Assembly: GCA_029834535.1 (NCBI GenBank)
Contig: JAQMWT010000189.1
Span: 22,696 to 86,695, forward strand
Source: Chrysophaeum taylorii
Lineage: Eukaryota; Sar; Pelagophyceae; Pelagomonadales; Pelagomonadaceae
Direction of reading: 5' to 3'
Length of the DNA: 64,000 bases
Shown here: piece after piece, positions 1 through 64,000 of the stretch
Position numbering within the stretch: the stretch's first letter is position 1
Layout of the letters: each line of letters begins with the position of its first letter
Translations under genes and position numbers: made by a program
The notes under the pieces: model-generated
Told to the model about the DNA's origin: nothing
What the model saw: the letters and a program-made list of their open reading frames with translations, nothing else
The model's database searches: none

Positions 1-1682
1 TACCGTCCCTACGCACGACGCCGGCGCGATGGACAAAGTCTGTCCGTACTGCTACGCGCTTTACTGGCAGTCGGCGGAGACGACCAAAAACAAATACAAC
101 CGGTGCTGCTCGGGGCGCACGATCGTGCTCCCCGACCCTTCGAACCCGCCTCCGGAGTTCGTCCATCTCATCACGACCCCCCACGCCACCGGCCGCGCCT
201 TCAGGGCCGACACCCGCAAGCTCAACAACGCTTTCACGTTCGCGAGCGTGCAGGTCCACGACGAGCGCCCGTTCGCCAGAAGCAACACGACCTCGAGCAA
301 TCGGTGCGCCCTCAGCGCCCTGCGCATCTCGGGGCAAATACACCACCGCCTCGGCTCCTTGCGGCCGCGGGCCGGCGAGGCGCCTATGTTCGCGCAGACG
401 TACCTGCTCGATCCCGGCACGCAACTCCAGCACGGCCTCCAGTCGTCGCTCCTGAAAGATCGCGTGGTCCGCACGGTCCAGGCCGTCATCCTCGCCAACA
501 GCCGCTTCGTCCGAACGTTTCGACACGCCGACGCCTACATCAACAGCGCGAACGCCGACGCAACCAACGCGCGAATCGTCATCCACGCCGAACAAAGGCC
601 CGCCGACCACCACGCGCGACGCGGAAACGCGCAGGTCGTCGACGAGGTCGCCATGATCGTCATCGGCGACGAAGAGACCGGCGTGCCGAACCGCGACATC
701 GTCGTCCACTGCGAGGGCGCGCACGGGCGGCCCGAGCTCGAGCTCATCAGCATCTACAACGGGCAGCGCGATCCCCTGCACTTCACCCTCATGTTCCCCA
801 CGGGGCGGCCCAGCGGCTACAACATCGGAATCAACAAGGTTAACCCCGAGGACGGGACCGCCCGCCTCACCACCATCACGCCCAAGGAATAATACATTTA
901 TCGCGCGCACCTCCGCGCGCCAAAACCCGGACAAACCACGTGCCGGCCCCGAGGAAGAAACCAAGAGAGAGGCAACAACAACACTTCGCCGATACTGGTC
1001 CTCGCCCTCCACGTTTTTCCCCTCATCCACCGCCTCAACCACTTGAGCCACGAGTACTTCCTCGACGGCGCCGTCAAGATGGAGGTGTCGCGGATCGAGT
1101 GGTGCCGCCAGAACCAAAAGAAGCTGCGCGCCGATCTCTACTTCGGTCTCCAAGACGCCGTCGCGGATGGCGAGGCGGGCAACGCGGGCAAACGCAGCAT
1201 CCTCCCGTCCACGTTCAAGGGGTCGCAGCGAGAGATGCGCGCCGCCTACCAGGACGCCATGGCCATCGTCAGAGTTTGCGGCAGGTCCTTATTCTTCATT
1301 ACGTTCACGTGCAACCCGAAGTGGGACGAAATCATGGCCGAGCTCTACGAGTACGAGGAGCCCCACATGCGACCCGACCTCATCATCCGCGTCTTTCACA
1401 TCAAGCTCGCCGAGCTCCTCCGCGACCTCACCGAGCGCTCCGTCCTCGGCCGCGTGCACGCGTACACGTACACGATCGAGTACCAGAAGCGCGGCCTGCC
1501 CCACGCCCACATCCTCCTCATCCTCGACAGCCGAGACGACATCGCCGCCGACGACGTCGACAAGGTCGCCTGCGCAGAGCTCCCCGACCCGAACGACCCG
1601 AACCAAAAGGAACTCCTCCAAATCGTCGTCAGCCAGATGCACCACGGACCCTGCGGCCGCGACTACCCGTCGTGCCCCTGCA
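1..1682 (+). pseudogene. Helitron Rep/helicase protein, N-terminal part
   Basis: The frame is open from the window edge. It begins with the Helitron N-terminal zinc-like region (CPYC, later a CC pair, pos. 29-120) and the 'FTFAS' block. The Rep domain follows: LPSTFKGSQREM (about 1200), FITFTCNPKWDEI (about 1300) and the HUH motif PHAHIL (about 1500). Family knowledge: HUH Rep proteins nick and join one DNA strand in rolling-circle transposition. One in-frame TAA (890-892) interrupts the frame between a Thr-Pro-Lys-Glu and a Tyr-Ile-Tyr block. The same frame then stays open to 1682, where an LTR fragment replaces it before the catalytic Tyr region and the helicase domain. A helicase scrap at 2560-3090 may come from a related copy. 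Family assignment is firm; activity is excluded for this copy. Confidence 0.9.
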
Positions 1683-1771
1683 TTGACTGTGTAGAAAGGA
1701 AGAAGAAGGGTAAGGAAGAGATCATGTTCTCAACGGACGGATAAGGGTAAGAAGCATCAGATTTCTCTGCA
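1683..1771 (-). repeat. copia A1 LTR 5' terminus fragment (89 bp)
   Basis: This stretch matches the ends at 11880-11974, 29604-29688 and 60349-60424. Read on the minus strand it starts TGCAGAGAAATCTG, the start of the A1 LTR. It abuts the copia B reverse transcriptase frame at 1772 and Helitron DNA at 1682. The simplest reading is that an A1 element inserted into copia B and was later almost entirely lost. Confidence 0.75.
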
Positions 1772-2434
1772 GAGACACGTATTCCTCGAGGAAAGATCCA
1801 TACCGGGCGATCGAGTGCCGATTGGATGAATGCCTGAGGAATGTCCGCGTGCGCGACCGGGAGCTTGTGCTTCACGGCGATGGCGAGCAGTAGCCGGTTG
1901 GTAGCGAGCATTGCGGTTGGTGAGGATGTGGCATAAAAGTCAATGCCTACACGTGCCAAGAAAGCTCGGGCGACTAGACGAGCTTTGTAGCGGTCTGGAG
2001 TGCCTTCAGCAAAATACTTGATCTTCAGCACGAGCTTCGTCGAGATAGACGAACGGTCTGGTGGTAAAGGCTCAAGCTTGAATACACCATTGGAGCACAA
2101 TCCTTCAATTTCCTTGCGAATCGAAGCGATATGCTTTAACTTATCTTCTTCGCTGAGTCCTTTAAGTTCGACAATCTTTTCAGGCTCATAGACAATATCT
2201 TCAGCGGTCACAAGTTGTAACACGACATGATCGATGTGCTGCAAATCATAGTCCATGACTTCTTGTATAATGTTTTGATCTATAGTCTATGACTTCCTGT
2301 ATAATGTTTTGATCACTTCGACTGAGGAAGAGGTGTCCGAGTTCGCCAGAATCATGCATGAAGGCATGCCTGTGACGAGAAGCTAGATGGTAGTGTTGAT
2401 GCGCGGAGATGTCCCATAAAAGAGAGGAGCCCAT
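1772..2434 (-). pseudogene. copia B reverse transcriptase, N-terminal fragment
   Basis: Minus-strand frame with the RVT_2 start: acidic lead-in (VVELKGLSEEDK-type), LKIKYFAEGTPDRYKARLVAR, then the AIAVKHKLPVAHADIPQAFIQSALDRPVW block. It matches 54230-54714 nearly residue for residue. It ends just after PRGIRV at the junction with the A1 LTR fragment, so the catalytic (S)VDD region is missing. Residues after that point are LTR sequence read through. Confidence 0.88.
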
Positions 2435-2485
2435 ACAACAGAGTTCTTGATTCCACTGACGCGCATCCTAGCTAGTAATCGACAG

Positions 2486-2526
2486 ATGTTTGTCTGTCTG
2501 TCTGTCTGTCTGTTTGTTTGTTTGTC
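2486..2526. repeat. (TCTG)n(TTTG)n microsatellite
   Basis: A compound tetranucleotide run near the left end of the Helitron scrap, likely replication slippage. Confidence 0.95.
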
Positions 2527-2559
2527 CCCCGATTTAGGGCAAGGATCAGTTTGGCCCGC

Positions 2560-3090
2560 GAGCCAGACAGTGATCCTCCAAGCCGTCTACGGCGACCTCG
2601 CAGCCTATTTTCACGACCCGCGGCGGCTCTTTCGGCGCGCCATTCTCACGACCCGTCGAAACGATGTCGTCGATGCTGACAACGCGCGCATGACCGCTGC
2701 CTTTTTTTCCCGGAGACGAGGCGTCGGAGTTCTTTTCGGCAGACTAGGTTGGGTCGGAAGACGACGCCTCGCTCTTTACAGTCGAGTTTTCGACTCCCTG
2801 ACAACCAACGGCATGCTGACTTTGATCGCGAGCTTAAAGTCTTCGCAACCTCGACCCGTCGCACGGCCACTGCAACGGTACCAGATACATGATCGATCGT
2901 GTCGTGTCACCGAGGCTCCTCCAAACTGTATCCCTTAAGCCCCACCGACGCCAAACGATCAACAAGAGCCAGGGCCAGACGCCCCGCGAGGTCGGCGTCC
3001 TCTTGGCAAAGCCCGTCTTCTGCCACGTCCAGCTCTACGTGGCTCTCTGTCGATCGGCAACCCCGAGGATATGCTCTTCTGAGTCGACGA
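2560..3090 (+). pseudogene. Helitron helicase, C-terminal remnant
   Basis: Two frames carry recognisable Helitron/PIF1-type helicase. The first has ILQAVYGDL and RAILTTRRNDVVDADN, the usual 'RaIL..tN..V..iN' block, then a LTTNGMLTL-like stretch. After a frameshift near 2890 comes the late helicase motif INKSQGQTPREVGV followed by FCHVQLYVALCR (normally FsHGQLYVAlSR). The fragment is degenerate and lacks the Walker A region. It may belong with the Rep fragment at 1-1682, but intervening copia sequence makes this uncertain. Confidence 0.8.
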
Positions 3091-3149
3091 CTCCACCCTA
3101 CCCCACACGTGCTGCGCAATACCGATAAGCCCCCTCCCGGCGTCTACAC

Positions 3150-3660
3150 GCGCACTGTAGGTGAACTTACTGGGACCAGGTGAACTTACTGGGTCTAGAC
3201 ATTGGGACTAGGTGAACTGAGTGACCAGGTGAGCCTACTGAGACCAGGTGAGCTGACTGGAGTTTTTTGACAACTCAAACTCAAGCCCCCTCCCGGCGCC
3301 TACACGCGCACTGTAGGTGAACTTACTGGGGCCAGGTGAACTTACTGGAACCAGGTGAACTTACTGGGGTTAGAGATTGGGACTAGGTGAACTTAGTGAC
3401 CAGGCGAACTTACTGGGACCAAGTGAACTTACTGGGGTTTTTAGAGTAAACTCAAAGGTTAGCGGCGTGTGCGGATCAAAGCAGCTTAGATTGGCGGGGG
3501 TGAGAGCGACGAGTTCAGATGGGAGTGGGGTGAGTGGATGTGAGCACGAGTGGGTTTACGCCGAATTTACTGAGGTTAGAGATTGGGACTAGGTGAACTT
3601 ACTGGGACCAGGTGAACTTACTGGGGTTGGAGATTGGGACTAGGTGAACTTACTGGCCTG
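3150..3660. repeat. GGTGAACTTACTGG minisatellite
   Basis: About a dozen imperfect 19-20 bp units (aGGTGAACTTACTGGgacc) with a higher-order repeat: the block starting 'gccccctcccggcg' occurs at about 3129 and about 3284. A unit variant 'ttagagattgggactaggtg' recurs three times. It may be the terminal region of the inserted element or a satellite picked up by it. Confidence 0.85.
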
Positions 3661-3668
3661 CACTTGTA

Positions 3669-6402
3669 GTACTCTGCCGGTGACATTTCGTCATGGCACG
3701 TGTAGTTCACAAGAACAGAATTGTCGTTATCAAGGTGGTCAACCAACACAGACGAGTGGTACGGCTTCCTGGGGAAGTCAACGTACAAAAGTTCCGCGTC
3801 GGTTTCTGTCTGCAAATCCAGTGCGGTGCCGCCCATGATACCATAGTCTTGTGTGGTACTTGCTAGGAGACATCCTTTCGGGACATCATTAGGCGGCCTA
3901 GCTTCTCTTCGAATGTTGAGAGCAGAGGCGATGCTGGCGGCGTGGCCCTGGTGCAGAGCGCTGACACTGACGAGGAACATCAATGTGCTGGACATGTTAG
4001 CTGTGGCGTGAGCCGTGGATTGCTCCTGCTGGTATTTCCAGTTGCGAGACATGTTGGCTTTGGCGTGAGCCGTGGATTGCTCCTGCTGGTATTTCCAGTT
4101 GCGACCATACTGAGGCGATAATGCGTCTGGTGAAGAGTTTTCCATCGTCAACACGTTTCACGATGTAGAGTTGATCCTTAGGGATGCGGAATCCACGTTC
4201 GTCATTGAGATCTGCTTTGAGTTTGTCGCTCTGGTTGCGATGCACGAGAACTGGAGTAAAACCGGAATCGTCGAGAACAACCTCTAGGCGATCTTTTCGT
4301 TTGGGCATCGGAATGCTACCATCCGACGGAGGTGGCCGGTTGAGGAACGAAAAATCCTGTTCAGGCGTCGCGTCGCTGACGGGACTTGAATCAGCAGCGG
4401 GAGTTGGGTCCAGTTCTTTGTGTTTGTCGTCATCGCTAGGTTGGTCGTCGTGCTCGTCGTCGTGAGTCTCGCCCTCATTTTTTGATTCCTGTCTAATTTC
4501 CGGCATTTGCTGTTCGCTTATACCTGGTAGCGGGTCCTCTTGTCGTGCCTTTGGTGGGATCTGTGCAAGTGCCTTGATCCGTTCGATCTCCTTGTTTCTG
4601 TTGACTGGCATGTCCGCGTCGACGTGAAAGTCGTTTGAGGTGACGATTTTTCCATATCGCCCTTGATGTACAAGCAGGATAGAGCTGTGAACATCACGGA
4701 TAAATCGGTCCGTACCGGGGAGGTTCGGGAGATAGTTGTTACTATGAAAGTAAGAGGCAGAGACGCTGGAGGGTTCCAGTTTGTGACTTTGAGGGTGGAT
4801 GAAAGTGACAGGTTCGCCAAAGGGGTGAAGCTTCAAGAGCGGTGCCGTGGGCGACATGATACGCCGGGGAACGGTGCATGGCATGTGCGTGCGCGAAGGC
4901 AGGCCGTGAGAGCGCTGGTTGTCGGCTTGGATCTTATGCAGGAGAGCAAATGGGTGATAATACTCAGCGGCAATAGACTTTCCTTCGATGCGTACACTGC
5001 GAAGGTTGAGAAGACGAACCACGGTGCCTCGAGTGTTTTCCTTTATGGTGTTTTCAGCAAAGTTCCGCTGGTGGAGGTGGCGACCAAGGATTTGGAATTG
5101 GAGACCAAGCTGCACCTTGAGAGGGTGGAAGGCTTCAGAGCGAAAAGTCGAGAATGCGTCAGAGGATATAATCTTCACATGGACATCGAATTCGACTTTG
5201 ATTACGTTGACCACATAGAGGATGCCGGCCAGAACATCTTGTACGTCTAATTTCTGTAGGAAATAGACCCATTTGTGTGCTGAGATGATACGCACGAAGT
5301 GAATGATATAGCGAAATCGGCCGTAACACTTGTGGATGCTCGGGTAATACACATCCATGTGGAGGTGTTGGCCAGGTGCATAGGCCAGTTCGTCCTGTGA
5401 CCAGGAAATGTTCTTGTGACGGAAGCTGACATGCGATTGACAGCGCTTGCATTCGCTGCAGTCTTGCAGATACCGATCATCACCTGGGCGGAGATTCGTT
5501 ACATTAGCGGCAATCGTGCGGCGAAGAATCTCTGGTTGCTGGTGGTGTATGCGGTGCCAGCGAGTGACCAAAAGCACTCTTTTGGCGTGCTGAGTGGTGC
5601 CGGCCTGGTGCAAGGGAGGCAGAGCGGCAGTCGAAGCGCTGGGGGGGCTGGGTCGCTTGTCGACTCGGATTTTGGAAACGGTTTCCTCGGCAAGAAGCGT
5701 CTCGAGGTTTGTCGATTTGCTTGGTTTGCGGATCGCATCATGGTGAGCATCTGCAACGGCATTGAAGAGGGAGGTGAGGTTCAGGTCTTCCTCTGCTAGG
5801 AGATGGCTGGAGATGGCTGAGAAGAATTCTGCAACCTGGTGGATGTCACCAGGGCTGGGGATGCCATTGCGTATTGTAGCCCATTCGACGTGAAGGTTCA
5901 CGTGGTGGTGCCATTCGTGGAATGCGAGGACAGCGCTGTACTTTGCCTGCAACATGTGGTGCGGGACGGCGTTGGCCAGTGCCTTGAACGCTAAGTACGG
6001 CGGGTGCTGTTTGACTAGTCGGAGCAGTTCCGGGTGAGAGTGGTGTCCAAACTTTGCGATTTCGTTGAGGGTCGCTTAGCGGATGTGGTCTGGAGAGATC
6101 AGCAGTAAGGCATTGGAGTAGCTCGTGTTGGTTGGGTACGAGCCAGTGGCCGAGTAGCACTTGGTGCTCTTCTGAAGCGTGTCTCCGATGTGGCCGACAT
6201 AGTCCGCGTAAGTGGGACGTGCTTTGGACATTACGAGTCCCTTGGGGTCATCGAGAGCAATTCGCCCTTGTGAGTCGATCGCGGCAAAGCCAGGATGCGA
6301 ACGATTCATATAGTGGACCCAAGTGGACGGGCGCGAACAGCTGTGAGCGGCGGCCAGGGAGGCGGTGTAAGCGACGACCAGAAAGGCGGTGCCCTTGGGA
6401 AC
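3669..6402 (-). pseudogene. copia B integrase and linker, copy 1
   Basis: The main minus-strand frame is 5955-3997. It contains the pre-integrase zinc finger (WHRIHHQQPEI...CSECKRC, about 5480-5560) and the integrase DDE triad: Asp in HLHMDVYYPS, Asp in ISSDAFSTF, Glu in NFAENTIKEN. An acidic, proline-rich linker follows (about 4380-4620). The function would be insertion of element cDNA. Frameshifts occur near 5950-6160 and near 4110, the latter beside a 57-bp tandem duplication (3993-4106). Copy 2 (54811-57640) is the same protein. Confidence 0.88.
3993..4106. repeat. 57-bp tandem duplication
   Basis: Two adjacent near-identical units, each holding 'gtgagccgtggattgctcc'. Copia B copy 2 has one unit (about 55218-55274), so the duplication arose in copy 1. 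It lies in the linker between integrase and reverse transcriptase. Confidence 0.93.
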
Positions 6403-6488
6403 TAACTAACTAACTAACTTCGGACCTCTCCCGGGCATGGGAGCCAGGCTGGGCCGGCAGTAGCCGGTCCAGGATCACAGAGCAAAAA

Positions 6489-9108
6489 TCACACAGCTGG
6501 GGTAGAGGCGAGGGATGAAAAGCCGTTGATAGCGGACCGCCACTGCGCGCGGTCTTGTGCGAGGTCGTGCCACGAGTTGAAGGGGATGTCGTATTTCCGG
6601 AGTGCCTTGGCGAGCGACCTCCCGTACGTCATCTGCGGAGCCCCCGGTGGGCGCTTGGAGCGGACCCAAGACGAGAGCATCTTGCGAGGGAGTCGGGAGA
6701 AGGGCATGCGGGCGACGTGACCGGCCCAGCGGAGCTGGCGGCGCGTGACGTAGACGTCGATGGACTCGAGGCCGAGGCGCCGCAGCAGGATCTCCGTTGA
6801 GATGTGGTGGAACCAGGTGTGTTTCCGGGTCACACGACACATGACGCGGGCGCACTGCGCGTGGAAACACCGCAGCCGGCGGAACAGGACCTCGGTGAGG
6901 CACCACGATTCCGCACCGTGAAGGAGGATGGCCAGGACGAGCGAGACATAGACGAGGCGCTTGGCGCGAGCAGAGACGGACTTCGAGGCGAAGATGCAGT
7001 CCCGCAAGGCACCGAAGGCCTGAGACGCCTTCTTGATCCGCGCGTCGACGTCTGAGTCGTCGCGGCAGTCGCGCGAGAGGACCGAGCCGAGGTACTTAAA
7101 CTGGTCGACGACCGGTATGAAGCGGCCGCGCCCGAGCTCGATGTCCGAGAGGTTCGTGTCGTCGAACGACTTTGGGTCGCCGTACAGCTGTGCCGGGCGA
7201 GCGACGAACAGCATCTCCGTTTTGGACGATGCTCTCGTCTTGGGTCCGCTCCAAGCGCCCACCGGGGGCTCCGCAGATGACGTACGGGAGGTCGCTCGCC
7301 AAGGCACTCCGGAAATACGACATCCCCTTCAACTCGTGGCACGACCTCGCACAAGACCGCGCGCAGTGGCGGTCCGCTATCAACGGCTTTTCATCCCTCG
7401 CCTCTACCCCAGCTGTGTGATTTTTGCTCTGTGATCATGGACCGGCTACTGCCGGCCCAGCCTGGCTCCCATGCCCGGGAGAGGTCCGAAGTTAGTTAGT
7501 TAGTTAGTTGCCGCAATGCACCTCCATGCCCCAGGCGTCGCAGTGTTCGATGAGGCGCGGTGTCTCGCGGGCGGCGATGTGGCGGTCCCAGAAGAGAAAG
7601 GCAACGTCGTCGGCGTACGCCGATTCATCGAAGGGAAACTCGTCGCCGCGAGTGGACCAACCCCGGTTCGTCATCTGAAAGTCTTTCCGCGTACGGTAGA
7701 CACACGGGGCGCGGCCATGGCGTCGTCGAAACGACGTCGTCAGTGCCGCCATGAACAGCACGAACAGGACGGGGCCCAGGACGTCGCCCTGCTTGACGCC
7801 GATGATCGAGTCAACCGAGGCGACGACACCGCTGACCGAGAAGTGGACCTGGATTCGGTGGAGGCCCTTGATGACTTCGACGAGCTTCGGCGGGGCGCCG
7901 AACTTCAGGAGCACCTCCCAGAGAAGCTCTCGCGGGACGCAGTCGAACGCCTTAACGAAATCGATGAACAGTACCCACGAGTCCTGACCGTGCTCACGCC
8001 GCTTCTTCAGCGCTAGCTTGAGCGAGAAGGTGGCGTCGGACGTACCGCGCTCGGGTCGGAAGCCACATTGGGACTCGTGATCGAGGGCCTCGCAGATGAC
8101 GTTGAGTCGCGCACGGACGATGTTCGAAACAATCTTCTGCGCGACCTCGAGCATCATGATCCCGCGGTAGTTGCCCGGCAGGGAGAGGTCCCCCTTTTTG
8201 GGGAGAATCCCGAGGAGGCCTACGTCCCACTCGGCCGGCTGGACTTCGGACTCCCAGAACTCGAGGACTACACGCTCCAACAGCGGGAGCGTGCGAGCGT
8301 CGGTGGCGAGCGCCTTCCAGACCTCCGCGCGCTGGCCCGATTCGCCGGGCGCGGTGCAGTTCAGCTGACCAACGGCCCGTTTTATCTCCTCCTGCATCGG
8401 TGGTTCCCCGAGTTCCGGACGGATCGGCAACTGGCCAACGTCGTTAATCACGGTGGGGTCGTAGCGAGCTTGTCGACTGTAGAGCTGCTTGAAGTGCGCC
8501 TTGAACACGTCGGCGTTCTCCTGTGGCGACGAGCACCTGCTACCGTCGGCCTTCGTCATCTGCACCTGCCTAGCCAATGTGGTCTTCGTGAGACCGCGTC
8601 GGAGCCGTCCGACCGTATTCCAGTATTTCGAGGTGCCGCCGAGCGACTCGCTTCCCGCGTTGAGTCCGGCACACAGACGAGTAATCCATCGCTCTTTCGC
8701 CCGTGCTACGGCCTTCGCGAGCCGCGACTTGATCGCCCGAAGGTCGTCGAGGATCGTGGACGCCGAGCGAAGACGGCGCCGGGCACCGAGCGAGAGCACA
8801 AACGCGTGGAGGGAGTTGCGTCGCTCGATCAGAGGCTGGAGCTCTTCCGCCGCGTCCTCAAACCATCCGGGTCGGAGGCGTCGGGTCTTCGGCAGTAAGG
8901 CGTCAGAGGCCGAGGCCGCCGCCCGCGCAAGGCGGGAGTACGGCGAGGACGGCGAGCCCTGGTCGGCGTCGGGTACCTCGTCCGTGGCGTCGGTCGGTGC
9001 GTCGTCGGTCGCGTTGTCATGTGACCCACGGCCCAAGCCGAAGATGTCGAGCACTTTCGAGCACCACCGGCGCCGGAATCCGAAGCGCGTGCTTTCTGAG
9101 CGCAGGGG
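6489..9108 (-). pseudogene. LINE ORF2-type reverse transcriptase
   Basis: Frames 9108-7510 and 7224-6489. Reverse transcriptase motifs in order: GLLGILPKKGDLSLPGNYRGI, CGFRPERGTSDA, VLFIDFVKAFDCVPR (first Asp), GVKQGDVLGPVLF, and the catalytic YADDVAFLF (about 7600). After the inserted antisense segment the frame resumes with KTEMLFV, the FKYLGSVLSRD block, and the C-terminal RRQLRWAGHVARM region seen in RTE-like and related LINEs. The LINE makes cDNA at a nicked target. Without the 7225-7509 insert the two halves would be one frame. The endonuclease domain is missing. Confidence 0.92.
7225..7509 (+). mobile_element. Antisense, 5'-truncated copy of the LINE 3' end
   Basis: Plus-strand copy of the last 280 bp of the same LINE (compare the reverse complement of 6403-6680), ending in (AGTT)n. 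It sits inside the minus-strand LINE frame between codons for CG and KTEML. On paper its removal leaves 'ctccgttttg' joined to 'ccgcaatgc' in frame. No target duplication longer than about 1 bp is visible. Confidence 0.88.
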
Positions 9109-9293
9109 AGCGTTTGAGGGCAGATTGGACCTGTGAAGATAGCGAGGACAATAATGCTGGTGGTAAAGCCGAGATGGCAGAAGCGGTAAAGAGGTTAGAC
9201 ACAGTATTGGAAGGATTACCCTGTGTGTTTGTAGTAGGAGGAGTTGTTGTTGGGGTGGGAGCAGTAACGACAGTATGGTGTTGTGGCTCCACG

Positions 9294-9315
9294 TAGTTTA
9301 ACGACTTTTCGGTCG
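9294..9315 (-). repeat. Copia A recurrent SLNY motif, site 1 (gag)
   Basis: Minus strand CGACCGAAAAGTCGTTAAAC; codons read ...TEKSLNYV. CGAC and GTCG can pair around CGAAAA. Confidence 0.9.
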
Positions 9316-9316
9316 A

Positions 9317-9358
9317 ATATATATAGATATTATATATATATATATATACATATATATA
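9317..9358. repeat. (TA)n microsatellite inside gag
   Basis: TA-rich run; the paralogous gag at 27321 has 'gaaagatg' at this position. Confidence 0.95.
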
Positions 9359-11214
9359 GATGAACGTCTACATCATAAATGATGTCTTCTGCAAACACGA
9401 GCTGTTCGTTTAGACGAAGTAAACTACTGTTGTCCTCAGTGGATGTCGTTGACAGAATATCGGCTGATTGTAACAGAGTCTCAAATAACTTGTTGATATT
9501 ATGTTGTAGCTGAGCCGTGGTATCATTATCTGTCACGTGCTTCGTGAGTTCGCTACACTGTTCTCGCAGGGTGTTTAAGGTGTGGTTTGTTCGATCAAAT
9601 AATTTCATGTTAGACCGAGAGGACCTGTCAAAAGTGCGGGGGTAAATTGGACGGTCATGGGACTGTCCGGCAGTTTTCTTGGTGACGCAAGAATCACCAG
9701 GACGATAATACGATAAATCGCTGCGAGAGAAAGGCTGGCGAGCATCATTAGAGTTGCGCAAGCGTCCAGCATTAAACGTGGAAGATGTACCAGGTTGGGA
9801 CGAAGTGATGAAGGCGAGTGTGTTAGTAGTTTGAGTCAGACTTTTGTCCAATGAGTCCAAAGTATGTGTAAGTAGTAACATTGGCTTTGGTTGAGATGAT
9901 AAACCTTCGACATAGGGTTGCCAATAAACAGGGCGTTCTAAGCGTCATTTGTTCGACCCATTTGATACGACATTGTAAAGGTCTAATGCGTATTCTAAAA
10001 TGTAGCTAGAGTTGGTAGGGTGACACAATCGTTCAGCTTCTGGTACAGGTCGAGATGAAGATCGGGTTTCGTACATATAACACCAATCTACCCAACCACG
10101 ATCGTAGCGATTGTTGCTGGTATTATCGGCATAATGCCGATGTTTCTCTTCGTAGGTTTTTCTGCAAAGAGTGCCAAAGTCGAATTGAAGGTCAGTCTCT
10201 TCCTGGTTAAGTTGGTAAGAGATTTGCCTAAATGCTAGGACAGCTTCGATAAATACATGGACATACCAGTTAGGATTATAAACAACAGAGTTAAATTGCT
10301 GTTTCAAATAAGGCACATCAGTGGTCGTAACAGACTCGTAGTGACTAAAGGCGATGAGCATAATAGCTCGAGCCTTGTTGGGTAAATAACTTTTGTTGTA
10401 TACCTCATTGATGGCGGGCCAGGCCGCAAGTGCCGGTTTTCCAACACTTTCGAGATTGAAGTAAGTATGCAAGAATGTAGCGTACGTGTTCTGGTAAGTG
10501 TGCCAGTCAGCTGCAGTTAACGAAAACATGGTAACCGGGCACGAACACGAGTGTCGAAAGCTAGTGCCTTCGGGTGCGCGCGATTTAAGATTCGTTCCTC
10601 TTCTAAGAAACGAGCATTGATTTCAGGACGTAATGCCTCGACTTCATAGTCGCAACAGACAGTAGTTAGCTGAGCTACTTCTGCATTAGGTAGGTGGGGG
10701 GAAGCTTCGTCGGTGAAATGCCATTCCTGATACTCAGGGGGTAATTCATCAACAGCTAAACGGAGATCAGGCCCTATCCGTCTTCCATTCCAGGAAAACG
10801 CGATCGAGAATTTGATTCCGGTGGATTTCGTAGTCCTTGCACGACCGAGTATATGCTTCATACGAGTCGTACTCGAGGAAAGCATCGGCATGACTGGACC
10901 GTCGTAATTGCTTGATATGCTTGATTTGCAAGGATACCTTGCGGTTCTGAAGCTGAAAGCGGTTTCCTTCATTGAGAAACTCAACTACAGGAGCTTCGAG
11001 CTTCAATATATCCGCACCTGTGATCGCCTTGGGTGCGGCTCGTGCTGTGTGTTCTGCCACAGCAGTTGACGGGGAACCTGTGGGTTCAGTCACGCAGTTG
11101 ACACTGTCTAGACATTCTAAGGGGGTCTGTCTATCGGTGTCTATGTACACTCATCGATTTTTTTTCGATGGAAAATGTGTCTATATGACGACTGCGCAAG
11201 CTGCGAGTCCAGAG

Positions 11215-11974
11215 TAGTGTCGCTAAGCGTAGTCACTCAGGCAGCTGGTTAGTTTTGGTGCTCTCAAGGAGCTTGTTAAGTGCATTGCCATGGAATGTAC
11301 GAGTGGACGTACCCAAAATATTCCACAACATGTGTGCAAGAGTACAGGTTAGCCAATTACACACACATCAACATTGACATGACAATACGATGCTATGAAC
11401 AGGTGCACACAAGGTTACACGATCACGTGTGCAAACATATACTATATACAGCCCAATGGTAATGGCGGTATATTGACAAGCGTGTCACATGGCGAGGCTG
11501 GGCTGGCGCGGTAACAGTCCAATACCCATAGGTTACGTGCATGCTGACACATGGTTTCTCAGGGACCCGCCTGGGCCCATAACCTGCAGAGCATTTAGCA
11601 AGCAGTGGTAAGTCACCTGGGGAACCATCCCGTCTCATCGTTAACGTCTGGAAGGTTAATTCGGGGAATGAAAGGTTATGTTCCCTATATCCTCAGAACA
11701 CGACAGGCGGCATCTAGAACTACACGAGAAAGGCTAAGTGTATAGTGCTACATACCTCGGGACGCGCTAGACCATTATGATGAGCGTAGGCACAAATCAG
11801 AGGACTATAGTATAGTGCTACATACCTCGGGGCGCGCTAGACCATTATGATGAGCGTAGGCACAAATCAGAGGACTATTTGATTGTGTAGAAAGGAAGAA
11901 GAAGGGGTAAGGACGAGATCACGTTCTCAACGGACGGATAAGGGTAAGAGGCAGCAGATTTCTCTGCAATTTGT
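11215..11974 (-). repeat. copia A1 5' LTR and leader (9-12 kb copy)
   Basis: Starts TGCAGAGAAATCTG on the minus strand and matches 28990-29690 throughout. The exact LTR/leader border is not set because no complete A1 3' LTR is present. It contains the word CAGGTTATGGGCCCAG, also found in the A2 LTR. A 70-bp tandem duplication (11741-11810 and 11811-11880) is absent from the other copies. Confidence 0.75.
11741..11880. repeat. 70-bp tandem duplication in A1 LTR
   Basis: Two units starting 'tatagtgctacatacctcgg'. The copies at 29531 and 60270 have one unit. Confidence 0.95.
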
Positions 11975-12458
11975 CCATATCATTTCTCGGTCGCTTATCT
12001 CGTCCATTGGACAGTTCCCTCCAGATACATATAATGAGGCACAGCGAGTTCTAATCGACGCATCAGCTCACAGCCTACACACAGCTATGTCTGATGTACA
12101 TGATCGTGTTATTCCTGCATTGGATCTACACGCTCTTGCACCAGATGCCGCTATGTCCTTCCTCTCGTCTTTTATGGCGCCCTTGGTCACCTTGAGTGAT
12201 GCAACGACGACACACAATACCAATACTGCTAACGACCTATCCTCCGATGATCATAATTCGTCTTCTCCAGAGTTAAAGGAACTGGACGATCATAGCGAGG
12301 ATGAATTGGACCACACATCTGATGTTGTGGATACCGATACCGCTTCTTTACGCAACATCACAACACGCTCGACATCACAATTGATTTGTCCTGTTTTGTT
12401 GTTGTTTGTCCCATTGTTCACTGTTCTCATGTATATTGCACAAGTTCCGCCTCAATAA
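11975..12458 (+). pseudogene. copia A2 ORF3, C-terminal portion with membrane segment
   Basis: Plus-strand frame from the A1 LTR junction to a TAA at 12456-12458. It has an N-terminal amphipathic part, an acidic/Ser-rich middle (DDHNSSSPELKELDDHSED) and a C-terminal hydrophobic run LICPVLLLFVPLFTVLMYIA. It is followed by a short purine tract (GAGGGGG, 12491-12497) and the A2 LTR. That placement, just before a 3' LTR, makes it the end of the post-pol ORF of an A2 element. It appears only loosely similar in sequence to the ORF3 C-terminus at 60670-61210. The role is unknown; an env-like membrane protein is possible. Confidence 0.55.
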
Positions 12459-12497
12459 CGTCTGAAATGCATTAACCGTTTTCACACGTTGAGGGGG

Positions 12498-12895
12498 TCC
12501 AGAGAGCTACACTATTATGTGTGCGACACTGGAACATTTCACACCTATCTCTACAAGAGGTTTTTCTCTCCGTAATACGGCTTTCCCTCTCTCCTTCCTC
12601 ACCCTTCCGTAATTATATATTTTCATGACTATGAAGAACCCAGTCTGAAGCTCTTTTCCAACATGGAGTAGGCCTCCAGGTGCGTACCGTCAGGTACGGG
12701 GTGTTCTGTTTAATTAACAGAGGCTTCGTTCCTCGTTGTCAGTGTAAACGCTTCTATGGGACCTAATGTCCTTAAGGAGTTAGGGCTTAAATCCCTACCT
12801 TGTGTAGTAGCATGTGACAAGCGGGATGGTCTGTACACGCCTAAGACTGCACGCAGTCTCCACCATGTACCTGGAGAGGGTCAAATCTCTCCACA
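12498..12895 (+). repeat. copia A2 LTR (plus orientation), arm of inverted repeat
   Basis: Starts TCCAGAGAGCTACAC right after a purine tract, so it behaves as a 3' LTR. It is about 90% identical by eye to the reverse complement of 13908-14296. It is cut at 12895 where minus-strand gag sequence begins. Confidence 0.82.
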
Positions 12896-13380
12896 AATAA
12901 AGTGAGGACACGTTTTACATCCTCATTTAATTCGGGACGAACGAGATTGTATGACTCTTGGTAGTAAAGTCGTTCGAGATTATTACGAGCATCAACGGAT
13001 ACGGAACGTTCGCAGTGGGACGGGGTATGGCCGGGGGGCGAAGACGGAAGGTTATCGGCGATTTGGTTGTCAGTCACATCGCGGTCTCCTCGTCGCATTG
13101 CGACAAGCTTGATGGTCACTCTCCGCCGACCGACCTTTCGGCGCTCCTCGTCTACAGGCCCGTGATTCCGGACTGGCTCCTGTCGGTCCGGCCTGGCTCC
13201 CATGCTCGGGAGAGGTCTGAAGTTAGTTAGTTCAACTGATAGTTGATGTGATGAATTGACGTGCCAAGTCTTTAAATGTTCGGGCAGGGCATCTTCGTTA
13301 ATGCATATGTAATTCGTTAATTTTCTCGGATATCCATCTTGAAAAGATGGCATCTACTTCGTTATCGAGGATTTGACTGT
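12896..13380 (-). pseudogene. copia A2 gag fragment
   Basis: Minus-strand frame with INEDALPEHLKTWHVN and, after a SINE, YYQESYNLVRPELNEDVKRVL. These align with the A1 Gag blocks LPPEYQEWHFTDE and YEVEALRPEINARFLEEERIL. It is a 5' gag scrap downstream of the A2 LTR at 13870-14296. It is truncated at 12896. Confidence 0.68.
13002..13231 (+). mobile_element. SINE (copy 1, 5' truncated)
   Basis: Plus-strand SINE with 3' tail 'gggagaggtctgaagttag'. Ten-base direct repeats flank it with one mismatch: TCAACGGATA (12992-13001) and TCAACTGATA (13232-13241). It interrupts the A2 gag fragment. The same family occurs at 25819-26183 and 43448-43818. Confidence 0.88.
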
Positions 13381-13381
13381 A

Positions 13382-13869
13382 TTCCGGAGCATTCCGGATA
13401 TTGGTATTTTTAGGAGAAGTATCGTGACTGATCAAGGTAGGTAAGAGGATTGATAGACAGATTCGACACATAAGAATGAAGGGTTTCTCGAGTGCGGGTC
13501 ATATGCACAGTACGCTATTTTATGCGTGGGCTTATTTACAAGACCAAACAAATCGACACGTTATTTAAAAACAGGGTGACTTGAGACTGAAGAATGGATT
13601 AATTCTCGAGCAGACAGTCTTTTGTTGGGGAATAGGAGGAAAAACCCGTACAAGTTTCCGCGGCTTGTGTAGGGAAAATTTTAATTTTGTTGGTTATGCG
13701 AGTGCATATGACCAGTGACCGACCCAACTCGGTCACAAACCAAATTAACTCGTGGGCACATACCGTCACACAACAAATATGTACAGTAGACAACCGCCAA
13801 ACACATTGTCGCATTGTACTCGTGATCAGGCGTAAATTGATCACTCCATTTGTACGTACAACACCGTTG
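13382..13869. other. A2 LTR 3' part and leader, no gene seen
   Basis: AT-rich stretch between the A2 gag scrap and the conserved LTR part. Short frames here look random. It probably holds the U5 end and leader of the A2 element. Confidence 0.5.
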
Positions 13870-14296
13870 GGCTGACACACCTACGCATCTGGGCCCATAA
13901 CCTGGAGAGATTTGACCCTCTCCGGGTACATGGTAGAGACTGCGTGCAGTCTTAGGCGTGTACATACCATTCCGCTTGTCACATGCTACTACACAAGGTA
14001 GGGATTTAAGCCCTAACCCCTTAAGGACATTAGGTCCCATAGAAGCGTTTACACTGACAACGAGGAACGAAGCCTCTGTTAATTAAACAGACAACCCCGC
14101 ACCTGACGGCACGCACCTGGAGGCCTACTCCATGTTGGAAAAGAGCTTCAGACTGGGTTCTTCATAGTCATGAAGAAGTAATTGCGGAAGGGTAAGGAAG
14201 GAGAGAGGGAAAGCCGTATTACGGAGAGAAAACCCTCGTGTAGAGATAGGTGTGAAATGTTCCAGTATCGCACACATAATAGTGTAGCTCTCTGGA
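13870..14296 (-). repeat. copia A2 LTR (minus orientation), arm of inverted repeat
   Basis: Begins TCCAGAGAGC at 14296 on the minus strand and runs through CAGGTTATGGGCCCAG near 13890. Gag sequence follows downstream on the same strand, so it acts as a 5' LTR. It cuts the ORF3 of the large A1 element. Confidence 0.78.
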
Positions 14297-15160
14297 CATG
14301 TTAACAAGTGATGATGGGTGTTGAGCTAGCATGTTTGTTAAAAGAGCATATAATTATAAAAGCAAATGATAGATGCGTATGAGGGTAGCGCGTATATGAA
14401 GAGCTGAGCGCGCATCACAAGGGAATTGGAAGGAAGTGTCATTGCGAGCACGAACGGTAGGTTGCAAAGGCACCTGATCAGTATTGTGACAAGCAAGGCA
14501 AATTCCTATTGTAGTAGCAGAGATGGGGATGTGACCATTCTTCTTATGGTCGTCCGTGTTGAGGTGACTCAGCACTTCAGTGGGGAGTTCACGAGGTGTT
14601 TGTGCCTTGGAACTGTACGTGGTCGAGACAAGGAAAGTCGGTTGTCCACGATCATTGAGGCACTGCGTACAAAAAAGACGACAAAATGAAACGTTCGCGT
14701 TTGGGGCCTCTATAGCAGCAGCCAATAGAAGCAATAGCAGGAGCAGCTTCCCAAGGTATGGTAATGGGTAAGCGCATGGATATGAATGTGGTCAGGTCCA
14801 CAAACAATGAAAAGTCAGTAGACTCATAGGGCAGTGTGAGTTCCACTCGCATAAAAGAAGAGAGAAATGGGGTGACAGGGACACGGAAGTTCTCAAGGAG
14901 AGAGATTCCTCGCTCGTAAGCAGCATAGTCAATACTGAGGCCGTCCTGGAACGTCGGCGACTGAGGTGAGATATGCACGGCTGGTGTCGGTGCAACCGCA
15001 GCAGCCTGTGTGGTAGCAGTCGTAGCAGTCATGGTTCGTTGCTTTTGCGACAACCTGGGGGGAGGTTCGGCCGTGGAGAGCGAGAAAGGACTGTCCTTCA
15101 ACCGACTAGGGAGATGCCGCGGCCACGGGAGTGCCAAAAAAAAGGACATAAGCGACACTC
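14297..15160 (-). pseudogene. copia A1 ORF3 (post-pol), N-terminal half
   Basis: Frames 15158-14652 and 14734-14354, joined by a frameshift near 14700. Conserved with 61525-62265: TTATTQAAAV-type Ala/Thr-rich start, QSPTFQDGLSIDYAAYERG, the ELTLPYESTDFSLFVDL block, RLPITIPWEAAPA, CTQCLNDRGQPTF, then LNTDDHKKNGHIPI and an ACHN motif. The paired cysteines and the late Cys/His could bind zinc. It begins downstream of the pol stop and is truncated at 14297. No database family was recognised. Confidence 0.6.
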
Positions 15161-15211
15161 ACACGCGCACGAAAATTTGTGGCAAAAGAAGGTAGGGCCA
15201 GGGCTAGTGGC

Positions 15212-15233
15212 TAGTTTAACGACGTTGCGGTCA
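15212..15233 (-). repeat. Copia A SLNY motif, site 2 (17 nt after pol stop)
   Basis: Minus strand TGACCGCAACGTCGTTAAAC. In the pol frame, past the TGA at 15250-15252, it reads TATSLN then TAG. Confidence 0.9.
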
Positions 15234-15249
15234 CTAGACTTAGGCATCT

Positions 15250-18201
15250 TCAATCCTGTAAAGGTTTGTCATCAGAGGCATGATGCATACCGAGTAGAGA
15301 ACGAAAAGTGGAGAACTCAGCAGCAAGTGGCTTTGTATAAAACCATCAGCTACGTTTAGCTTGCCGGGAACATGATGGACTCGAATTTTTTGTAGCGAGA
15401 TGTACTCACGGATCTTAAACCATCTGGTCGACAGTGCCTTGGATCGAGAAGGCCCATCTGGGTTATTAGAGGTGTGAGCGGCGGCGTCATTGTCAGACAA
15501 TAGAGGTAGGCTTCTAATGAAGCGCATATCTCCCGCAATTGGGTTGTCATTGTCATCGAAATCAACATGATCAGCGGTGTTCTCACCACCATTAACATTG
15601 TTGACTTCTCACCACCATTAACATTGTTGACGTAGAAGGTGGGGTTGACGACAAAGGAGAGTTCCAACAGCAGCTTGCGTAGCCAAACCGCTTCATCAGC
15701 ACAAATACGGAGGGCTATCAACTCAGCTTCGTGAGTTGAGCAGGAGACAATCGGTTGAAGCTTGCTTTTCCAACCAGTAAGGCAGCTGAAAAGATAGAGG
15801 ACAAACCCGGTGGTAGATTTCTTATCTTCCTGTGCTAAGGAAGGGGCGTTGTCAGCGTCAACCATGGCGACTAAGGGATCAAACTGTCCAGTGGATACAT
15901 CCTGCGGTTGGTAGTCGACCACAGTGGGGAGATCAATTCGATTAGCGGAGACAGTGCGAAGGTGAGCTTCAATAGCATTACCTTTAGGATGGAACCAGAG
16001 GCGAAGTGAGCGGTTTTCCGGCTTCTTGAGGTAGCGAAGCAAATGCTCTAGCATTTGGACGCGAACATACGTAGGTGCATGCATACCACGCGAACATCTG
16101 CCCAAGGCTTGCGAGAAATCAGGTCTGCAGGCCACTTGCATGAACACCAGCTTGCCAGGAGGGTGGCAAAGTGCGAATTGATGTACAACTCTGATTCAGA
16201 GCTGGGTGTGTCATCTTTATACTTGAAGGACGATGACATAGGATATTTAAGCGGGGTCAGTTGCTGCAAGACAGGGTGATCAGCGAAGAGTTCATCCAGC
16301 TTGGCTTGCACATCCAGAGAAATGGATCCATCAGATGTACGACACACACGCATACCTAGGAGGGTATGGACAGGTTCAAAGTGCTCTACAGCATACCGTT
16401 TGTGAAGGGCATCCTGTAACTCAGTACGAAGAGTGTCATCATTGGACACAATAACAATGTCGTCTACAGACAGACTGCATACGACGAACTTAGCATGTGC
16501 GGATACTCGAGCATATAGGCAAGAGTCCGAATGCAGGCGCTTGTAGCCAAGGCTACGGAAGGAGCCGTCTATCTCTTTGTTCCAAAGAGATGGTGATTGC
16601 CGAAGTCCATAAAGTGACTTCAGCAGCTTCGGTAGGCGTCGGCCCTTGTACTTAGCTTCATCGGGGTCGATAAGCTTGATGCCGTCTGGTAACTGAACAT
16701 AGACGTTGGCATCAATGCCAGACCGAACGAAGGCGTTCGGGACGTCTGCATGGTAGACAGGCAATTGCTTGTATGCTGCAATAGCCAGTAGTACCCGGAT
16801 TGCGGTCATTGTGGCCATTGGGCTGAAGGTGCCAACGAAATCGGCGCCAAGAGATGCTAGGAAGCCACGTAGCACGAGGCGAGCCTTGTGCTCAACGTAT
16901 TTGCCTGCAGAGTCTGTTTTAATCTTCAGCACCATCCTGCTGTCAATAGGGCGAGAGACACCGTCGGGTAAGGAAAGTTTGAAGCAGCCAAAGCGGATAA
17001 TGTCGTGGAGTTCCTTGGCGATGGCCTTGAGGTAGGCGTGCCTGTTTTCAGGCGACATACCGTGGAGGCACTTGAGTTTATATTCGTCAATGGAAACGTC
17101 CGCTTCTTGCACCTTATATTCGTCAGGACCAATAGTGGCTGGTGAATTATAGTTTAACGACGTTGCGGTCGAGGCAGTGTGCGCAACTTCGGGATAAGCG
17201 GAATCAGCGTCAGTAGGAGTAGGAGAAGCAGATTCCAGTTGAATATGGATAGTAGGGTCGGCATGTAAGACCTGGGTGATATACTCGGTAGAGACCAGAA
17301 GGTATTCCTCCAAGTCAGCCAGAGATGCAGAATTAGCGCCAAACTCGGAGGAGTAGTGATCGATAAAGCTGGTCGGCGCCAGATACGTAAGTGCACATTG
17401 TAAGAAAGAAATGCCAAAGGCAGCAGCGTGCTCAGTGAACGCAGCTAAAAGAGGCGGAGGAATGGGGCACGTAGGTGAACCATCAGCAGTTAGAAAGGTT
17501 GCAGCTGGGATGCTGGATGCGCACTTGGCGTGGGCGACGTAACCATCGACGTGCGGGTAGCGGGTAAATAAGTCAGTGCGCAACGGGAAAAGAAGACGAG
17601 CTAACAACGCATGTTCCCACTCTGAGCAGATAGCAGACCAGAGGATACCACCATTGCTATGTAGGGCGGAGAGGGCGGGAGACTTGAACGAAAGAAAGTG
17701 GTGGCGAAGATCCCAGCGGAAATCGGCGAGTTTGCCACCACCGGCTTTGTAAGCACCAATAGTAGACGCTTGCAGCCGGGCTTGGATATTTTTCATGGAG
17801 GTTGCCTTGCGGGTGTTAGGTTGTTTGGAACCTGGGACAAGAGTGAGGTCATCTTGTGCAAAAAGGTCGTTGTAAGAAGGAAGCAAGGGCGGCGGTGGCA
17901 TAGAGCCAGAATCGTCGGCGAGAGCGTCGGAAGAGGGAGAAGAGGCAGGAGCAGGGGACGAAGAAGGAGCTGGGATGCTGGAGCATGTAGAGGAATTGCA
18001 GCTTGGACGAAACACGAATTTGTCCGTTTTCAGGGTTGAGGACGACGTCGGCGATATGGTCGACGCGTGGGGAGACGAGCGGGTTTTGCGCGTTGGCGCA
18101 ACATAGATATAAGTATTTGCGACGGCACGGTTCCCACTTGTGGTGCTTGTGGGGCTCCAATAGAAGGTAGCATTCAGCGCCGAAGATCTTGAGCATGTCA
18201 T
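15250..18201 (-). pseudogene. copia A1 reverse transcriptase and RNase H
   Basis: Frames 18201-16048 and 16147-15250. After an Ala/Ser-rich linker the RVT_2 domain starts at about 17060 (SPENRHAYLKAIAKELHDI), with RMVLKIKTD, HADVPNAFVRSG, LPKLLKSLYGLRQSPSLWNKEI and the catalytic LSVDDIVIV (about 16460, SVDD instead of YVDD). RNase H follows with MVDADNAPS and STHEAELIALRICADEA. Frameshifts lie near 16150 and 15600, the latter beside a short duplication (CTTCTCACCACCATTAAC, at about 15583 and 15606). The copy at 62372-63660 is the same protein. Confidence 0.92.
17150..17171 (-). repeat. Copia A SLNY motif, site 3 (IN/RT linker)
   Basis: Minus strand CGACCGCAACGTCGTTAAAC; reads TATSLNYNSP between integrase and reverse transcriptase. 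Confidence 0.9.
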
Positions 18202-20313
18202 GCTGGGGAGTGTTGAGTTGGTTGTAGAGTACCTGTTGCGGACTCAGGATAGCATGGTGAATGCGCTCGAGCGTGGCGTTCGGGAGAAGGTTGTAGCTTT
18301 GGACGGTGTGTATCACCGCCCAGGGAAACATGATGGCAGGTTCCACGATCTTTGAGCCACGATAATGAGCATTAAGGAGAGAACGAAGGCGAGTAGAGGA
18401 GGCGGAGGCGATGAAACCGATGGCTGACTCAACTTCAAAGTTAAAGTGGGGCATGTACGGCGGAAAAGCGATGAGCTGAATGCCCATATCGACGCGGTAC
18501 GGGGAGGTAATGTGCTGGCTCAAGTAGGGCTTGAAGGCATCGGAGTAGAGGGTGCGCATGTGCACGTTGAGTTGTGTACGACAAAAGTCATACACAAAAT
18601 CCAGAGCTCGAGTGAACTCCGTGGCGTTGGTGGTGCGTGTAAAGTACACCAAGAGAATTTTCGAAATGGGTTCCTTGAAGACGATGATATGTCGGAAGCC
18701 TCCCCATTCGGATGAGATGGTCACATAGCCGCCGTCGCACGCCCAGACTTCGCCGGCCTTGTGAGTTTGCTCAAAGAGGGCTTGGTCGGATTGAAGTGCT
18801 CGTGCGGGTGACGCTTGATGTGTGCGATGCAGTCGGTGCATAAGTCGCGATACGGTATGTCAGAGGCAGAGAAGCCAGGGCGAGCCAGTACGTTGGGGGC
18901 CTTGGCAGCGACGTTGTCGGGGCAGTGGTGCACACGGTGGAAGCGATTGGCACGTTCTTTGGCGTTGAGGTATTCGGCAGATCCGTGTGCGAAGGACTTG
19001 CGAGGAATGGGATGAGCGGGAATATGACGTTTGCGCCGAACATCGAACTTGAGTTCGGTGTCCAAGGCAGGGGGAGGCGGTGCGTCGTCATCCTGGTGCG
19101 CAGCAGGGTCACTTGGAGGTGCATCCTCATCATCACGAGTAGCGAGAGTATCTTCGTAGGACGAAGATATATAGTTTAACGACAATTCGGTCAAGCAGTT
19201 GCTGGAAATAGACATCATAAAAGATTGTGCCAAAGTCAAGGTATCTGTGCTGCACGTGGTGGAGGCCTGGTCAACGGTCATAGAATTGGATACATAGGAT
19301 TTCTTCGTCACGGCAGCAGTATGTTGGAAGGTAGGGTCCAACGTAAGGGATTTAAGGTCGGCAACGAGGAGCGAAAAGTGCTTGTGCAGTGTGCTGTACG
19401 TACCAGCAGGCAGAGCATTGCTGAGCATGTTGCAGCAAAGGTCGTGGCGAAGAGACAAGTGGAAAGATTCTTGTTGTTTGGAGTGGTTGTTAGCACGAAT
19501 CAACTCCGGTCGAGTGGGGTAGCGAAAGTCCCCGTTGCGAGGGTCGAGTAAAATAATGTTGGCATACCCTCGAATGGTGGGCAATGGAGCAATCATGGAG
19601 TGGATTTTAGAGCCGAGTTTGCGGTCACTTCCACGAAGGTACCATATATAGCGAATATGAGATAAGTGGTGATCTTCCAGAGCAAAATGAGAATCCTTGC
19701 AGTCGAAAGAGTTGTCGGTGGCCTTGTAGGTAAGGCAGCCAGGCATCACAAGAGAGCATCTGGACAAGAGCTTTCGTATGGCGGTGCCATAGGCGGCAGC
19801 GGAGCCAACTTGAGCAAGGGCTTGGACTATCCACAAGTAACCAATAAACGGCTCCAAATATATAGACCTGTCCCGGTCGCGGGGGACGTCGGAGCCAGTG
19901 AACGTATACGTGCTTCCAAACGCGCCAATGGCAGCATGATATTTGGTGGCGGCGTTCTCTATTGTGAGGTTGCCGTCAGAGTGGTGGCCACCAGTTAGGA
20001 AGTGGGTGTTGTGTGATGTTGATGAGGTTGTAAGTAGTAACCTATGTGACGGTTGGTCAGTTTCGAAAACGGTTCTGTAATAGGACACAGGAGTGGGTGT
20101 GTTAGTGTGTAATCTGGCAAACAAGTTATTGAGGATTGTAAAAACCTTGACGTGTATAGAATAGGTTGGATGAGGTAGCGGCTCCATGGAGGAGCATTTA
20201 AAGCACAGCTGATGATAAGTACACTCGGATTGAACAGAGTGAGTACGTTGCTCGCGAGCCTGTTGTGAGTGAAGGCGCAGCAGTAACATATCGAGAGTTT
20301 CAAGGTCAGCCAT
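17850..20313 (-). pseudogene. copia A1 pre-integrase block and integrase
   Basis: Frames 20313-18721 and 18841-17849, overlapping with one frameshift near 18790. The first half (20313-19180) is of unknown function with CTYHQLCFKCSS near its start. The zinc finger follows (RFHRVHHCPDN... CTDCIAHIKRHPH), then the catalytic core: Asp in VWACDGGYV, Asp in LYSDAFKPY, Glu in NFEVESAIGF. The order and spacing fit a Ty1/copia integrase. SLNY motif site 4 lies before the zinc finger. Confidence 0.85.
19172..19193 (-). repeat. Copia A SLNY motif, site 4 (before integrase)
   Basis: Minus strand TGACCGAATTGTCGTTAAAC; reads CLTELSLNYIS. Confidence 0.9.
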
Positions 20314-20870
20314 AGTAAGCTAAACAGAACCTGTGCGAGAGTAAGGTGCAAACGTTTTAGGAACGGGGACATATGGAGGATCGGGGAATACCCGGATCCA
20401 ATCTTTGGATATGTGTTTGGGTAACCAAAGGCGCTTAGGAATGGCTTGTAAATCATCCACGATCTTTAGGAAGGGGCGTGGATGGAGGATAGGCCATGAC
20501 AATAAGTTAATTGGTCCAGTAGAATACCTGCGTGCGATGCATATCCATCTTTCTCTAGATTGGTAATCGCCACAGAGGTAGGTCGGGAACCTATCAACGA
20601 CATCGACACAGTAGTCGAGTGTAGTGTGGATGAGGTTGGCCACAGTTATGTGGTCTTGATGACAGTACTCTTGCGGGGGCGTCATCTCAGCCAGTAGTAC
20701 CAAGGGTTGGAGTAGCTCGATGACAAACAGCATGCTGTCGAAAAGAGAATCGTCCAGCAGGCTGTGTAAGTCCTCGGTCTTATGCTGCTTTAGTAGAATC
20801 CTTTCCTCTGGTGAGATTAGGTGAAGATGGTTAATAAAGGCGGGGCGAGATTCAAATAATATTAATAATA
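20314..20870 (-). pseudogene. copia A1 uncharacterised block, part 2
   Basis: Minus frame open from the MULE border (20870) to a stop near 20320. It reads ILFESRPAFINHLHLISPEE, then FVIELLQPLVLL, then YLCGDYQSRERW. It continues the frame from 25791-25809 and 26193-26680 on the far side of the MULE and SINE. Position between gag and integrase is where copia protease would sit, but I see no convincing Asp-Ser/Thr-Gly motif. Function unknown. Confidence 0.6.
20862..20870. repeat. MULE target duplication, left
   Basis: TTAATAATA, repeated at 25782-25790. Confidence 0.93.
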
Positions 20871-21834
20871 GGGAAAAGTCAAGTTTCCAACCACCATGTA
20901 TGTTTGGTCACCGTAAATCCCCAACAAGTTTGGTCACTTAAGTTTAGTCAATCCGTATCTTGGCTGACTAAACTTATGCTTGAGGAAAGCAAGGATAGGG
21001 CTCGCTGACAAAACAAGGCCCGCTGTGATCAAGCATTTGGAGGTTCTGCATGTCGCGTCGTGACTCCGGAGCGTCCTTCGACTTCGACACGGATGACGAG
21101 GAGGTCGATATCGACGAGGGCTTCGCTCAGGTCGAGCGGGACCGTGCTGGTATCACGCTGACGTCGGGCGACGACGACACCAAGAACGGCAAGCGTGGCC
21201 TGACGAAGGTTAACGACTGTGACAGATCGCCGCGTACGCTGTCGCAGCTCAGAATGTTCGAGCACCACGTTTCGCTGCTTTCACGCTACCCGACGAAATC
21301 CGAATTTAGTATGTGCGTTCGGGAAGAGGCCGAGTTGCAGCAGAAGATGGTCGACACGGGGGGGAAGCAACAGCGTGCATAACATGATCAATACCGCGAC
21401 GGCGTTGTCGTTCAAGTGTAAAGTAGAGGGCTGCGGCTTCTTTAAGCGCGCTGCTCGTCGTGATGGGCTTATAGACTTCGTCGTCACGCATGATGAACCT
21501 CACACAGGAGTTTTTACACCGACGAAAACCCAGCCCAAGTCGAACTACCGCGCAGAGCACTTCTTAGAGGCCGTGACGACCATCATCAAGAAGGGCTCTA
21601 TGGAGAGCAAGTCAGGAGGCACTACTCGGAAAGGCGTCTGGTAGATGTTCACAACAACGTCATCAAGGAAAGGCTCAATGAGATGACGAACCGTGAGCAT
21701 ACACTCTCATCCGTCGAGAACATCTAGCTCAAGTCATCCTAGCGCTCTTGGGAAACGAGGAGAGGAACGCGGTATCAGCGGTGTCTTGCGCAGGTCTTGT
21801 TTGTGGCTGTTGTCCTGCGAGGAGGTGCATGTGT

Positions 21835-22050
21835 GTGATCAAACTTGTAATGTTCTGACCAAACTTTGTGACAAAACTTGTGACTGTATGACCAAACGTG
21901 TGACTTTATGACCAAACTTTTGACTTGGTGACCAAACTTGTGACTTAATGATCAAACTTATGTTCGTGTGATCAAACTTTGTGATTAAACTTGTAGCTTT
22001 CTGATCAAACTCTTTCGTTTCGTGACCACACTTGAAAATCGTAGCTTAGT
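21835..22050. repeat. Internal array of the MULE subterminal word
   Basis: About ten copies of TGA(C/T)CAAACTT within 215 bp, in the predicted intron ending at 22118. The same word fills both element ends (20900-20980, 25510-25780). Confidence 0.88.
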
Positions 22051-22655
22051 GTGTTAGTATACTTCGCCACATCTACATTCACGTGTGTGCATCAAAGTCA
22101 CACTTGTCATTCTCTTAGGCGGAGTTGCACGCTTGCCAGCGCGCGTTGCGAGCCCACGGTCATGCGGTTAAGTTGTATGGCGCGAAACAAGGAGATCTCC
22201 TGAAGGTATTCATGAAGAGGCTCAAGTCTGAGCACAAGTCGGAACAAGAGTTCAGGCATGGCTCCGACAGGAGCCGGTACAAGAGCTTAGACCTCAACGA
22301 CTACAAGATCCCTGAAACGCTGCAGTCACCTGCCTTGGCTGATAGGAAGTTCTTCTTAGGTTATGTCGTCGTGTCGAAACCCGCCATACGCATGATGAAT
22401 GCGGGCCTCCTGCGCCGGCAGGCGTTTATTGACGGCGTTCACTGCCTCGACAACCAGGTGATGATTTCTGTGACCGGCCGTGATGCCAACAACCACCTCG
22501 TGATGATATCCACTTCGTGGTGGAACATGACCGAGTCTGCGGAATCGATCGGCAAGGTCATTAAACTGACCGTCGAGAACATCCCGCACAGAAACTGTCA
22601 GGGATTCGTCATAGTACAGGACTTCCAAAAGGGAAGCCTCATAGCGCACGTCACC

Positions 22656-22711
22656 GTGAGTGACCTCGCTAGCACCATTTGATTCCTCGTCTAATTCCGA
22701 TTCCTGCGCAG
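22656..22711 (+). other. Predicted intron in MULE transposase (56 bp)
   Basis: GTGAGT...GCGCAG; joins IAHVT to HTPEADAF in frame. Confidence 0.75.
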
Positions 22712-22742
22712 CATACGCCCGAGGCCGACGCCTTCTCGTGCA

Positions 22743-22792
22743 GTAAGTCTTTGATGAACTGTTTACTCTTCGTGAATACGTCCTATTCACAG
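22743..22792 (+). other. Predicted intron in MULE transposase (50 bp)
   Basis: GTAAGT...TTCACAG; joins DAFSC to MNHGSEN across a split codon. Confidence 0.8.
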
Positions 22793-23231
22793 TGAACCAC
22801 GGCAGCGAGAACATCGCAAAGATCGCGGAATCCGGGGATGCCGCTATCTTTCGTCGCTTTGTTGAGGCGCCTACGAAGGCGGCCAGCGACGCTTTTCATG
22901 CCGAACTTTCTCCCAAGGCCCAGCGTTGGGTGAGTCATAATCTCCTCGTGGCATTGAGTTTTCTGGCACTACAGGTTGCCAGTCGGCGCGAATATGCGCG
23001 AAAGCATCTGAACGATCAGGAAGCAGACACCGTCACAGTGTTAGACGGGCCCAGGGCACTCTTTGGCACGAGTACGAACAACCCGGCGGAGGCTTTCAAC
23101 AAGAAGCACATCAACGCGAGGTTATGCAACGGACCCAAGTCCCTCCAGACCTTGTTCGCTGAGCAGGCAACGACCTACGCGGATACGAGCGCAGCGGCCA
23201 TCCGGTGCGCAAAAACCGGCGAGAGGCTCAC

Positions 23232-23444
23232 GTGAGTCTTCCTCGTGTTCGGATGCAAATTGTTGCGTCATTAGTTTCGTCTTGTCTTCGATCAAAATAG
23301 CGTGTTTTCGGCCAATAATCTCAAGGGTCTCAACCATCTCAAATACGTACGGGCCTACGGGCCTTTGTCTTTTCAGATCAAACTCCCGTTGTTATGTTCA
23401 CACTTGTCGGGTTGTTCTATGTGATATCTAAGCGTGAACCGTAG
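23232..23444 (+). other. Predicted intron in MULE transposase (213 bp)
   Basis: GTGAGT...CCGTAG; joins TGERLT to PNYNNDAQV across a split codon. Another acceptor near 23377 is possible. Confidence 0.6.
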
Positions 23445-24105
23445 GCCCAACTACAATAATGATGCCCAAGTCAAGGTTGCAAAAAGCAAGACCCGGATAA
23501 CAAGAGTTCAGCCTTACGGCGGCGGCGCTGGGGCCAATAAGGGGACGTTCTTGGTGTATGTCAAAGGTGACAACAATCAGCAACTTACGTCCGTCGTTGT
23601 TATCGGGCAGAAGGGATACGTGAATTTTGAAGATTCGGAGCAACTCGACGTACTTTCCTGTAGCTGTGGCAACTACGCGTTCTCTCGCTTGCCGTGCGTT
23701 TGCATGATTGGAGCTCAGATAGCTCGCGGTGAGCATGCTGAGGATCTCTATCCACTTTGGACCACGACGCAGCGTTGGGAAAATCAATATCGGGTCGGGG
23801 GTGTTTCCGATTCTCAACGCAACGGAAATTGAGTCGGCGCAAGGAGAAATTGAAGCCGAATGCAAAGAAGCTGGTGAGGAGTTTGAGCCTTGGCTGCCAT
23901 CCGCGATCGGGCCCCGACGGACAGGCAGGCCAAAGACCGACCAACGCCAAGAATCCTCGCTGCGGAAGAATACGGGGTCGGGGTCAAAGAAGGACCGGAA
24001 GCGAGCACGAAAAGAAATGGCCAAGACGTTCGCCGGGTTGGACCCAGAAGGAACTGCAGCCCGGGTCGCCAGTAAAAAGCGGAGGAAAGGAGGCCGCAAA
24101 GCAAC

Positions 24106-24312
24106 CGAGCCTCCCGAGCCTACCGAGCCTCCCGCGTCTACCGAGCCTCCCGCGTCTACCGAGCCTCCCGCGTCTACCGAGCCTCCCGCGTCTACCAAGC
24201 CTACCGAGCCTCCCGCGTCTCCCGCGTATACCGAGCCTCCCGCGTCGACCGAGCCTCCCGCGTATACCGAGCCTCCCGCGTCTACCGAGCCTCCCGCGTC
24301 GACCGAGCCCCC
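24106..24312 (+). repeat. Coding repeat, TEPPAS units
   Basis: About a dozen 15-18 bp units (accgagcctcccgcgtct) that stay in frame and encode Thr-Glu-Pro-Pro-Ala-Ser/Tyr repeats. Confidence 0.95.
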
Positions 24313-24739
24313 AAACAAGCAGCAGAAAGAGTCGTCTACAAGCTCGTTTCCTCCCTGGTGGCCAACAGACAAAGAAGCGTGGGACCGTGCGCGCGCCGAG
24401 CTCACCACCACCCTCAATATGCTTACGGCGCGCGGAAGGAGTTTCAAATCAGTCCGGGTGATGGCTTCGGATGTGCCATATCCCGCTGCGCAGCCTAAAC
24501 ACTACGTTCCTGGAACAGTCACCTACGCCAGAAACAAGTTCGCCGTCACGTACGACAACGGGGACGATACGGAGCGATATGATGCGAACGACGAAGACAA
24601 GGGAATCCTTGCCGAGCTGAGTATGGGGTACTTCTTACCTTTCGAGAACGATTCGGTGCGATATTTGAAGCCGAGTTCAATGATGTGTGTTTTTATGGGA
24701 GTGTCCAAGAATGTTTGTAGCAGCGAGCTCGTGTGACCC

Positions 24740-25500
24740 CACGGTCCTATCAGGCATGTACACCCAATGCACTCGACACGGAAACAACAGGCTTCGCGCA
24801 GGAATCCAATCAATCAGGACGGCCTACGCGTGCTCCACCGGCCAGAAAGCCTCGCTCCAAAGGACCCAGTGCCCCATGTTCTCCACTCGTTCAACAAGGC
24901 TCACAGGTGACTTGTTTATTTCCAAGCTCCCGCGTCGACTTCAAATCCATGGTTCATTAACGCCCGGGGGGCACTTCGACATAGCCGTGTGGTTGCCTCG
25001 ACAAGACCGCCGACGACAACCTCCACAACACTATCAAGAGGCACCCTCCTTAGAACCTCTGATGCGCGCTCTCGACCCTGAATCGATTCGCAAAGACGCT
25101 CTCCCTCTCGGATTTTGGGATCCAGGATGGGGTGATCCGTGTCACGCTGACCATTTACCTTTGTCTTTTGGCGTCTGCCTCTTGCCGAAGAATGGCGGAC
25201 GACCACGGCAACAGCACCATGGTGAGTCGCGGTATGGGATGCTCCTACGATGGAAGGTGCGAGAATAGGCCCAGCTTAACCGCGTCAAGCCGTGGGAAAC
25301 TGCTGGCGAGGCCGCGCGTCGCAGCCCTCAATATGCGAAGCTCCTTGCGTATCGCCGCGCTGCCTTAGGATCTCCTTCTAAGGCGGTCATGGGGGGGTGT
25401 CCATGCCGCGCGTGTAACGCCACGGTAGATTCTGCGTAGCTGCAGCACCTAGCTTTCGTTTTAAAAGCATTTTCGCACCAAAAGCGCTCACGCGCCCCCT
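24740..25500 (+). other. MULE 3' region, no clear gene
   Basis: Frames of 75 and 193 codons overlap here (24733-24960, 24687-25268). Neither shows a family motif. It may be the 3' UTR or a decayed second ORF. Confidence 0.4.
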
Positions 25501-25809
25501 TAAAAAGCCTCCTTAAGTTTGATTAAAAAGGCCGAAGTTTGGTCAATACTGTGGAAGTTTGAGGAGTAGTGACCAAATTTGTTGACCAAACTTACAAGGA
25601 AATTAGTCAAACTTGAAGGGTTGATTGATCAAACTTAATGCAACTTCGGAGTGACCAAACTTAACTGACCTAACTTCTATGGAAAGTGACCACACATGTA
25701 AGTTTTTCCTTAATCATACATCAAAATCGAGCAAACATGAGAGAAATTCACCAAACTTTTTGACCAAACTTGACGGATCCCTTAATAATACTGTAGGGAA
25801 ACGGTTTCG

Positions 25810-25818
25810 TAACATACG
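25810..25818. repeat. SINE target duplication, left
   Basis: TAACATACG, repeated at 26184-26192. Confidence 0.92.
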
Positions 25819-26183
25819 TATACCCTTACCCTGATTGTCGACTGCGGTTGCGATGGAGGACGGTGCCTCATGAATCCTGAGCCTTGCGAGGGCATCCGCC
25901 CTCCCGGCGTAGGTTGGCACCTATTCGCCTCCCGGGCGGGCCGGTTGGCAGCCGGAACGTTCGCAGTGGGACGGGGTATGGCCGGGGGGCGAAGACGGAA
26001 GGTTATCGACGAGTTGGTTGTCAGTCACCGCGGTCTCCTCGTCGCATGGCGACAAGCTTGATGGTCACTCTCCGCCGACCGACCTTTCGGCGCTCCTCGT
26101 CTACAGGCCCGTGATTCCGGACTGGCTCCTGTCGGTCCGGCCTGGCTCCCATGCTCGGGAGAGGTCTGAAGTTAGTAGTTAGT
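25819..26183 (+). mobile_element. SINE (copy 2, near full length)
   Basis: 365 bp, 9-bp perfect target duplication TAACATACG. Body starts 'tacccttaccctgattgtcg', ends 'ggtctgaagttagtagttag'. The last 65 bp match the LINE 3' end at 7440-7509 at roughly 80% by eye, including 'cctggctcccatg' and the AGTT tail. I found no convincing tRNA A/B boxes in the head. Confidence 0.92.
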
Positions 26184-26192
26184 TAACATACG

Positions 26193-26945
26193 AAGAAGCG
26201 TATCATCAGACTCAACAACAACTTTTACATTGATATTTAAGCCAAAGTCATTAGTGGCTTGAGACAGGAACGCTGGGGTTGACGAACCAGAACAAAGTAA
26301 CATGACGGAGGTTTTGCGAAGATTGGGCTCTTGTGAGAGAAACACTGGGCGTGATAGTATTCAGGTTAATGGCGGTGTGTTTTGCTGGACAAACTTGTTC
26401 TGTTTCCGAAGATTGAGAACCAAAGGACGAATCCACGGGCGATCTGGTAAAACTCTTTTGAGTAGATAGTTGTAATATGCCAGTAGATCCCTGTTTCCAT
26501 GGTATCGCTTGAGCGGAAATGCGAGGGAGCGAAGTTCGAATTGCTTGTCGCGAGCGATGTTGTAGGTGAGACAAGGGAGAACAGGTAAATTAGCTGCTAT
26601 ATAGTGTATGGGAATACGCACGTCTTTGTCTATGCGGCTCGTGACAGCGCGGAGCTTTGGCTCAGATCGATCATTGAACACAGTGGTCAGGTTCGTCTGG
26701 TTCCAATCGAGCGTGCTCAGGATAGCGAGATGTCGATTGTGCTCTGGCTGAAGACATAAGCGAAGTCGATCTTAACATAGCCAGCTTGTGGATGATCTGG
26801 TAGGGGAACAACTATATTACGTGTTAGCATCATTTGTGAGGTACGTTGTTGTCCAGTGGCAGTTTGAATAACAATCGGCGCGTATTTGGAGTCCAGTGGA
26901 ATAATATGATTTGGTATTGCAAAATCGCACGTGGACATCTGGCAG
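26193..26945 (-). pseudogene. copia A1 uncharacterised block, part 1
   Basis: Minus frames 26938-26717 (CDFAIPNHIIPLDSKYAPIV, vaguely protease-like) and 26681-26361 (FNDRSEPKLRAVTSRIDKDV), then NINVKVVVESDDTLLRM to the SINE border. Several frameshifts. A protease would be expected here but is not demonstrable. Confidence 0.5.
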
Positions 26946-28990
26946 TGAAGAAGTTCTCCAGAAATAACAGATGAGTTGGAATGATAATCGGTTGAACAGG
27001 TGGCGATGGTTCGTCGGCCTCATCAGCCATGCTGTGCTTCTCATCAAATGACGATAGCGAAGTATGATCGGCATCCCTTTTGGTTTCGGCTTGTGGTGGT
27101 TGGTTGAGGGCAGAGTGGACCTGTGAAGATAGCGAGGACAGTAACGCTGGTGGTAAAGCCGAGATGGCGGAAGCAGTAAAGAAGTTAGGCACAATATTGG
27201 AGGGATTACCCTGTGTGTTGGAGGCATCCTTAGTATCTGTAGTAGGAGTGGCCTTTGGGGTGGGAGCAGTAGCAACAGTATGATGTTGTGGCTCCACGTA
27301 GTTTAACGACTTTTCGGTCGAGGAAAGATGGACGTCTACATCATAAATGATGTCTTCTGCGAACATGAGTTGTTCGTTTAGGCGAAGTAAGGCACTATTG
27401 TCCTCAGTAGATGTCGTTGACAGAATGTCAGCGGATTGCAATAGAGTCTCAAATAACTTGTTGATATTCTGTTGTAGCTGAGCCGTGGTATCATTATCTG
27501 TCACATGCTTCGTAAGTTCGCTACACTGCGATTGCAGTGTGTTTGACGTGTGCTTCGTTCGATCTAATAATTTCATGTTAGATCGAGAGGACCTGTCAAA
27601 AGTGCGGGGGTAAATTGGGCGATCATGAAACTGTCCAGTAGTTTTCTTGGTGACATAAGAATCACCATGTCGATAATATGACAGATCGCTGCGAGAGAAA
27701 GGCCGGCGAGCATCATTAGAGTTACGCAAGCGTCTAGCATTAAACGTGGAAGATGTACCAGGTTGAGACGCAGTAATGAAGGCGAGTGTGTTAGCAGTTT
27801 GAGTCCGACTTTTGTCTGATAAATCCAGCGTGTTTGTAAGTAGTAACTTTGGCTTTGGTTGAGATGTTAGTCCTTCGACATAGGGTTGCCAAGAAACAGG
27901 GCGTTCTAAGCGTCTTTTGTTCGACCCATTTGATACTACATTATATAAGTCTAATGCGTATTCTAAGATATAGCTAGGGTTGGTAGGGTGACACAATCGT
28001 TCAGCTTCTGGCACAGGCCGAGATGAAGATCGGGTTTCATACATATAACACCAATCTACCCAACCACGATCGTAACGATTGTTGCTGGTATTATCGGCAT
28101 AATGCCGATGTATCTCATCATAAATTTTTTTAGAAAGAGTACCGAGGTCGAATTGAAGGTCAGTCTCTTCCTGGTTAAGTTGGTAAGAGATTTGCCTAAA
28201 TGTTAGGACAGCTTCGATAAACACATGGACATACCAGTTAGGATTATAAACAACAGAGTTAAACTGCTGTTTCATGTAGGACACATCAGTAGTCGTAACA
28301 GACTCGTAGTGACTAAAGGCAATGAGCATAATGGCTCGAGCCTTGTTGGGTAAATAACTTTTGTTATATACCTCACTGATGGCGGGCCAGGCCGCAGGTG
28401 CTGGTTTTCCAACACTTTCAAGATCGAAATAAGTATGCAAGAATGTAGCATACGTATTCTGACAAGTGTGCCAGTCAGCAGCAGTTAACGAAAGCATAGT
28501 AACAGGGGCACGAACACGGGTGTCAAAAGCTAATGCTTTCGGGTGCGCGCGATTTAAGATTCGTTCCTCTTCTAAGAAACGAGCATTGATTTCAGGACGT
28601 AATGCCTTGACTTCATAGTCGTAACAGACAGTAGCTAGCTGAGCTACTTCTGCATCAGGTAAGTTGGGGAAGGCTTCATTGGTGAAATGCCATTCCTGAT
28701 ACTCAGGGGGCAATTCATCAACAGCTAAACGGAGTTCAGCAGCCCTATCGGTCTTCCATTCCAGGAAAACGCGATCGAGAATTTGATTCCGGAGGATATT
28801 ATGTCCGCACGCGTGATCGTCTTAGGTGCGGCTCGTGCTGCGTGTTATGCCATACCAGTTGACGGGGAACCAATGGGTTCAGTCACGCAGTTGACACTGT
28901 CTAGACATTCAAAGGGGGTATGTCTATCGGTGTCTATGTACACTCATTCGTTTTCGATGGAAAATGTCTATTTGACGACGGTGCAAGCTG
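26830..28990 (-). pseudogene. copia A1 Gag (main element)
   Basis: Frame 28713-26830 extends upstream past the non-ATG track start; LPPEYQEWHFTNEA is preceded by AVDE. Blocks shared with the 9-11 kb copy: ALRPEINARFLEEERIL, KARAIMLIAFSHYES, RHYADNTSNNRYDRGW, then a Ser/Arg-rich part (RPFSRSDLSYYR), a helical NKLFETLLQSADIL region, SLNYVEPQ and a Pro/Thr-rich tail. Longest intact stretch is 627 codons. N-terminal start is lost to frameshifts near 28750-28900. Structural role in the particle is inferred from position. Confidence 0.78.
27299..27320 (-). repeat. Copia A SLNY motif, site 5 (main gag)
   Basis: Minus strand CGACCGAAAAGTCGTTAAAC; reads STEKSLNYVEP, as at site 1. Confidence 0.92.
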
Positions 28991-29690
28991 TGAGTCCAGA
29001 GTAGTGTCGCTAAGCGTAGTCACTCAGGCAGCTGGTTATTTTTGGTGCTCTCAAGGAGCTTGTTAGGTGCATTGCCATGGAATGTACGAGTGGACGTACC
29101 CAAAATATTCCACAACATGTGTGCTAGAGTACAGGTTAGCCAACTTACACACACATCAACATTGACATGACAATACGATACTATGAACATGTGCACACAA
29201 GGTTACACGATCACGTGTGCAAAATGTGCGATATACAGCCCAATGGTAATGGCGTTATATTGACAAGCGTGTCTGCATGTCGAGGCTGGACCGGCGCGGT
29301 AACAGTCCAAAACCCATAGGTTACGTGCATGCTGACACGTGGTTTCTCAGGGACCCGCCTGGGCCCATAACCTGCAGAGCATTTAGCATGCAGTGGTAAG
29401 TCACCTGGGAAACCATCCCGTCTCATCATGAACGTCTGGAAGTATTTAATTCGGGGAAGGAAAAAAGGTATGTTCCCTATATCCTCAGAACACGACAGGC
29501 GGCATCTAGAACTACACGAGAAAGGTAAAGTGTATAGTGCTACATACCTCGGGACGCGCTAGACCATGATGATGAGCTTAAGCACAAATCAGAGGACTAT
29601 TTGACTGTGTAGAAAGGAAGAAGAAGGGTAAGGAAGAGATCACATTCTCAACGGACGGATAAGGGTAAGAGGCAGCAGATTTCTCTGAAA
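28991..29690 (-). repeat. copia A1 5' LTR and leader (main element)
   Basis: Colinear with 11215-11974. Begins near 29688 with CAGAGAAATCTGC; the first T-G is altered (TTCAGAG). It abuts GC-rich non-copia DNA at 29691. Confidence 0.75.
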
Positions 29691-29806
29691 TCCGGAGCTG
29701 GCGACGGCGGTTTCGCCAACGCATTAATCATCCGAAGAGCTTCGGTCAAAAACAGCCTCTCTGAGGGCCAGTTTTCTCAACCAAAGGATTATTAGCCTTA
29801 CCTATA
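29691..29806. other. Short spacer between elements
   Basis: GC-rich sequence with no feature recognised. Confidence 0.4.
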
Positions 29807-29974
29807 TACCGTCATTGGCCGAGCCGTTTCAACTAGGTGGCCGTTCCAACGTCCCGAAAAATACGATCCCAGAAAATCAAACCCATCCAACCAGGCGAAA
29901 TTTTTTGACCCTAGAAAATCAAACCCAACTAACCAGACGAACGCAATCGACCTGGGCAATCCAACCAAACCAAC

Positions 29975-30047
29975 CGCCAAACCAACCAAAACCAACCAAA
30001 ACCAACCAAAACCAACCAAAACCAACCAAAACCAACCAAAACCAACA
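29975..30047. repeat. (CCAAAA)/(AACC)-type satellite
   Basis: Tandem 'accaaaaccaacc' units; looser AACC-rich copies recur at 30600-30720. Confidence 0.93.
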
Positions 30048-30082
30048 TCCAGCGTTCTCCTTCGCGTCGTCTTCTGGGGCCC

Positions 30083-30470
30083 TCAACACACGTGCGCCGT
30101 TCCTTCAGAGCGACGCGCATCATTGTGGCCAAAAATCTTGGCATGATGAACACGATCTGAGTTGCTCTCCGCCCATTCGTACGGCGGCATGGCGACGGCC
30201 GGCGCTCTAGCCCCCGCCCTGGAACCAAGAAAGAGAGATTCAATCGACGGTTTTACATGTCGCTTCGTTGTAAACGGTGCAGCGGCTGCAGTCGGAGCCG
30301 CCGCCGCCGTTGTCGTCGCTGGTGCCGGTGCTGGTGCCGGGGCTGGTGCCGTTGCCGTTGCTGGTTCTGGCGCTTGCGGCGGCGCAGGCTCTGCAGCGTA
30401 TTTCATTAGGATTTCCTCGACAGCAGCGTCGTACATGTCCTGGGTCAGCAGCTTCTTGTCGAACGGGTCC
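30083..30470 (-). other. Ala/Pro-rich frame, uncertain
   Basis: Minus frame starting KKLLTQDMYDAAVEEIL, then a long APAPAPATTTAAAAPT tract, then VKPSIESLFLGSRAG. The first 20 residues look like real protein; the rest is low complexity encoded by a GCC/GGT repeat. No family recognised, no start codon supported. Confidence 0.3.
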
Positions 30471-30866
30471 TTCTAAATTTTCAACTCCGCCCGGCGCGCA
30501 GCTCAAGCTGTCTCGTCCATGGTTCAGGAATGCGTCGGCGAAGAGACAAAATAATATATACATAGAAAAATAGGCGTGCGTCGGTGAAGAGAATAAATCA
30601 AACCAAACCAACCAAAAAAGCGCACGTCGGCTAAGAAATGAATCAAACCAAACCAACCAGGAGACGCGTCGCGTCAGAATGACAATCCAACCCAACCAAC
30701 TGCCTGCGAAGATTTGTATCGAAAGATCGAACAAAAACCAAACTTACCCTTTTTTTATACATTCCCCGACACCACGTAGGTAGGTAAGTGCCCCCGCTAG
30801 GTCCGGATTCAAGTTTTATATTGAAATTTTTTTCGGTTTCGTAGCGATTTCGGTCGTTAGGAGGCG

Positions 30867-31308
30867 ATGAGTGGTACTGACGGCGCGCCTACGCTTGGTC
30901 GCGCGATGGCGCAGCGCCCAGAGTACGAAGTGGGCCGCTCGCGTGTCGATGTGACCATGGTCTCCGTGCCGAACGCTTGGCGCCAGGGCGCAACCCGTGC
31001 TGCGGAAATTCTACTTGCCGCCGACGCTGGGGAGTCGCCATTGTAGCGCAGTCGATGTCGACTTCGATCAAATGGCTGCGGCCGGCGTGGACATGTTCAG
31101 GCCGCTCGGTGAGTTTGTGGGATTGAGTGGAGTTGACGCGGGACCGCGGACGATGAAGAAGACCAAGAGTGTCGGGGCGCTGGTGACTTCGTGGACTTGG
31201 TGGATGATCCCGCACGCGACATCGAGGCATCGTTAGAAGAAAATGGCAGCATCGACCGCAAGCAGCGGACCGTCATGGACGCTAACAACCAGGCAGTTAG
31301 TATGTGTT
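30867..31308 (+). pseudogene. Decayed frames, possible transposase remnant
   Basis: An ATG at 30867 opens a 60-codon frame (PEYEVGRSRVDVTMV, NAWRQGATRAAEILL). Other frames continue with SAVDVDFDQMAAAGVDM and a final acidic DDEEDQECRGAGDFVDLVDD to a TAA at 31306-31308. Read in pieces it looks protein-like, but no motif names a family. Confidence 0.3.
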
Positions 31309-31352
31309 AATGAAGGGAAGCGGACCCGGCCAGGGGAGCCCGGCGCACAGAG

Positions 31353-32123
31353 TCAGCGGGGCCGGGAGCTCCCCTTGGACTTCCGCGAACGAGGTCTCGG
31401 TCCCGCCGTTGTTGTCGAGTCTTCTCGTAGCATCGAAGCAGAGCCGGACGCGGGGGGGGACAGCAAGAGCGACACGATCTTGAGGAGGATGGCTTGCAGT
31501 CGAACCCGCCTCACCGGACGACAATGCGTCGTCGTCGTCGTCGTCGTCGTCTTCACTGCCGAGGTCGACGACGACGAAGTCCTCAACCTCGTCGTCGAAT
31601 TCGTGGGACTCAGCCAGGGCCGGGGCCTCGCCCGACAAGGAAGCGATTGGTTGCCGCTCTTGCGTGAGAACGTCGTCGTCGTCGACGTCTTCGTCGTCGT
31701 CGTCCCGCCATCCTTCATCTCCTCATCATCACGAGCGCCACCAAATGGAACCGTGGCCGGTTCGCTCACTGCGGTCGATTCGTTCACCTTAGGGCGTTTT
31801 GGTTGCGGCTGGAAGAAACTTGTGATCGAGCGCGCCGCGGTCGTCTTCTTCGCCGGCGAGTGCTTTGACTTATTATGTTTTTCGCAGTGGAACAGAGACG
31901 CCGTCGTGCTGGCGCCGTCCGCGGCGTTCGACTCGCCGAAATCACTGGACGTGCACCCGGACTCGCAGCATCGGACCCCACTGCTCGTCACTTCGAAAGT
32001 TACGGTGCGCCATGCACACAAGCCTTTTCCCAGTCCGACTTCGCCGCATTCACACAAAACTTTGAACCCGCGGCCACCGGCGGCCACGTCGCCTGCTTCT
32101 TTCCCTTCGCATAACCGCAACAA
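31353..32123 (-). CDS. Cys/His-rich protein with PIP-box-like motif, unknown
   Basis: Minus frame of 256 codons. Near its start is a cysteine-rich unit, FKVLCECG ... KGLCAWRTVTF ... VRCCESGC ... LFHCEKHNKSKH, that could bind zinc. Next is a basic segment with RSITSFFQPQPKRPKV, which resembles a PCNA-interacting box (hydrophobic-x-x-Phe-Phe followed by basic residues) but lacks the leading Gln. The C-terminal half is Thr/Ser/Arg-rich and partly a CGT/GAC triplet repeat. It lies inside the possible TIR element 30771-32172. It may be part of a transposon protein or a captured fragment; the start codon is not supported by context. Confidence 0.4.
   Translation of the reverse strand: MLRLCEGKEAGDVAAGGRGFKVLCECGEVGLGKGLCAWRTVTFEVTSSGVRCCESGCTSSDFGESNAADGASTTASLFHCEKHNKSKHSPAKKTTAARSITSFFQPQPKRPKVNESTAVSEPATVPFGGARDDEEMKDGGTTTTKTSTTTTFSRKSGNQSLPCRARPRPWLSPTNSTTRLRTSSSSTSAVKTTTTTTTTHCRPVRRVRLQAILLKIVSLLLSPPASGSASMLREDSTTTAGPRPRSRKSKGSSRPR
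31522..31575. repeat. (GTC)n triplet repeat
   Basis: GTCGTC run within the preceding frame; a second run at 31671-31707. Confidence 0.92.
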
Positions 32124-32576
32124 GGCAGCTCCGCGCTTATCTGGCGCACCTACCTACCTACGTGCGTTTAGGGATTGCTTTTTTTGCTGCCCCTTGGGAT
32201 CAAACAAGGTTAGATCGGCTCGGCCAATGACGGTTACCGAACCTCAATCACCGGTGACAAAGGTATTCGTCACCGGTGACAAACTTTTTCACCGGATAAT
32301 AACCGAGATCAACCCGGATTAACCGGGATTTACCGGGATCAACCGGGGGAAACTCTACGATGGCTGTTTGCTCCCAAAAAATCGCCACACGTCGTTCAAA
32401 TTCGAGTCGTGCAGTCACCTCGGGCTGTTGGGGGCCGCAGTGCTGCGCGACAACGCCGTGTCGATCGACATGCTCGGATTTGGAGCACCCAGGGACGTCA
32501 TGAACAAGGACGAGAGCTAGAGTGCAGAACACGCCCACGTGGACAAACCCGGTGCATCACCATTATCGTCCTGGAG

Positions 32577-32894
32577 ATGTGGAAGCAGAACAAGATGACC
32601 TACTCCCTCGCCGAATGGCGCGTCACCGGCCGCAACCAGCTTCCCAAGATCGCCCCCATCGCCGAGCGCCTTGACATGCTCGCCGTCCAGTCTGCTGATG
32701 TCGAGCGCGCCTGCAAGGCCCACAAGGTCATCTACACCAAGGCCCGCTCCTGCCTCCATACCCATACCCATACCGCCCACATGCTCCTCTTCACCTACAT
32801 CAACCTCCGCCTCATCAATAAGTGCACAGCCGAGATCGGCGACTTCCTCCTGCAGTGCGTTGCTTGCGAGGACGACCGCGCACCCGCTGCATAA
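32577..32894 (+). pseudogene. hAT transposase C-terminal dimerisation region
   Basis: Frame from ATG at 32577 to TAA at 32892-32894. It contains IAERLDMLAVQSADVERACKAH, KVIYTKARSCL and LLFTYINLRLINK, matching the hAT pattern 'l..p.SsA..ERvfS...i...RnrL...L..i..N.r'. A (CCATA)n slip has inserted a His-Thr run. Upstream catalytic parts are gone, so it cannot be autonomous. Confidence 0.68.
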
Positions 32895-33430
32895 GAAGAC
32901 AGCGACATTGAAATCGTCGAAGACCCCGCCGCCACCCGCGCCACCCCTGCCGCCCCTGCGGACCACGACGACGCCTCCGGCTGAAACAACGATACAAGAA
33001 GAAGCAAGTAGAATCGGCAAGCTCAACACCACCAAGCTCAATGCCACAAGCCCCGCTCTGTGTATAACCCCGACACCCCTCTCGGTCCCTTGTCTTCCCT
33101 TCCACGTTTCCTCCTTCTGGCTCTTTGGGCCTGGCGGATATTCTTTTTCTTTCTCTGCGACCGTTCATTCTGGCTCTTTTCGCCCGGAGTTGCAAAATTA
33201 CTTTAATAATAATGAACCAATGAACCATGCGATGCGGCGGGACGCGAAGATAGAGGCGAGCCGCGAGAGGTCAAGCGGCGGGGGCGGCGCCGGGTGAGCG
33301 CCAGGCGTGCGTAGTCATGGCGGGGTCGCGCCACGCACGAGCGAGCGTAATGTGAAGAACTGCGGGCAGCAGCGCCGCAAAAACTGTCCAGTGGCGTCGT
33401 GAAAATAGGGGGATAAGCTGACGTGGCGAG
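32895..33430. other. hAT interior, no gene
   Basis: Pro/Thr-rich frames look like composition artefacts. Nothing recognised. Confidence 0.4.
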
Positions 33431-33656
33431 GAAAAACATTAACCCCCCTTGAGTTCGTCACAAACAATAACGGGTTAATAACCGGTTTATCCCGGTTATT
33501 CACTTTTTCGGTTAATAACCGTGAGGTACGGTAACATTGACGGTACGTGGTGTCGGGGGGTTAGCATTTTTTGCTGCCCCTTGAATAGGGATATTGACAA
33601 CGTATAGGGTGGGTTAAGGGACCATAAATTTGATTCAGTGAATTAACTTTCTGACA

Positions 33657-34705
33657 TTGAGCGCGAAACCCTTGAATCGAAAAGCGCCAGGCTCGATTTC
33701 AAAACGAGCCTTTTTAGCCGTTTTTGAGCCGTTGGGACGCGTGAAGTCAAGCGCGAGGCGCTCTGGGACGATGGCTGGGGCCCCGGCGGCCGTTCAGATC
33801 TTGCCTGATACAGTCACCGAGCTCCCCGAGGCAGTGGGCTCGCAGAATCGGTCAATGAAACCGGACGAGCGGTGCGTACGCCGGTCCAACCTCCGCGAAG
33901 GAGAGTGTTGCTGCTGCGTCGCTGTGCTACCGGAGGATCCGGGCAAGACGATTGACCTGGAACGAGTGCGCGGCATCGAGGGCGAGCTGCCCCTTCAATT
34001 CTTCGTCTGCAGTAAGCGCTGCCGCAGCGACTTTGCACCAATGTACGCCGACGTCCGGCCTGTGCTCGAGATCAAGAAACGCGTCTCGGCGGCGTTGACC
34101 ACGTGCTTGAAGACGGACATCCGGCCCGGCGATCGAGTCGAGGCGATAGGCAGCCTTTCGGCCGGCGTCAGAGTCTACGCTGAGGTGGTTACCGTCCGCA
34201 GGCTCCACTATGACGCAGCAACGAGCTCGGTCACTCTCGCGGTCAAGGGCGTCTCCAACGGCACCATCAAGGTGGGCTTGAGCGGCGTCCGCGCAGCGTC
34301 GGACAAGGAGAACGCCGTCGCCAGTCGCGCTCGATCGACCGCTTCGCACCGGCGGCCGCCTGCGCTGCAGCCAGCACAATCGCAGTCGCAGTCGCCCGGT
34401 TGTAGAGGCAGCTGGTGGTGGAACGGCCCAAGGTCCAGCAGCTCGAGGCAGCATGGGCGTCCCAGCAACACCGTGCCGCCGCGACCGAGCGTGCCGTTAT
34501 GGTGGCAAACGAAGAGGCCTTCGAAGCCGAGGTCGAGAATGCCGAGGCCATGGAGGCTGCGGCAGCTGTCGCTGCCCGAGCTGATGCGGAGGCCCGGGAG
34601 GCGGCCCATCGAGAGCAACAACTCAAGGTCCAGCGTCAGCGGAGCGATGAGGCTGCGGCGTTGAAGCGGAAGCGCGCTCTGCAGGCGGGGGCTGAAGAGA
34701 AGTAG
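33657..34705 (+). pseudogene. TIR transposon protein, zinc and coiled-coil part
   Basis: Frame 33657-34664, probable ATG at 33771 (MAGAPAAVQIL). A Cys-rich unit (ERCVRRSNLREGECCCC, FFVCSKRCRSDF) precedes a beta-rich region (GDRVEAIGSLSAGVRVYAEVV). A frameshift near 34410 leads to frame 34415-34705, an Ala/Glu coiled coil. A second frameshift near 34695 joins the transposase core. Zinc binding for end recognition and coiled-coil dimerisation are inferences. Confidence 0.55.
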
Positions 34706-34731
34706 AGGCGGCGGCCGACGCCCGCGCCGAA

Positions 34732-37584
34732 GTGAAGCGAGCAGTGGCCGAGGCGGCGGCAGGGGCGACGGAGCGGACCAAGGCGCAGCTGGCTAAAAAG
34801 TGCGACCCGGCGAAGATGCGCCAGCTCCAGCGCAGCTACGCCGACGTCAACAGTGATGCGAAGCATCTGGCCCTTAAGCTCGACAAGGCCGAGGCCGAGC
34901 TTAGAGCGCGAGACGAGGAGATCGATTGTCTACGGGTGCGCGTCGCCGAGCTCGAGAAGCGAGACGCCGCTATTCGAGTTCCATGCCGGCCGACAGGCGT
35001 CGGTGCTGGCAAGGGCCATGCCTGGCCTCCGTGGGTGCGACACCTCTGTATGCGTCTGTTGGCGTTGCGCGTCGCGCCGGCCGAGGTCTCTGAAGTCATC
35101 GCATCGATCGTCATCGCGGTCATCGGGGAAGAGCGCGCCGCCGAGATGGAGCTCCCGTCCTTGCGTTTCGTCCGCAACCTGCGAAGCGAGATGGGTCGTC
35201 TCCACGAGCTCCTCTTAGCCCTCGACCTCAGCGAGGGCGAGGTGCGCGCGTTCCAATCGGACGCGTCGCCGCTCGACGGCTAGGAGCTCATCGGCACGCA
35301 ACTCCGAATCGAAAGCGTCCATGGAGTTCGAGACTGGACCATGGGCGGCGCCGAGCTCGCCGACCAGGCCGCTCGCGGCGAATCCCAGGCTATTGCAGCC
35401 CGCTTCAGCGACATCCAGAGCGCCCTCGATCAGTTCCGTGGGGTGTACGCGAAGCTTCATGGTTCGGCGGACGGAATTTCAGCGATTGGTGACGTCGGCG
35501 TTCGCTGTCTTGCAGGTGCTGTCGGGACGACCGACAACGCAGCGGCGGCCTTGGCAAGCGTCCGAGAGTTGCAAACCATCGTGGCGGCAGAAGTGCGCCA
35601 AAACATGGGTGAGCCAGCTTGGGAGAGTCTTACCGAGTCGCAGCGTAGCGAGGCGACTCGCGTCTGGTCGGCAAACTGCCAAAGTCATATCGGAAACACC
35701 TTTCTCGACAGTGGCGCTACCGCCGAGAGTCGGCTTCTTGAGAAGGTCCTGGCGACCCCGCTTCTTTTGAAGGATACGAAACACCTCCGGCTTACAGCCG
35801 ACGCGAACAAGGTTATCCATGCGGCATCGAAGGGCTTCGGCGAGGGCTTCGGTCGTTACGGCAAGTCGTTTGGCAGTCAACAGCGAGCCTTATTGGAGAA
35901 GGAGAAACCCCGGGATCTGTACTTGACGCTCGACCGAACCGACAAGGGGACGCGCCAAGATGCATGCTCCGAGGCTGCTCGGGTCATGTTCGCCAACCTC
36001 CCGCTCATTCTCAAGCATCTCGACGATGCTTCTTACGCCGATGCCAACGTGCTCCGAGACAATCTCTTCGCCACGCTGAGCAGCGCCGAAATCAAGGCTG
36101 CGCTATGGGCCAGGGCTATTATTCACGACAAATTCACTGTGCCTTTTCGGTTCTTTGCCGCATCCAACGATCTCGACGGCTGGTCTGTGCTGCAGATGGC
36201 GTCCGTCGTCGAACGTGCGCATGGTTTGTTCGAGCGACTTAGCACCGAGCCAGCAGTGGTTGCCACGGCGAATTTCGAGGCCTTTGACAGGTCGAGCAAG
36301 CAGTACGACGAATTCCCGAATGCCCGGGCCAACTCAACTCGCAAGTCAGTGGACGGGATCTTGATGCTACGTGACGTCGACATCGTTCGCCACCGTCTGT
36401 ATTCACCTGCCCACGACAGCGACGCATGGGCATTGATACTGCAGCTGCTCGAAGAGTGGGGGCGCGGAATGGCCAGCACACTCCAAAATGGCCAGGGGGC
36501 GCGGTACATTGGCAACGGAGACCTCGCCGTCTCCCAACAGACTTCGGCGATGCAAACGGCGTTTGCGGGTACGTATCGACACACGAATCGACAGGAATCG
36601 GAGTTCGGTGCGATTAAGTACCTCGGGGGCGTCTTCCCAAATACGGCTTCGGATAATCTTGCTGGCGTTGTTGCGTGCCGAAATGATGGAATTTTCGAAC
36701 GGCAGGCAGATGCGCATGCCGTCAAGCGTCACCGCGGATCCAGCACCGATGCCGAAGGAACGCACAGAGGTGGTAGTGCCACTACTAGTGGTGGAAGGAA
36801 ATCCGCCCCCGGTCGTCTCGACCAGCACGACGACAAGACTGTGACGGCCTTGATTGAAGCAGCGCGAATGGGGCGGTCGGACTTCACGGCGAGAGCCGAC
36901 GCTCGTCACCAAGCAGCGATCGATCAGTACCGTGCGCGAAATGCCGAAACGATCGCGGCGGGGTTCGATCGACGCGTAAACGATTTCACGAGGGCCTGGG
37001 ATGCCATTGAGAAGGTGCCCCTTGTCAGCAACCAGGAGCTGGAGGGACAAACCACGCTCGCAGAGTTGGAAAGAAAGCTCGACGCCGAACTCGCCAAGCT
37101 CCGTAGCAACAGTGGTCGATGCAAGATGCTCGTCAGCAACATTACTCGCTACACCCACGGCATGGGCATGGGTGACCTCAAGCCCAAGTCCTTCACTTCG
37201 ACAAAGGACGCACTGGTCGGCCAGTCTGGTTCAGAAGCAAATGTTGCCTTTTTAACCAAGCATCTCAAGCAGATCTACCGCAAGATCAAAATGGAGAGGC
37301 GGGCGTTGACGGATGAGCCTGTTGTTCCGCAGCGACGACCGCCGCCGGTGCTTGGTACGGCAACACAGGAGCGCAGGGCCCTGGACGCTCGGCGCCTTGT
37401 GAGCGACGCTGAGCTCAAGGAAAAAGCCGGGGCTGCTCTGGCCGCAAAGCGAGCAAAGCGCAAGCGAGTGGCGAAACGAGACCAGCTGCCTTCGATTGTC
37501 GACTCTCTTGTTGGCCAGCGAGTCGAGGTGTTGTGGGAGCTCGAGGGAAAAACTAAGGGCGTATTGGATGCCAGGCGAGATTGA
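34732..37584 (+). pseudogene. Putative DDE-type transposase core
   Basis: One frame of about 950 codons with a single TAG at 35281-35283. Candidate catalytic acids: Asp in FQSDASPLDG, Asp in GTTDNAAAAL, with CQSHIGNTF between core blocks; the Glu was not assigned. Helical blocks follow (LRDNLFATLSSAEIKAALWA, KFTVPFRFFAAS). The C-terminus VGQRVEVLWELEG resembles a Tudor/chromo-like start and continues, after a one-base shift, as YWMPGEIEAVSD across the gypsy insertion into 45468. The layout reminds me of large DDE elements with internal zinc residues, but I cannot name the superfamily. Confidence 0.58.
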
Positions 37585-37587
37585 GGC
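37583..37587. repeat. Gypsy target duplication, left
   Basis: GAGGC, repeated at 45468-45472. Confidence 0.88.
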
Positions 37588-37916
37588 TGTGGCGGCAACT
37601 CCTGACCGCTAAGGCTTACCCCCCCTCTCTCGAGGCTTGATACCCGTTCGACGGGACACCTTTCCCGATCTTTTTAGTGACATCATACCTCTCTTTTGTG
37701 AGAAGCATTCTTGCCGTATTCTTGTAGTTTCCTTGCTATCATATTCCATCTCTCCATCTTGTTGAGAGGCTTGGTGAGCGTGAGCAAGGTGTGTGGCGAG
37801 CTTATCCGACCCCGCGTCCGTGTTTTCCTCGTTCAGTGAGGTCTCGGACGAGTCGGTGAGTACCCCCTTTGTCACCCGGGGGTCGGGAAGTTTTTTTTTT
37901 TTTCTGTGCCGCCATA
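37588..37916 (+). repeat. Gypsy 5' LTR
   Basis: TGTGGCGGCA...TGCCGCCATA; over 95% identical by eye to 45142-45467. The ends form a 10-bp imperfect inverted repeat and are TG...TA, not TG...CA. The two LTRs differ mainly in a T run length. Confidence 0.93.
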
Positions 37917-37918
37917 CG

Positions 37919-37936
37919 TGGTGGAGTACACGAGAT
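37919..37936 (+). promoter_or_regulatory. Candidate primer binding site
   Basis: TGGTGGAGTACACGAGAT starts two bases after the 5' LTR. TGG complements a tRNA 3' CCA; the tRNA was not identified. Confidence 0.5.
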
Positions 37937-38346
37937 CGTGCGACTACATCGGTCGCCGACGTGCGAGTGCTGCCGTGCGTGTTGTATTACGTGGTCCGGA
38001 TTTGTACGTGCGCCCTGATCAAGCACACGGAGTTCCATTGGACCGGTTTGCGTTGAGAATATACGCGAACGTTGTTTGTGTTCGTACGCTCCGAGTGACG
38101 ACGAACACGCGTGCGAGTTGGAATCGCAGCGCATTCTCCCGGGAATTGATTTTGGTATAGCTGAACGGTGGAAGCTGTTTAGCGAGTGGGATCGCTACCC
38201 ACGGGCATTTTCGAATTGCCAGCGGATTGGAATTCCGTGAGTGCTGTTTTTACAGCGACAGATAGCGTTGTTGGAATCAACGCGAATTTCTTCGAGTGAT
38301 CGGATCCGGACGTGTTTCGAGATTCTCGATCGATATTTAATACGGC

Positions 38347-40526
38347 ATGGAGATAAACGCAGACGTGCGTGAGGAAGAATCTCCTCCAGTTCTTCCCGCC
38401 GCCCCCGAGATAGGCCGCGAGGAAGGTGAATTAAGAGAGGCCAAGGCAGTCGACGTTGCTGACGTGCCCCCTGATGTGCCTCCGGATGCTGCCATTTTCC
38501 CGCCGTGAGTCCAACGACTCCGGATCGTGGCGAGCGTGTTACTATTGAGCGCGGATCTGCAGCCCGAAGAAAAGAACGATTAGCTTAGCTTTTTGCTCGT
38601 GAAAGGGCTGAAGTGAAAGAGGAAGCGGCTCGACGAGAAGTTGATATGCTCAATGATGCATTACAGCAAGAGATCGAGACCTCGAAGACCCTACGCGAAG
38701 AGGTTGAACGACTTCGTCGTGAACGAGATGAATTGTTAGCTGAACGTACGCGTCGGGAGAGTAGCCGCGAACGACCCGTGAGTGGACCCGAACCGGAAAC
38801 GCCCGTGAGGCCGCCTGAACCGAAAAGGAACACTGAAACGGGGAATGAACCTCCGCCCCGAGTCGATACGGAGAATGAGGGTAGGGCGGACATTGAGATT
38901 GAAAGTACGAAATTTTTACGGGAATTATCGCGGGGAATATCGCAGACGGTTGCCAACGCCTTCGAAAAGGGCAACTTGAGCCGATCCCATCGACCCACTT
39001 CCAGTTTGAAGCCTGATAACTTCAAACTCGTCATCGACGGCCGAGACCAACGGCAATTCAATTTGGATTCGGCGGCGATGATGCATACTTTAGCAGATGA
39101 CCATTACTCGGTCGAGAAATTACGTTATTTACTACCTGTGCATCTACGGGACACCGTTGCACCAATTTTTGAGGAACACTTGCAGAAATACGAGGAGCTC
39201 TGCGATGAGCTACCACACGGTCCGTCGTTTTACTTGAAATTAGATATTGACGATGAAGAGCATGGAGTCTCGGTTCGTCGTATCCGTCGTCTTGACAAGA
39301 CGTACTCCGACAAGATTTTGGATTATTTTAGATCGACTTGCCGACCTCCACGCACGCAGCAGGAGCTGCTTGACAAGCTGCGGAAGGTCACCCAGGCTTC
39401 AGTTCCGAAGAAGTCTGGGGAGCGGCACGTCCAAACGTACTGTACCCGATTCCAATCTGAAGCCTTGGGGTTTTGTTCCGTGTCCAGCCGCACGATGGAT
39501 GATGTCGATATCCTCGACCAGCTTATCAGTGGACTGACGTCCAAGGAGTTGAGGACCCGTGTGCGGACTATGAGGAGCGGACATCCTGATAGTTACGTGA
39601 CTTTTAAGTCGATGGTAGCGCCTATTACGCGGCTCGAGAACGACTTACGAAAGTTGATGGAGGAGGAGAAGGACCAAGGCCCACCTAATCCGAAATCGAA
39701 TAAACCGCCGCGAGGGCGGGGAGGTCGAGCTATGGCCTCCGATCAACAAGCCAAGCAAGATGCGGATAAACCGTCTGGGAATACGGATCCGCTGATTTTA
39801 CGAGATCCTTTTTTGTGGGGCAAGAGAACGTGCCCGCACTGTGGGTTCTTCTGGACCACCCATGATGAAGATGAACACGGAATTCGCGTAGTTTGCATCC
39901 GCGATCCGGATCGTTACTACTGTGCGATGTGGAAAAGAATTCGTAAGCAGAAGAAGCAGCCCATATCGCGGTCCGATTGGGCAAAGCGTGATGATGCATC
40001 TAATGCTAACGCCACGCACGGATCGGAGCCTTCTAATGAAATTCAAACGGCCCTCACCGATCTTGGAACCACAATGGCGACCATGGTGAGCGAGGTCAGA
40101 AGTATCAAGGATACTACGTCGTTTTCTACACGACAGCGAGACGGACGATCACCTTCTAGACGATCGTCACGCCGACATCGAAGCCAGAGCCCGAATCGAA
40201 AAGCCCATACTGCTCAAGACAGCCCGAGTCCTTGCCGTCACCGGAGCTCTAGTCGCAATTCGCGCCGGCGCCGACGTCATCGACATTACGATGACGAGTA
40301 TGACGGAGGCAGATATCAGGATAGTTCGGGACATTCGAGCGCATCTTTCGCGTTCCAGTCTTTAGGCGACGCGCCGCCAATGTCGGGGGTTGTCTTTTAC
40401 CCGACGGCGCGCCCTGCCCGAGTCTCCGATGATGTTGCCGATGTCGCTGTGACGAGCAGCCATCGTTTGCAACAGGAGCAACATACCACCAACGCTCGGA
40501 TCGTTCGGTGGCCTTCTACATCGTAG
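38347..40526 (+). pseudogene. Gypsy Gag
   Basis: ATG at 38347 opens a short frame to TGA 38506-38508. After a shift and a TAG at 38587-38589 the main frame runs 38590-40526. It has an N-terminal coiled coil (REEVERLRRERDELL), a capsid-like helical part (LRYLLPVHLRDTVAP, LDQLISGLTSKELR) and a zinc-knuckle-like CPHCGFF...VVCIRDPDRYYC. An Arg/Ser-rich tail follows (RSPSRRSSRRHRS). Coats element RNA, by position. No protease motif was seen between it and RT. Confidence 0.8.
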
Positions 40527-40563
40527 GTGGAAGCAATGTCAGATGCTACTTGGGATTCTCCGC

Positions 40564-43447
40564 ACTATTAGGAAGACTCAGATTTGGAGACCGACGAACC
40601 CATGCCGCAGGTTCCAGTGTCCCCACATTCGTCAATGTGCATGTCTTGCAGGGCAGTTCACGATGATGACGTTAGACCTTTTGAGTTGACGTCGGGGACG
40701 ACGTCTTCTTTTCCTACGGGGCCCCCCGAGACCGTTTTAGCCGTTTTAGCCGATGTTTTAGCCGACACAGTTTTGGTCGCAGCAGAGCAGACCACTTTAG
40801 CCGATACAGTTTTGGTCGCAGCAGAGCAGACCACAGCGGCGCCGGTGGAGGAGAAGTTGACGGGAATGTCCGATTTGATGGACGAGAAACGACGATTACC
40901 AGAAGTTCCTATGCTTCCGCTTCCAACTGATGCGCCGGGGACGGCTCATGTTTTTTCTGCAGCCCCCCCCCGACAATCAAAAGTGGACGTTCCGCCGGAT
41001 CCTGAACCTGAACAGGAGCCGAAAGTAAGGAGCGAGCCGAATGTGCGCGTCAAAGGTGAAGAGATCAATAAGAGCCACCCTAAGGTGAGGTTCAAATACG
41101 AAGAAAAGTTCGATGTGCCATGGAAGGATGCGCCGCGCGATGCGGACGGTGTACCGTTACCGCAGACTCCCGAGCACGTCGAGGACAATGATGCGATGAA
41201 AGTCGTAATTCCGACGAAGGAAGAAGCTGAGAAGGTTGTTCGAGATCTAGGAATTCCCGACAACCCGCATCTGGATGATGATGCGATGATGATGTTGAGC
41301 CATTGCGTGCAATACGCGTGGGCTTTCTTTGATCCGACTATGAGACCCGTGGACTCGCCACCGGTTTCTTTGCGCTTTAAAGACGCAAACCCACGACCGA
41401 TCAAGATGACGCCTTATAGGTTGACGCCAGCAAAGCTCGAGTGTCTCAGAAAGCAGATCACTGAGTGGTGTCGCGATGGAGTCATCCGACCGGCGAACTC
41501 TCCGTGGGGATTTCCTGTACTGATGCTGCCTAAGAAGGGAGCCGAGGCCGGGACGTCGAATGCTTTTCGTGCTGCCGTTGACTTACGTCAGCTCAATGAT
41601 CAGCTAGTCAATGACAGTTGGCCGAATATTCGGCAAGATGATGCTTTGGCTTTTCTTGCCATGCGCCGTTGGCGGACGTGCATTGATATTCGATGGGGTT
41701 ATCATAACTTACGTTTGGACGCCGCTGCTCAGGACGCTGTTACGATGGTTAGTCCACTTGGAGCCCATGTTTCTTGCGCTTGCCTCTAGGAGTAAAAACA
41801 GCAGGAGCTCTCTTTTGTAAGCAGATGGCTAGCGATTTGTTCACGTGGATGTATAAGGACTTGGTCGCGTTTGTCGACGATATTATGATGGGATCGGATG
41901 AACTCCATCGACATTTACAAGTTTTGATTGAAGTGCTGTGCCATTTAGCACAGCGAGGATATAGTGGACGAACTTCGAAGTTCCACCTCCTCGAGGATGA
42001 AATCGAGTTTTTGGGACATATTTAGACTCCGGAAGGCTTGAAGCCGAATCCCAAGACGTTAGAAGCATTGCAGCAGATGCCAATTCCCGGTACGTTGCCC
42101 AACACGTCCCCGAAGACCCAGATTCGATCTTTCATTGGTATGAGCAACTATTGCCGCCGACATGTGAAGAATTATTCGAGGATTGTGGAGCCGCTTAGGC
42201 GATTGTGTCTTGAAGGCGTTAAGTTTGAGTGGACGCCTGAGTGCCAAAAGGCATGGGACACGATCATCGAAGCTTTGGTGGATTCTCGTGGAGTTTATCA
42301 TCCTGACTACGATCTTCCTTTTCAGATCCGCTCGGATGCTTCCAAGGATGGTCTGGGTGCGTATCATTTTCAGCTCGTGGAAATCAAGGACGAAACTGGC
42401 AAGGTGACACGAGAGGAACGAGTAATTGAGTATTGGAGCCGAGCTGTGCCGAAAGAGATGCGGAACTATGAGCCTCGCCGGCTAGAGCTCCTGGCAGTTA
42501 TTCTTTCTCTTGAGCATTTCCGCTCTTATATTGAAGGTCACAAGACGATCCTTGAAACAGATCATCGCAACTTGACGTTTTTACGAAAGGCGAAGCACTC
42601 GTCTGGGCAGTTGGTTCGATGGGCAATGCGGCTCGCCAATTTTGATCCTGAATTGGGTTACAAGCCAGGGAAGTCGCCGGGAATGAGCATCCCTGACTGT
42701 CTCTCTCGCAATCCTATAGATCATGTCATCGAGACGGACGAGTTTGGTGAGCCCTTGAACCACGCGTATCTAGTGTGCCAAGAACTTCCTCGTTCTGTTG
42801 ATGATGAAGGAATACCTTTACCTGGGTGCCATGTCATTCTGTCGTTTGTTACGACTGAGTTGCCTGTGGAGGAAGAGGAAGAAGACCTCGATGATCCGAT
42901 GCAATTGGTCACGTCTCATGCTACGAAACAACGTCAGAAGCAACGACTTCAGACCCAGCCTAGTATTTTCCGTGATGCCGATGATTACCAAGAGTACATC
43001 GACAAGATTCCGGATAATTTGACTTTGGAAGAGATAGCCAAAGAGCAGATCACTGATGCTACTTGCGAGGACATTCGTTATCGCATGGCCCAGGGCCACT
43101 CTCTTCGTCGGCACGGAGCCAATTATCGCTATCAAGTGGTGAAAGGAGTTCTCTACCGTGCCGCACCCGACTTGCACCCGATGATAGTCGCACCCCGAAC
43201 TTTACGGACGCGCATCATCCGATTGTACCATGACACACCTCTCAATGGTGGTCATATGGGTCGTCAAAGTACAGTGCAGTCGATACTTGAACGTTTTTGG
43301 TGGCCTCATATGTATAATGAGGTAGGTGCTTACATTGCTGGTTGCATAGTGTGCAAGAAAGCTCGTACGCCTGAACCAAAGAGAGCAGGTCTGCTTCAGC
43401 AACCGGTGTATGATGGTGATTGTGTCGTACTTTGTATGGATTTGATC
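40564..43447 (+). pseudogene. Gypsy pol: RT, RNase H and integrase N-terminus
   Basis: Frame 40584-41765 carries a repeat-bearing spacer, then RT: PYRLTPAKLECLRKQI, GVIRPANSPWGFPV, RAAVDLRQLN. After a frameshift near 41765 come LRLPLGVKTAGALF and the catalytic FVDDIMM (about 41870). TAG at 42023-42025 breaks the same frame. RNase H shows IRSDASKDGLGAY and ETDHRNLTFL. The integrase zinc finger is HDTPLNGGHMG...CIVCKKA (43225-43370). The frame ends at the SINE within the first catalytic-Asp block (LCMDLI). Confidence 0.92.
40734..40833 (+). repeat. In-frame 39-bp duplication in gypsy pol spacer
   Basis: LADTVLVAAEQTT is encoded twice in a row. Confidence 0.92.
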
Positions 43448-43818
43448 TCACCCTTACCCTGATCGCCGACTGCGGTCGCGATGGAGGACGGTGCCTCATG
43501 AATCCTGAGCCTTGCGAGGGCATCCGCCCTCCCGGCATAGGTTGGCACCTATTCGCCTCCCGGACGGGCCGGTTGGCAGCCGGAACGTTCGCAGTGGGAC
43601 GGGGTATGGCCGGGGGCGAAGACGGAAGGTTATCGACGAGTTGGTTGTCAGTCACATCGCGGTCTCCTCGTCGCATGGCGACAAGCTTGATGGTCACTCT
43701 CCGCCGACCGACCTTTCGGCGCTCCTCGTCTACAGGCCCGTGATTCCGGACTGGCACCTGTCGGTCCGGCCTGGCTCCCATGCTCGGGAGAGGTCTGAAG
43801 TTAGTTAGTTAGTTAGTT
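43448..43818 (+). mobile_element. SINE (copy 3, full length)
   Basis: 371 bp, about 90% identical by eye to 25819-26183; head 'acccttaccctgatcgccg', tail (AGTT)n. It splits the gypsy integrase between LCMDLI and GPLPSAGPETYI. I see no target duplication, unlike the other two copies. Confidence 0.92.
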
Positions 43819-45166
43819 TGGGCCTTTGCCCAGTGCTGGTCCCGAGACATATATTATCTTTTTTTTTTGATCCATTTTCTCATTTCTTGATTCTCGACGT
43901 ACTACACCATAAGACTCCTGAGTCAATTCTCGAGTCTTTTGTCGCGAATATATTACTCAAAGGTTATCTACCTCAGAGGTTTCGTACCGACAATGGGAAA
44001 GAGTTCGTCAACAAGTTGATGGAAGAGTCTTGTCATCTTTTCAATGTTCGGTATAGTACCACGATTCCGTATCATGCTCAGGCTAATCCTGCGGAAAGGG
44101 CAACCGCTTTATCAAGGCTTTCCTCCGTGCGTGCCTTCAAAACCGCAAGATCACGGAATGGCCCGAATTCGCGGAGTACATTGCTTTCTGTTACAATCGC
44201 AAATTTATTCCGGGGACTCAGATCTCACCTTTCATGCTTCGTCTTAACCGGCAGCCTTTATTGCCAACCGATTACACGATCATGGATCTTGATGTCCGCC
44301 GCCTGCCGAAAACTCGCTCCGATGATGTGGCAGAGACTCGCGAGAGGCTGAAGTTCTATACCCCTACGGTGAACGAAGCTCGTGAGAAGGCTCTTCGTAA
44401 ACAACGTCTCGCCTATAATGCGGACCATTTTGATGTGGAGTATGAAGAAGGTTCACATGTTCTGCTCCACATCCCTTTTCTTCAGAACAAGCTTCGACCG
44501 GAATGGCGCGGTCCATTCGTTATTTTGGAACGCTTGTCCCCGGTCACTTACAGGATTGAGTCTCTTGATTATCCTCCCGAACGCCGCTGTGTTCATGTTA
44601 GTCAGATTACCCCTGTGATGGTTTCTCCAGTGGTCGATCGAGCAGTGCCCAAGCCCAAGGAGACCTTTCGGGATGATTACAAGCATGGTAAGTTCGTTAT
44701 CTTTCGGATTCCGGATAATAAACGGTCCGATTGGCGAAAGAAGATTTATGTCGCTGAAGTCTATGAGCCCTATGATTTTGTGAATGATCGAGTCGCTCTG
44801 CATTTCTATGCTGATCTCGGTCCCCATGACAATGTTTCTTATTACAAGCCTACTTCACATCCCTCTACTCGCAAGCTTAAGCCGGAATACAAGGACGTGG
44901 ACGGTCGCAGTTTTACCGACAAGACCAAGGTCAACAACAGTACCACTCCTTGTGTCACCGACTTCGCTCCGCATGAGATCGATGTGTTGATTCCCAAGTT
45001 CACTTTACGTGGTGACGCGTTCCTGAACCTGTCGTTGAACGTGCCTACAAGAAGATTCGTTCTCGAGATGCTCATTCAGCCAAGGCTCGTGCTTCTCGCC
45101 GGACTCGCTGAGGGCAGCTCGTGTTCTCACCAGGGGAGTCCTGTGGCGGCAACTCCTGACCGCTAA
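43819..45166 (+). pseudogene. Gypsy integrase core and C-terminal domain
   Basis: After the SINE the frame reads GPLPSAGPETYII, shifts at a ten-T run (about 43860-43869), then DPFSHFLILDVL, second catalytic Asp in FRTDNGKEFV and Glu in NPAERA. Another shift near 44095 leads to RFIKAFLRACLQNRK and the frame to 45166. The C-terminus (FVIFRIPDNKRSDWRKKIYVAEV, STRKLKPEYKD) is long and may be a targeting module; no chromodomain is certain. Confidence 0.88.
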
Positions 45167-45467
45167 GGTTTACCCCCCCTCTCTTGAGGCTTGATACCCG
45201 CTCAACGGGACACCTTTCCCGATCTTTTTAGTGACATCATACCTCTCTTTTGTGAGAAGCATTCTTGCTGTATTCTTGTAGTTTCCTTGCTATCATATTC
45301 CATCTCTTCATCTTGTTGAGAGGCTTGGTGAGCGTGAGCAAGGTGTGTGGCGAGCTTATCCGACCCCGCGTCCGTGTTTTCCTCGTTCAGTGAGGTCTCG
45401 GACGAGTCGGCGAGTACCCCCTTTGTCACCCGGGGGTCGGGAAGTTTTTTTTTTCTGTGCCGCCATA
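45142..45467 (+). repeat. Gypsy 3' LTR
   Basis: Pair of 37588-37916, same TG...TA ends. Confidence 0.93.
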
Positions 45468-45683
45468 GAGGCCGTCTCGGATGCGAATTCAAAGGATGGC
45501 CTGGCCTCAGAAAACTTGGGACTGGATGGATATTCATCGGCTACGACGATGGCTTCTCCGGTTGGCTCAAAGGAAATCGTCCGACGTTTTTTCAAGGCGC
45601 CAAACCTGGCTCCTGGCGCTTTTTTCGACACCAACGAACACGACGAGGATGTGGATGAAACGGCGGAAGGCACCCTGTTTTAA
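45468..45683 (+). pseudogene. TIR transposon protein, C-terminal end after gypsy
   Basis: Continues EIEAVSDANSKDG into SSATTMASPVGSKEIVRRFF and an acidic end DEDVDETAEGTLF, TAA at 45681-45683. It is the displaced end of the protein at 34732-37584; the joined frame begins YWMPG at 37563-37577. Confidence 0.7.
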
Positions 45684-46141
45684 GGGGACATGGGCGTTTT
45701 CTTTCTTTCACCAACGAGCTCGCTCGCAGACGGGCCGACTGTCGCTAACGGCCAACCTGCCGCCCAAATGGTCGACTTCGCACCGTGTGCTGGTCAGGGG
45801 TTCTTCGGAGGAACCGCATTTTCGAGTGGGTTCGCTTTCATGTGTTTTAACCTAGATTTCCACGAAAACTCGAGCAGCCGGTTCCTGCTCACGCTCATCG
45901 GCGGGGCTCTAGGAAATAAAGCAGCATAAAATCACGAGTGCGGGAGCTACGAGGGTGGCCTCAGGAGCAAAGTGGCCAGTTGGAAGCCCCTTTCGACGTC
46001 TATCGACTTTCCCAGGCATTCAGTGGCAGGGGGGGGCTGCGCGCGTAACCACCTGGTTCCTTAACCCACCCTACCTTGAATCGATAAAAAAAAAAGGATA
46101 ATAAGCCCCTGGTCAAGAACGGGTCTTACCGGCGTGTTGAA
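45684..46141. other. 3' region of TIR transposon and gene upstream spacer
   Basis: No gene seen to the TIR at 46054-46073. Poly-A run at 46085-46095. The gene frame at 46142 is open back to 46088, so an earlier exon could exist beyond the transposon. Confidence 0.5.
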
Positions 46142-49100
46142 ATGAAGACCGCTACCAAGAGGTTGGAGATGCACGAAGACAAGGGCGAAGGTCTTACAAA
46201 CGAAGATCTCGCGTATGGTTTAGCGTTACATTGGTGCGATGTGAAGGCCACGACCTGGTACCGCTACGATGGTAAGTTTTGGAGGGGCTGGACAAGTGGA
46301 AGCGTAGAACGCAACCCGTTAGATCCCACATCGACACAGTGGCGGATCTCTTCTCCTCGTCCAGCTGAGTGGCGACCTTGGTCTCGGCTCCTGGATGAAT
46401 CACGCCGGCCTTACATGCGCTGGTTCGAGGGTGCTGCTACGAATGTGACATTCACCGCGCTTGACAATCACTGGCTTAATGGTCGTGGTAATGATGTGAG
46501 CATGTCTTCCTGCGAGTTGAATGAGAAATGTTCTAGGTCGCCTTTGACTGTGCTTCCGTATCTTCGAACAAGGAATCGTATAGTTCTATAAACCGCCGCG
46601 ATCTACTTAGTGCTGTCTGTGCCTTGAGTCGGTGCGTACGGTCTGACTTAGGTGGAGACGCTCTTATGCCACTTTCTGAGCGCTGTTTATTTCACGCACG
46701 AACGGGTTTCGAGCAGGTCGCATACATTCTTGCATGTGCCCGACTTGGTATTGTCTACACGTGCACAGCAGTCGATGCATCAGACGCAGCAATCCTCCAC
46801 AGGCTGCATGATTTAAAACCCACTCTGTTGGTTGCAACTGCTGATGGGGATATAACCCCGCATACTATGCCTGGTGCTTTGGCGGAGAGCCGACTTCGAG
46901 AACTCAGTGGTTGTCCTAGTGAAAATGGGTTAGTTAAGTTGTTTTACGTCGTAAGCCAGGGGGATGTTGCGAACTTGCTCCTGCAAGAACGACGGAAGGC
47001 ATTTAATGCCACCTCGGAATATGAACTATCAGTTTGGCCTCACCCCTTTGCTGCGAGTGATGTGCATGCTTTGTGTGTAGTGTACACGTCTGGGTCCACT
47101 GGGAAGCCTAAGGGTGTCGTCCATGGACATGGTGGGTATGCTGCCTGTGTATCACGAAGTATGAAGTATACATTCCAAACCGCACGCAAGGATAAGTTGC
47201 TGGCAGTTGCTACGTTCGCGTGGATTACTGGGCAGAGTTACATGTTAATGGGACCATTACTGGCAGGTTGCACGTCTATCCTCATTGAGGGTTCCGCACT
47301 TGGCCTCGATGGCCTCCGCTGGGCACGTATTGCCAAGGCTCGACGTGCAACAATTCTAAAAATTGCTACTGCCTTTGTGCGTCACGTAATGGTTAGTTCA
47401 TGTCGGACTTCAGCACTTGCAAGTCTTAATCTGTCTGGAACGCTGCGCCTTGCAACTTTCTGTGCCGAGCCCGTATCTGTTGATGTGCAGTCATGGGCTT
47501 GCCAGGCCCTCTGTCCTTTATTTTTTAACTCATATTGGGGAACAGAGCATGGTTCGATTGTGTTGACTTGGCGACCTGAATCTGCGCATTCCTTCGAACC
47601 TGACACCAAGTGCTGGCCCGTGCCGTGGGTGCACTGCGGGCTTACCGCGTACTCTGACAGTGGTTCAGGTGGGCCGAAAGACATTGTTCTTCTTCGACCG
47701 TACGCTGGCTTGGGGCGAACGATTTGGGGAGATGCCGCGGGCTATGCGTGCGATGGCGGATGGGTTGGTGATTTAAAAAAGTTTGCTCGAGACTACTTCC
47801 CCTTCGGGACATGCGCAGTGCGTCTAGGTTTTGGATTTTTACAGGGTGATACAGCTCGCGTTGATGCTGTTGATCAAGGCTGGACCTTTCATGGTCGCTC
47901 AGATGAGGTCCTTAATGTATCTGGTGTTCGTGTTGGTGTGGAAGAAATCGAGCAAGCTCTTTGGTGAGCTTGGTGTAATGCTGCTATAGGTTGCTTGTTA
48001 GATATGCGTCAGTTGTGTGGCTTGTTAGATATGCAATTGTTATTCACAAAAGTTCAGAGTTGTGACGTAGGGAATTGTCAGTTTTGAGTCCTCAATCATT
48101 TGTTAGGTGCATGCATGGGGTTCGCGAAGTTGCTGTCGTGGGTGGGCCGCATGCTATCAAGGGAGAAATTCCAGTTGCCTTTATTGTTCCTGAAGTGCTC
48201 AAAGGACAGTCAGTTCATTCGTACCTGTCGCACTTTCGGCAAATGGCACGAGTTTCAATAGGCCCGCACGCGGAGCCTGATGTTATTGTTGTGGCTGAGC
48301 TTCCTAGGACTATTACAGGGAAGGTGACACGCTCGCTGCTGAGAACAGTCATTTCGTCTGGTCAAGTAGCTACGATAGCTGAAGCGGAGCGCTCAGTCTC
48401 CAACACAGTTGCGTACTGGTCTTGTGTGGCTGCAGCCCAAGCTTGGCGCCGAAACGAGGTGAGAGCTGACATTCGCGTACTGACTAGCTCCGACTGGGAC
48501 GAACTCGACTTGGACTGCCATCATGTTGCTGGCTCAGCCATTGTGCCAGCGACAGGCTGGCTCGAATTGCTTCGTCGAACGTTCTGCTACATTTCAATGG
48601 AGCAAGTTCGCTTCCAACGCGAGGCTCGTGACAAATTTAAGACCTACGTTGCCCGTAAATTAGGCACCAACGATGTGGAAATTCGTGCCGAGGGGTCAAG
48701 GTTGTCACGTGGAGGTGAGACAGAGCAAGCAGACGATGCTGTTTATGCTCGGGCTGTGTTCCCGCCATCTGGTTCATTACCGCAGGTGCAGGGAGTGCTC
48801 TTGTCTTCTTTCGACTTGTTAGCTTGGAACAAAGAGGATGTTGTTGATGATATCGACTTAGCAACCCATTACCGCCGTTGCCGCGCAGTCGGTTTGCAAT
48901 ATACCGGCCCGTTTGCATGCACCCAGCGGGTGGTTTGGCGAGTTGATTATACGTTCCGCGCCCTGGTTTGTGTACCTGAGGTGAATACAGCTGCTCTGCT
49001 GGATTCGGCTCTTCAAGTAGTTTGTTCACTCGAGGCTCTTGGCACAGGTGCTGCCCACGTTCCTTTTGCTGTCAAGCTAATACGTTTTCGCACAGGTGCT

Positions 49101-50768
49101 GCCTACGTTCCTTATGCTATCAAGCAAGTGCGTTTTAATGACCTCGATCCGAATCTTCGTCTGGGTGTTGTTGTCGGTGAAATCAGGGTGCGCACTGGAT
49201 CAACACTAATTGCAGACCTAGCCTACTTCGAAGCCAGCGATGTGTTGTCTGCATCAGGTTTAGACCTGACAAGCTCGCTGGTAAACCGGCCATGTTTTGC
49301 GATCATGATTGGTGCATCCTTTTCGCGCCTAGACAAAACACAGCGGCGTGTTAGATGTGAAGACAAGCACCAGTCGTCTTTCGAGAGCGAGTTACTTCAA
49401 TCAACCAGTTGTGAAGATGAGAGAGAATCCAGGCGATTCGGTCGACTGCCTGCGCGACAGGAAGCCTCCAGTAGTCATGGTTTGGATCACAAAGTCGCTA
49501 GTAAGAGAGTGTGTGGAGTCGAACCTCAGCAAAAATTGTATCACAATATTATCAAGCTTGGAGAGTCTGTAGTCGGTGGTTACGTAGATCCATCAATGAC
49601 GCTCTTTGAGAATGGTTTGCACTCTCTTCGGGGAGTCGAGCTTGTTGGGAAAATCAATAGTGCTTACGGCATATCTCTAGAGATGCATATCATAGCCGCT
49701 GTGAGCACTTTTCAAGATCTTGCTGCAGCCCTCAAGCGCGCTCTTCATCGGAACAATGTGAATGCAGCCAGTTCGCGTAGCAATGGCCGTTTTCCTCACG
49801 TCAACACAGCTGCCCTCGGCCGAATTGCAAGAGCGAGGCAGGGTGGCCTTGAAGCTGTGAATGTTGGCCCGAAACGGTGTGACCATGACTCCAGTCTAAC
49901 AATTCTCATTCGCGAATTATTTCGAGCAGTCACTTACATGGTACGTCGCGGTTTTGTGCGTTACCTGCGCATACAGTACCGTGATGGCCTCGTTCATTTT
50001 CTTGTGCGTCCTCCAGCCGAAATAGATCTTGATTTGGAGATTACGGTGCCAGGTTCTTTTGTGGGCTTTCACCAAACTGATTATAATCGCCACTTCACGG
50101 TTCGCGAGATAGTTCGCGATTCGGAACGAGGCTTCTACAACCTCATACACGCATCTGGCCTTGCCCACCTAGAGCATTACTATCGCGTGATGTTTTTTGC
50201 CTCACGTCTGGATGCTCGATTTGATTTGGAGTTGCTGGAAGGGGAGCCATATGAGATGCGTGTCAGTATTTCCGCCATTACTGGTCCGCTTCTAGATATC
50301 GATGTTAATTTCTTCAAAAGAGACCCAAAAGTCGTAAGGAAGTCTGAACGTGCTTTTACTGTCACTTGGCGCCTCATGCTCGTCGTTGATGCTAAGCAGA
50401 AGCGCATGTATGATTTCGAAAAGGGAGGGGCGTTTGTGAGTAAGTTCGCGAGGAATGAGAATCAGCATATCGTGTCAGGGACAGAGGCTTGCTTAATGTC
50501 AAGTGAGCCCTTCTGCCGCAGAGGTAGCAGGGTCGTCCGTGTGACTCTGTTGTTCATAGTTGTAGTGGCAGGTGTGGCGTTTGTGTGTACCGTGGTGTTT
50601 CCTCTTTGTCATAAAGCCAGCATCGCACTTCGTACCACGCTTGCATCCACGTATTATTCTCCGGTTGAAACCTTAGTTGTTTTATCAGCAGTCACGCTCT
50701 GGGTGCGCGTCTCAGTTCGTCCAGATAGTTGTGATGGACCCGTCCAAGCCCTACTCCCTCATGGTTAA
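46142..50768 (+). CDS. Acyl-adenylating enzyme / PKS dehydratase / ACP / hot-dog fusion
   Basis: Three exons (46142-46495, 46537-47963, 48107-50768) sum to 4443 nt, 1480 residues, in frame throughout. Domains: acetyl-CoA-synthetase-type N-region (YMRWFEGAATN, about 95-105); adenylation core with YTSGSTGKPKG (about 300), NSYWGTEHG, GRSDEVLNVSGVRVGVEEIE and RTITGKVTRSLLR Lys (about 660); PKS-type dehydratase with HHVAGSAIVP (about 731) and LLDSALQ (about 889); carrier protein with NGLHSLRGVEL (about 1097; Ser kept, usual Asp is His); hot-dog thioesterase-like domain starting TDYNRHF (about 1250); hydrophobic segments from about 1400. Inference: it activates a short or aromatic carboxylic acid and passes it to the carrier for processing at a membrane. 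Substrate unknown. ATG at 46142 may not be the true start. Confidence 0.82.
46496..46536 (+). other. Intron 1 (41 bp)
   Basis: GTGAGC...TTCTAG. Splicing joins NGRGND to VAFDCASV, matching the acyl-CoA synthetase pattern; unspliced DNA has stops in the exon 2 frame. Confidence 0.82.
47964..48106 (+). other. Intron 2 (143 bp)
   Basis: GTGAGC...TGTTAG. Splicing joins EEIEQAL-W to CMHGVREVAVVGG across a split codon, the expected A8 junction. Confidence 0.88.
49033..49131 (+). repeat. 48-bp in-frame tandem duplication
   Basis: TGAAHVPFAVKLIRFR is followed by TGAAYVPYAIKQVRFN in the dehydratase domain, just after the catalytic Asp region. Confidence 0.92.
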
Positions 50769-52460
50769 TGATACACTTCTACTACTTTTCATGGTAAATG
50801 GTACAACTCTGTTACTTTTTATCCACCCAGCGAAGATACAAAATTATTGTGAACCATTGAACGAACAGAGAGTTTAGTGCGAGTTCCTGAGTTTCGTGTG
50901 CTAGTTAAGCCTTTCTGCAGGAAGTCTGCCAGTTTCCGGGAAGTCGTCTTTTTCGCTGCTTTCAAGCCAAGTAGTGCGTCGTGTCGAGTCGTATCATTTC
51001 GCTCTGCTCGCCAGCCAAAGAGCACGACTACATCCGCAGTATTTGAAGATGCAATCACCCAGAGCTGTTAAGAGACGCGAACCAAGGACTCTTTGACGCC
51101 GTAGTGACGAGGGGCGCAGAAGTGACCAGAGCCGGATCATCACGTGCAACATGAAGCACAATGTTGCGAGACCTGGTGTGTTGCTGTACTAGCAGGATCC
51201 TTTGCGGTCTTCAGATGTTGCTGATTTGTGTCCATTACGACAATTCTGGCTGAAGACAATTCGGGCGAAAGCCGGGATTAGCGCCACCCGACATAGGAAC
51301 ACTCACACTCTGCATACGACATAATACAAACGGTGCTTAATCTCTCCTGGCTGTCGCGGTGTCTTATGAGAGTGATACACAATCGCCTTTTCGTGCGCGC
51401 AAATGCGTGTACGTATAGTTTGGTTACTATAAAGCACACTTGAGACCATGAGATTTTTTGGGTGAAGTGGAACCGCCTTCTTCTATGTTTTGATCCTTTT
51501 ATTTTGTCTATCCCCTGCTCGAGTGGGTTGTTGCAGCTGAACTTCTGCGCAACCTGTGCTGTTACATGGCTTGGTGCAAGTGCAACATCCAAGAAGAATG
51601 CCAATTCGCACAACACAGAACGCTGTGGCGCAGTATGATAAACGACCTCTTGTCATCACTCTGCTGGACTTGTATAAAGCCCTGTTACCTTGGACTTTCT
51701 AGGTGGAGAGCTGGCTCGGTCCCCATAAATTTATATTTTGTTCATGTCGGCATATGAATCAAAAATGCAACTATGACGCTATTGCAGTTTGGCAGCCGGA
51801 TTTGCATAACGGCTGTAAACCTGGAGTCTTAAGCTCAGCGGCTGCCTCCGCAGAAGTCCTTCAATTGGTGCTTGTATGCAACCACAAAACCACTTAAGGT
51901 ATGGCAGTGTGGACGTAAAGATGTAAGGAAATCAGTCACTTTGACTTACTTGTTTCGTTCAAAGTTGAATGTGGCGCTATAATATCAAAGCCAAAAGAAG
52001 ACTCAAACTGCAGAATTCAGTAAGATGGAGGTCTCTCTATGCACTTCGCTCGTGAAGACTCGCGGGAAGCCAAAGTGGCACCGCCGATCTGTCTACGGGC
52101 CTCTCCAAATCTGTATATACCCTCTCGTCACTTTCGGACTTACTCGAGCGCTGCAAAGACGAAAGTGCTTTTCCGGGCAGGAATCGAGGCCAACGGTGCC
52201 CTCATACTGGGATCCAATTCCAAAATTATTTCTTAAATTACCTCTCCAGAGAGTTCTTGGAGTTGCGAATGGTCAAAGCAAACAAAGTCCACCCCGCCTC
52301 ACCAGGCGCATCTGGCTTTTTACTTGCAGATAGTGATAGTTACACTCTCCTAGCCTCAACACCGGCAGACGATGCACAGGCTTGGACTAGGGGCGGTATG
52401 CAGTATGTCCACGTACCTACGGGGCGCGATAAGTCATGTCGGAGGGGAGAGCACCAATAC
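50769..52460. other. Intergenic, no gene recognised
   Basis: Short frames only (for example 50877-51071 plus, 51278-51616 minus, 112 codons). None shows a motif or supported start. A DNA stretch of near-normal base content; probably 3' region of the fusion gene and non-coding DNA. Confidence 0.5.
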
Positions 52461-52554
52461 TAGGGGGGTTCGAGGAACCATAAATTTGATTTAGTGAACT
52501 AACTTTCTAACACCGAGCGCGAAACCCTTGCTAAAATCGAAAAGCGCCAGGCTG
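52461..52554 (+). repeat. Solo left end of the large TIR transposon family
   Basis: TAGGGGGGTTCGAGGAACCA then 'taaatttgatttagtgaac' matches 33605-33697 at about 85% by eye. Confidence 0.85.
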
Positions 52555-52569
52555 AAATTAGAGAAAGGT

Positions 52570-52675
52570 AATTTCAACTGTGTTACCCTTCAGCAGAGTG
52601 AGAGCAGTGGTAGTCTGCCCTCAATTTCAACTGCGTTACCCTTCAGCAGAGTGGGAGCAGTGGTAGTCTGCCCTC
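52570..52675. repeat. 53-bp tandem duplication
   Basis: Two units with 'gttacccttcagcagagtg', two differences by eye. Confidence 0.95.
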
Positions 52676-52851
52676 GTATCTGTCTCTAACAACGAGGACA
52701 GCATGGTGTGAATAACACAGCGTTTTCTTAAAATAAAAAGGTGCTAAAAGTAAGAGAGCTAATCCTAGGATAGGGGGGTACTAACCGTAAGTCAAATTTT
52801 CTATCTCTACGCCCCCACAGATTGAACTCGGTGAGCGAAATCTGGATCAAA

Positions 52852-54714
52852 CTAAGCAGGAAGCGACTTTCCATCGACAAGGATGTGGAGAGTGTTCTGG
52901 ACGGAATTGCACGGTGGAAGAGTAGCGGAAAGAGCAACTCGATGAGATGGTGGTGAAGAAGAGGTGGAATGAGCACCATCGGCGTTCTTGAACTTGTGGA
53001 ACAAGTTGCGGGAAAGAAGTTTTGGAAAATGATCAGCGATCTGGTTGTGAGTAGGACACCAGAGGGGACGAATGACCGAGTTGGCCTGGTAGTCTCGAAT
53101 GCGAAATTCTCGCAAATAAATATGACGAGAGGGAGCACTGACTTTAGGGTGATTAGCGACGTGTAGTGCGCTAGCGTTGTCAATAAGCAGGGGGATAGCG
53201 CGAGCTTGATCACGTGAAAACAGATAAGGATGAGAAGAGAAGATCTTATGAACCCATTGGCATTCACCAGCGGCTGCGCTAGCGGCGATGAGTTCTGCTT
53301 CCATGGTGCTTTTGGCAGTAAGAGTTTGGCGTTTGCTAGACCAGAATACGAGGTTGCCAAATACGAAAATACATGCACCAGAATGAGATCGTAAGCGAGG
53401 GTCAGAACTGTCAGCGAAACTGGCATCAGTGAAACAAATAATAGGCGAACTAAGATGATGCAATTCGGGGTAGTTGCTGATAAGATGCTGAATAAAGGGC
53501 GTAATAGAGGGGCTGTCGGATGAATAGTCGAGAGAATCATTCGGAGTACCCTTCAAATAGCGAAGTAAAACATATAAATGTAGGAGATGGGTTTGCTCAG
53601 GGTTGTGCATGCCTTTGCAGCATTTGTTGCACAGAGTAGTGATATCAGGACGGCATGTGACGGACAAGTAAACACTAGTGCCACAGTAATGGGGAAAATG
53701 CTTCCGTAATAGTTCCAAGGTAGGAGCCAAGTCGGAAAGAAACTTAGCAGAAGGTTGCTGAGTGAGTTTTTCAGAGTAAGGGGCGTCAGAACTACGGAGG
53801 TTAAGTTTATGCTCGGCGAATATCTTGTTTATCTTTGCTGCTACATTCATAGTGACGTGACCAGCGGAGACATTATAATGGACGTCGATACCAAGAAAAA
53901 ATCGAGTATTGTCGTGCCAGGTACCTTTGCCATATTCTTTCTCCAAAGCGGTGCGAAGAGATGTGATTTTGGCGGTGTTGGTACGAGTGATCAATATATC
54001 ATCGACAGAGACGGATAGGAGAGCCCATCTTTTGATAGATCGATCCCAACTGATATAAAGGCAAGTGTCGACTTGTGAGCGTTCGAACTCATGTTGCCGA
54101 AGAAACGAGTCGAGCTTAGTGTTCGACAACAAAGCTGACTGTTTGAGACCATAGAGAGCCTTGACGAGTCGAAGAGCTAGTTTGGACTCTGGGTGGTTCT
54201 TCTGTATCTGCTGGATAAGGTTTTGCGAGACACGAATCCCTCGAGGTAAGTCTATCCATACCGGGCGATCAAGTGCCGATTGGATGAATGCCTGGGGAAT
54301 GTCTGCGTGCGCGACCGGGAGCCTGTGCTTCACAGCGATGGCGAGCAATAACCGGTTGGTGGCGAGCATCGCGGTCGGTGAAGATGTGGCATAAAAGTCA
54401 ATGCCGACATGTGCCAAGGAACCTCGGGCAACTAGACGAGCTTTATAGCGGTCTGGGGTGCCGTCAGCAAAATACTTGATCTTCAGCTCGAGTTTCGTCG
54501 AGATAGACGAACGGTCTGGCGGTAAAGGCTCAAGCTTAAAGACGCCGCTGGAGCACAAGCCTTCAGTTTCCTTGCGAATCGAAGCAATGTGCTTTAACTT
54601 ATCTTCTTCGCTGAGTCCTTTGAGTTCGACAATCTTTTCAGGCTCATAGACAACGTCATCAGCAGTCACGAGCTGAAACATGACATGGTCGATGTGCTGT
54701 AAGTCATAGTCCAC
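52852..54714 (-). pseudogene. copia B reverse transcriptase and RNase H (intact frame)
   Basis: 620 codons uninterrupted. RT: LKIKYFADGTPDRYKARLVARG, HADIPQAFIQSALDRPVW, LALRLVKALYGLKQSA, catalytic SVSVDDILIT (about 54010), LGIDVHY. RNase H: ICFTDASFADSSDPR (Asp), STMEAELIAASAA (Glu), LLIDNASALHVA (Asp). It copies element RNA and removes it. The domain is intact but sits in a damaged element. The first residue is set by an upstream stop/shift, not by a real start. Confidence 0.93.
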
Positions 54715-54810
54715 AACTTCTTGGAGAGTGTCTTGATTCGGATCACTTTGACTTAGGAAAAAGTGTCCGAGTTCGCCAGAATCGCATGAAGGCGTGTCTG
54801 TGACGAGAAG

Positions 54811-57640
54811 CTAGGTGGTAGTGCTGATGCGCTGAGATGTCCCATAAGAGAGAGAACTCATACAATAGAACTCTTGGTTCCATTGACGCGCATGGTACTC
54901 TGCCGGTGACAATTCGTCATGGCATACATAATTCTCGAGAACAGAACTGTCGTTGTCCAGGTGATCGACCAGAACAGACGAATGGTGCGGCTTCTTTGGG
55001 AAGCTGACGTGCAAGAGTTCTGCGTCGGTTTCTCTCTGCAGATCCAGTGCAGTGAAGCCCATGATACCATAGTCTTGAGTGGTATTTGCGAGGAGGCATC
55101 CTGTCGGAACATCACCCGGCGGCTTAGCGTCCCTTCTAATGTTGAGATCAGATGCGATGCTGACGGCATGGCCCTGGTGCGGAGCGCTGACAATGATGAG
55201 AAACATCAATGTGCTGGACATGTTGGCTGTGGCGCGAGCCGTGGGTTGCTCCTGCTGGTATTTCCAGTTGCGACCATACTCTGATGCGATGATGCGTCTG
55301 GTGAAAAGTTTTCCATCGTCGACACGCTTCACGATATAGAGTTGATCTTTGGGAATGCGGAATCCGCCCTCGTCCTTGAGATCTGCCTTGAGTTTGTCAC
55401 TCTGGTTGCGACGCACGAGGACTGGAGTAAAGCCTGGATCATCGAGAACAACCTCTAGGCGATCCTTTCGCTTGGGCATCGGAATGCTACCGTCCGGCGG
55501 AGGTGGCCGGTTGAGGAACGAAAAATCCTGTTCAGGTGTCTCGTCGCTGACGGGACTTGGATCAGCAGCAGAGGTCGGATCTGGTTCTTTATGCTCGTCG
55601 TCACCATCGGGTTTATCATCCTTGTCGTTATCACGAGTCTCGCCCTCATTTTGCGATTCCTGTCTAATTTCCGGCATTGGCTGCTCGCTTATAGCTGGGA
55701 GCGGGACCTCTTGCCGTGCCTCTGCTGGGATCTGTGCGTGTGCTTTGATCCGTTCGATCTCCTTGTTGCGGTTGACTGGCATGTCTGCATCAACGTGGAA
55801 GTCCTTCGAGTATTTTTCGATATCGCCCTGATGTACAAGCAGGATAGAGCTGTGAACATCACGGATAAATCGGTTAGTGCCGGGGAGGTTCTGGAGATAG
55901 TTGTTACTGTGGAAGTAAGAGGAGAGACGCTGGAGGGTTCCAGTTTGTGACATTGAGGATAGACAAAGGTGACAGGCTCGCCAAAGGGGAGGAGCTTCAG
56001 GAGTGGTGCCGTGGGTGACATGATGCGCCGGGGAACGGTGCAGGTCATGTTATTGCTCGAGGGCAGTCCATGAGAGCGCTGATTGTCTTCTTTGATCTTA
56101 TGCAGTAGAGCAAACGGGTGGTAATACTCAGCGCCAATAGGCTTTCCTTCGATGCGGACGCTGCGCAGGTTAAGGAGGCGAACGACAGTGCCTCGAGTGT
56201 TTTCCTTAATGATGTTTTCCGCGAAGTTCCGCTGGTGTAAGTGGCGACCAATGATTTGAAACTGGATACCGAGTTGCACCTTGAGCGGGTGGAAAGCTTC
56301 GGAGCGAAATGTTGAAAAAGCATCAGGTGAGATGATTTTCACACTTACATCGAATTCGACCTTAATCACATTGGCCACATAGAGGATGCCGGCCAGAGCG
56401 TCCTGCGCGTCCAGTTTCCTCAGGAAGTATACCCATTTGTGTGCCGAAATAATACACACGAAATGCATGATGTATCGGAAGCCACCATGGCATTTGCTGA
56501 TGCTGGGATATGAGACATCCATGTGGAGATGTTGGCCAGGGGCGTAGGCCAGTTCATCCTGTGACCAGGAAGAGTTCTTATGACTGAAGCTAACATGCGG
56601 TTGACAGCGCTTGCATTCGCTGCAGTCTCGCAGATACCGATCATCACCTGGGCGGAGATTCGTTACATTAGCTGCAATTGTGCGGCGAAGAATCTCGGGT
56701 TGTTGGTGGTGTATGCGGTGCCAGCGAGTGACCAAGAGCACTCTTTTTGCGTGCTGAATGGTGCCGGGCTTGTGCAAGGGGGGCGGAGTGGCAGTCGAAG
56801 TCCGAGGAGGAGTGGGCCGCTTGTCGACTCGGACTTTAGCAACTGTGGCCTCGGCAAGTAGCGTCTCGAGGTTTTTCGATTTGCTTGGTTTGCGGATCGC
56901 AGCATGGTGAGCATCGGCAACGGCATTGAAGTGGGAGGTGATGTTGAGGTCCTCCACTGCTAAGAGACGGCTGGGGATGTTCAAGAAAAATCCTGCAACG
57001 TGGTTGATGTCTCCGGGGCTGGGAATGCCATTCGGTATGGTTGCCCATTCGATGTGAAGGTTCACGTGGTGGCACGATTCGTGAAGTGCGAGGACAGCAC
57101 TGTACTTAGCCTGCAGTATGTTGTGCGGGACGGCGTTGCCAGTGCCATAAACGCGAAGTACGGCGGATGCTATTGGAACAAGCGGAGCAGTTCCGGGTGG
57201 TGTCCAAACTTTGCGATTTCGTCGAGAGTCGCGTGTCGGATGTGGTCGGGAGAGATCAGCAGTAATGCGTTGGAGTAGCTCGTGTTGGTTGGGTACGAGC
57301 CAGTGACCGAGTAGCACTTTGTGGATTTCTGGAGTGTATCACCGATGTGGCCGACGTAGTCCGCGTAAGTGGGACGTGCTTCGGACATTATGAGTCCCGT
57401 GGGGTCATCGAGAGTAATTCGCCCTCGTGAATCGATCGCGGCAAAGCCGGGATGCGAGCGATTCATGTAGTGGACCCACGTGGAGGGGCGCGAGCAGCTG
57501 TGAGCGACTGCTAAGGAGTTGGTGTAGGCGACGACCAGAAAGGCGGTGCCCTTGGGAACATCCAGGGAGGAAGTGTGCGTTGGGGGGAAGACTGCGGGTT
57601 GGTGTGAACAGTCCAATATCTGAGGGGGCCGTGAATGCAA
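54811..57640 (-). pseudogene. copia B integrase and acidic linker, copy 2
   Basis: Frames 57640-57170, 57317-55689 and 55953-54811. Zinc finger WHRIHHQQPEI...CSECKRC; DDE triad in LHMDVSYPS, ISPDAFSTF and NFAENIIKEN. A Pro/Asp/Glu-rich linker follows (NRPPPPDGSIPMPKRKD), then a conserved region before RT (NTTQDYGIMGFTALDL). Frameshifts lie near 57250 and 55950. It aligns with 3669-6402. Confidence 0.9.
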
Positions 57641-57659
57641 GGTGAGGGATGCGCGCGGG

Positions 57660-58700
57660 AAGTAGCCACATGCGACGGCGGTGGCGGCAGTGCCGGTGAT
57701 GGCTCCATCTAAATGGTAGGCACATTGAGACCCTGAGGCGTGAAAACAGCGGAGTGTTTTTCAGTGTTGGGACAAGTGATTGTGCAGCAATGTGAATGCC
57801 AAGAGATGGGAGATATTGGTCATCGAGGCATAGAGGTGCCGTCGGCGTCGAGTCCTAGTTCCGTGAAGGGCTTCTTCAAGCGCGCAAGCATTTGGCAGAT
57901 GCGTGCGTTCTCGGAAATCGAGAGTTGGGCAGCATTGGCGGGTGCATATGAGAAAGTGGCTTTGTCCTGGTAGTAATCCAAGGTGGAGCGGGTCACTGTG
58001 CCACGAAGGGCGGGGTTTGCTATCCAGAGATCGTCGGGGATAGTGTGACTTGGGTCCAGTAAGGGAACCATGCTCGGAGGAGATATTAACCAGGGAGAAG
58101 CAGTTTTCTCGAGGTTGTAGCCGGTGAGCGGGTGTCGGGCAAAGACAGCGAGGTAGCGGCTCTTGCTTATGACGTCACCAAAAGCGGAGGCATTGTAGAC
58201 ACCGGAGTGTCTGAAGTAACCCATGCGCTGATAGCATTTGGCGAGCTGGGTGTACTCGTGGTGAGTTCGGGGGTTTGGGGGTACATTCTCGACAGTGGTG
58301 TATGTCGGGAGCGTGCAACGAACAAAGCGAATTTGTTCTTTGACGAAAAGGTCGGCGGTCACCGGAGTGGCTTAGCCGTCATAGTCTTTCATTACACTCA
58401 GATGTTGACAAGGGAAGGTGAAGACAGCCAGGTCAAGTTGAGGTAGTCGTATTTTGCCGGTTTGCAGAGCGGGAGTGAGCCTTCTTAGATCCGCATAATG
58501 CAGAGCGTGCGGGAAAAGTTGCTGCGCGCGGGCGCGCATAATAGGGTTGATTTCACAGGTGGCCACGACAGTGATGCGTTTGTCGAAGCGTTTGCGAAAA
58601 GAGTCAAAGCCTTCTTGGTGGAGTCCACCTGCAATAATGGCGGTGTGTAGCGGAGGGGGTTGTGCTTGCACAGAGAGGTCCGCTGAGCCAGTGAATGCAT
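57660..58700 (-). pseudogene. Cytosine-5 DNA methyltransferase domain inside copia B
   Basis: Read on the minus strand: motif I IIAGGLHQEGFDSF (58610-58650), motif II VVATCEINP, DLRRL, motif IV FTFPCQHLSV (catalytic Cys, about 58410), motif VI TTVENVP (58280-58295), VIII-like ISKSRYLAVFAR, IX-like LSISENARICQML (about 57900), and an X-like HLDGAITGTAATAVA (57670-57720) in another frame. This order is diagnostic of C5 methyltransferases, which methylate DNA cytosine using S-adenosylmethionine. A TAA (58372-58374) separates IV from VI in one frame, and a frameshift lies near 57800. It is in frame with the protease upstream and continuous with the integrase region downstream. Confidence 0.85.
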
Positions 58701-58709
58701 ATTGGACGA

Positions 58710-59532
58710 CAGTACGCGGCAGGCTGATTAATTCCGTCAAGAATATAGAATGATGCTGTAATTTGGCGAAATCGAGAAGATGGGATTGCGAGCGCGTCTT
58801 TGCGACGTTCTGCGTTATGTTTGCGAGCTCATCCTTGAGGGACATTTTCGTTCCGGTGTGGAAACTAAACACAGCGCGGAATGTTTGCTTTGGATGGGAT
58901 GGCAGGGACAAGAGACCATTAGTTTGGCGATTGGCGAGAACTACTGCGGTTGTGCCTAGAAGTGTTTTGTAATCATGGGGATCTGAAGTGGAGGTGGTCA
59001 GAAGTTCATACAAGTATGGTTCGTAGGGCAGCGGTGGATCTGTTGCTTGAACGTTCAGAGCTTTCAGTTGAGAGGTCGCTATAACCTGTAGACCTGGTCT
59101 GAAGTGCGGGACGACCAGAAAGACGAGGTATAATACGTAACCTGTGGAGTCTTTGATGTCTTTTGAGGAGAGACTTGCAGCCTGCAAATACAGCGGTTTG
59201 ACACCGATGAAGGGGCTGGTTAAGGTGCCTCTGCCCATGCGGATGGTATGTTCGGGAATCCTGCATATGGACTCGGGAACAAAATGTTGGGTTGTGCGAG
59301 TGAAGCAAAATGATGCGCCACCGTCAATTAAAGAAATTTCAGTGCCGGGTCCATTGCATCCGTGCAGCGAGTTGGTTTTTGTGGGGGCCTTTCCTGTAGT
59401 GTAAGTGGCACAAAGAAAATCTGCGACTCTCGGGGGAAGTTCTGATGATGTCGGAAAGTTCTTCATCATGAGGCGTGGTGCCTGATTTAGTAATTTTTGG
59501 TTGGCGGCACAGGCGTCGTCGGCAACCATCAT
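58710..59532 (-). pseudogene. copia B protease-like region
   Basis: Same frame as the methyltransferase. GTEISLIDGGASFCFT (about 59350) resembles the retropepsin Asp-Ser/Thr-Gly-Ala-Ser site, with Asp-Gly-Gly-Ala-Ser here. TLTSPFIGVKPLYL follows. About 200 residues of unknown function link it to the methyltransferase. Confidence 0.62.
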
Positions 59533-60117
59533 CGAAAAAGCTGACTCTGGTGTAGAGCACGCATGTAGTCGCTGTGACGTTGTGCGTAGTCTTCGGCGGA
59601 GTCGTCTTCATCATCTATTTCGGGGATGTTATCGTCGTAGAGGCCTAGCTGTCCGTGATCATCATAGAAACCGAGGTGGCCTTGGTCATCTGCGTCGTCG
59701 GCTGCGCCCTCATCGGGTGGATCATCCTGGGGATCGGATGATAGCACCTGAAGAAACTCGGCGGCGTCGGAATCAGCCTCGGAGAGAAGGATCTCGTCGG
59801 AGATAGTGGTAATAAGGTTGATAAGCTTGGTCATGCGCTCGGAGTTTGAGGTGTGTGGGCGGCCGGCTTAACTGAGGTTCCGGATGGTCTGGAGCTTGCG
59901 ATGAACATCACGGAGGGGGACCTTAAACCGTTGATCAGGAGTGGACGGCTTTGGTGGATGCGCGTTTGAGTGGGAAAAGTGACCTTGCGGAGGTGCGGGG
60001 GTTCACGTTTATCTGGGGTGACAGGAGAAGCACGGGGGTTGTGTTTGTTCTTTGTTGGGGTGACAGGGGTGGCATTGGGCTTAGGGCTGTCATTGATGTC
60101 GTAGTACGACGGGTGCA
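59529..60117 (-). pseudogene. copia B Gag-like N-terminal remnant
   Basis: Frames 60117-59870 (YYDINDSPKPNATPVTPTKN, Pro-rich) and 59834-59529 (acidic, with GHLGFYDDHGQLGLYDDN repeat). Position before protease suggests the Gag C-terminus. It is cut at 60117. Confidence 0.45.
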
Positions 60118-60424
60118 GAGCATTTAGCAAGCAGTGGTAAGTCACCTGGGAAACCATCCCGTCTCATCGTGAACGTCTGGAAGGTTAATTCGGGGAATGA
60201 AAGGCTATGTTCCCTATATCCTCAGAACACGACAGGCGGCATCTAGAACTACACGAGAAAGGTTAAGTGTATAGTGCTACATACCTCGGGACGCGCTAGA
60301 CCATGATGATGAGCGTAGGCACAAATCAGAGGACTATTAGATTGTGTAAAAAGGAAGAAGAAGGGTAAGGAAGAGATCACGTTCTCAACGGACGGATAAG
60401 GGTAAGAGGCAGCAGATTTCTCTG
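60118..60424 (-). repeat. copia A1 3' LTR fragment
   Basis: Minus strand starts TGCAGAGAAATCTGC at 60424, right after the purine tract CTCGAGGGGG (60425-60434). Matches 11588-11974. Cut at 60118 against copia B. Confidence 0.82.
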
Positions 60425-60669
60425 CACCCCCTCGAGATGTCTTAAGCGCAAGGTGCGATTGTAGAGCATCTCTTGAGAAAGATGATGATGAAGAGAAAAA
60501 AAAAAAGGAAGGAATACAGTCTTGATGGTCACAGAGGCCACATACGAAGCATCAAGAGTATAGAAGGGGGGTCTTAGGACTTGGACTTGGACTTGGTGGA
60601 GCTGAGAGTCGATTTGACCCTTTTGAACAGAACATTAAGAAACACAGATACAACATACAGTGTGTTAGG

Positions 60670-62265
60670 ATTATTAATCATCGTCAGCTTCTGCTGTAAG
60701 GTGGTGAACACCAATAGCTGAACGATGTGGTGCCAAGAGAAGGGTGAGTGCAAGTAGAGCATTCAGTATGGATGGCGACAGAAAATCTAGTTGAAAGGTG
60801 TCCAGTTGGTTTTCCAAAAAAAAAGGTTGGACTTGGCGAACGAAGATAGAAGAGTCTTCAGATTCACATGAGAGCGGACGGAATGCTCTGAAGCATGAGA
60901 GCAACTTGTCACGCAGATGAAGGAGGTGATCGTCCGGGGAGGAGTAGTTGGTAGCATGTTGATCATGAGCGGTGAGTATTAAGCGAGACAACAGCTCTGT
61001 GATCTTGTACAGTGTATAAGTAACACGTGGGTGTTGGCTGTAGGAGGGAAGAGCCGGTTCTCCAGGGCAGCAAGCGAAGCAGAAGGCGTAGGTAACGGTG
61101 GCGAAGATATCTCCAGAATAGCGTCTAGTGTGGAGTGTGAGTAGTTTAACGACGTTTCGGTCAACGTTAAAAAAAGGGGTGCAGGAAGCCTTAATGTTCT
61201 GCCTGAACATGAGTGTGGCCGAACATTACATCCCGGAGTGATAGCGGTTCTGTATCATCAGAGGATGATGCGTAGTTGTTAAGATGTTGTACACGCGATC
61301 GGATAACAGTATGAATCACATGGTGGTATTTGGTGGGCTTGAACATAGCCTGAGTTTTACGAGCTTGTGTTCGCTCGAGCGTTACAAGAAGGTTAAGCTG
61401 CTCCAGGTGCATCTGAGTAATAAGCCGAAGGTCCAGTGCCAATGGTAGTTGAGTAGTGGAGTCTGTGGCTGCATCGGTTACTGATAAGACTAAATGAGCA
61501 AGTGACGAATGTTGCGTTAGACTGCTAGTCAAGAGAGTATGTAGCTCCTTTGGCAATGATACGTGCGTATGATGACTGCGCGTATATGACCAGCTGAGCA
61601 CCCATCACAGGAGGGTTGGAAGGAAGTAGCATTACGTGCACATACGTTAGGTTGTATGTGTTGTGACAAGCACAAAAAATGTTAGTGGTGATAGTTGAGA
61701 TGGGGATATGACCATTCTTCTTGTGGTCATCTGTGTTGAGGTGACTCAGTACTTCGGTGGGGAGTTCACTAGGTGCTTGTGACTTCGAATTATATGTGGT
61801 AGAAGCAAGAAATGTAGGCTGCCCCAAATCGTTGAGGCATTGCGTACAGTAGGATGACAGGATGAAACGCTCACGTTTGGGGCCTCTGTAGCAGCCAATA
61901 GAAGTAATAGCAGGAGCAGCTTCCCAAAATGTAGTAATGGGTAGGCGCATGGATATGTTAGTTCCACAAACAGTAAAGAGTCAGCAGATTCATATATCGA
62001 GTTGAGTGCCGTAGAGATTTCCGCTCGCATAACAGAAGAGAGAAAGGGCGTAGCAGGAGTACGGAAGCTCTCAGAACGAGAGAATCCTCGTTCAATCAGG
62101 GCAAAATCCATGTTGAGGCCATCCTGGAGTGTTAGGGATTGTAGCAAAACAGGTTCAGCTGGTGTCGGTGAGACAGTAGCAGCCTGGGAGGTAGTAGGAG
62201 TGACAGTGGTTATGGGTTGTCGCATTTGAAACAACTTGGGAGAGATGCCACGGCCACGGGAGTGT
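60670..62265 (-). pseudogene. copia A1 ORF3 (post-pol protein), full length but frameshifted
   Basis: Frames 62234-61746, 61950-61525, 61601-61191 and 61210-60674. Conserved with 14297-15160: Thr-rich start, LTLQDGLNMDFALIERG, RLPITTFWEAAPA, CTQCLND, LNTDDHKKNGHIPI, CACHN. New here: a helical part (LRLITQMHLEQLNLLVTLER), SLNYSHS, ITELLSRLILTAHDQ and a hydrophobic ILNALLALTLLLAPH near the end. Total would be about 500 residues. No named family fits. Position matches env-like ORFs of some copia and gypsy elements, but no signal peptide was seen. Confidence 0.6.
61142..61163 (-). repeat. Copia A SLNY motif, site 6 (inside ORF3)
   Basis: Minus strand TGACCGAAACGTCGTTAAAC; one frame reads LTETSLNYSHS. 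Confidence 0.88.
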
Positions 62266-62333
62266 CAAGAAAGACATGAACAACACTCGCCCGTGTACAA
62301 AAAAGTTGTGGCAAGAGAAGGTAAGGCCAGGGA

Positions 62334-62355
62334 TAGTTTAACGACGTTGCGGTCA
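62334..62355 (-). repeat. Copia A SLNY motif, site 7 (17 nt after pol stop)
   Basis: Minus strand TGACCGCAACGTCGTTAAAC; pol frame past the TGA (62372-62374) reads TATSLNYPWP. Confidence 0.9.
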
Positions 62356-62371
62356 CTAGAGTTAGGTATCT

Positions 62372-64000
62372 TCAATCCTGTAAAGGATTGTCATGAGAGG
62401 CATGATGCATACCGAGTAGAGAACGAAAAGTGGAGAACTCAGCAGCAAGTGGTTTTGTAAAGCCATCCGCCACGTTCAGCTTGCCGGGAACATGATGGAC
62501 TCGTATTTTCTGTAGTGAGATATACTCACGGATTTTAAACCATCTGGTCGACAGTGCCTTGGATCGAGAGGACCCATCTGGGTTATTGGAGGTGTGAACA
62601 GCGGCAGCATTGTCAGACAAGAAAGGTAGGCTTCTGACGAAGCGCATATCTTCAGCAATTGGGTTGTCATTGTCATCGAAGTCGACAGGGTCAGCGGTGT
62701 TCTCACCATTAGCATTGTTGACGTAGAAGGTGGGGTTGACGACAAAGGAGAGTTCCAACTGCAGCTTGCGTAGCCAGACAGCTTCATCAGCACAAATACT
62801 GAGGGCAATCAACTCAGCTTCGTGAGTTGAGCAGGAGACAATCGGTTGAAGTTTGCTTTTCCAACCAATAAGGCATTTGAAAAGATAGAAGACAAACCCG
62901 GTGGTAGATTTCCTATCTTCCTGTGCTAAGGAAGGGGCATTGTCAGCGTCAACCATGGCAACTAAGGGGTCAAACTGTCCAGTAGATACATCATGTGGTT
63001 GGTAGTAGACCACAGTGGATAGATCAATTCGATTAGCGGAGACAGTGCGAAGGTGAGCTTCAATGGCATTACCTTTAGGGTGAAACCAGAGGCGAAGTGA
63101 GCGGTTTTCCGGCTTCTTGAGGTAGCGAAGCAAATGCTCTAGCATTTGGACGAGAACATACGTAGGTGCATGCATACCACGCGAACATCTGCCCAAGGCT
63201 TGCGAGAAGTCAGGTCTGCAGGCAACTTGCATGAACACCAGCTTGCCAAGGAGGGTGGCAAAGTGCGAATTGATGTACAACTCTGTTTCAGTGTTGGGAG
63301 TGCCATCTTTATACTTGAAGGACGACGACATAGGATATTTAAGCGGGGTCAGATGCTGCAAGACTGGGTGATCAGCGAAGAGTTCATCCAGCTTGGCTTG
63401 CACATCCAGAGAAATGGAGCCGTTAGATGTGCGACACACACGCATGCCTAGGAGGGTATGGACAGGTTCAAACTGCTCTACAGCATACCGTTTGTGGAGG
63501 GCATCCTGTAATTCAGTACGAAGAGGGTCGTCATTGGACACAATAACAATGTCGTCTACAGACAGACTGCATACGACGAACTTAGCATGTGCGGATACTC
63601 GAGCATATAGGCAAGAGTCCGAATGCAGGCGTTTGTAGCCAAGGCTACGGAAGAAACCGTCTATCTATCTCTTTGTTCCAAAGGGATGGGTGTTGCCGAA
63701 GTTCATAAAGTGACTTCAGCAGTTTCGGTAGACGTCGGCCCTTGTACTTAGCGTCATCGGGGTCGATAAGCTTGATGCGTCTGGTAATTGAACATAGACA
63801 TTGGCATCGATGTCAGACTGAACGAAGGCGTTCGGGACGTCTGCATGGTAGACAGGCAATTGCTTGTATGCTGCGATAGATAGCTAGTAGTACCCCGATT
63901 GCGGTCATGGTGGCATTGGGCTGAAGGTACCAAAGAAATCGGCGCCAAGCGATGCTAGGAAGGGCCACGTATGTGACGAGGCGAGCCTTCGGCTTAACGT
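62372..64000 (-). pseudogene. copia A1 reverse transcriptase and RNase H, copy 2
   Basis: Frame 63541-62372 covers the late RT (MSNDDPLRTELQDALHKRY, LLGMRVCRTSNG) and RNase H (AMVDADNAPSLAQ, CSTHEAELIALSICADEA, LSDNAAAVHTSNN). The catalytic LSVDDIVI region lies near 63550; beyond it several small indels scramble the frame (for example the TATC repeat near 63663). Ends with TGA at 62372-62374. About 95% identical by eye to 15250-16700. Confidence 0.92.

Follow-up and report, generated by a model that had tools for sequence, protein, structure and literature searches.

Why would a retrotransposon, a kind of element that many hosts silence by cytosine methylation, itself keep a methyltransferase (MTase) domain? 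The question is raised by a copia element, copia B, on the minus strand of the window, by which we mean the whole stretch of 64,000 nucleotides that was analyzed (positions 22696 to 86695 of the contig, in an assembly of 70.8 Mb, from a eukaryote to judge by what the window contains). The first-pass annotation had placed a C5 DNA MTase, at 57660 to 58760, in the polyprotein of this element. The domain is there, and three further points lie beyond that first view: motifs IX and X lie later, a second family (copia A) has a homologue, and the copia B enzyme is bacterial or phage-like rather than DNMT3-like. The occurrence of the MTase is wider, and probably older, than was then seen.

A C5 methyltransferase domain in the pol region of copia B

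The window copy of copia B (52559 to 60113) is dead and 5′-truncated. It retains little of gag and nothing of the 5′ LTR, and in blastn comparisons with sister loci most alignments stop at 60112 to 60113. Past about 60113 to 60125, sister copies are dissimilar to the window copy, except for one piece of locus L015 (60127 to 60427). At the truncated 5′ end, 60114 to 60426 belongs to another repeat, 95 to 98% identical to 11585 to 11968 and 29373 to 29687. The 3′ LTR (52559 to 52809, minus strand) matches paired LTRs from other loci (see below) and contains a 53-nucleotide tandem duplication (52570 to 52675); a direct LTR search within the window found no pair, as expected from the loss of the 5′ LTR. 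The remaining pol features, all on the minus strand, are the protease signature IDGGAS (59311 to 59328; Asp kept in 25 of 26 copies), the HHCC zinc site and the start of the rve core of the integrase (56511 to 56726; rve E = 0.0031, below the cut-off), and a copia-type reverse transcriptase (RT) (52852 to 54810; RVT_2 [PF07727], E = 3.2e-35), with RNase H assigned by position. Four in-frame stops interrupt the copy, three in the MTase region (TAA at 58372 to 58374, TGA at 57761 to 57763, and TAG at 57170 to 57172) and one elsewhere in pol (TAG at 54811 to 54813), and the frame changes near 57834, 57140, and 55923. A second, truncated copia B copy (1771 to 6402, minus strand), located by tblastn of the L011 pol, holds the C-terminal part of the MTase, the integrase, and the RT and is 94.7% identical to that pol over its longest stretch. 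Outside these elements, a 900-amino-acid open frame at 48066 to 50768 looks, in our reading, like an acyl-adenylate/polyketide synthase fragment.

The MTase domain, delimited by a six-frame PF00145 search and by tblastn to open copies, runs over about 1.5 kb from motif I to motif X (57100 to 58641, minus strand) and is broken by stops and frame changes. Motif I reads AIIAGG (58624 to 58641), divergent from the usual LFxGxG, with GG in all 25 copies that cover it. Then follow, on the same strand, motif II, TCEIN (58560 to 58546); motif III, HYADL (58500 to 58486); motif IV, PCQ, with the catalytic cysteine (58405 to 58413); motif VI, VENVPP (58276 to 58293); and motif VIII, FGDVIS and then KxR (58165 to 58182), which diverges from the usual form in having no Gln. 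Motif IX is HATLDE (57218 to 57235; RYATLNE in L011), with T in 19 and E in 20 of 21 copies, and motif X is GNAVPH (57123 to 57140; LANAVPHH in L011), with N in 20 and V in all of 22 copies. The catalytic motifs IV (PC), VI (ENV), VIII (R), and X (N) are all present in order. Motifs VIII and IX are separated by approximately 300 residues, a long stretch that is probably the target-recognition region. The first-pass assignment of the motifs from I to VIII was right; motifs IX and X, at 57235 to 57218 and 57140 to 57123, fall outside 57660 to 58760, and the domain therefore extends to about 57100. The protease and motifs I to IV of the window copy share a single open frame (58372 to 59607), in agreement with the claim that the two are in frame.

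The assignment to the C5 MTase family had been left to a PF00145 search, and the matches are significant. The six-frame match in the window scores 33.9 bits (E = 5.8e-7; cut-off, 22 bits) and has one TAA inside it. Among the single open reading frames of the window, the one with motifs VI to VIII alone stays below the cut-off (E = 0.035; 14 bits), and the one with motifs I to IV has no PF00145 match. The open sister copies L011 (E = 1.1e-7; 32.1 bits) and L014 (E = 2.7e-8; 34.1 bits) also exceed 22 bits. PHROG DNA-methyltransferase families match copia B copies at E values of 9.4e-8 to 9e-12, both end values being reached with PHROG 116, and TIGR00675 (dcm) matches at 2.5e-8 and 1.4e-7, far under its own bit cut-off. 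In a PDB profile search with copia B, M.HhaI was top-ranked (E = 0.41); a single copia B sequence gave no PDB match at an E of ≤1.

Copies of copia B and their coding constraint

PF00145 matches occur in at least 57 places in the genome (123 of 474 candidates scored), two of which appear, in our reading of the sequences, to be host genes, one Dnmt2-like (L001) and one Dnmt5-like (L002). From the 55 nonhost places, we examined 26 (the window copy and 25 fetched sisters, chosen by their MTase match), and all 26 carry a copia B pol. A protease region lies upstream of the MTase in every copy and an integrase region lies downstream in 22; in the other four (L019, L020, L023, and L029), similarity stops before the integrase. 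Most fetched copies are broken. Nevertheless, in 3 of the 25 sisters one stop-free frame runs from the protease across the complete MTase and into or through the integrase: L010 (pol residues 1 to 1769, from the protease to the start of the RT, where the fetched sequence stops), L011 (1 to 1952, through the integrase to the start of the RT), and L014 (1 to 1066, into the integrase). Two more copies are open over 95 to 1226, from the MTase through the integrase (L024), and over 198 to 930 (L035). By tblastn, the MTase region is without stops or frame breaks in these five of the 26 copies; around motif I, L024 is short by about 25 residues, and past motif VIII a local stretch of L010 is misread.

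In L011, the frame stops after residue 1952, and the remainder of pol follows further on, in another stretch. This frame contains rve at 1016 to 1110 (17.2 bits, below the cut-off) and RVT_2 at 1686 to 1933 (133.2 bits); the integrase thus lies upstream of a copia-type RT, as in copia elements. The paired LTRs of the L011 element (L011:460-667 and L037:889-1084) are 88.9% identical over 208 columns and bound an element of about 9.6 kb.

The frame breaks of the window copy could suggest that this copy alone received the MTase, through insertion of a separate gene; nothing else was found to favor this reading, to which we give practically no credence. The junctions with the protease (26/26) and the integrase (22/26) recur in the sisters, albeit in copies chosen by their MTase match, open frames span both junctions in L010, L011, and L014, and copia A has a homologue in the same place. 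In the examined copies, all of which were selected by PF00145 match, the MTase showed no edges of an independent insertion; as the loci were picked in this way, copies without the MTase are invisible to the survey. The placement of the domain between protease and integrase, as part of pol and not as a nested gene, is borne out by the motif coordinates in the window and by the sister copies.

The residues P, C, and Q of motif IV, E and N of motif VI, and R of motif VIII are invariant over all 26 copies, and so, in the 25 copies that reach these positions, are both G residues of motif I and the G of motif VIII. This invariance by itself is not strong proof, because 31% of positions in the MTase core are invariant (median conservation, 0.96). 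Pairwise dN/dS values against L011 (simple NG86 values, with dS saturated in the most distant copies) are 0.07 to 0.25 for the MTase core in 24 of 25 comparisons, with dS of up to 2.2; the exception, L031, has 0.44 at a dS of 0.06. Elsewhere in pol, where codons sufficed, values are 0.04 to 0.32 for the integrase and 0.03 to 0.43 for the RT. The VIII-to-IX region is looser than the core (0.07 to 0.60), in part owing to frame breaks within it. Even L032, 57% identical to L011 across the domain, retains motifs I, VI, VIII, IX, and X in open pieces. Copia B is a multicopy retroelement with an MTase in a coding region under purifying selection.

Two side observations concern the same copies. In the MTase core, L027 stands at a synonymous distance of 0.63 from L011, against 0.22 in the integrase, which suggests mosaic copies formed by recombination or template switching. 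At the gag/pol junction, TGATG, in which the gag stop overlaps an ATG of the pol frame, stands right after CTTTTTC; both motifs are present in all 10 copies compared (L011:3097-3140, eight other loci, and the window at about 59530), and they would fit either stop-start reinitiation or −1 frameshifting.

Affinity to bacterial and phage enzymes

To place the MTase among known kinds, we compared pairwise alignment scores with those of 200 shuffles each, using two copies per family and a small panel of enzymes. The copia B copies score highest with the phage enzyme vir335 (z, 16.9 to 17.9), a bacterial enzyme, P0001 (12.5 to 13.8), and M.HhaI (10.3 to 10.5). P0001 and vir335 are favored in this comparison because both were found with copia B as the query, whereas M.HhaI was not. 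Three further phage enzymes reach 5.2 to 8.0 and DNMT1 reaches 4.7 to 5.0. The host Dnmt5-like gene (1.3 and 3.5), the host Dnmt2-like gene (0.4 and 1.6), and human DNMT3A (0.9 and 0.5) score lowest, and motif IV is PCQ in copia B versus PCN in DNMT3A. For copia A, the one high value is with P0001 (11.7 and 9.4, reached by 0/200 shuffles each). The phage enzyme U8 (2.9 to 7.1), the host Dnmt5-like gene (5.1 and 4.9), M.HhaI (3.1 and 1.9), and DNMT3A (2.6 and 1.2) follow, and three other phage enzymes, DNMT1, and the host Dnmt2-like gene (1.7 and 0.1) lie between −0.1 and 2.6.

On these pairwise scores, with DNMT3 represented by the human DNMT3A, neither family has an affinity to DNMT3, and the host Dnmt5-like and Dnmt2-like genes are the closest relatives of neither family, the Dnmt5-like value of copia A being below its P0001 value. 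By pairwise affinity, as distinct from a tree, the copia B sequences place their MTase firmly nearest to bacterial and phage enzymes of the Dcm type. The Dcm affinity of copia A would rest mainly on P0001, since its values for M.HhaI and most phage enzymes are weak and that for the host Dnmt5-like gene is better. The Dcm-type enzymes (M.HhaI, P0001, and vir335, the last annotated as phrog_116) share with copia B the PCQ and ENV motifs and the order of motifs VIII to X. They differ from it in being free-standing, with a shorter VIII-to-IX region, whereas the copia B enzyme lies within pol and has a longer one.

The same scores bear on a different substrate. LTR elements use tRNA as the primer of reverse transcription, and tRNA is a substrate of some eukaryotic members of the C5 MTase family; the domain might therefore methylate RNA (the primer tRNA or the genomic RNA of the element) in the manner of Dnmt2. 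We consider this distinctly unlikely, as the z values for the host Dnmt2-like gene are negligible in both families, against 10 to 18 between copia B and three bacterial or phage DNA enzymes.

Close relatives were not found in the collections searched. The protein database gave none at an E of ≤1e-3 for the L011 pol region, none at an E of ≤1e-3 in a profile search (one match at 0.18), and none at an E of ≤1 for the copia A pol. In viral contigs, 0 of 21 pattern stretches were confirmed. Phage records yielded one enzyme, in two records, with 25% identity (E = 3e-6).

A divergent homologue in copia A

The second copia family, copia A (16048 to 28821, minus strand), comprises in the window a gag (26830 to 28821) and an integrase and RT (16048 to 18859; RVT_2, E = 4.6e-41; a retroviral SH3-like match at 1.9e-5 and rve at 0.092, both under the cut-off). 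Its RT is 34.7% identical to that of copia B, and a genome search gives at least 86 rows for it, which reduce to about 80 places once split rows are joined (81 of 1,420 candidates scored). Another copy at 61555 to 64000 is 84% identical to 14365 to 16898.

Where copia B has its MTase, between protease and integrase, copia A has a divergent homologue (18766 to 26324, minus strand), recognized by tblastn of the open copy L041, alignment, and shuffles. The homologue is split in the window into a motif I part (26184 to 26324) and a VI-to-X part (18766 to 20865). The nonhomologous stretch between them (20866 to 26183) has plus-strand open reading frames (22119 to 23832) that in our reading resemble a MULE-type transposase; a Pfam scan of two open reading frames in this stretch did not confirm such a transposase. 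Pfam and PHROGs did not recognize the copia A protease-to-integrase region, and two open copies had no PF00145 match even at an E of 10. As Pfam misses this form, MTase domains in algal transposons may exceed their annotation.

Local alignment of the two MTases (residues 51 to 542 and 31 to 557) scores 168, a value reached by 0/500 shuffles (65 ± 9; best, 105), and two other parts of the copia A pol score 85 and 57. Pairwise BLASTP gives 0.003 and 0.009 for the two best collinear stretches. Similarity is collinear from motif II to motif X and includes a common IPxxLW stretch after motif VIII. Judged from these alignments, and independently from its match to bacterial P0001, the copia A region is a homologue of the MTase of copia B, and as this homologue has the same position in pol, the capture looks older than the A/B split; the sequences suggest a single capture before it. 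An alternative is that the two families captured related MTases independently, or swapped the domain by recombination. Identity is 17% over 240 columns, profile-profile comparison yields a weak match (E = 0.052; probability, 1%; Neff, 1.2), and the best matches of the two families differ, all of which speak for this alternative, but the shared position and the collinear similarity, IPxxLW included, make it rather unlikely in our judgment compared with inheritance from a common ancestor.

In five copia A copies, the catalytic Cys is kept in 4/4 (the window copy is without that part), the Glu of motif VI in 4/5, the Gln and first Arg of motif VIII in 4/5, and its second Arg and the Asn of motif X in 5/5; motif VI itself reads AEM in place of ENV. 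Core dN/dS values against L041 are about 0.09, 0.20, 0.31, and 0.44 in four copies, the last being L040, which has a misread stretch. In each of four copies inspected at this point, an in-frame TGA separates the protease from the MTase (window, 26361 to 26363; L039:706-708; L042:2154-2156; and L041, upstream of its open reading frame), and it could be a site of read-through or reinitiation.

The retained residues also bear on whether the domain methylates DNA at all. It may keep the MTase fold without being a practicing DNA methylase, binding DNA or SAM for integration targeting or particle assembly, and the divergent motif I and missing Gln of motif VIII in copia B, together with AEM in copia A, would suit such a role. 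We regard this as improbable, because Cys, Glu, and Arg are invariant in all 26 copia B copies, with the caveat on core invariance given above, and copia A mostly keeps Cys, Glu, and the second Arg.

A possible role in methylating element cDNA

We lean slightly toward an explanation in which a Dcm-like MTase borne by pol, captured before the A/B split, methylates the cDNA of the element. The pol order is protease, C5 MTase, integrase, RT, and RNase H in copia B and, divergently, in copia A. The protease would free the MTase inside the virus-like particle, and the enzyme would flip out a cytosine and methylate it by way of the covalent Cys of PCQ and the Glu of ENV. Its target would be the double-stranded cDNA of the element, before or during integration, and new copies would thereby arrive already methylated; the first-pass annotation had likewise proposed that the enzyme could methylate new copies or the target locus. 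The element might gain from this by toning down harm to the host, by shielding its cDNA from nucleases or sensors, or by inserting into methylated chromatin. The source would be a bacterial or phage-like gene, probably captured before copia A and copia B separated. Copia elements may thus write the very mark that is often used for their own silencing.

Methylation might leave a trace as CpG decay, and neither observed/expected ratios nor C/T changes gave a clear signal of it. The CpG ratio is 1.00 for the copia B element as well as for the pol of L011, 0.90 for one pol of copia A, and 1.07 for the window; L001 and L009, host loci of higher GC content, have 1.26 and 1.42. Changes from C in L011 to T in a copy occur at 4.7% for CG, 5.5% for CT, 3.6% for CC, and 2.3% for CA, and the reverse changes occur at 5.3%, 4.5%, 3.5%, and 2.3%, respectively, so that CG is not singled out. 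The transition/transversion ratio is highest at CG (2.26 versus 0.93 to 1.81). The effect is slight at most, and coding constraint and GC content blur the signal.

Comparison with known retrotransposon methyltransferases

The host plastid is of the red type and lacks phycobiliproteins: rbcL adjoins rbcS on contig C697, and no phycobiliprotein family match was found in the genome. Such a plastid fits an ochrophyte or haptophyte rather than a red alga, green alga, cryptophyte, or peridinin dinoflagellate. We are evenly divided on the broader statement that, in this alga of the red-plastid lineage, an old copia clade of at least two families (RT identity, about 35%) marks its own cDNA with a working pol-encoded methylase of bacterial or phage type. 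Next to the cases described in 2018 (DIRS, LINE, and Gypsy), it would represent a third host lineage and would differ in both retroelement superfamily and MTase source.

The first-pass annotation pointed to reports of MTases captured by retrotransposons, and such cases are in print. The passages of PMC5890265 considered here describe DIRS, LINE, and Gypsy carriers and, in Symbiodinium, Copia elements without a DNMT domain. A sentence in PMC12344493 puts DNMT3 in “LTR Copia and DIRS,” citing that 2018 paper; the Copia carrier named is thus a DNMT3 one, whereas the matching passages of the cited paper have Gypsy in Klebsormidium nitens and DNMT-free Copia in Symbiodinium. Section 5 of PMC12344493 does not name the Dcm type in retrotransposons. 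Diatom DNMTs are treated in PMC9998398, with retrotransposon-borne MTases absent from the matching passages, and the relevant part of PMC12477816 describes an MTase of an Ectocarpus Sola1 transposon, predicted to make N4-methylcytosine or N6-methyladenine. Among open-licence titles, in the parts consulted, we recognized no report of a Dcm-type MTase in copia.

The closest parallels, as described in the consulted passages of PMC5890265, share features with copia B in different combinations. SymbioDIRS-Dnmt3 of Symbiodinium likewise has a C5 MTase in its pol open reading frame, many copies, and purifying selection (Ka/Ks < 0.2), and de novo CG methylation by this family has been demonstrated in yeast; it is a DIRS element with a tyrosine recombinase and a Dnmt3-type enzyme, whereas the element here is copia, with a Dcm-like enzyme in copia B. 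SymbioLINE-Dnmt is also a multicopy retrotransposon with an orphan MTase outside DNMT1/3/5, but it is a LINE, carries the MTase in an open reading frame upstream of that for the RT, and shows CpG depletion (PMC5890265). KnitGypsy-Dnmt3, from the charophyte K. nitens, resembles copia B in being an LTR element with an MTase in the Pol polyprotein under purifying selection and differs in being a Gypsy element of the green lineage with a Dnmt3-type enzyme (PMC5890265). Retrotransposon MTases are therefore already known, and a copia carrier with what appears from its sequence to be a Dcm-like enzyme differs from the published DIRS and Gypsy cases with DNMT3. A constrained non-DNMT3 enzyme in copia implies a further capture event, with a probably different source, and the copia MTase offers another kind of test case for the idea that retroelements methylate their own cDNA.
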